Shown here in pieces: positions 1 through 64,000 of a stretch of DNA of 64,000 nt (position 1 is its first letter; every line of letters begins with the position of its first letter). The position numbers and the translations under genes were made by a program. The notes under the pieces are model-generated. The model was given only the letters and a program-made list of their open reading frames with translations, searched no databases and was not told the DNA's origin. Origin of the DNA: Buddleja alternifolia (taxonomy: Eukaryota > Streptophyta > Magnoliopsida > Lamiales > Scrophulariaceae); contig CM033396.1 of the NCBI GenBank assembly GCA_019426215.1, positions 23,017,101-23,081,100 on the forward strand, in the 5' to 3' direction.

Positions 1-737
1 ATTGGGATACGATGTGAGTCACGTGACTGGTTAGGTGTTACTCAAATCCTTTTGGTTTCCTCCCAATTGCCTTTTGAGACGAACCTAAAGAGTCGCGCTT
101 AAAGGAAGTGCAAAAGAAAAATCATGGAAAAGACTTGAGAGCATTTTCGGTATTGGATATCGAGATTAATTAATTAATCATTAGATGATTTAATTAATTA
201 ATTAAGTTAATAAATTAATTAATTCCTTAGAGGAGTTTAATTATAATATTAACATGAATTTAATTAATTTATTTATTTATTGGATAAATAAAATTAATTA
301 TTTAATTAATTAAAAACCAAAATAGGACTAAAGTCCGAAGGCTTGAAAGCCTTGAAGTGGGCGTCCACTTGGAGACCTAGGTTATTGTTTTCTATTGTAG
401 TATAAATATACTACTTAGTGAAAAAAATAACGTAAGTGAATAAACACAAACTTTCTCTCCAAGCAAAAACAATCCATCCTTTCTCTCTCTCTCTCTAGCC
501 GTCTCCTTCAAGAGAAGAAGAAGAAGATTTTCGTTTTTGACTCCAGCCTTGCAATTTAGAGACAGCGACGAATTTGCTGTTCAAGAAGGGATTGCAAAGC
601 TGGTTCAGAATTCAACATATGCGAGAACGGTAATTGAATACGAAACCCAATTTAAATACTAGAAATAGAGTTGAGCCACTGGGATTTAAATATATTCTTC
701 CGCTGCGTTATTTGATTTTATGCATTTTTTCCCAACA
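1..737 (+). mobile_element. 3' part of a Copia-type LTR
   Basis: This stretch has the layout of a long plant Copia LTR read on the + strand. A TATA-like box lies at 401-408, a CT-rich leader follows, and the sequence ends in TTTCCCAACA at 737. Its first 120 bases match, in reverse complement, the region around 28960-29060 inside the LTR at 28192-30323 (shared text on the CACGTGA..GGTTAGGTGTT side and the GACGAAC..AAAG side). The 5' end of the LTR is outside the window. No coding sequence is visible. Family assignment is inference. Confidence 0.5.
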
Positions 738-741
738 CAAA

Positions 742-1940
742 TGTCACCTGAATTTATTTCTAAGTCCAGAAGGAGTTTAATGCAAATATTCTCAGATCAT
801 TAATTGTCAACGGGCATTTTATTCAAATGCATTAAATGTTGATAAGAACATTAAATGTGATAAGCTCTTCAGAACGTATGGAGAAGCCACCTTATTGGAC
901 TGTCAATTATTCATAGACTGCAGCACCAACTTTTGTGTAGCAGATTTTCAGGAAAAAAAACAAATGTGGTTCACTCACGGATGTGAGAGACACGCGTCTG
1001 TGCATGTGTCAAATAGACACTTTTTCCAAGAATGTCTATAAATAGACTTCAGCAACAAGCCAAAATCAGTGATTCACCACGGTACAAGCTTACAAGCCAA
1101 AACTCTGCTGCATTGAAGTCCCAAACTTTAAACTCTCAGAAAAGCCAAAACATTCAAGCAATATTCTCTTTGCTTTTCTTCAATTCCTGAGACAGTCAAC
1201 CATATCTCAATATCTTTTCAAGAAGAACCCTCATTACTATTGAGAAATTCTAAGTTGTTTGAACTTTCCAAAAATCAAACAAACTATTGAAACAAAACCC
1301 CATCCAAGCCTTGCGATCTATGTGAAGTCGAAGTAGAACACTTGCATTATTTCTGGGTGAAATAAGCAAGGGGATAGACGTGTCTATAGCAGAAATCTGA
1401 GTGACGAAGGAGCTCAAGTCATCAATATTCTTCTCTCCCTATTTTATAGAAGATTTTATGTGATTCTTTGTGGATCATTATAGTGGATTGCCTCCGAGTG
1501 TTTGAGGAGAAGAAGGACATAGTTTGGATTACACCATCTTTCAATTCTTTGTGTTCTTTACTTTATCATCACTTTATTATTGTCATATCATTGCATAAAT
1601 CGATTAAGTGAACACATTGATAAAATCATTTAAAAGCTTAGCATATAAAGAAAACTTTGTGACGCTAAAACCTTGTAAAAGGGAGACTGAAAATCATTCC
1701 ACTGTGCTAACCCTGATTAAAAAACTGAACGCTTAAACTTATTTGGTTATAGTATTCAAATCTTGAGTCTAAGTTAACTTTTTCAAAACAGTCTTCAAGT
1801 ACATGCTCAGCCAAGCGCCTACATTTTCAAGCGTCCAACTCAATTTTAATACGAACTTTTTGAAGTCGAAAAAAACTTCAGGGTCTGTTCACCCCCTCCC
1901 CTCCCTTCTAGACTCTTTCGTATGCCATTTGGGACCAACA
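742..1940 (+). mobile_element. Probable SIRE/Maximus-like Copia solo LTR
   Basis: The sequence starts TGTCACC and ends GGGACCAACA. A clear TATA box (CTATAAATAG) lies at 1036-1045, and a C-rich tract with TTCACCCCCTCC lies near 1888, as in the 3' part of SIRE-type LTRs. The TATA box sets the + orientation. I could not find a matching pair of TSDs, so the borders are provisional. The open frame at 1803-2000 lies at its end and is not a gene. Confidence 0.4.
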
Positions 1941-2031
1941 GTAACACTTAAATCATATAAGTTTTTGTCTGATAATGTTGGATTAATAATTAAAAACTAA
2001 CTTATAATATGAGTGAAATATTTGTAATATA

Positions 2032-2848
2032 TGTTAAATAATATAACATCTATCCATATCTTTTTAGTATTTATGTTAGTTTAGGTTTCTTTATGTTTTT
2101 ATGTATTTATTTTTTCCTTGTTTATAGTTAGGGTTTCTTGTTTACCAAATACATGTATCTCTATAAATATGTTTCTAAGTAATACTACGGGGTTTTCTCT
2201 AATCTAACATGATATTAGAGTCTTGGCTTCGAGTCATGGTATCTCGATCTCTCGCTTCCACCATCCTGAAGTCGTTGTCCCCTTCCGGTGCCCCTTATTT
2301 AGTTTAGTTAGTTTTTTTTAATGCCGGCGCCGCTCACCCTCGAAAAATGAGGACTTGGAGCTGACGCCTTTTTATTTTATGTTGCCGCGCTCACCCTTAA
2401 CACATAAGGACTTGGAGCCACCACCACCGTCTCCGCCTCTCTAGGCCATAAATGTTTGACACACCACATTCGAACATCATTGGAGGGATGAACACCTCCT
2501 TTTTTTCCCCTACCCAAGACGTCCGAACGTCGCAATTCCAATGTTCGAATGTTGTTGTCTCAGCTGTTTCGGGATTTTTTTTCTATAGTCTCAACGTTCG
2601 GGAAACTCCCGTTTCGATTGTCAGGGAGTGTTAGAATATATCTTCTAGATTAGCATAGGATCATTTTTTCTCTTATATTTTCTTGTATTTATCTTTATAC
2701 ATTAGGATATATTTCTTTATATTTATCTTTCCTTGTTTATCGTTTATTAGTATTTACTTGTTTACCAAGTCTATGAAACTATATATATGTTACTCAGTAA
2801 TACTAGAAAGATATGGAAAGATATGGAAAGATATTATATTATTTAACA
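2032..2848 (+). mobile_element. TRIM-like miniature LTR element
   Basis: Two related LTR-like segments flank a short internal region. LTR1 is 2032-2209 (TGTTAAATAAT...CTAATCTAACA) and LTR2 is 2629-2848 (TGTTAGAATAT...TATTTAACA). Both contain CCTTGTTTAT, a GTTTACCAA block and a TAATACTA block in the same order, but they have diverged considerably. Right after LTR1, at 2210-2220, TGATATTAGAG is a degenerate form of the tRNA-Met primer site TGGTATCAGAG. A purine-rich CAGGGAG precedes LTR2. The 419-bp interior has no coding capacity but contains repeated GAGGACTTGGAG modules. Confidence 0.5.
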
Positions 2849-3482
2849 TTCCCCCTCGGCCGAAACATGAGAGTCTTGAACGTAGAGACTGGACCAAAGA
2901 AATCCGGTCATAGAAAATTTGAAAAGAAGACGGTGACAAAGATAAAAGGTGGAGGCAACTTTAAGAGGCGGCGGCGGCTCCAAGTCCTCATTTTTCCAAG
3001 GGAGTAGGGCAACTAACAAAACTAATGTGGCGGCGGCTAAGCGCGGCCACCTGTGGCCAAAGAGAGAAGGTGGCAACATAAAATAAAAAGGCGGCGACAA
3101 AGATAAGAGACTGCGGAGGTGACATCGGCTCCAAGTCCTTGTTTCCGAAGGGTCAGCGGTGGAATAAAAGATAAATGTGGCTGCTCCAAGTCCTCGTTTT
3201 CCAAGGGTGAGTAGCGACATAAAAGAGAAAGGCGGCGGCTCCAAGTCCTCTTTTCAAAGGATGAGCAACGGCAACTAACAAAATTGAAGGCGTAGGCGAC
3301 GGTAAAAAAAAAGGGGGGGGGGAACTAGATATTGGAAAATTAAACTAGATAAGGTGCGCCGGACGGGGACGACGACTTGAGGGTGGCAGCGAAAGCGAGA
3401 GAATGAGAGACCATGGCTCGAAGCCATGACTCTGATACCATGTTATATTTATATAATATTCTCTTATACTAGCTTTCCAACA
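2849..3482 (-). mobile_element. Second TRIM-like element, inverted, sharing the middle LTR
   Basis: On the minus strand TGGTATCAGAGTC (complement of 3428-3440) is a good tRNA-Met primer site. It directly follows a 42-bp LTR-like remnant at 3441-3482 that starts TGTTGGAAAGC and ends AACA. The interior holds several copies of CGAGGACTTGGAGC, the same module as in the adjacent + strand element. The interior ends in a purine tract (complement of 2849-2862, GGCCGAGGGGG) against the LTR at 2629-2848. That LTR also reads as an LTR start from this side. The 133-aa open frame at 2843-3244 is a by-product of these GC-rich modules. Confidence 0.45.
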
Positions 3483-5337
3483 GGCAAAGCATACCATTAA
3501 TATATATATATATATATATATCTCTTATATATATTAGTATATGGTTTACATATTGATTTTCATATTTATATATATATATATATTAATTTATATTTATATA
3601 CAAATATGAATATATTAATTTATAATGCTACCACCGGGAAGTATGTGCCTCGGAACATGCATAAGCTTCTTTGCAGCTTGTCTCCAATTTAATAAATTTT
3701 CCCAATACCCATTTCTCTAAAATTTGTTGGTTGGCAATACATGTGTGGACAGGCATCTCTTCTAGCTCATAAATCTAAATTTTCTCTCTACTTTGGCAGA
3801 AAATTCTGCCTACAAAGCTGGATTTAATTTTTATTCCTCCAAATTAATGTTTATTTATATTTTTTTATGTACGATCTTACCTAATTTATCCCATGTACGA
3901 TCCTCCAAATTAATGTTTGTTTACTTCTGTTTTTTGCTCTTTATTTGATTGGTATAATTAATACTACTATGTGAATAAATTATGCTCACATAGTCAAGAT
4001 ATATTAATTAAAATATTACAATATCTAGTTATTGACTTTTACTATAATACAACCAAAATTAGAAAGCACAAAGTAACAAGAGTGCTAGATAGATTGTACT
4101 AAATGGGTTTTAAGTGATTATATTATTTTAAATCATGGGTATTTTCGTTTATCAATGTGTCAAGGGAGTGTTTGATATATTTTAATGTAGTAGATGGAGT
4201 GTTTGATGGTGTGTCTATAGTAGAGGATGGTATTTAAAGATTTTAATTAGGAGTAGAGGGGAGTGTTTGATGGTGTGTCCATAGTTTGGGGGGGTGGGGT
4301 GGAGAGTTGTTTAAAGAGTTAAACAGTAGAGGGGGTGTTTAATGGTGTATCTATAATAAAGGGTGGCAAAATGAAATTTGCACTAATAGTAATGAGAAGT
4401 TAACTATCACATCATTGCATGCAATAGAACCACAATTTTATTTTATTTTATTTTATTTTATTTTAGTGAATCATTTGGTATTTCAATTTAAGTACACATA
4501 AAAAAACATGCGAATAGAATATTTCTTCAAAAATATACTTGATAAAAATTATATACATTTATCTTGCGTATATAATGTAATGTATATGATAAAATACAAA
4601 ATTAAAATAAATAATGTAAGTGGTATAATTCACTCTTACCGCTTGCTCGATAGCCATATGCAGTAACATCAACGTGTTTTAAGAGAAATTGCACAAAAGA
4701 CTTGGAAAAAAATAAATAAGCCAAAGTAGTATACTATGATGTTGGAAAATTTATTCAAATTTTGTCTTACAGGGTTGATTAATATCAACTTCATGCATGT
4801 AAATGCAGATGAGCTCTTCACTCATATGTTAAGATTGAATTCAAGATTTTAGAACTCTTTGGTACAACCCCATCTCGGCATGTCGGCATGTGATCAGTAT
4901 TAGTTGGTTGTATATTGTAAATAATAATTATTTAATGATTTATTGTTAATTATATTTTTATGATTCATGCTCATGTGATAATGATACCTTTAACCTATTT
5001 CCTGAAAAGTAAAAATCAATTTCGCATAATTTGTGGCAAGGGGAAAAGGTTGATTGTTCTCAATATCGCAGTCTTATCAATTTTCAAAACTATTATGTAT
5101 TCCAAAGGAGAAACTTGGGATGATAAAGAAAATCTAGTTGTAGTCTACTCCAGTACTTAAGATTGTTATATAATATTAGATAGTGGATACAGTCAGGAAT
5201 ATTTACCATTATATAATTATGGAGTGATGGGCCACTTCCCAAGGGGGTCGTCAATCCAGGTAATCAAACAAATTCCACAATTAAAAAGGTTACCAAATTG
5301 CATTTAATATAATGGCACCGTCATCTTCAGTCTCATC

Positions 5338-5370
<33 letters not shown>

Positions 5371-5854
5371 GATATAGATACCTTCACTATTGCAGAAAAC
5401 AGCATGGTTGCTGCAATAAATTATATGAACCTCCAACTTGCCGACTAGCTATTCCCTGAAAATTCTACTCCATTATTGTATGATACCCAATATCTTACAA
5501 TTCTCAAGAAAAAACACCACATGCTACCACTAATACTATGTCACCATTTCACATTTCCCAAAAAAATATCCTTCAATTTTTATGTTAGTTTTTCCCCTTC
5601 TCCAGTCCCACTACTTCCAGTTACACTTTTTCATTCATCTTTCATCATTTGGTGTTCTCTCACAAACTCATTCAACTGCATGATGAGTTTTGTTTACATT
5701 TTGTCTGTCTGAATTTTTTGTTTCTTACATGATCTGAATCCTCTTACATGATTTGTGTAGCACATTTTTTGTGGGCTTTGCAGAAACTGTCATTTCCATA
5801 AAGCCTAGCCTTCATGAAATAACTATACTACACAGTTGAGCATAAGAAAAATCC
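3483..5854. other. AT-rich intergenic region upstream of the LRR gene
   Basis: No gene is recognisable. There are AT dinucleotide runs near 3500-3522, 3570-3584 and 5338-5360. A pentanucleotide run of ATTTT lies at about 4437-4464. An imperfect repeat of GAGTGTTTGATGGTGTGTCTATAGT occurs three to four times between 4165 and 4370. A TTGTGTAG...TTTGCAG stretch at 5752-5784 could be the 3' end of a 5'-UTR intron of the downstream gene, but this is a guess. Confidence 0.4.
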
Positions 5855-8800
5855 ATGGAAGTTTCTAGATTCTTCTTGTTAGTCTGTGTTTCATGGAGTT
5901 TGTTGATGTACAGTACACATGAGATGCAACCCTCACAAACTCAAGTCCTTTTGCAGCTAAGGAAGCAATTAGAGTACCCACAACAATTAAATAATTGGGT
6001 CAGCACTGGGATTGATCTCTGCTACTTCTCTACACCACAAGTGAACATCACATGCCAAGATAATTTTGTCACTCAGATCACAATATTTGGTGATAAGCAA
6101 ACTTTGTCACAAAATTTCTCAATGGATTCAGTTATAGCAACATTGTCAAGGCTAAATAGCTTGAAAGTTCTCAGATTGGTCTCATTAGGCATATGGGGTC
6201 CAATTCCTGACAAAATACGTAGGCTTCAATTTCTGGAGTATTTGGATTTGAGTTGGAATTTTATGTATGGCTCTGTTCCTAATACAATCTCAAGAATTGT
6301 GAAGCTTCAAGTTCTTAAATTAGATGGGAATTTCTTGAATGGTAGTTTTCCTGATTGGTTTGATTCATTTTCAAATCTCACTAGTTTAAGTTTGAGTAGC
6401 AACAGGCTTACTGGTCCATTGCCGTCTTCGTTGCGAAGCGTTACGTCGTTGACGGATATTAATTTGTCAAACAATTTAATCTCTGGCAAGTTACTGGATT
6501 TAAGTAGCTTATCCAGATTAATTTGGTTGGATTTGAGCAACAATACGTTAACGGGTTCGTTCCCGATGAATTTCAGTTGTAGTAGTAGTCTTGAATTTGT
6601 TGATATCTCTAATAATAGATTGAGAGGTCAGTTGCCTTCATGTTTGAGCTCCAACGTGAAAAATAGAGTCATTAAGTTTGGTGGGAATTGCTTTTTAATT
6701 GATACAAGGCATCAACATCCAGAAACATATTGTGTGGAACTGGAAAGCAATAACAAGAAGCCCCAAGAGATAAAGAATAATAATAAATCTGGAGGGAAGA
6801 ATAAGAATGTGAATGTGTGGATATTAGTAGGTGTGATTGGTGGAATTGCTATAGTTTTGGGTGTTTTGGCCTTTGGATTTCTTGTTTTGTGTCGACAGTA
6901 TTGCCCACGAGGGACGTCGGAGCAGCACTTACTGCACAACACGGTGCAAGATAACTCCGTCACAGGCTTCACTTCAGAGATTATAACAAATGCCAGTATG
7001 TGTTTTCCAATTCCCTTTTAATTTCAATCAAATTGTAGCTGTTTAGGAGTTGATGAGCCTTTTCTCATGGTTTTGATTATTTGGTGTTCAGGGTTTATTT
7101 CTGATGCTGCTAAGTTAGGGTCACAAGGCGCGCCGTCCCACCGCCTGTTTTTACTAGATGAGCTGAAGGAGGCTACAAAAAACTTTGATAAGTCTACCTT
7201 GATGGGCGAAGGTTCAACTGGAAAGGTACAAACTTTGATCACACCTATTTCTAAAAGGTTGCTTCAATTTGGTTTGAATTTTGTAAATTACAAGTCTATC
7301 ATTTTAGGCTCTGTTTGGTTCAAAAAATTTTGTCGAGTAAGGAAAATATACTAGGTCGATGGAATAAAAACACAATGAAATACCAAGTCTCAATCTTGAT
7401 TTGATATGTTGGGTAAACAATGAGAGCCATAGTTGTATTGGAGCTTTAAATATGAGCAAAAAATCCTCTCCTCTTACTTTTTTTTAGAAGAAAATTAGTT
7501 TTCCGCAGCTACATTGATTCTTTTACCTAACAACTTAACATCCAAAATTGTTTCCCTTTGAATCTTCATTTCTTTTCCTTACCAAATTCCTTGTACTATA
7601 CAGGGTGTTAATATACGGACATTATATAACCATTACTAAAGGCCGTGAAATAGATTACTTTTAGCTGATAACTATTTAACTATACTTTTACTGCAGAAAG
7701 ACGACTTCTGCTGAACTTCCTGTTACTATAATATCGTCCTCATGAATTTTAGGCATTACATTTTTTTTCTCCTCAGATATACAAAGGAAGACTGGAAAAC
7801 GGGCCCCGGGTAGCTATACGTTGCATTAAAGTCTCGAGAAAATTTACAATCCGCAATCTCAAATTGAGACTGGATTTGTTGGCTAAGCTTCGTCATCCTC
7901 ATCTGGTCTGCCTCTTGGGTCACTGCATTGAGATTGAAGGAAAAGATGAATCTGGTGGAGCCAACGTCTATCTTGTTTACGAAAATGTACCAAATGGCAA
8001 TTATCGAGCTCATCTTTCTGGTGAGTTGTTAGCACAGGAAACCAACTTTTGAACATTTAATCACCTAAAAGTAGCAGGCTTTTGAATTGTTAGGCTTTGA
8101 TTCTTAACTGAAAAATTTTGAACCGTTAATATGAAAACAAACTAATAAACAATTTTTTGTTTGAGTAATTAGAATCCTAATACCTAATTACATTTTGGTT
8201 TGTCAATCTCTCAGAGACTAATTCAGATAAAGTGCTGAAATGGTCTGATAGACTGTCCATTCTAGTTGGCATTGCCAAGGCCGTGCATTTTCTGCACACT
8301 GGAATTATTCCTGGTTTTTTCAGCAACCGATTGAAAGCTAATAATATCTTGCTAAATGAGCATCGGATGGGAAAGCTGAGTGATTATGGGTTGTCTGTTG
8401 TAGCTCAAGAGATTGACAAGAACAAGGTTTGTACTCTATACACATTGTGTCGTTGGTTCACATTATCAATATATATTGTACAACCCTAACTATTTCGTTC
8501 GTTTTCTTGGATGCTAGGAAGAAGATGGCCTTAAATCATGGTACGAATTCCCTTCCATTAGAAAATCCGTGCAATCAAGAGTAAATCATGAGATGAGGCA
8601 TTATTGTCAAGCATAAAAGTACCTTTCCTTAATGGTAACATGAATTTTTCCATCTCAAGAATTAAAATATTATTCGCCGATCGGTGTCTACTAGCAAGTG
8701 GTAAAGTTGATGCCCTAAGACCGAGTCGCACCAAATAGTAGTTTAGTTTGTTCGCATTCGTGTATGCTTTGATCCAGAACTATTGGTTTCTATTGATTGT

Positions 8801-9287
8801 GTTTAATCAACTTTTGACATCTTAATTTATTGAATGATTCATTTCTATAAAAAGAAAAGAATTGAATTATTATTTGTCTATTTGCAGGCAAACAAAGAGC
8901 CTAGACGATGATATTTATAGCTTTGGGTTGATATTACTAGAATCTCTTATCGGGCCATCGGTTCTTGCAAGAAAGGAGTCATTTCTGCTAAATGAAATGG
9001 TATGCAAAGCAAGACCATTTCTCGACTATTTAGTATAGAATTCAAAGTTAATGGTTTTCTGCAATTAATTGCAGGTTTCTTTGGGAAATCAAGATGGCCA
9101 GAAGCGAATAGTTGATCCAACGGTGCTAGCATCTTGCTCTCAAGAATCACTGTCAATTGTTATATCCCTAACGATCAATTGCATATCTCCCGAGTCATCA
9201 AATCGTCCATCTTTTGAGGATGTTCTGTGGAACTTGCAGTATGCGGCTCAAGTTCAGGGAACATCAGACGTCGATAACAGACCTTGA
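5855..9287 (+). CDS. LRR receptor-like pseudokinase, At3g03770/At1g14390 type (7 coding exons)
   Basis: Coding exons are 5855-6995, 7092-7225, 7777-8020, 8215-8426, 8518-8540, 8888-8999 and 9075-9287. All use GT-AG introns and phases match, giving 692 residues. The protein has a signal peptide (about 1-23), an LRR ectodomain (about 75-290), a Lys/Asn-rich linker, one membrane helix (about 322-346) and a cytoplasmic kinase-like domain. The glycine loop survives (MGEGSTGK). However, the VAIK lysine is Arg440, HRD is SNR (543-545, catalytic Asp missing) and DFG is DYG (563-565), so catalysis is unlikely. The C-terminal RPSFEDVLWNLQYAAQVQ is a hallmark of this class. It should sit at the plasma membrane as a signalling scaffold or co-receptor; the ligand is unknown. 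I see no frameshift or stop, so it looks intact. Confidence 0.92.
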
Positions 9288-9889
9288 AAAACACTACTAT
9301 CCCCGTAACTTTTTCCTATTTCTTCTCTGTTTTAGTACATAAGTTTTGAGGGGAAATTTGCATCTAGCCTTGGAGACGGTAAACTTTTTTTGATCTGTAT
9401 AAAATGGGTTCGACACTTTGTCAACTGTAAAAATCATGTCTTACTGCAACTTTTCTTGCTTTAATAAAACTAGTTATGACTTGTTAAAGTTCAAAATTAT
9501 ATGGATTGCATTAACTAGTATAAAGAATGGAAGACATCTTTACTTTAAACTTTCAGGACGCGTTAGTGTTTTAACTTTAACCTTGAATAAGCCATAAAGC
9601 ACATTTGGCGTGTAAGAATATTGCACTAAAAATTCTCTCATTTTCTTTATAGAAAAAAGGTTGTGCATATCATTATTAATTAGAAAACGAATTGTCAAAC
9701 AACAAAGACAATGCATCAAAAGTTAAGTTCAATCATCCTACATCCATTGGATATCGAGATACATGTAGCCGGCCACATGTAATTAATAACCACGAATAGG
9801 TGAAACTCTTTCGAATCCAGCTGCGGCCCAAGTTACGATTCCAAAAATTAATTTTATACCGAAGGAGAAAAGACAAGCCCAATCCTGCC
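9288..9889. other. 3' flank of the LRR gene
   Basis: Presumed 3' UTR followed by AT-rich DNA. No coding signal or repeat boundary is visible. Confidence 0.4.
9463..9468 (+). promoter_or_regulatory. Candidate polyadenylation signal of the LRR gene
   Basis: AATAAA lies about 175 bases after the stop codon, in a T-rich context. Plant signals are loose, so this is only the best match. Confidence 0.4.
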
Positions 9890-10765
9890 ATGGTTCAAAG
9901 TCGCGGTATCGAGGATAATATTGGGGGGTGTTATTCCATATCGATCGTGATGTATCGGGATATTATCGGACGATACAATACATGCATTATAAAATGCTCC
10001 AAAAAAAATAATTAACATAATTTAGGTGGTTAACATAATTTACAATGTCTACTTAACATACTTTTAAACACAACAAACTTTAAATAATTAAGTTTAGAAG
10101 CATTTTTGCAATAAATGATATTTTAATTATTTTTTTTGTGTGTTATTTGCCAAATTGAATTGTATTAGCTTTAATTTTGGCAAAAATCATATTTAAATAG
10201 CTATAATTTCTTTGGTCTATTTTTAATCCAAAATTTAAGCATATTTATAATTCACACTAATAGAAAAAGGCAAAAATACTTAATAAACAAATATACGGTC
10301 ACTTTTTTTTCCCCTTTCCTTTTTCTATTTTTCCCTTCTCCAACCATTTTGTAAGATATGGCCCCGTCCTCCATCTCTCTTCTCTTCTCCAGCCATTTTG
10401 TAAGATATGGCCGCCGCCCTCCATCTCCCTTCTCTCACTTATGACGTCAATCATACCATTCTGTAAGATATGGTCGCCGCCCTCCATCTCTCTTCTCTCA
10501 CTTATGAAATCATTCATACCCGCCGATCCGAGACCCTTCCGGTGACCGAGAAACTCCAATATAATCAGCTACGCTGCCGATAATTTTGGCGATACTCCGA
10601 TAATATCATAATATCGCCGATATTATCGGCCGATATCAGATAATATCGGCGATACTAAACAAACCGGATAAGAAAGCGTATCGACTGTTTTTATCGGATC
10701 GAGCCCCTCCAATCCGGTTATATATGGGCCGATATCAGCAAATATCGGCCATACTTTGAACCATG
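9890..10765. mobile_element. hAT-like non-autonomous element rich in GATATTATCGGC
   Basis: The ends form an inverted repeat (ATGGTTCAAAGT at 9890, ACTTTGAACCAT at 10754-10765). Flanking octamers ATCCTGCC (9882-9889) and ATCCTAGC (10766-10773) agree at 6 of 8 positions, as an aged 8-bp duplication would. Inside, both ends carry many overlapping copies of GATATTATCGGCCGATATC-like palindromes. The centre has three tandem copies (about 10340-10515) of a 50-62 bp unit beginning CCATTTTGTAAGATATGG. There is no transposase. The 86-aa minus-strand frame here is just the repeat read through. Confidence 0.55.
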
Positions 10766-11048
10766 ATCCTAGCAGGCTAACTAACGTTCGAGCGACATAT
10801 GATGACCATGTTTGTTATCCATTGAATATAACAGGCTAGTCCGCAGGACTTCCAACTTTCGCTTAAGAAGACTGACTCCTGTTGGAACTTTGAACAACAT
10901 TTTGATACATGATCAGGAACCCGAGATTTTCAAATGAAGTTCCACGCCCTCTAAGGATAGCAGAGATCCTTAGCGTGACACGTCTAAACCATCTCCCTAC
11001 TAGATAGTATGCATTGCAGACAGAAAAGAATTCTTCCTTAAAAAAAAA

Positions 11049-12325
11049 GGGTAAATTACACTCAACCCCCTTGTGATCGACCTTATTATCACTCCATCCC
11101 CTGCGATAAAAAAATTGTCAACTTACCCCCTTGCCATTTCTAAAAAAGATATCTACTGCCTCCCTTGAATATTTTTGCCTTTAATGAATTCTGTAAAGAC
11201 CAAAATGCCCTTGCTTATTGAAAATATTTACACTAATATTAACTCTAATTTTTTATATATTTTTTTTATTATTTTATATTGTAATTTTTATTTACCTTTT
11301 TATTTTTATTTTTCTTTTATTTTCATCTTCTTCCGCAAATCAATCCTTCCCCCTAAATCCCTAATCCGAATACACTGTTTTCTTATCTAACCAAAATTAG
11401 TCCCCAAAATCAGCTCCCCCAAGAATGTACCATCATCCTAATCATCTTCCCCATCCCAATTTGAAGTTTATTATAATCATCAAAAGATATTTAAAAATAT
11501 ATACTAATAATATTATATATATATATATATATACAAATCAACCACGATGTCCATTGTGTGTAGTCCTATCCATGAGAACTCGTAAATAACTAATCTAAAA
11601 GATCGAATCGATAATGGATGGTGGGTCTAGAGAAAGGAGAGGTCCCCAGCAGAGCAGGGGCAAGAGCAGATTTGCAGATTTGAAATTCTGCAAACTTGCA
11701 TATTTCTAGTTGTTTTGAATATATATTATATAATATAAATAGATATAGCACATCTTCAGATTTGAATAACTTCAAATCTGCAGATCGGCGGCGATTTTGT
11801 AGGTGACCAGTGGTGGGCTTTGGGCTGTCGGAAGAGGATGGTGGTAGTCTTGGTTGCGGTGGTGGCACGACGTAAGTGAAGCGGTGGTGATGGGAAGGTG
11901 CATATATATATATATATATATACATACTTATATATATAATATGTTATTAATATATATTTTTTAAATATCTTTTATAATTTTAAAATTTTAAAACTATATA
12001 TTTATTATAAAAATAAGAAATTTAATATCAACCGTTGATCTCTATAAAGATCTATAGTTGTAATAAATTGAATTTAGTAAAATATAAGAAATTAATCCTA
12101 ACCATTGATATTTAGGAGATCAGATCCAATACTCAGCAATTCAGGGGCAAGATAGTCTTTAACTGATTAAAATTCGATAACCAATCTCATGACACGCGAG
12201 TGAAGCGCATAGGGAGTTAAATTGCTTCTTTAATTTATTCATAGGGGGGGGGCAAGATGACAATTCTTTATCACAGGGGTTGAGTGATAGTAAGGTCGAT
12301 CACAGGGGGTTGGGTGTAATTACCC
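11049..12325. mobile_element. Mutator-like MITE with long terminal inverted repeats
   Basis: The first ~85 bases (GGGTAAATTACACTCAACCC...) recur inverted at the right end (...GGTTGGGTGTAATTACCC). Nine A residues flank each side (11040-11048 and 12326-12334), compatible with the 9-bp duplication of Mutator-type elements, although a homopolymer is weak evidence. The interior is AT-rich, with a TA microsatellite at 11513-11531 and another near 11906-11922. It has no transposase. Minus-strand open frame 11590-11925 has no family features and is not called. Confidence 0.65.
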
Positions 12326-12707
12326 AAAAAAAAAGAAGAGAAATTTGGTAAACAAAAGCTCAGGTAGGGTCAATTTCAGTAACTTACATGCCCTTAGGAC
12401 CAAAGGTCATTTACTGACAGAGGTACTTGCAGATTACCCATCAACACCACCCTCACATCGACAGAGAGAATTGAGCCAATAACCTTCTCACAAGAAGTGT
12501 GATGCTCCTTACCAACTCAGCCGGTGTTGGCACCCACTCTTTTTATAATGCCAAACAATACGATCTGGATTGATATTAGCCGAAAGGGTTCAGATATGAT
12601 GTTATCCACGTCAACATATAGAAAGATGTCATGAACTAACTTTGTGTCCCACCAACTCATCTTTGATTAATCAACATGTCAATAGTCGCATTATAAGGAA
12701 TAGTATG
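12326..12707. other. Unassigned intergenic sequence
   Basis: No coding signal and no recognisable repeat border. Confidence 0.3.
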
Positions 12708-12943
12708 TGTTAGAACAGTCTTCTTATGACATATTATCAATTAAAGGCATTCTTTTTGTATCTTATATCATTGTATGTTTGATAGAGTCCCTTGAACATC
12801 GCTATTGGATGTAGTCACGCATTGACTATGATGATCATGAGATATATCTCGAAAGTTGTGATCTTAAAAAACTGTTCCAAGTCGTAGAATCATCGAGAAA
12901 TTAATATTGGTAATTCATCAAGACTTGATTGTACGTAGCACTC
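12708..12943 (+). mobile_element. Left part of an old Copia-type LTR split by the Athila element
   Basis: It starts TGTTAGAACAGTC, a typical Copia LTR start, and continues after the Athila insertion at 26016. The 5 bases before it are GTATG; GTATA follows the proposed right end at 26874, so a duplication with one mismatch is possible. Confidence 0.5.
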
Positions 12944-14614
12944 TGACACGCTAAAAGCTAACGTGCTATGATAGCAAGTGCACTAAACGTGTGTAGTAAT
13001 AAGTGGACAAAAAGTCCGGGTTGTCGAACCACAAGGACTTGAATTCTAGTTAATGATTTTCGATAAAAGATAAGACAATTAAAGTAAAGTGCAAGAAAAA
13101 GATTAAACAAACGAAGAACCAAAGAGAAATGTACTATAGATTTAATCTCACGTATGATAAAATGACTAAGGCACATGCTACAACCGAATCTACTCGTCAA
13201 TATATATGAGCTACTCTTCGAATTATTAGACTCCTATTGCTTTGGTGGAAACTCCTAAATTAACTATTACCCGATGTCTCGGCACATAATAATCCTATGA
13301 TTAATTGACGGTTCTCTAAATATGTCTATCCGAGAATCTAATCAAAAATCACGCATTAACGTTCTAGAGCTTCCCCGAACGAATCCGGCTAACAACACCC
13401 GGGAATCTTTACCTATTTCTAGGGCAATCCCTCATTTGTTTCGGATGATGTGTTAATTCTCTTGCACCCTAATCTATTTTCTCTCGAACAACTAGATTAG
13501 GCAAGATAGCAAGCATATGGTGATCAAACACATGATTGGAATAAAAGCATAGAATTAACACACAAAGCAATAGGAGAATTAATACAAAGAGCAACTTCAC
13601 ATATATTGATTCATAAATTTGGCCTTCACATGGCCTTAGTTCTACAATATTAGCCTCTCATCAAAGCTTTAAGAAAATCTAATACAAACATATACATACT
13701 CATGGAAATAAACATGTAAATGCAATTAATTAAAACTCCCTCAATTGATTGATGATGGATCTTTGCTCTCTTGATCTTCAATCCTTAGCTCCTCTCTCTT
13801 TGTTCCCCTCCAAAAGTGATGAAGAAATGGTGATGAATGATGATGAGTGAAAAGTGATGGCCAAAATGCCTCTCTCTCTCTCCTCCTCCAAGATGTGTCG
13901 GTCAATTGTGCTAAAAAATGCCTTAAGAAGACCACAACAAATCAGCTCCTAGTGTGTGTCCTCCACTAGTGTGTCATCCACTACTCTTAAAGTGAGTAGT
14001 ATAAAATTCCCTAAAGTAGATCTATTAAGAAACATACTTATGACATCCCTCTCATACATGTGATGACCTCTTGGCTTTAAATGTTCCATTCCCCCATCAA
14101 ATGATGATCTTTTGGCTGAAAAGAATCTCAATTCGGGTGTGGACACGCCTAGGCGTGGCATTACGGCGCTTGGGCGCGGGATTCAGAATGCTGAAATTAA
14201 ATGCAATGTATCCTGCGCAGCAATCGTATTTCATTCATAACTTTCTCCACGAAACTCCGATTTGGATGATTCAAGTCCTCATTTGAAGCTAACACATAGT
14301 TCTACAACATTGTAGAAGGGAACTTCATCCAATTAGGCCTCTAAACATACGGAAATAGCGCTCGAACGTGGAAAGTGGTGTAGATACGGCGCCCGGGCGT
14401 GGGCAAGATGGCGCCTAGGCGTAGGGGTGCGTAGCAATTTGGCCTAAACTTGTTTTATAGGTCATTTTTCATCCCGTTCTTTGATTGTATCCATTTAAGA
14501 CCTGAAATCACTTAATGCACGAATTAAACGCACATGTGGCAAGAATCAAGCGATAAATGAACCTAAGACATAAACGCAAAGGGGCTTAAAAACACGTAAA
14601 AATGCCTCTTATCA
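12944..14614 (-). repeat. 3' LTR of the Athila element
   Basis: 1671 bp, TGACACGC...CTTATCA on the + strand. It matches 24347-26015 almost base for base. Two clusters of the GGCGCCTAGGCG-type motif lie at about 14145-14182 and 14386-14427. Open frames inside it (12958-13200, 13741-13935, 13949-14161) recur in the other LTR and are not genes. Confidence 0.95.
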
Positions 14615-14624
14615 ACACCCCCAC
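14615..14624 (-). promoter_or_regulatory. Polypurine tract of the Athila element
   Basis: On the minus strand GTGGGGGTGT lies directly against the 3' LTR, the expected place for the plus-strand primer. Confidence 0.7.
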
Positions 14625-16246
14625 AGTTATCAATTGATCGTCCTCGAGCAATAAGAGTTTTAAGATAAGGAAACATCATCAATCAAAGAGAGAAACAAAA
14701 AGAAAACTACCTAACTCACTTTCGTGGAGTAAACGGTTGCATTTAGCGAATGCAACAAGCCTTTGAACCTTTTAGTTACCTCAAAGGACGAGTTATAGTC
14801 TCGTGAGGGTTTGCAGACGATATACCCACAAAATCGAAAGATTTTCAACCCCGATCACTCAACGTAAATTACAATGATTAATAGCACACAATGGTATGAA
14901 TTCATCTGTTTAAGCTCATATTACAAATATATACACATCACACATTTGCTCATGTTACGCCTTAACATTGAAAAGATCATCCTAAGGGTGTAGTGTAATA
15001 AATCTCAAGTATTATAGTCAAGTGGCATTCTTACCACTTTTCAAACATTAACCCCATATTTATCAACTTTTGATTATTCACATGGTACGAGAATTGAATA
15101 CAACTTCATAGCCACTTAAAAATTCATCACTTCATTCCACTTTCGGATTTATCTTATGCACTTTCAACTCGAAACATTAGAGGCTAGACCATGTGCAATG
15201 TTTGATCCTCTTAGGCTTTCTATGACACCCGTGTAACGAGCTTTAGGCCAATAACTCCTAAACCAGATGGCTTTAGGGTATCAAATGTGGAGACACTCCT
15301 AAGGGCTTAATCGCTCGAGTGTCAAAGGCCACAAAATCAAACTAGGTCCTTATTCACTTAACACTTGCATTGGCTTGAGCTTAGCTCAAATTAGCAAAAT
15401 AGTACAGTATTCTAGGCATGGTGCTCTTCGCCCCCAGTATCTATTAAGCCTGACTTTTTCAGTCATACCAATGTTCAACCTCTTTTTATTATTATTAAGC
15501 ACACGAAGTTAACGTTCTCAACTCATAACACATGTGAAAATTCTAAGTTGATATTTCCGGGATCAAGCCTTTAAGTGTTTCAAAATGATTGCCCACTCAA
15601 CTCCTCTACCTTCGATTTAGGTGCATATGTGAATCATCTTAAGGTTAATCTAGTCTAGTTAGGATCCCATAAGCAAAGAACGATGTGTATAGCCATTAAA
15701 ACTAAATTGATAGAGAAAACATACCATGTATTCACATTAACCCTACTCAATGCCTCAAGTGAAGGGTTGAAATTCTATAAAAAAAAATTAAAATTGCACA
15801 CATTTCACATGTAGAGGTACAGCACCCCCCAAACTTGGACCGAAATATGTAAAACATGAATCAACATGACTATAATGGATCTAGTATACCATATACCCCC
15901 CCACACTTATTATGAACATTGTCCTCAATGTTTGAAAAAAAAGAGAAGGTCAAAGTACACGTCACCATGGGGAAGCTGAAAAGCAAACCCGAGTCCACTT
16001 AAGGCAATCAAGTCCACGGATGGCAATCACTGTGTCGATCACTACATAGGTAAACAAATGCTAGCCATACAGAGCATCAAACATTGGATAGAATAGAATA
16101 AAACAAAACGAGACAAACAAAAATTGAGAAACATGCATGGAAAGAAAACATCAAGCATCCAAACATAAAACATAAAATATCCAACAACCCAACAAAAGAT
16201 ATCCAAAAACAAAAAGAAACATGCATGGAAATAAAACAAGATAAGC
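14625..16246 (-). other. Non-coding 3' tract of the Athila element
   Basis: No coding frame of note. It contains a CCCCCCACACTTATTATGAAC...GTCCTCAATG stretch near 15896-15930, and two copies of a GAAACATGCATGGAAA unit at about 16130 and 16218. Confidence 0.6.
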
Positions 16247-16311
16247 CTAATCGGTGGTGCCAAAACGGTCAATGTAATCCTCATCCGCTCCGCCGAGATC
16301 ATCCAAATCAA

Positions 16312-17553
16312 TCAACGGGCTACCCTCATCATTATGAGCCTCATCATCACCTCCTTCAGGAACGAGAGCACCTGACTCGTGCATATCTGCGGGCTGCTGA
16401 GGCGGGGGTGCGGGTAAGGTGGAGGAGCAGAATAATCAAACGGCCCCCAACCGACAAACGCATCATGCTCTACAAAAAGCTGACGGAAATAAGCACAAGT
16501 GTCGGACATGACCACCCTCATCTCATCTCGCAACTCATCCCTCAATTCATCCTTTAATTGTCTAATGGCGGCGGCATCCATAGGTGGAAACTGTGGGGAG
16601 CTAGTAGACCGGGATGAAGACGGGCGAGGCCTCTTGGAAGTAGCTGGTGGTGGAGGAGCCTGGGAGTCGTCATCTACCACGGTGAGATAAGAACCAGGAA
16701 GCTCAGTACGCTCCATAGGAAATGTGGGAACCTTAGCCGCCTTGCATAAAGCTGTGATCAGTGACGGGAGAATGATGGGAATCTTCCGAGTGGGACCTTC
16801 TCCCTTTTGCTTAGCCAATTCTTTGTTAATCAACGGCCCTAACTCATTCTTCAACTTCCTAAAGTGGTCCGTCAAAGACTTGTGGATTACCCGGGCAAAG
16901 TCCACAGCTTTCTTGGACATAATAGCGTAGATGAGGGTGGCCCGTTCCTTGTTTGCCTCTGATCGATTGGTACTCGGTATTAAATTGAATCGGATGAAGT
17001 CGAGCCAGAAAGCAGCCTCGGGTAATAGAGCCCTACGGGGGACATGAGCTTCTCCGGGTACCCATTCCCACCCCTCTCGGCCAATAACCCGCAAAATATC
17101 CGACAGGCTAACTCGGAGGCGCCCTGCATTGTAAAGAGTGGTGAACTCGCATGTCTGAGGGGTCGGGGTGCCTATGCTCTCCCTAATCTGTCTCAACTCA
17201 TAATTGACATGTTTGCCCCGGACCAAAAGGGTAGTCCCCAGCCATCCTCGTGTCTCAATCTCATCATAAACCCCGGAGCTGAAGAATTCCAGGACCCAAG
17301 GAAGATGAATGGCCTCGGGCTTTTGACAGAAAAACTGTAAGCGATGAAACTGTATCAATTCGTGCACAGAGGGCTGTCCCCGGGTGGTTAAATAGTGCTC
17401 CTTAATAAGGGTGCGGGGGGTGCTCAAACTCTGACACATAATTTGGACTTGGGGGTTTTCAAAACGGGTATTATCGGGAGTCTCGGGCTCATTAGAGGAA
17501 CCCTCACCCACTTTTTTCTTACCCTTGGACGGTCTGTTGGTAGTTCTCGTCAT
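16312..17553 (-). CDS. Athila second ORF (env-position, plant transposon protein type)
   Basis: 413 residues from the ATG at 17551-17553. It lies downstream of pol, where Athila elements carry their extra ORF. The body (RGWLGTTLLVRGKHVNYEL...) resembles the family annotated as putative plant transposon protein. I see no signal peptide or membrane span, so an envelope role is unproven. A Lys-rich N-terminus is followed by a globular middle and a Pro/Ser-rich C-terminal third. The last ~28 residues are probably out of frame: another frame of the same strand runs on through an acidic Asp/Glu-rich tail to a TAG at 16247-16249. A one-base indel near 16400-16440 would explain this. Confidence 0.7.
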   Translation of the reverse strand: MTRTTNRPSKGKKKVGEGSSNEPETPDNTRFENPQVQIMCQSLSTPRTLIKEHYLTTRGQPSVHELIQFHRLQFFCQKPEAIHLPWVLEFFSSGVYDEIETRGWLGTTLLVRGKHVNYELRQIRESIGTPTPQTCEFTTLYNAGRLRVSLSDILRVIGREGWEWVPGEAHVPRRALLPEAAFWLDFIRFNLIPSTNRSEANKERATLIYAIMSKKAVDFARVIHKSLTDHFRKLKNELGPLINKELAKQKGEGPTRKIPIILPSLITALCKAAKVPTFPMERTELPGSYLTVVDDDSQAPPPPATSKRPRPSSSRSTSSPQFPPMDAAAIRQLKDELRDELRDEMRVVMSDTCAYFRQLFVEHDAFVGWGPFDYSAPPPYPHPRLSSPQICTSQVLSFLKEVMMRLIMMRVAR

Positions 17554-18685
17554 TTGCAACAACAATGATCAACTTCTCAACTACTCAAATCAACCCAAAT
17601 GCAACCAACCCAATACAACAATCGTCAACGCCCAACAACACACCAAAATCAGAGAGCAACCCACAATCTAGCAACAATCCACGGATTTAACCGATTCCTC
17701 AATTCTTTAAGCAATAATCCACAATTTAATCAACAAAATAGCATCCAATTTCAACAACAACAACCCACAAATTCAATTTCAACCCACAATTTGATAACAA
17801 TAGATCATCCAATTCAACAACAACAACCCTCAATTTTTTTTTTTTTTTATTACGATCCACAAATTCAATAGAAGTCCTCAAACAAAAAAAAAAAAATTCA
17901 ATCCACAATCGGATGAAGCCCCAAATAATCCTCAAAATATAATGTAAGGCACCTACTCGTCGTTTATGAATCGGAAATGGAAGAAGGGTAAAGCCAAAAC
18001 TCACCTTTTTCCCCAAAAATTTTTCGCACCGAGTTGGATGTGAAGGAGAGGCCACTGTGCAGCGAGTGATGTTGATGGAAAGTGGCGGTGAAACACGGTG
18101 GAGATGACCGAAAAAGGTGAGAGTGTCGCCGGAAATCGCTTGGGAGAGGAGTTGTGAAGAGTTTGTGAAGAATTTTGACCGTTTGACCCACAAATTTGTT
18201 TAAATCAGAAACGGGCGCCTAGGCGCGCGTGTTTGGGCGCCTAGGCGCGCGACACAGCGTACCTGGAATTTTTTTACTTGTAATGCCCGCGCCTAGGCGG
18301 GCGTTGTTTCGGCGCTTGGGCGCCCCTTTCAGAACCGGGCGCCTAGGCGTCTGTTTTCTCGGCGCTTGGGCGCCCCTTTCAGAATCGGGCGCCTAGGCGC
18401 CTGTTTTCTCGGCGCTTGGGCGCCCCTTTCAGAATCGGGTGCCTAGGCGCCTATTTTCTCGGCGCTTGGGCGCCCCATTCGGAAATATTTTGTAAAGAAT
18501 TTCATTTCCTGTTTCAAAAGGGAAGAGACAAAGCACTTAAAACACAAACTAACAAAGATGTAAGACTAGAAAATAAAGCAACAAACGGGATAATAAGGGA
18601 AAAAGAAAAGGAAACGGAAAGAAAACATGGGTTGCCTCCCAAGAAGCGCTAGTTTAGAGTCATTAGCTCGACTGAAAGCGAAGAA
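17554..18685 (-). other. Spacer between Athila pol and second ORF
   Basis: A CAA/CCCACAATT-rich low-complexity tract covers about 17600-17850, with A and T runs at 17826-17848 and 17885-17896. The GC-rich repeat array described separately is at about 18205-18475. No protein is supported here; the open frames at 17726-18193 and 18416-18652 are by-products. Confidence 0.6.
18205..18475. repeat. GC-rich tandem array, ~50-bp unit
   Basis: Units of about 50 bp pair GGGCGCCTAGGCG with CGGCGCTTGGGCGCCCC and a TTTCAGAATC linker. The last three and a half units (about 18330-18475) are almost identical; earlier ones are more divergent. The same core recurs in the LTRs and in gag-pol. Confidence 0.85.
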
Positions 18686-21600
18686 TCACGAAGGGTCCGC
18701 GAGGATGAAGGACTCTTTGTCTCTTGGTCCATCCATCCCTAAGTAAGGTTTTAGACGTTGAGCGTTGACCAAGAAAGTATGTCCTTTATCTGTTGTAAGC
18801 TCGACGGCGCCGGATGGATAGACCTGGGAAATCAAAAATGGGCCCGACCATCGAGACTTAAGCTTCCCGGGGAAGAGTCGGAGTCGAGAGTTGTATAGCA
18901 ACACCCGCTCTCCCTTGTGGAATTCCCGGGGGAGAATATGTTTGTCATGCCACATTTTGGTCCGCTCCTTATAGAGTTTTGCGTTCTCATAGGCAAGATG
19001 ACGCCATTCTTCGAGCTCGTTGAGTTGTAGCAAACGTTGTGTACCTACACTTTGAGAGTCAAAATTTAGAAACTTAATGGCCCAATAAGCACGATGCTCG
19101 AGTTCAACGGGCAAGTGACATGTTTTGCCAAAAACAAGACGATACGGGGACATGCCAATTGGGGTTTTATAGGCGGTCCGATAAGCCCAAAGAGCATCAT
19201 CCAATTTAAGGGACCAATCCTTTCTTGATGCGTTGACAGTTTTTTCTAAAATACGCTTAATCTCCCTATTCGAGACCTCCACTTGGCCACTAGTTTGTGG
19301 GTGGTATGGGGTCGAAATTTTATGCTTCACCCCGTACTTGGTCAATAAAAGTTCAAACTGCCTGTTGCAGAAGTGGGTGCCCCCGTCACTAATGATGGCT
19401 CGGGGAGTTCCAAATCGAGTAAAAATATGCTTCTTCAGAAAACGAGTGACAACCCGAGCATCATTAGTAGGCAAGGCCACGGCTTCCACCCATTTGGAGA
19501 CATAGTCTACCGCAACAAGGATATATTTATTTGAACAAGAACTGGGGAAAGGGCCCATGAAATCCACACCCCATACATCAAACAACTCACACTCTAACAT
19601 GCTATTTAAGGGCGTTTCATGATGTTTAGAGATGTTCCCCATTCGTTGACAGCGATCACAAGATTTGACATAATGATGTGCATCTTTAACAAGAGTAGGC
19701 CAGAAGAAACCTGATTGGAGGATCTTAGCTACCGTTTTGGAAGGCCCAAAATGGCCACCTACCGCCATATCATGACAATGAGATAGGATAGCATGCACGT
19801 CCGTTTCGGGTATGCAACGTCGAATTAAACCATCTGCACAAACTTTGAATAAAAAGGGTTCGTCCCAAAGATATTGCTTTACATCAGATAGAAATTTCTT
19901 CTTTTGATGAAAAGTGATATCCGGGGGAAGACGGCCCGTAACAATGTAATTGGCAAAGTTAGCATACCAAGGTGAAATTTTTTCAGAAATAGCAAGGAGG
20001 TGTTCATCTGGGAATTCCTCACGAATTGGTGTCTCATCTAACGGATCATTCACTAGCTCTAATCGTGAGAGGTGGTCGGCTACTACATTTTCGGTGCCTT
20101 TCTTGTCTTTTATCTCTAAATCAAATTCTTGGAGTAACAAAATCCACCTAAGAAGTCTTGGTTTAGCATCTTTCTTGGCAAGCAAATATTTTAAAGCCGA
20201 ATGATCGGTGTAAACTATCACTTTGTTTAGCACGAGGTAAGAGTGGAATTTATCGAATGCAAAGACTATGGCGAGTAATTCTTTTTCCGTGGTGGCATAA
20301 TTCAATTGTGCATCGTTAAGAGTTTTACTAGCATAGTAAATGGTTCGAAATACCTTTTCCTTCCTTTGGCCAAGGACCGCTCCAACCGCGGTGTCACTCG
20401 CATCACACATCAATTCGAATGGTAAGCTCCAATCGGGGGATGACATGATAGGGGCGGAAACTAAGCGTTCCTTCAAATCAAGAAAGGCCTGCATACAAGA
20501 AGAATTGAAATCAAAAGGTGCATCTTTAACAAGCAAATTAGACAACGGTTTCGCAATTTTAGAGAAATTCAAGATGAATCGCCTATAGAAACCAGCATGC
20601 CCGAGGAAACTCCTAACAGCTTTTACCGATGTGGGCGGGGGAAGTTTTTCAATGACCTCAATCTTGGCTTGGTCCACTTCGATCCCTTTTTGAGAGATCT
20701 TGTGGCCAAGTACAATCCCCTCCCGGACCATTAAATGGCATTTTTCCCAATTCAAAACAAGGTTGGTTTCTTCACAACGTTTAAGCACAACATTTAGATG
20801 AGCAAGACAAATATCAAAAGTTGTTCCGAAAACAGAAAAGTCATCCATAAAAATTTCAAGGAAATCTTCAACCATATCATGAAAAATAGCCATCATGCAT
20901 CTTTGAAAAGTGGCCGGGGCATTACACAAGCCAAATGGCATCCTTCTATAAGCAAATGTGCCATAAGGACAAGTGAAAGTGGTTTTCTCTTGGTCCTCAG
21001 GATCTATGGCAATTTGATTATAGCCGGAGTAACCATCTAGAAAACAATAGAAATCATGCCCGGCTAATCGTTCAAGCATTTGGTCAATAAAGGGGAGGGG
21101 GAAATGATCCTTACGTGTGGCATCATTCAACTTACGGTAATCTATACATACACGCCACCCACTAATTATACGAGTTGGGATAAGCTCATTATTCGCATTC
21201 TCAATTACCGTTATCCCCCCTTTCTTAGGCACCACTTGGGTAGGGCTCACCCACGCACTATCAGAAATAGGATAGATTATACCTGAGTCGAGCAGTTTAA
21301 TCACTTCCTTCTTTACTACCTCTTGGATTTGTGGGTTTGATCTCCTTTGGGGTTGGCGTGTAGGCTTGGTGGAGTCCTCCATAAGTATTTTGTGCATACA
21401 TATCGCTGGACTAATGCCTTTGATGTCCGCAAGTTTCCACCCAAAAGCCCGTTTGTGAGATCTCAACACCGTCATTAATTGCTCTTCTTGTGATCCTGAA
21501 AGAGATGAGGAAATGATCAATGGGAGTGTTTCGTCATCGTTCAAGTACACATATTTAAGGTGGGAGGGGAGGGGTTTGAGTTCGAGAGAGGGGGGTTCTT

Positions 21601-24184
21601 CAATAGATGGGCGAGGTGATCCTGACAATGATCTATCAACTTTGATGAATCCTCCCGAATGAGAGGAAGATTTGTACTCCAAGCTTAGAACCTTTTCCAC
21701 TAGATCATCTTTCTCCGAGTCCACTTGCATGGATTTCATAAGATTCTGTTCGAGAGAATTTTCAATTGTATTGTCCTGTAAATACTCAACAATCAAATGG
21801 TCAAATGTATCAATTCGATAACACGAGTCATGATCAATAGGATGTTTAAGGACTTTGTAAACATCAAAGGTAACTTTGTCATCGCCCACATTCAAGGTAA
21901 GCTTACCATTAGCAATGTCAATTACCGCCTTACCCGTGGCTAGGAATGGTCTCCCTAGGATTAATGGTACCTCCACATCTTCTTCCATGTCGAGTACTAC
22001 GAAATCAACGGGAAAATAAAACTTGTCGACTTGGACAATAACGTCTTCGATTATCCCCTTGGGCCTCTTGATCGATCGGTCGGCTAGTTGAAGGCTCATT
22101 GAGGTCGGCTTGGGATTTCCAAGGCCTAGCTTTTTAAACAGTGAGTATGGAAGAAGATTGATGCTGGCCCCCGAGTCACATAACACCTTCTTGAATGATA
22201 GGGATCCAATCGTGCATGGGATTGTGAGACTCCCGGGATCTTGGAGCTTAGTTGGCAATTTATTGAGTAATACGGCGGAGCATTCTTCCGTGAGGCACAC
22301 CGTCTCATTCTCTTCCCACTTCTGCTTGTTGGAGAGTATGTCCTTGAAGAACTTCACATAATTCGGCATTTGGAGAATGGCGTCAATAAACGGAATATTA
22401 ATTCTCACTTCCCGAAGGATTGCCAAAATTCGAAGAAAGCTCGGATCCATCTCCTTTTTCTTCTTTTTGTGAGCATTTGGGAAGGGGAGACGAACTTCGA
22501 TAGGGGGAGAAAGCGTTGGATTAGACGGATGAAAACCCACTGAAACAGTAGGCGGCGCCTGGGCGCGTATATCGGCGCCTAGGCGCGGATCTGTTGGCGC
22601 CTGGGCGTGCATTTCTGGGCGCTCGGGCGCGGGATGCAGAACATATGCATCTGGCAGGTTTGTGGGTGGCGCCTGGGCGCGTATATTGGCGCCTAGGCGC
22701 GTATCTGTAGGCGCCTGGGCGTGCAGGTTGGGGCGCTCGGGCGCGGGATGCAGAGAGTTTTGTCCAGAACAGGGTAGATCAGGCGCCTGGGCGTGCATGT
22801 CGGGGCGCTCGGGCGCGGATGTACTGGCAGTGTCATTCTCCAATTGTTTGCCACTTCTCAAGGCTATGGCATTGCATTGGGCCTTCGGGTTCTTTTCCGT
22901 GTCGCTTGGGAGAGTCCCCGGGGCTCTACCGTTAACCGCATTAGAAAGTTGCCCTACTTGTGTTCGCAAATCCTTCATCTCCATACACATATCCTTTATC
23001 ATACCCCGAAGTTCGTTGAAAGATGTATCGGACTTTTTCATGTGAGCATCTAGTTTCTCATCGATTGTGGGAGGTCGCATTTGCACTTGACCTTGACCTT
23101 GTCCATTGAAATTGCCTTGCCTCGGGGGTGGGTTATTGAAGGGTGGTCGTGGAGCTTGATAGATCCCCGGTTGTGCGTTCTGTGCGGGGTTGGGCCTTTT
23201 TGGAAAATTCTCGGGTATATGAAAGTTCACCCGAGGTTTATTTTGATTCCCCACATAATTAACATTGCCAACCTCCGGTTCCAAGACTACTACTTCCTCT
23301 ACTACTTCCTCAATACAAGCAACCTTTTTAGAGGATGAGGCCTCTTCATCGTCGGGGTAAAGCTCGTCTTCTCGGGCCAACTGTTCGACTTTGTCCCATA
23401 CACTTTGACAGTCTAACCCAAGGAGATCTCCTCCCGCACCCGCGTTGAGTCTATGCCGAATACGTGACCTAACCCCATCATAGAAATGGAGTACTTGTTC
23501 ATTCAACCCAAAATTATGATCGGGACATTTACGGAGCATGCCCTTATATCTAGCCCAAGCCTCGGCTAAAGATTCATTGCTCCTTTGCCTAAACCCTTTT
23601 ATATTACTCCGTAGCTCATTGATTTTTGAGGGTGGAAAGAATTTATTTAAAAAGGCATCGACCAACTCACTCCATGTTGTAATAGATTGTGGAGGTAAGG
23701 ATTTGTACCATGTTGTCGCCCTATCCTTCAATGAGAAATGGAAGACTCTTAGACGAATCGCATCAAGATCTCGTGGGTGATATTGAATGGTCACAAGAGC
23801 CTCATCTATGGTTTCCAAATGAGCGTGTGGTGATTCGTGCGGTTCTCCATAGAAAGGATCTCCTTGCACCATATTAAAAATGTGAGCCGGAATGTGGTAG
23901 TTTGGTGTGAAGAAATTAGGCACGACTACGGGCCCCGGAATGGTATGGACCCTAGGTGGTAAGCTACCCCGAACCGACGGGAGTTGTGGAGGAGGTACCG
24001 CTTGCATGGCTTGTAGAACACCTTGTAACCACTCCCTAGTTTTCGGTGAGTTCATGTCCGGGAAATCTCCATTTGGGTTTTGGTTGAGATTATTGGCCAT
24101 TTCTCTTCCTCGCCTACTAGTCCTAAGAACTCGTTCAATTTCGGGCTCCAACTCGTATAGAGGCTTGTTTGAGGAGCGGGTCAT
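18686..24184 (-). CDS. gag-pol: Athila gag-pol polyprotein, uninterrupted
   Basis: A single 1832-residue frame from the ATG at 24182-24184; the open frame runs upstream to 24235 but only from a GTG. In order it has a retrotransposon gag domain (about 125-225, with [16 protein letters not shown]), a Pro-rich linker containing repeated AQAP blocks, an aspartic protease (CDSGAS, Asp670), reverse transcriptase (FMDDF, 1112-1116), RNase H ([13 protein letters not shown], near 1260), and integrase. The integrase has an HHCC zinc finger (about 1470-1515) and the catalytic triad Asp1541, Asp1600 and Glu1636; the last two are 35 residues apart, as the D,D(35)E rule demands. No chromodomain follows. 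I find no CCHC zinc knuckle in gag. With all catalytic residues present and no stop, it could be active. Confidence 0.95.
22545..22825 (-). repeat. In-frame GC-rich repeat inside gag-pol
   Basis: Between gag and protease the DNA carries about ten GGCGCCTGGGCG/GGCGCCTAGGCG-type cores. They encode repeated RAQAPPT, HAQAPTD and LHPAPERP blocks (roughly residues 455-545). The DNA core is the one seen in the element's LTRs and spacer. Confidence 0.85.
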
Positions 24185-24321
24185 GCACCTCAAGAACCTA
24201 ACAATTAAATACAAGAACAAAATTAGACTAATCACGAAAATAAAAGAAAATCAAGAAATAAACGAAAACTAAGAATTATAAAAAATGTAAACGAAAATAA
24301 AAAAAAAACTAAAATAAACAA

Positions 24322-24340
24322 GTCCCCGGCAACGGCGCCA
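24322..24340 (-). promoter_or_regulatory. Athila primer binding site
   Basis: The minus strand reads TGGCGCCGTTGCCGGGGAC, six bases inside the 5' LTR. This is the primer site type used by Athila/Tat elements. Confidence 0.85.
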
Positions 24341-24346
24341 AAAACT

Positions 24347-26015
24347 TGACACGCTAAAAGCTAACGTGCTATGATAGCAAGTGCACTAGACGTGTGTAGT
24401 AATAAGTGGACAAAAAGTCCGGGTTGTCGAACCACAAGGACTTGAATTCTAGTTAATGATTTTCGATAAAAGATAAGACAATTAAAGTAAAGTGCAAGAA
24501 AAAGATTAAACAAACGAAGAACCAAAGAGAAACGTACTATAGATTTAATCTCACGTATGATAAAATGACTAAGGCACATGCTACAACCGAATCTACTCGT
24601 CAATATATATGAGCTACTCTTCGAATTATTAGACTCCTATTGCTTTGGTGGAAACTCCTAAATTAACTATTACCCGATGTCTCGGCACATAATAATCCTA
24701 TGATTAATTGACGGTTCTCTAAATATGTCTATCCGAGAATCTAATCAAAAATCACGCATTAACGTTCTAGAGCTTCCCCGAACGAATCCGGCTAACAACA
24801 CCCGGGAATCTTTACCTATTTCTAGGGCAATCCCTCATTTGTTTCGGATGATGTGTTAATTCTCTTGCACCCTAATCTATTTTCTCTCGAACAACTAGAT
24901 TAGGCAAGATAGCAAGCATATGGTGATCAAACACATGATTGGAATAAAAGCATAGAATTAACACACAAAGCAATAGGAGAATTAATACAAAGAGCAACTT
25001 CACATATATTGATTCATAAATTTGGCCTTCACATGGCCTTAGTTCTACAATATTAGCCTCTCATCAAAGCTTAAGAAAATCTAATACAAACATATACATA
25101 CTCATGGAAATAAACATGTAAATGCAAATAATTAAAACTCCCTCAATTGATTGATGATGGATCTTTGCTCTCTTGATCTTCAATCCTTAGCTCCTCTCTC
25201 TTTGTTCCCCTCCAAAAGTGATGAAGAAATGGTGATGAATGATGATGAGTGAAAAGTGATGGCCAAAATGCCTCTCTCTCTCTCCTCCTCCAAGATGTGT
25301 CGGTCAATTGTGCTCAAAAATGCCTTAAGAAGACCACAACAAATCAGCTCCTAGTGTGTGTCTCCCCTAGTGTGTCCTCCACTACTCTTAAAGTGAGTAG
25401 TATAAAATTCCCTAAAGTAGATCTATTAAGAAACATACTTATGACATCCCTCTCATACATGTGATGACCTCTTGGCTTTAAATGTTCCATTCCCCCATCA
25501 AATGATGATCTTTTGGCTGAAAAGAATCTCAATTCGGGTGTGGACACGCCTAGGCGTGGCATTACGGCGCTTGGGCGCGGGATTCAGAATGCTGAAATTA
25601 AATGCAATGTATCCTGTGCAGCAATCGTATTTCATTCATAACTTTCTCCACGAAACTCCGATTTGGATGATTCAAGTCCTCATTTGAAGCTAACACATAG
25701 TTCTACAACATTGTAGAAGGGAACTTCATCCAATTCGGCCTTTAAACATACGGAAATAGCGCTCGAACGTGGAAAGTGGTGTAGATACGGCGCCCGGGCG
25801 TGGGCAAGATGGCGCCTAGGCGTAGGGGTGCGTAGCAATTTGGCCTAAACTTGTTTTATAGGTCATTTTTCATCCCGTTCTTTGATTGTATCCATTTAAG
25901 ACCTGAAATCACTTAATGCACGAATTAAACGCACATGTGGCAAGAATCAAGCGATAAATGAACCTAAGACATAAACGCAAAGGGGCTTAAAAACACGTAA
26001 AAATGCCTCTTATCA
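24347..26015 (-). repeat. 5' LTR of the Athila element
   Basis: 1669 bp, near-identical partner of 12944-14614. Differences include single-base changes near 24389, 24533 and 25617, and a small cluster around 25361-25378. Confidence 0.95.
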
Positions 26016-26874
26016 CACTCCGATTCTGAGAATACCTCATTCCTCATGTGTTGGTCGCAGACATTGTATATATGAGGTTTTACATCAAGGATAAATGAAC
26101 TGCACTACTTCACAAATATTTCATATTGGTCTCAATGTCTAATATAAAAATTCCCAAGCCAAGTAGGCGTAAGATTGATCCACAAGACTTCAGGAATCAC
26201 GGTTGTGCAAGTGCATAACCCACTGCACTTTAATTTACTTCATGATTCTAAGTGAATTGTCAAATAGCTATTTTGGGTATAGTCTGGTCGTGACTTGACA
26301 GTGATTCCAAGATAGGATCTGTCATTGATTGGCGTATCAGTGAACCTTCTATGCTATCTTGGAGTTCTATCGACTAAGAGAATCTCTTATCAGAGTCAGT
26401 TCACTGAAAATGTATGTGATCCTTGCTCAGATGACATAAGTGACCAATCTTTCTCGAGACATATAGTCTATGATTGGGACATAAGTGTTTTGATTGCTAA
26501 CTGATCCCTTGACTTGATTGGGAGTTGTGATGGAAGGATTCTACTACACCAGAATAGTGACTAGATTGGTCTTCCAGAAATCATTCGAGCTAGGGATCGT
26601 GTCGACATTGCTATACATTGAAGCACAATCTTTGAGAATCGTGAATTAATTGGTTATTAATTTAAGATTTAATTAATTACTCGGCGTAATAATTGATTGA
26701 AGTAATTTTGGATTGCTAAGCCACTTGTGAAGTGGCCCCACTATTAGCTCATGAATGCACCTAAAGGGTCACACATTTGGCCAAGAGTTCCTATTATGTA
26801 TATTGATTAGCCTTAAGGGGGATTAAATCATTTTTAAGTGAAAGAATAAATTAATTACCCTAAAAAAACCCAGA
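26016..26874 (+). mobile_element. Right part of the Copia-type LTR split by the Athila element
   Basis: It continues from 12943. The segment around 26709-26785 (GCTAAGCCACTTG...AGGGTCACACATTT) aligns in the same order with 31920-31990 inside another LTR here, which supports an LTR identity. The proposed end near 26874 (ACCCAGA) is degenerate, and the 3' portion looks shortened compared with the other copies. Confidence 0.45.
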
Positions 26875-27099
26875 GTATATACTATTCTAAATTTAGAGGT
26901 GGCAAAATTGGTTTAGTTTTGGGTCTTTAGTAGGTTCAAAGTTTCCTATTTCGGGTCCATTTGGTTCCTAAGATTTTTTTTTTGGGTTTGCTTTGGGTCC
27001 ATTTTGTGTTTATATTGGGTAGAGTTTGGGTTCAACCTAAATTTTCCTAAAAAAAATTGATTCATTGGGAATTTATTATAGGTACCCAACCCACCTCAC

Positions 27100-28186
27100 C
27101 CCACCCCTCACACACATTAGAATTTTACACACGCAACATACTTTATGCACAACAAAATATTTTTAACACGCATTGCACTCATTTTACACACACTACATGC
27201 TACACATACCACACTTTTTACTCACATTTACACCCACACAACATATTTTTTACACACACTATGCACTTTTTACACGTACTGGCCACATTTACACAAATTA
27301 CACACATTTACACAAACACACTTTTTCACTGCACACACACTTACACACACAACACACTTTTTACACATATTTACACACTCTGCATATTTACACACACAAC
27401 ACACTTTTACACACTCTGCATACATTTACCTACACACAACACACTTCTTACACATACTTCACATATTTACACACACAACACACTTTTTACACACTCTGCA
27501 CGCATTTACCCACACACAACACACTTCTTACACATACTTCACATATTAACACATACAACACACTTTTTACACACTGCACGCATTTACCCACACACAACAC
27601 ACTTCTTACACATACTTCACACATTTACACACACAACACGCTGTACACAAATCACACGCACATTGGAATTTTTACATACACCACACTTTTTACACACAAC
27701 ACACTTTTTACAACTATTACCCACATTTTGAAACACACAACACACTTTTTATACAAATTGCACACATTTACAAATGCAAAACATATTATTTACACACACA
27801 AAGCACATGCTTTACATACACAACAAATGTTTTACACACACTGTACACTTTTTACATAAACTACACATTTTTTACACACACTGTACACATTTACACACAC
27901 ATAAAATCCACTTTTTACACACACTGCACACATTTACATTATGCATCTTTTACTCACATTGCACCCATTTAACAGACTATAACACACTTTTTGTCCACAC
28001 AACACACTTTTTACACACATTACACACACAAAGCATATTTTTTAACATACTGCACACACATTACACTTTTTACACACGCAACACACTTTTTACACACAAA
28101 AAAAAGCTTACACACACTGCACAACTTTAATACTCACAACACACTTTATACATACAAATTACGTATTTTACATCACACTAAACACA
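27100..28186. repeat. AC-rich minisatellite, left arm
   Basis: Variants of a CTTTTTACACACACTGCACACATTT..-type unit. A higher-order unit of about 80 bp is visible where CTTCTTACACATACTTCAC recurs at 27444, 27524 and 27602. Confidence 0.85.
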
Positions 28187-28191
28187 TTTTA

Positions 28192-30323
28192 TGTTGGGAG
28201 TGCATATAAAAACTCAGCAGAAGCAATTGAAGCAATAAAAATACCAAAGTGATCATCTCGATTTGCGTATTCAAATCGATAAAATGCTAAAACTTACCCG
28301 TTGTAGCGAAGTGGTTGGAGAGCCCGACTCTTCAAAAAATTTTGAATCTTTCGGAAAGCTATCTACACCACTCCTTAGAATATCCAATCTTCTGGATTCT
28401 TCGTTTGAATTCTTGAAGTTTGATTCAAACAACGAATTTACCTCGCCTCTAATAATCATCACGCGGACTGGTGGAAGAAAAATTCTTCTTCTTTCTCTAT
28501 GGTAGGCAACAACTAGTGTGTATAGAGAGGGGATGGAATTTTATTTTTTCTAACTTGGGAGAGTTATGAAAGACTTAGGTCAAAAAGTCACAAGTGATAA
28601 GTGTTTATATCATTTAACTTATTGACCAAGACAAGACTCCAAAGCCTAGTGTTAGGCATCCAAGGGGACGCCCAACTCGGCCATGTAGGCGTCCAAATGG
28701 ATGCCCACCTTGGCCCGACTTGGTCTTGTGATTTAATTACTTATTTATTTTATTCAATAAATTAATTAATTAATTAACCAAATTAATTAGATAAATTAAT
28801 TCATCAATTTATTTCTCCAAAAAGTTAATTAATTTTAATCTTATCAATTAATTAATGACCTCGTTTAATGAGTAACCAATTAATAATATTAAATTTGTCC
28901 AATTAAATTCTCCTAAACTAAATAAAAAAATTCCTTTTATTTTTCTTTGTCAATCCATAAGCGCAATTCTTTCGGTTCGTCTTGTTTGGCAATGAGAGGA
29001 ATTCAAAGAATATGGGCAACACCTAGCCATCACGTGGCCCACTTCGTAGCCCAACGAGATCAAATGAGTGGATCATTCTAAAACCTTTCCAAAAGTGAAT
29101 TCTGTATACATATAAACCATTTGTTCTCGTGTCCCAGTCAAGTGAGAGTCATGGTTATGTCAAACTCACTAAACTTGACCATATATATAAATTATAATAA
29201 TACGAGATCACTAAATTTGCTTTTGTGCCCGACACTAGCAACTCTTATACTTTGGACAAAGATTTTGATCTTTATTATCCATAATCACATTAACACTTTC
29301 TCATTCACTTATGAGAAAATAAATCCCTATCTTAGTAACCAGTTAAGACTACCAGTCGCTCATCAATTTGCATTTCAAGGTGGACCCACCAATGGTGAAT
29401 TAGATCTAACTACTTTAGTGACAGACTTGATGTCACGAGTGGATCTCCAATCTGATGCTTCAGGTCAAAGGTTCACTTATACCTATCGTGAATAATCAGT
29501 TATGTCATTGACAATCACAATGGTAGTCTTAAGTGAGAGTCATGGTTATGTCAAACTCACTAAACTTGATCATATGCATACATTATAATAATACGAGATC
29601 ACTAAGTTTGCTTTTGTGCTTGACACAAGCAACTCTTATGCTTTGGCCAAAGACTTTGATCTCTATTATCCATAATCACATAGACCACTTTCTCGTTCAC
29701 TTATGAGAGAACAAATCCTATCTTAGTAATTAGTTAAGATTATCACTCACCCATCAAGCTGCATTTCGAGGTCGACCCCACTAACGTGTGAATTTGATCT
29801 AACTACAATAGTGACAGACTTGATGTCACGAGTGCATCTTCAACCTGATACTTAAGGTTAAGGTTCACTTATACCTATCGTGAATAATCAGTTCTGTCAT
29901 TGACAGTGACAGAGCGAAAACTCATGTGACAAAGCCGATGTAAGTCGAGTTTGAACATATCAGTTCCACTGATGTGTCTACAATCATAAGCTCCCACTAT
30001 TACATAGTATTCGGCAGGCACTTCCATGTCAGTGCTCAAATTGTACAAGTGTACTAAGTCTATATTCCCCATTAAAGACTTCTTATTATTTGCGAACATG
30101 TTAAGTAATCAAGATCAATCTCTCTACTGCCTTTCTTCCTATCTCATAGGAAGTAGAGAGATTGCACTGATTACATGGACAAGTGTTTTACACTACTTAC
30201 AGATGCTTATAAAATTTATGTAAAAACTAATAAAATGCCTTTTATTATAAATAAAATAGCCAATTACAAATCGAATGTCTCATACAATCTACCTCTATAG
30301 CATCTGAGGACATAATTCTAACA
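28192..30323 (-). mobile_element. Solo Copia-type LTR with TSD TTTTA
   Basis: On the minus strand it starts TGTTAGAATTATG and ends CACTCCCAACA. Perfect TTTTA duplications lie at 28187-28191 and 30324-30328. The 2132 bp hold no coding frame with family features. The left part matches the window's first 120 bases in reverse complement. It contains a 391-bp tandem duplication. An internally deleted element rather than a solo LTR cannot be excluded. Confidence 0.75.
29141..29925. repeat. 391-bp tandem duplication inside the LTR
   Basis: Two head-to-tail copies, each beginning AGTGAGAGTCATGG, start at 29141 and 29532. They run through to CGTGAATAATCAGTT, with roughly 90% identity by eye. Confidence 0.9.
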
Positions 30324-30328
30324 TTTTA

Positions 30329-30954
30329 CACAAACACTGTACACGTTTTACACTCACCCGATATATTGACACACATCACACATTTTACACATACAACATA
30401 TATTTTACACACAAAAAATGTGATGTGTGTATAAATGTGTGCAGTGTGTTGCGTGTGCCAATACATGCATTGTATCTAAAAAGTGTGTAATGTTTGTGTG
30501 TAAATATGTGCAATGCATGTAAAAACTTTGATGTGAGTGAATAAAAAGTGTGTAGTATGTTTAAATGTGTGCAGTGTGTGTAAAAAATATATTTTGTGTG
30601 GTTGAATTGTGCAATGTATATAAAAAGTATATTGTGTGTGTGTAAGTATGTTTAGTATATGTAAAAAGTATGTTGTATGCGTAAAAATTAAGTTTTGTAT
30701 GTGTAGATGTGTGCAATGTGTGTGTAAATATATGCATAGGGCGTAAAGTGTTGTGTGTGTAAATGTGTGAAGTGTGTGTAAAAAATATATTGTGTGTGTG
30801 TAAATGTGTGCATATGTGAAAAAAATGTGTTGTGTGTGTAGATGTATGTGTAAAAAGTGTGAAGTGTATGTAAAAAGTGTGTTGTGTATGTGTAAATATA
30901 TGTAGTATGTGTAAAAAGTGCATAGTATGTGTAAATGAGTGTTGTGTGTGATAG
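30329..30954. repeat. Hinge and inner right arm of the minisatellite
   Basis: The first ~85 bases continue the AC-rich left arm. From about 30418 onward the strand polarity reverses to TGTGTGTAAAAAGTGTG-type units. Confidence 0.8.
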
Positions 30955-32836
30955 TGTTAAGGGTCATGCGAGCCATCTAATGGCTTGACCATTATATTGT
31001 AAACACTACGACGGTCTTGTCTTTAATATTATCTCATATTTATTTTGATAATCATGTATTTATCACATATGCTTTCAATAGTTTAGATACAGATCCCATG
31101 AATCACTTATAGCTAGGGGAGTGGTTGAGCATGGGAGGAGTGACAATCGTGGAATGCTCTCAATGACTGTGATCCTAAAATCCCATTCCAACAGTCTAAA
31201 TCTAATCTAGACTATGAGATATGATATATCATAGTTTCATCAAGACTTGTTTGTTCATTACATTCTCATGGGAGAGTGCCTCATTCCATGGGCAATGACC
31301 AAGGGGTCAATGCATACACAAAGATCCATACTTGTTTGAGTATGAGATTGAACAACCCCCATTAGGATTCCTTGTTGATTCCATGCCTAACATGGAATCC
31401 TATGGTTACGTAGGTGTGGGATTAATCCTCTGACCTGAGGTGTCATGGTTGGGATGTGTGCTGCCCATTGCACTTTAATATATCATAGGATTCCAAAAGA
31501 AACATTAAATGAGATATATTGGATGTAGGCTGTTAGTATGACAGAACATATGATTTTAGATATGGAATCCATCCACAGCTGGCTGCCTGGTATTTTCTAT
31601 ATTGTTGAGTAAGCTGAATGATCGACAAAAGACTTTGGCCAGACCAGATCATTAGTGTTCCAACATAGTCGTAGCTTCTGAGTTATTAGGGTTTCGACAT
31701 ACGCCAAACCCTAGACTACAGAAAAAGATGGAAGGATTCGACTCTCATGAAGATCTTAACCTAGAGAGGTTTGTTGTTCATCACATTAATATCTAGAAAG
31801 TCATGGTGACATTGCTAGACATCGATCTATGACCAATAGGTGCCTTGAATTAATACAGTGAAATTAAGTCAAGGCTAATTCATTATTTGTCTAAATAGTT
31901 AATTAAGACAATGTAAGGATTGTCTAGCCATTTGGAGAGAGGACCTATTGCTAGCTTATTAATGAGCGTAGAGGGTCACATACTTAACTTAGTGTAGTAG
32001 CTATTGGTGGAATTAATTCTTTGTGGTGGAGAATTAATTAATTGGAAAAAAATATTAATTAAGTTGTCTTAATTAATAATAGTCTTATAATTTAATATTG
32101 GAATATTAAATTGGGAGGAGAATAATTAATTAATTTGTAGTCTTATAATTAATTAATATGGAAATAATGTTAAAATAACATTTAATTAATTAATTATTTG
32201 CCCAATTAATTAAATGGAAAGGATCTTAAATATATGGATGTTCTAATTAATTAATTAGAGGATCTAATTACTAGAGGAAGAGAGATTGAGAGGGAAAATA
32301 TAATATATAATTTATTAATAAAACACACACTCACTCACGGTGCATGTGTGTGCGCCGATGGACGTGCACTTGTGCACCATATATTATTATTATAATTGTT
32401 ATTATTATTATATTAAATGGTTTAATTAATAAGTTGGGAGCTTGGTTATTCTTCTTCTCTCTCTGCATTAGAGTCTATACACGTATTTTACCCTTTTCTC
32501 CATAAGCTAAAATGTTCGACTTCTCTTAGCTAGCACTTATAGAGAAGATCGAGTGTTCAAGCTAAGGTGTGGATACAATTAGAAACGCTTTACACAGTTG
32601 GATTATAGAAGCAAATGAGTCAAGAGAATTGGTTGGTGCAAAATCATTTTCTCCGTAAAGTAGAGGTTGCTGGTAAAGATTTGTTAATTGAATTCATCGA
32701 AAAGGTAAATTGCAAAAACCCTTTATGTATGTTTCACAAAAAATTCGATGGTACCATGTTTGCCTAATCCCTGTTTCGGGGGTTGTGCTTAATTACTTTA
32801 ATTATCTGTTTCCGCTGCGCTCACAATCCCAGGGGA
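30955..32836 (+). mobile_element. Copia-type LTR inserted in the right minisatellite arm
   Basis: It starts TGTTAAGGGTCATG inside the GT-rich array and ends near TCACAATCCCAGG, after a CCGCTGCGCT motif also found near the end of the window's first LTR (CCGCTGCGTT, about 700). The GT-rich array resumes at once. Flanks are GATAG and GATTAG, an imperfect duplication, so the right end is uncertain. A TA-rich ATTAATTAATT tract occupies 32025-32270. Confidence 0.5.
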
Positions 32837-32840
32837 TTAG

Positions 32841-33238
32841 TATGTGTAAATATGTGCAGTGTTAAAAAGTGTATAGTATGTGTAAATGAGTGTTGCGTGT
32901 GTGTAGATGTATGCAGTATGTGCAAAAAATGTGTAAATATGTGCAGAGTGTTAAAATGTGTGTTTTGTGTGTAAATGCAAATATGTATAAAAAGTATGTT
33001 GTGTGTGCGTAAATGTGAGTAGTGTATGTACAAAGTGTGTAGTATATGAAAATATGTGCAGTGTGTGTGTAAAAAATATGCGTTATGTGTAAAAAAATAT
33101 ATTATGTGTGTAAATGTGTGCATGTATGGAAAAGAGTGTTGTAAATGTGTGTAAAAAGTGTGTTGTGTGTGTAACTATATATGTGCAATATGGGTAAAAA
33201 ATGTGTTGTGTGTGTAATATGTGTAAAACGAATCCTGA
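32841..33238. repeat. GT-rich minisatellite, outer right arm
   Basis: TGTGTAAAAAGTGTGTTGTGTGTG-type units, the reverse complement of the left arm. Open frames on either strand are artefacts. Confidence 0.8.
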
Positions 33239-33489
33239 GCATAACATTTTAATGTGTTCATTAATTTTGGGGCGAGGTGGTGTTGGGTTCATATTGGGTT
33301 TATTTCGGGTCCTTATTGGGTCCAATTTGTGTCCTTATTATGTCAGTTCTGGGTCTTTATTGGATCTATCTATAATGCAATTTTTGGCTTGGGACCCGAT
33401 TGGACTTGACGTAATTTGGACCCAACCCAAACCCAACCGATCCACCCAATTGGCACCTCTGATTCTAATATATACATATAACTAAGGGT

Positions 33490-33730
33490 GATTTATGATC
33501 ATATCCCTCTTATAATGTGTAATTACAAAAAAAACCGCTCTTGTTTTTTGAAATTACCAACACCCCCCTATAGGGGCTAATTGTAAGGTTTTAGGGACTA
33601 AGTTGTAAGAATTCTTTAATAATAAGGGGGTGATTATAAGAAGTGCATTACTTTAGGGGTCTTTATGTAATTTACAAAAATAAGAGGGAATTTTTTTATA
33701 AAACACATTATAACAGGGGAGGTTTGAAAA
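33490..33730. mobile_element. Small palindromic MITE
   Basis: The left half (CCCTCTTATAATGTGTAATTAC) recurs inverted on the right (near 33685-33722, AAAACACATTATAACAGGGG). It is about 240 bp, AT-rich and non-coding. The duplication at its borders was not resolved. Confidence 0.4.
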
Positions 33731-34230
33731 ATGGTTGAAAAAATATTCAAGAGTAGTGTGTATGAAAACTCATGTGGGTTAAGGGTAAAATATAGAAGTT
33801 ACATCTGTAGTAATGATTATTTTAAATTTCTTGTACCTCTACAATTGTAATAATCATAAATGTTGATATTTTGTAACATGCGTAATGAACCTTTGAATGT
33901 GGGTTACAAGACAATTTAAAATTTTAAATAAAATGTGATGTTTAAAATTTTAAGATTATAACAAACTGTAAGAATTTAATTATTAATTTTATAGTGAAAT
34001 AATTTATACTTCCATTTTGGATCAATTAAATATATATATCGTTATGTACCAAAAAAGAATTAAATACATGTCATCCAAACTAAGTTTTTAAACTAATACT
34101 AGTGTTTAAGTTTCAATTCTAATCGGATTACTGGAGATAAGTTTCAAATGTATATATCTTAGATTAGATAAAGTGTGATTCCTTTTTCTTTCTTCTTTTC
34201 TAGGGGTAAAATGAGTTTGAAAGTATATGG
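33731..34230. other. AT-rich intergenic sequence
   Basis: I see nothing coding or repeated here. Confidence 0.3.
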
Positions 34231-34238
34231 GGGCAAGC

Positions 34239-35023
34239 TAGGGCTGTAAACGAGCCGAGCTCGAGCCGAGCCTGATGAAATTTTCAGGCTCGAGCTCGAG
34301 CTCGATTATACTTTTTTGAGCTCGAGCTCGAGCTCAAACTCGACGAGCCTCATTTTCTAGGGCTCGAGTTCAAGCTCGAAGTAGATGAGCCAAGCTCGAG
34401 CTCGAGCTCGAGCTTGAAGTAAAAAATAATTTAATTTTTTTTTAGAAAATAAAATAAAATATATTTTGCTTTTTAGCTTATAACAATACGTTAATAATGT
34501 ATAGCATACATTATTCACATATACAATAAGTATTATTAAGATAAATAATAATTAAATATCTTATATTCAATAAGTATTTAGAAAATAGAGGAGGGTGTCG
34601 TGAAAATATGATTTCATTAAATTATTTATAGAAAAGTATATCATATCAACTAAAATATATAATCTTATAATTGTTGTTGTTATTGTTTTGCACGATTTAA
34701 ACAAAATAGGAAAAAAAAACTTAAATATTATTAAACTATGTTGTATATAAAATTGCAAGTATTATTTTTATGAAATACGAGTATTTTTAGACATATATTA
34801 AAAATTAATAAAAATTAATATTAAAAGCTCACGAGCCTGCTCACGAGCATATGAACAACTATAAGTGAGCTCGAGCTCGATTCACGAAAAAACTCGAGCT
34901 CGAAAAGCTCGACTCGAGCTCGAAAAGCTCGACTCGAGCTCGAAATAGCTCGAGCTCGAGCTGAGCTCCAGTCGAGCCGACTCACCATGCTCATGAGCCG
35001 GCTTGGCTCACCTTACACCCCTA
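34239..35023. mobile_element. hAT-type MITE built from GAGCTCG repeats, perfect 8-bp TSD
   Basis: The element starts TAGGGCTGTAA and ends TTACACCCCTA, an 11-bp inverted repeat with one mismatch. GGGCAAGC occurs immediately on both sides (34231-34238 and 35024-35031), an exact 8-bp duplication that identifies the hAT superfamily. Both ends carry runs of the self-complementary hexamer GAGCTC/AGCTCG; the middle is AT-rich. No protein is encoded. Confidence 0.8.
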
Positions 35024-35031
35024 GGGCAAGC

Positions 35032-35504
35032 TTTATTGATTAAGAGTTTAGGAAGGTAAAGTCATAAATTTGGAATATAGGGACAAGCTCCTAAGGAGTA
35101 AAATGATAGATTTAAGAATACATGGAAGTAAGCTCCTACGATCCAAACTCCAAAGTTTAAGGCGGAAAAGTGAAATTTACCTATTTAGCTTAAAAGATCT
35201 ATTGATCTATTTTAATTGTTAAGAACGTATGCTGGTAAAGTAATTTATTTATCTAGAAAACCAAAAATGAGACTAAATCAAGAAACTCGATTTACTAAAT
35301 TCTTAATATGATGAGTCCAATACATTTGAGTCTAAACTTCAAAATCTTATCAGTGTTATCATAAAAGAGAATAGTTGAACTCCTTAACCATTTTAAAAAT
35401 TATATAAAGTCCGCCTTATATTAAGGCATTCTTAAATTACACCCTTATGTGTATTTAAAGCTTCGTACAATTTTACCTCCTTTTTATTTATTTTTTAATT
35501 TAAG
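35032..35504. other. Intergenic sequence
   Basis: AT-rich, no feature seen. Confidence 0.3.
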
Positions 35505-35575
35505 AGGAAGGGGGAAAAAAATGCTCTCCCCTCTCTCTAACTTTCTCTCTCTAAAGTCTCATATTAAAGTTCACC

Positions 35576-38500
35576 ATGGCTGATTCGTCTTCCTCGTGTG
35601 GGTCTTTTTCATCATCAATCCATGATAAATCCCCAACAATACAACGATTTTCAGATGCATCAGACTTTGAAGCTATTTCAAAAAGTATTCTATCTTTTGC
35701 TAGAGTGTTTAATGTTCCTGATTTCTTTGACTTGGTTAATCGGGTGGAAGAATATGAAAATTCAAAGAAAACGCAGCAACTAACTGACACGCTAATACCT
35801 AACGTGCTTTTAATAGCAAGTGCACTAGTCGTGTGTAGTAATAAAAGTGGACAAAATAAGTCCGGGTTGTCGAACCACGGAGACTTGAATTTTAGTTTAT
35901 GATTAATGAAAATGGACAAAAGTAAATTGCAATAAAACGAGTAAGCAAGTGAAGAACCCAAGAGAAACAAACTATAGATTAAATCTCACGTATGATAAAA
36001 TGACTAAGGCACATGCTACAACCGAATCTACTCGTCAATATAGATGAGCTACTCTTCGAATTATTGGACTCCTATTGCTTTGGTGGAAATTCCTTAGATA
36101 ATTATTACCCGATGTCTCGGCACATAATAATCCTATGATTAATTGATGGTTCTCTAAATATGTCTATCCGAGAATCTAATCAATAACCACGCATTAACGT
36201 TCTAGAGTTTCCCCGGATAAATCCGGCTAACCGCACCCGGAAATCTTTACCTATGTCTAGGGGCAATTCCACATTAGTTTCGGATGATGAGTTGATTCCA
36301 TTGAACCCTAATCTATCTTCTCTCGAATGACTAGACTAGGCAAGATAGCAAGCATATGGTGATCAAACACATGATTGTAATAAAAGCTCAAAATCAACAC
36401 ACAAAGCAATATGAGAATTAATACGAAAATTCACTTCACATATATTGATTCATAAATTGGCCTTCACATGGCATTAGTTCTACAATATTAGCCTCTCATC
36501 AAGGCCTTAAGAAAATCTAATACAAACATATACATACTCATGGAAATAAACATGTAAATGCAAGTAATTAAAACTCCCTCAATTGATTGATGATGGATCC
36601 TTGCTTTTGAACTTCAATCCTTAACTCCTCTCTCTTTGTTCCCCTCCAAAAGTGATGAAGAATGGTGATGAATGATGATGGGTCAAGAGTAATGGCCAGC
36701 TGCCTCCTCTCCAAAGTATCATCGGTCAAGAGTGAAAAATATGGCTTAAGAAGACAAGAAACTCTGGGCTCTCTAGTGTGTGTCTCCCCTAGTGTGTCTT
36801 CCACTACTCTAAAGTGTGTAGTATAAAATTCCATAAAGTAGATCTACTAAGAAACACACTTATGACATCCCCTCCATACATGTGATGACCTCTTGGCTTT
36901 AAATGTTCCATTCCCCCATCAAATGATGATCTTTTGGCTGAAAGGAATCAAAACTCGGGTGTGGTCACGCCTAGGCGTGGGCATTACGGCGCTTGGGCGC
37001 CGCTGACAGAATGCTGAAATTAAATGCAATGTGTCCTGCGCAGCAATCGTATTTCATTCATAACGCTCTCCACGAAACTCCGATTTGGATGATTCAAGTC
37101 CTCATTTGAAGCTAACACATAGTTCTACAACATTGTAGAAGGGAACTTCATCCAATTCGGTCTCTAAACATACGGAAATAGCGCTCAAATGTGGAAAATG
37201 GTGCAGATACGGCGCCTAGGCGTGGATAGGATGGCGCCTAGGCGTGGACAGCAGAATGTTGACGTTATTTGCATCTTGTCCGGCGCCTGGGCGTGGTAAT
37301 ACTGGCGCCTGGGCGTGGACGACAAAAGCAAATTGGCCTGAACTTGTTTTATACGTCGTTTTTCGCCTCGTTTCTTCGTATGCTCAAATTTATCACCTGT
37401 AATCACTTAACACCCCGCTTAAACGCGAATGTGGCATGATTTTGTCAATAAATGAATCCATAGCATAAGTCCCATGGGCTTAAAAACACGTAAAAATGCC
37501 TCTTATCACTAACGAATATGGAAGACATGGAATCAGATTTCAATTTGCCACTCATTAATACAAAATTTGCAAATGTAGTTTCATCTCCAATTTTATATAA
37601 AAGTCGTTCCAAAAGTGATATTGGCCCGATAGGATTAAAGTCGATGGTAAAGGCTCAAACATACTAATTGTTGAAGGAAAGTATCACGTCGGAAGTACCA
37701 AGTTTGGCCAGAAAAGGAGTTGTTTCGGCTGGTGGAGACGCTCGAATGTCAATTGATGGCGCGCAGGAAAATCCTAATTTTCATGCAACGTTTGAATGCC
37801 AGGAAACCAACGTTCGAACGTTGCATCCAGAATTAAAATCTCCAGAAGTTGACTCAACGTTCAAACATTAGGTTTCCAATGTTCGAACATTGGAACCAGT
37901 ACCAAATGAGCAAGCTGACCAGACGGAGTTTTTGATTAGGAGTATACATGTGGGTCCGAGAGTGGTCAGTGATTCTTCACAATTCATTGAATCTAAATGA
38001 ACATTGCTTCAATATATTCCACCGGAAACAATTAATGGTAAATGTTTTGTTCTTCCAACTTGGGATTATATGAAAGCTAGATTGGATTTGTGGGAGAATA
38101 CTCTAGTGGGCTACTTCATTGCTAAAAAGCCATACTTTCTTTGAGTCAAGAAGTATGTTCTCTCGGTTTGGAAAGGGCTAAAGGAGGTAAAAACAACTAG
38201 CAGCGGATTTTTCTTCTTCAAATTGAATCAGAGGCTGCTATGGCTGAAATTCTTGAGGGAAGACCTTGGTTATATCAAGGCCAAGTGTTGTTCATTGAGA
38301 AATGGCGGATGAGAATGACACTTGAGAAGAAGAAGCATAAGAAAGTTCCGGTATGGGTCAAATTTCGTAATTTACCGACAAAATTTTGGACAATAGATGA
38401 GTGTTGTTGCAATTGCATTAGGACGCCCATTATATCCTGATGCATTTACTTTATCTATAGTCTGTATTGACTATGCTAAGGTGTGTATTCTTATGTCAAT

Positions 38501-39014
38501 AGGGGCTAAATTTCAAGAGAAAGTTTATATGTTGCTACCTTCGGAATTAGGAGAATACAATGGTTCGTGTAGGATAGTAGTTGAATATGAATGGAAACCT
38601 ACGGCTTGCAAGGTATGTAAGTCGTTTGGACATAGTTGTCAACAATGTCCTAAAGTTAGGAAAGAAGATAAGCCACCGATGAATATATATGTTCCTAAGC
38701 AACAAGTCATCAATAAAATTCCAAAATCGAACCCTAAGATGGATGAGTAGATCAGTGTAAGTAAAAAGCCGACAACAAGAAAAAAAGAAATGAAGAATGA
38801 TCCAACGATCCTGGCGAGGAATGTGGGTGATGGAGATGATTCAGGTAAGGATACATTAATGGTCATGAATATATTTGCAAGTTTAGTTGAAAATATATTG
38901 AATTATGATTCGGGCAATTCAGAAAGCTTCTTTCAATCTGAACTGAAGGGAACAAAGACTAATCCATTGAGTGGGCCTATAAGCAAGGATACCCTTGCGA
39001 AGAGTTCTAATTGA
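35576..39014 (+). pseudogene. ORF1-like DUF4283 / zinc-knuckle pseudogene
   Basis: The frame starts at ATG 35576 (MADSSSSCGSFSSS) and is cut by the solo LTR after 35784. Beyond the LTR it resumes in the same frame at 37514. Recognisable DUF4283 text follows from about 38080 to 38560 (RLDLWENTLVGYF, EGRPWLYQGQVLFIEKW, KVPVWVKFRNLP, GRPLYPDAFTLS). Then comes a CCHC knuckle (CKVCKSFGHSCQQC, about 38610-38650) and a charged tail ending at 39014. In-frame stops occur near 37664, 37869, 37998, 38142 and 38747, and the frame shifts near 38225 and 38395. Such proteins are RNA-binding ORF1-type products of plant LINEs. It is dead. Confidence 0.8.
35785..37508 (-). mobile_element. Solo LTR of the Athila family, TSD CTAAC
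   Basis: It starts TGACACGC and ends CTTATCA like the LTRs at 12944 and 24347 and is collinear with them, but is clearly more divergent and 1724 bp long. CTAAC flanks it on both sides (35780-35784, 37509-37513), so it arose by recombination between two LTRs of one insertion. It has four GGCGCC(T)(A/G)GGCG cores in 37209-37312, more than the full-length copy's LTRs. Confidence 0.93.
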
Positions 39015-39304
39015 TAGATTTTGCTTTTGTGAGTGATGCTGTTATTATTGGCATTAAGAGAATTTGGATGACAGCGTGATAGGTTATTCTTTTTAATCGT
39101 TTGAACGTGCATTATAAACGTTCGAATATGGGTCTACTTGTTTCTGGTAGATGTTGGTCTATAGACTAGATTGGTAAGGCACTAGTTATTCTTATTTTTG
39201 TTCTAGTTTAGGTGCTTGGTTGTGGCAAGGAATCCCCTTGTGCACTTTTTGTACTATCTTTTATTTTTATGCAATTGATTTTTTCGAAAAAAAAGGAAGG
39301 GGGA

Positions 39305-39927
39305 TAACCCTACATATCTAGCTTGACAAAATTAGGTTGATAGTTATACTCTTAAATCATAAAAACTCTATCTAGTTCCATAAAGGAGTGAAGAACCACA
39401 ACTTAGGTGGATACCATTAGACCAATAGGTCTTGATACAATTTTACCCCCTTTAAACGTTATAAATAGACCACTTAAAGGGGTGTGCTAGTAATTTCTAA
39501 GACATAAGGATGTTTTTGGTAATTAAACAATAAATAAGGGTGTGTGTGTAATTTTCTCAAACAAATATGATGAGAGAAACGTTCGCTTAGGCGAATTCAC
39601 GCTCTAGCTTTGAATAGAAAAGCTTTCACTAAAGTCGCGTTTATGCTCCCTTGACGTCACGTGCACTGTCCCTCCCTCCTAAAATCTAATCTATTTTTGA
39701 TTTGTTGATAAGCAAAGGATATTTTACCCTTCACTTCTCATAGAGACATAGCAATCCCCTCTCCTCGCTTAAACCCTTTGCAAAATTTCACACATTTTTA
39801 TTCAGGGTTTTTAAATTATAGCTTTCATCTTCCATTCTTTTCATAATCGACTTCCCCATATATATATATATATATATATATATGCATACGAAGCATAACT
39901 ATTTATATTTGTAATATTTATGTAAAA
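39305..39927 (+). promoter_or_regulatory. Upstream region of the RNase J gene
   Basis: This holds the presumed promoter and 5' UTR. A TA microsatellite lies at 39861-39882, about 45 bases before the start codon. No convincing single TATA box can be picked out from the AT-rich background. Confidence 0.4.
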
Positions 39928-60936
<21,009 letters not shown>

Positions 60937-62172
60937 TTGGAATTGTAGGTAGTTCTTGGAAAGCAAGAGTACTGACAAGTAGAATACAATTTGCTCTCAA
61001 AGCACTGAGAACACAAATATTTACAAGGGTGGATAAAATCATGGAAACTTAGTTTCATTTCATTGGTTGAAGGTATTAAATTTTTGTAATTTAGACAGGA
61101 AAGATGTGCAAGAATGGACAAATTTTGTAGTAATGTGTCAAAACTGATGGATGAATATAGAATTTGTAATTAGTACAAGCCATATAAGGACTCGACTCGA
61201 CTCGACCGCTTTATAAAATTGCTGATCTGTAAGCTGTGTATTTGGGAATGAAAGTAATCATATATCTTGGTCTTCACTTGTGCATTCGGTTAACATATAG
61301 TCATAAATGACATGTTTGCCCCTATGGGAAATGTTGCAAAAAATTTCAAAAAAAAAAGAAAAGAAAGATGATAAAAATTGAACAAATATGAATAGAACTT
61401 TTATCCCTTCTTTTCAAACTTTTACAAATTAATTTTTACTTTTGATTTCCTCATTATCTAAATGTCCAGGTTTCTCATTCTTTTACAAAATGAAACTTGA
61501 ACCATACTGTTAAAAAAAAAAAAAAAAAAAGGAACTTGAACTATTGACCTAAAAGTCATTGTAGAAACTAGAAATTTACCCTTTTTATGTATTTATTTAT
61601 ATTTTGGAATTCCAAATTAAATTCCGAAATTAAATAACATACTTAATTGATAGCAAATCAAATATTGCCATATTTTGTGTTGAAATATCTAAGGCAATCA
61701 ATTATGTTTCAATCCCCAATATATGGCAAATCAAATTATAATCTATGTCAATTAAAATTATATTTTCAAGTGAAGGAAATAAATTACCATCCAAGTTATT
61801 GAGAGCCAATCAAATTGCGCCACCTCATCCAATAATAATGGCAAAAATTTGACGCACCAAAATTTGAGCAAGAGAGAGATATCAAGAAATGTATTAAAAA
61901 TTCTCTCTACCCAAATCCAAAAAGGCTCAATGAGGTAATCAAAGAGGCAACCAAGGCGTTTTTGTAGCATTTAAGGCGATATTTAAGGTGTTCTTGGCGA
62001 TCGTCAAGAAGTTCAAGGCGAAACTCATCAAATAATAACGTTTAATTCGTGATTATGGTGTTAAACCAATGAATTAACATTATTAAATTCAAGTCAAATG
62101 TGGAGGAGATTGAAGAGTCGAATCCATCAACAGAAATCTCCAAATAATAACGTTTAATTTGAGATTAACGGC
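60937..62172. other. 3' flank of RNase J and intergenic DNA
   Basis: Presumed 3' UTR then AT-rich sequence. A run of 19 A residues at 61512-61530 lies between two copies of AACTTGAAC (61494-61502, 61533-61541). AAATAATAACGTTTAATT occurs twice, near 62029 and 62143. No gene is supported. Confidence 0.45.
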
Positions 62173-62995
62173 ATGGATCACTTAAATAAACATTATTCAA
62201 AGATCAAGTCAGGTTTGAAGGAAAATCAAAGTGCGCTACAATCTGAAGGTCTTAACAATGTCTTAACCCAGTCTATTGAGCTTGCCCCTAAGGCTGCCGC
62301 TCCAAGGGCTGCTCATGATGCGCATGAGAAATGGTGCAAAGACGATATCTATATGCGTTGTCTCATTCTGGCCTCCATGACTAATGAGTTGCAGAGGCAG
62401 TCTGAGATTGTGGAACACGCATCGGAGATTTTTTTGCACTGGAAGAGCTATACGGCATTAAGACGCGCCGTGAGAGGTTTGCTATCTCTCGTGAGTTGTT
62501 TAGAGCTCGCATAACTGAAGAAACATCGGTCATTGACCATATGTTGAGAATGATTTCCTTGGTAAACAAAATCAACGATATAGAAATACCGATGAATCCT
62601 AACTTGGCTATTGATTTAGTCCTTCAGTCGCTCTCTCCTTCCTACTATAAGTTCGTAGTGAAGTTCAACATGAACCAGTTGGTTGCCACTCTTCCTAAGT
62701 TGTTGGACATGTTGCGCACTGCTAAGGCAACTGTCAAGAAGGCAAAGCCTGTATTGCTTGCTGACACTTCTTTGTCTCCCGCTTTCGGTAAAAAGAAAGG
62801 CAGAGGGGGAAGAAAAAGAAGAAGAAAGGCAACAAAATGCAAGCAAAGAGTGGTATTAAGAAAGCCCAAGGGAACATTGGGAAGTGCTTTAACTGTAAGA
62901 AGAAGGAACTCTGAAAGATCAATGCCCTGAGCCTCCTCGCGAACGCAAGAAAGGTACATTTGTTGTTAAGTTAACTTGTTAGTTAACTGTGCTTC
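62173..62995 (+). pseudogene. gag: Decayed Copia gag (UBN2 type)
   Basis: The start reads MDHLNKHYSKIKSGLKENQS. After a frame change near 62430-62490, text typical of Copia gag follows (FRARITEETSVIDHMLRM, LVLQSLSPSYYKFVVKFNM, LPKLLDMLRTAKATVKK). A Lys-rich GKKKGRGG stretch and a remnant of a zinc knuckle come next. Two or more frameshifts and a stop end it. Pol does not follow directly. It is the internal part of a Ty1/copia element related to those that left LTRs elsewhere here. Confidence 0.8.
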
Positions 62996-64000
62996 TTAGG
63001 TGTTATGACACCATAGAGGTGCTTACTTTTGCAATGGAGCGCAAGTGGTAAGAAGAAACAAGAAACTAAGTGATGATCCTAAAGTTGCTGATGAAGCTTT
63101 TGCCGCTGCTAAGGCTTTAGGAGAAAATTCATTTGTTTATTGTTTTACAAAGAAATGACGTGGTGGTCTTGAAGATGCCAAGGAAGCGTTTTCTAGTATC
63201 CAATGCTGAAGGACCAGAAATCATTTATTTGTCATTTTTTATTATGAGACAATGTTTTTGGAAGAATATTTTATCATGTTTTGAATTAATGTTGTGAACC
63301 ATGTTTTTCTCCACCTTGGTTTATGGGTGGAGATTCAATGTTTTATTAAAATATGTTTATTATTTTGGTTCTACAATTAATTCTTATAGCATGCTATCTT
63401 CATAACATTTAACTCATATAACACAACGAATGTATGCACTGACCTAGTTGTCAAGGTAATAACCTAGGTGAGCATATTAATCTATTGGACATAGAATAAT
63501 GAGTGTAACTCTAAATTGATCACATAAGATGTGACATGTAAACCACACACATCAAGGATGTGAGAGGTATTGCTTATGTCAAGTAAATAGTGGGAGGAAA
63601 TGAGGATTGGTAATCCTCTTGTCCTATGTTTACGAGTATCCTAAGGAAACTTAGGAACATCATATTCATTGCATCTTGAAACGAAAGGATCGTTTCATAA
63701 TATTCTACCTTCAAGATGAAGGAGTTCTTTTATGAAAGAATGAGGATAGTAATGGAAACTGGAAACTCGATAAACATAAACACCACTGGCAGTTAAAGTG
63801 AATAACTAGTAAACTTGTGAACATAAGTTCCATTCCCTACGATCTTGAGAAAGGCAATCGTGGGATATGAAGAAAGTCAAGATGTCTTAACAAGTAGTGG
63901 GAGCTGACCTAAAGCGTAACAACTCCAAAGATAAATCTATGGATAGAGTCTTTTCAGAAACTAAAGTTCTAAAGGTTGATAGGTATACAACTGGCTTATT
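62996..64000. other. Unassigned sequence, probably interior of the Copia-derived element
   Basis: It contains short frames such as DDPKVADEAFAAAKALGENS near 63072-63131, then AT-rich and purine-rich text with no protease, integrase or RT motif. No border is reached before the window ends. Confidence 0.4.

Follow-up and report, generated by a model that had tools for sequence, protein, structure and literature searches.

Foldback-like transposons with hAT-like ends in Buddleja alternifolia, and arms of the same kind within PIF/Harbinger-like ends

A palindromic array in the window

The window, i.e. the whole stretch of 64,000 nucleotides of Buddleja alternifolia DNA that was analyzed, contains an AC-rich array and a GT-rich array which look like inverted copies of each other, interrupted by inserts and bordered by hAT-like tips. 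This raises the question of whether the locus is a single mobile element, two elements placed tail to tail, or a satellite whose symmetry is fortuitous. We found an old non-coding transposon at 26894-33461, which is one unit and a member of a many-copy genome family. Its hAT-like ends, TAGAGGTGGCAA... and inverted CAGAGGTGCCAA..., enclose an AC-rich ~20-bp minisatellite of about 1.2 kb, a hinge and the inverse GT-rich array of about 0.9 kb, the junction being at ~30412. Judged from sequence, it is very probably a non-autonomous cut-and-paste DNA transposon to be filed under hAT, and represents an old copy within a large family. The parts of the window copy are listed below.

26884-26891, no strand: left candidate target-site duplication (TSD), ATTCTAAA, imperfect; 7/8 match to 33462-33469 after a 2-base slip
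26894-27104, plus strand: left end, TIR TAGAGGTGGCAAAATTGG and GGGTC-rich terminal domain; 81% over 213 bp to genomic copy L029, E 2.6e-48
27105-28191, plus strand: left arm, AC-rich ~20-bp minisatellite of TTTTTACACACA type; motif counts and inverse alignment
28192-30323, minus strand (judged by eye): later solo LTR within the left arm; TTTTA duplication 28187-28191 / 30324-30328
30324-30412, plus strand: inner piece of the left arm, reaching the hinge; inverse alignment, weak alone
30412-30413, no strand: hinge, direct turn from AC array to GT array; C-G switch and a predicted hairpin spanning the hinge
30413-30954, minus strand: first piece of the right arm, GT-rich reverse complement of the left-arm minisatellite; z 13.5 against dinucleotide shuffles
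30955 to about 32839, no strand: second insert, LTR-like, without a clean right boundary; array sequence duplicated on both sides
32840-33230, minus strand: outer piece of the right arm; z 13.8
33220-33461, minus strand: right end, TIR CAGAGGTGCCAATTGG and terminal domain of the A-end type; A-end profile from five other copies, E 4.1e-29
33462-33469, no strand: right candidate TSD, ATTCTAAT; octamer comparison with the left flank

Array motifs were counted in 250-base bins across the 64-kb window, with at least two motif matches per bin. AC-type motifs were confined to 27001-28250 and 30251-30500, and GT-type motifs to 30251-31000 and 32751-33250. The two types thus occupy separate blocks meeting at 30251-30500, indicating a single strand switch. 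The cumulative C-minus-G curve peaked at 30412, in agreement with the hinge near 30415 proposed in the preliminary description of this DNA. Alignment of the left arm with the two right pieces, taken as reverse complements, gave scores of 222.5 and 171.0 (z 13.5 and 13.8), the maxima among 200 dinucleotide shuffles per piece being 150.0 and 115.5; same-strand alignment scored just 12 and 13. This self-alignment, which the same description had suggested, places the likeness of the arms beyond generic dinucleotide similarity. The 93-bp left-arm piece beside the hinge scored 40.0, the best shuffle reaching 38.5, and is unconvincing alone. In a register test no single diagonal connected the two window arms and unit-by-unit colinearity was not demonstrable; 40-mer identities within the arms are about the same as those between them (0.67-0.73). 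A scan for a viral-contig pattern found nothing. As had been suggested, later inserts mask the symmetry. The idea of one LTR in each arm held for the left arm, where the solo LTR is flanked by its TTTTA duplication, but only in part for the right arm, where the insert is LTR-like and its right boundary is not clean.

The outer edges carry TAGAGGTGGCAAAATTGG at 26894 and inverted CAGAGGTGCCAATTGG ending at 33461. The left tip agrees exactly with a short TIR starting TAGRGGTGGC, and the right tip reads CAGAGGTGCC. Alone, the tip pair is weak, its score being equalled by 82 of 1000 shuffles. The near-matching flanking octamers reported earlier do agree at 7 of 8 positions, but a 2-base register slip is needed, and such agreement arose by chance in 221 and 319 of 20000 random site pairs (1.1-1.6%). 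The right end fits the A-end profile; the G-end profile gave no match to the left end at E 1e-3. The closest relative of the left end, L029, had no right arm when followed for 11 kb, and through this copy the left end may be assigned to an old, diverged G-end type. The decayed duplication and the two inserts acquired since mark the window copy as old.

Relatives with hAT-like ends

A search of the host genome yielded at least 175 matches including the window, from 40 of 1199 candidates scored. In all 20 relatives fetched whole an AC arm was followed by a GT arm, and the last AC and first GT motifs lay 7-116 bp apart at 19 of these loci, with ~0.8 kb between them in L016. Copies ending at the hinge, named in the preliminary description as evidence against a single element, were not seen: all 20 continue through the switch. 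Of the 18 copies in which both hAT ends are complete, 12 had exact adjacent 8-bp target duplications around the whole palindrome, outside both arms. Shifting one end by one base makes the 8-bp duplication exact in L010 and L028 too, and no 8-bp duplication was detected in L009, L027, L038/39 and L052/53. The proposal of one foldback-like element with hAT-like ends is thus borne out by the family. Foldbacks of the MULE class (FARE type) have TSDs of 9-11 bp; no duplication of that length was found among the 12 TSD-bearing hAT-ended copies, in which the longest exact adjacent match was 8 bp.

Wherever both ends were seen, each hAT-ended copy had one A-end paired with one G-end, and the ends of the relatives also carry a short TIR with a TAGRGGTGGC-type start. 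Querying with the A-end gave at least 41 matches (40 of 351 candidates scored), 34 of them at new places; at all 20 of these places that were read inward the AC array was entered. When arms were compared by 9-mers, with the missing ends of L020, L021 and L026 typed by inference, the four nearest arms were all same-end for 19 of 20 left arms. One hinge was common to L010, L011, L014, L015, L017 and L028, another to L009, L013 and L027, and a further one to L020 and L024, in each case with the polarity that the ends indicate. The hinge region of L019 fitted several copies better in the opposite polarity, with low scores (74 vs 48 for L011). No other copy matched the window hinge at the threshold used.

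Eight of the 11 copies checked consist of two ~200-bp ends and arrays with no inner non-array stretch longer than 114 bp, which could not accommodate a transposase gene. As in foldbacks, the inverted arms of the relatives are of kilobase length and rich in tandem repeats, and hardly any middle, or none, separates them. At the tips, inversion is limited to the first ~12-14 bp in the five relatives compared and in the window copy, and the outer ~200 bp are unlike, so that the arms are not inverted up to the tips and the build is foldback-like rather than that of a classical foldback TIR. The earlier statement that the arms are inverted copies is therefore correct for these first bases and for the minisatellite, but not for the outer domains.

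The tips resemble those of Dart/nDart1, a rice hAT with TIR gcccatttggccacctcta (reverse complement starting TAGAGGTGGC) and an 8-bp TSD (PMC2956540, PMC10199049). The TIR type and TSD length are as in the window family; inverted minisatellite arms are not mentioned in the cited excerpts. One such element, nDart1-0, is described as a non-autonomous hAT of 607 bp with about 72% GC (PMC10199049). In the family described here the mobile unit comprises an end, the AC array, the hinge, the GT array and the other end. A hAT transposase supplied in trans would recognize the Dart-like tips. The palindrome may have been born once or a few times via inverted duplication of a subterminal array, after which slippage and unequal exchange would have altered the arm lengths, with the arms evolving as two separate lineages.

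Arms of the same kind within Harbinger-like ends

In 15 of 38 relatives the same kind of inverted arrays was enclosed by PIF/Harbinger-like ends (GGCTGTGTTTGG...). The hallmark of PIF/Harbinger elements is a 3-bp TTA/TAA TSD together with a GG..TGTTTGG TIR, and these relatives display both. TTA/TAA was found on both sides of 11 of the 12 complete Harbinger-ended copies; the twelfth, L040/41, has TTA/TTG. None of the 38 relatives had mixed end types, indicating that one minisatellite palindrome type occurs in two transposon superfamilies, the putative assignment of both end classes being made by TIR and TSD only. That a hAT lies nested within a Harbinger element was rejected for L012, L016, L018, L023 and L026, which had neither an interior hAT TIR word (2 mismatches) nor a hAT end profile match below E 1e-9; the few TIR-word matches all lay outside the element bounds.

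Cross-class alignment of the inner 540 bp of arms (4 of 10 and 4 of 30 arms) gave z of 7.9-21.6 in all 16 pairs tested; within-class references, one pair per class, gave 15.9 and 15.5. The ~20-bp period and words such as TTTTTACACAC and TTTTACACACAC are common to both classes. Terminal domains did not match between the classes at the thresholds used, and neither did hinges, so that a shared array may have given rise to each palindrome independently. By 9-mers the window array scored 0.59 to Harbinger-ended arms vs 0.34 to hAT-ended arms. In alignment the window left arm gave z of 7.7-12.1 vs hAT-ended and 8.4-13.0 vs Harbinger-ended arms, and the first right piece 6.5-8.7 and 7.3-12.9, respectively. 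As these ranges overlap, no claim is made on the source of the window array.

These observations could be explained if the inverted minisatellite core were a cassette, exchangeable and shared by descent, that rides two unrelated transposases in one genome; the window copy, with hAT ends and Harbinger-like array words, would then record an exchange or the ancestral state. We give this explanation about an even chance. The same array type would have been passed between hAT and PIF/Harbinger backbones with breakpoints within the array, possibly through template switching during gap repair.

It is also conceivable, though unlikely, that look-alike arrays were gained independently in two superfamilies, low-G ~20-bp arrays being favoured and homology only apparent. 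Escape from CG/CHG methylation or binding of a common host factor could have driven this, and the unmatched cross-class hinges and terminal domains agree with it. The arrays are CG-poor in nine copies (2.3-6.5 per kb vs 14.8-28.6 in the flanks); among these nine, CHG is also low in the six with hAT ends (1.1-3.3) but not in the three with Harbinger ends (15.1-19.2). Against independent gain stand the common period and words and the cross-class z values.

That the locus chiefly supplies the host with hairpin RNA or small RNAs appears quite improbable. In each of three pairings the arms were predicted to pair as RNA more strongly than 15 shuffles made within the arms (z -6.8, -16.0 and -7.8), but the arms are ~70% alike, they are interrupted by two inserts at the window locus, and transposition accounts for the family without an RNA role. 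Two separate hAT elements, each carrying an array and joined tail to tail, would likewise have hAT-like outer ends on both sides. No TIR-like site with 3 or fewer mismatches was found at the window hinge (three interior sites with 3 mismatches lie elsewhere, at 27280, 31435 and 32661), sets of family copies at different places share hinges, and the 8-bp duplications enclose both arms together in 12 of 18 copies; this arrangement is excluded for the family and is extremely improbable overall. A common AC/GT-rich satellite, or a dinucleotide symmetry arising by chance, with accidental TIR-like edge words has practically no likelihood left, for although shuffled AC/GT arrays still pair with low cofold energies and the window tips are weak alone, the arms align at z 13.5 above dinucleotide shuffles and the dispersed copies with exact TSDs and common ends refute it.

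Known foldbacks and significance of the arms

Most foldback elements have been placed in the Mutator superfamily (PMC4079207). The preliminary description knew of no named plant family with the build seen in the window, which overlooks FARE, Tnr8 and other rice foldbacks. FARE of Arabidopsis, a plant foldback classed as a MULE, shares the long inverted palindromic arms (PMC4079207, PMC4486113); the family described here differs in having hAT-like tips with an 8-bp TSD or Harbinger-like tips with a 3-bp TSD. Tnr8 is, by its description, a plant foldback from rice (PMC3688188), and rice foldbacks are described as having short tandem repeats in their TIRs, as do the arms here (PMC10794571). Tetris of Drosophila virilis is likewise a non-autonomous, foldback-like element that combines internal tandem repeats with an outer flanking domain, and the last part of its TIRs is common with the MITE DAIBAM; it comes from Drosophila, its suggested superfamily is Mutator, and the cited excerpt reports no arm sharing across superfamilies (PMC4079207). 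Galileo, of the P superfamily, indicates that a foldback build can arise outside MULEs. With their multiple transposase-binding sites, its long and internally repetitive arms may serve as a model for the arrays here, although it is a Drosophila element and retains remnants of a transposase gene (PMC3688188). Among the matches listed in a search of titles and abstract openings with partial journal coverage, neither a plant hAT foldback nor an array shared across superfamilies was described.

Foldback elements are thus a known kind; arms of the same kind within PIF/Harbinger-like ends are new, and were invisible from the window alone. Long repetitive foldback arms have been poorly explained so far. 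In this genome many dispersed hAT-ended foldbacks coexist with a parallel Harbinger-ended set whose arms are alike in kind, and two transposases with one array offer a comparison for testing whether such arms are selected, possibly as transposase-binding arrays, for chromatin or methylation escape, or as hairpins, or are passively inherited. For annotators there is a warning that such arrays may be transposon interiors and not satellites.

Organization of the window copy

According to the preliminary description, a foldback-like element occupies positions 26885-33470. When the window was scanned in 250-base bins (at least two motif matches), AC/GT array motifs were confined within the 64 kb to this element and changed strand only once, at 30412. 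Alignment of the left arm with the reverse complement of the right-arm pieces gave scores of 222.5 and 171.0 against maxima of 150.0 and 115.5 in two sets of 200 dinucleotide shuffles (z 13.5 and 13.8), and the same-strand comparison scored 12 and 13. The arms thus match inversely beyond the dinucleotide level, and the element stands as described.

Features of the window copy
26894: left tip, TAGAGGTGGCAAAATTGG
28192-30323: solo LTR interrupting the left arm, TTTTA duplication
30955 to ~32839: second, LTR-like insert, in the right arm; right edge unclear
end 33461: right tip, inverted, CAGAGGTGCCAATTGG

Taken alone the two tips are a weak pair, with a score reached by 82 of 1000 shuffles. Both ends have in common, inversely, a box adjoining the arrays, ACCCAAC(A)CCACCTC.CCCCA (0 of 1000 shuffles). 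The flanking octamers match at 7 of 8 positions given a 2-base slip; random sites equalled this in 221 of 20000 trials over the whole window and in 319 of 20000 in the local flanks. One LTR had been described in each arm: this holds for the left arm, with its duplication, and the right-arm insert is LTR-like only. The solo LTR contains a tandem duplication of ~380 bp (29140-29519 and 29531-29911, 88%). Open frames of 132-230 aa that overlap one another in the arm (27051-28130, plus strand) are most plausibly a side effect of the nearly G-free array rather than genes.

Several other elements lie in the window. An LTR retrotransposon at ~12944-26015 has near-identical LTRs (six of seven ungapped pieces agree at 99-100%, the seventh at 75%; another 316 bp agree at 99.4%). 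On the minus strand it has a stop-to-stop frame of 1854 aa, gag-pol by eye; a third LTR of its family is located at ~35782-37245 or beyond. Two shorter elements, 34241-35022 and 42136-42520, have AGGGCTGTAAACGAG- and GGGGTGTAAATGAG-type tips, an AT-rich core between GAGCTC-rich subterminal arrays and, by eye, flanks resembling 8-bp duplications (GGCAAGCT; CCCACACG/CCCACATG). Theirs is the ordinary hAT-like layout, a comparison for the foldback copy. Just beyond the right end of that copy, an inverted repeat pair (33505-33573 / 33651-33718, 77%) is possibly a small MITE.

Related copies and their two end classes

The 853.6-Mb assembly (429 contigs) was searched with the left arm, yielding at least 175 matches, the window included (40 of 1199 candidates scored). 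Twenty loci were fetched whole and 18 by their two ends only, in addition to L029, a relative of the window copy's left end. An AC arm was followed by a GT arm in all 20 whole loci, and in 19 of them the last AC and first GT motifs were 7-116 bp apart. The exception, L016, is the only whole copy with a sizeable middle: ~0.8 kb of other sequence at the arm switch (2820-3625), which may be an original loop that was kept or an insert acquired later. Among the matches listed, those of end-only loci ran from plus to minus strand in 15 of 18 cases and lay on one strand in three. Profiles of the terminal ~200 bp sorted the 38 loci into two classes; the sample was drawn by likeness to the window arm and is therefore biased, so that 23 to 15 cannot be taken as the proportion in the genome at large.

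Class 1, 23 loci: TAGAGGTGGCAATT on one side (A-end), TAGGGGTGGCAATT on the other (G-end)
Class 2, 15 loci: tips resembling GGCTGTGTTTGGATTGATGG; inner domains of two kinds (P and Q)

None of the 38 loci combined ends of both classes. In class 1, a single end was visible in L020, L021, L048/49 and L058/59, and the A-end of L022 is truncated. Twelve of the 18 loci with both ends complete are flanked immediately outside their tips by an exact duplication of 8 bp; in L010 and L028 it is exact once one end is shifted by one base, and it is absent in L009, L027, L038/39 and L052/53. Taking the rice Dart TIR and TSD for comparison, as given in the excerpt used of PMC2956540, the TAGRGGTGGC tip and 8-bp duplication are close to Dart's, and class 1 fits hAT. 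Its A- and G-ends differ past the first ~12-14 bp and are not one sequence inverted. Class 2 loci L026, L062/63 (partial match) and L064/65 have a single visible end; both flanks are TTA or TAA in 11 of the 12 complete loci, and L040/41 has TTA and TTG. With a GG..TGTTTGG tip and a 3-bp TTA/TAA, the criterion for PIF/Harbinger, class 2 fits that superfamily. Both superfamily assignments are read from tips and duplications.

Among terminal domains of full length (19 A, 18 G, 12 P, 14 Q), mean similarity is 91-93% and the closest pairs reach 96.5-98.2%, which suggests that these copies, the window copy not included, spread fairly recently. An A-end query gave at least 41 matches (40 of 351 candidates scored), 34 at new places. 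All 20 of these that were read inward run into an AC array, the query itself reaching the array edge. At least 74 places are thus in view (38, 34 A-end, L029 and the window), both arms having been checked in part of them. At G000:C15:18894609-18895112, two A-ends separated by 28 bp point away from each other, each into an array of its own; these are two elements side by side. A further AC-motif cluster at 6750-7068 of L013, ~0.6 kb outside the right end, is a stray array piece or another element.

Hinges, arms and interior

For the hinge comparison, the ends gave each copy its orientation. Six hAT-ended copies (L010, L011, L014, L015, L017, L028) have a common hinge; L009, L013 and L027, also hAT-ended, have another, L020 and L024 a third, and the Harbinger-ended L012, L023 and L026 one of their own. 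Polarity agrees with the ends inside each set, so within these sets the hinge was copied along with arms and ends. Two copies speak against this: at low scores, the L019 hinge gives a better fit to several others when its polarity is reversed, and the window hinge matched no other copy at the threshold used. By 9-mers, the four nearest arms were all of the same end type for 19 of 20 left arms (three of four for L022), with end types deduced where an end is lacking (L020, L021, L026). Arms from a single copy average just 0.76 against each other, and arms of opposite ends look like separate lineages. Eight of 11 copies checked had no inner non-array stretch above 114 bp; the longest in L016, L024 and L025 were at most 816, 334 and 329 bp. 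There is no room for a full transposase gene in any of the 11.

One array type in two superfamilies

Four of 10 Harbinger-ended and four of 30 hAT-ended arms were chosen for comparison, and all 16 cross-class pairs aligned at z 7.9-21.6 (60 dinucleotide shuffles each); as a control, a single pair taken inside each class gave 15.9 and 15.5. Array period and unit are common to both classes, but no common hinge or terminal domain was found at the thresholds used. From this we infer that the array descended in common and was exchanged between hAT and Harbinger backbones. Convergence on look-alike arrays in the two superfamilies is the main rival to common descent.

The right end of the window copy is an A-end (E 4.1e-29, profile built without this copy). 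Its left end is missed by the G-end profile at E 1e-3 but shows 81% identity to L029 across 213 bp; L029 begins TAGGGGTGGCAAAATGGG and, in a search of that locus alone, matches the profile at E 1.7e-7. The window copy is therefore best read as an old, diverged family member. Its arms are by 9-mers nearer to Harbinger-ended (0.59) than to hAT-ended arms (0.34); alignment gives no clear preference. At 0.5 and 0.9 per kb, the words ACACTGCACA and CACAACACAC are rare among hAT-ended copies; they are more frequent in Harbinger-ended copies (8.7 and 3.5 per kb), the window (3.0 and 5.9) and L029 (2.0 and 4.1). Either the ancestral unit survived in the older hAT arrays, or there was an exchange of arrays.

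Foldbacks have already been described in plants and outside MULEs (excerpts of PMC4079207, PMC4486113, PMC10794571, PMC3688188). In titles and abstract openings of a partly covered literature, neither hAT foldbacks in plants nor one array in two transposon superfamilies were reported.

The element is most likely a passive passenger, and a hAT transposase acting in trans would cut at its tips. Galileo has long repeated arms with several transposase-binding sites (excerpt of PMC3688188); taking these as a model for the putative role of window-type arrays, the latter may be binding or pairing arrays. Cofolding of the arms gave z of -6.8, -16.0 and -7.8 (15 shuffles each), and this predicted folding is compatible with the dsRNA suggested for a transcript. 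CG is low in the nine arrays checked and CHG in the six hAT-ended ones only, a possible selective reason for convergence of the arrays in the two superfamilies.
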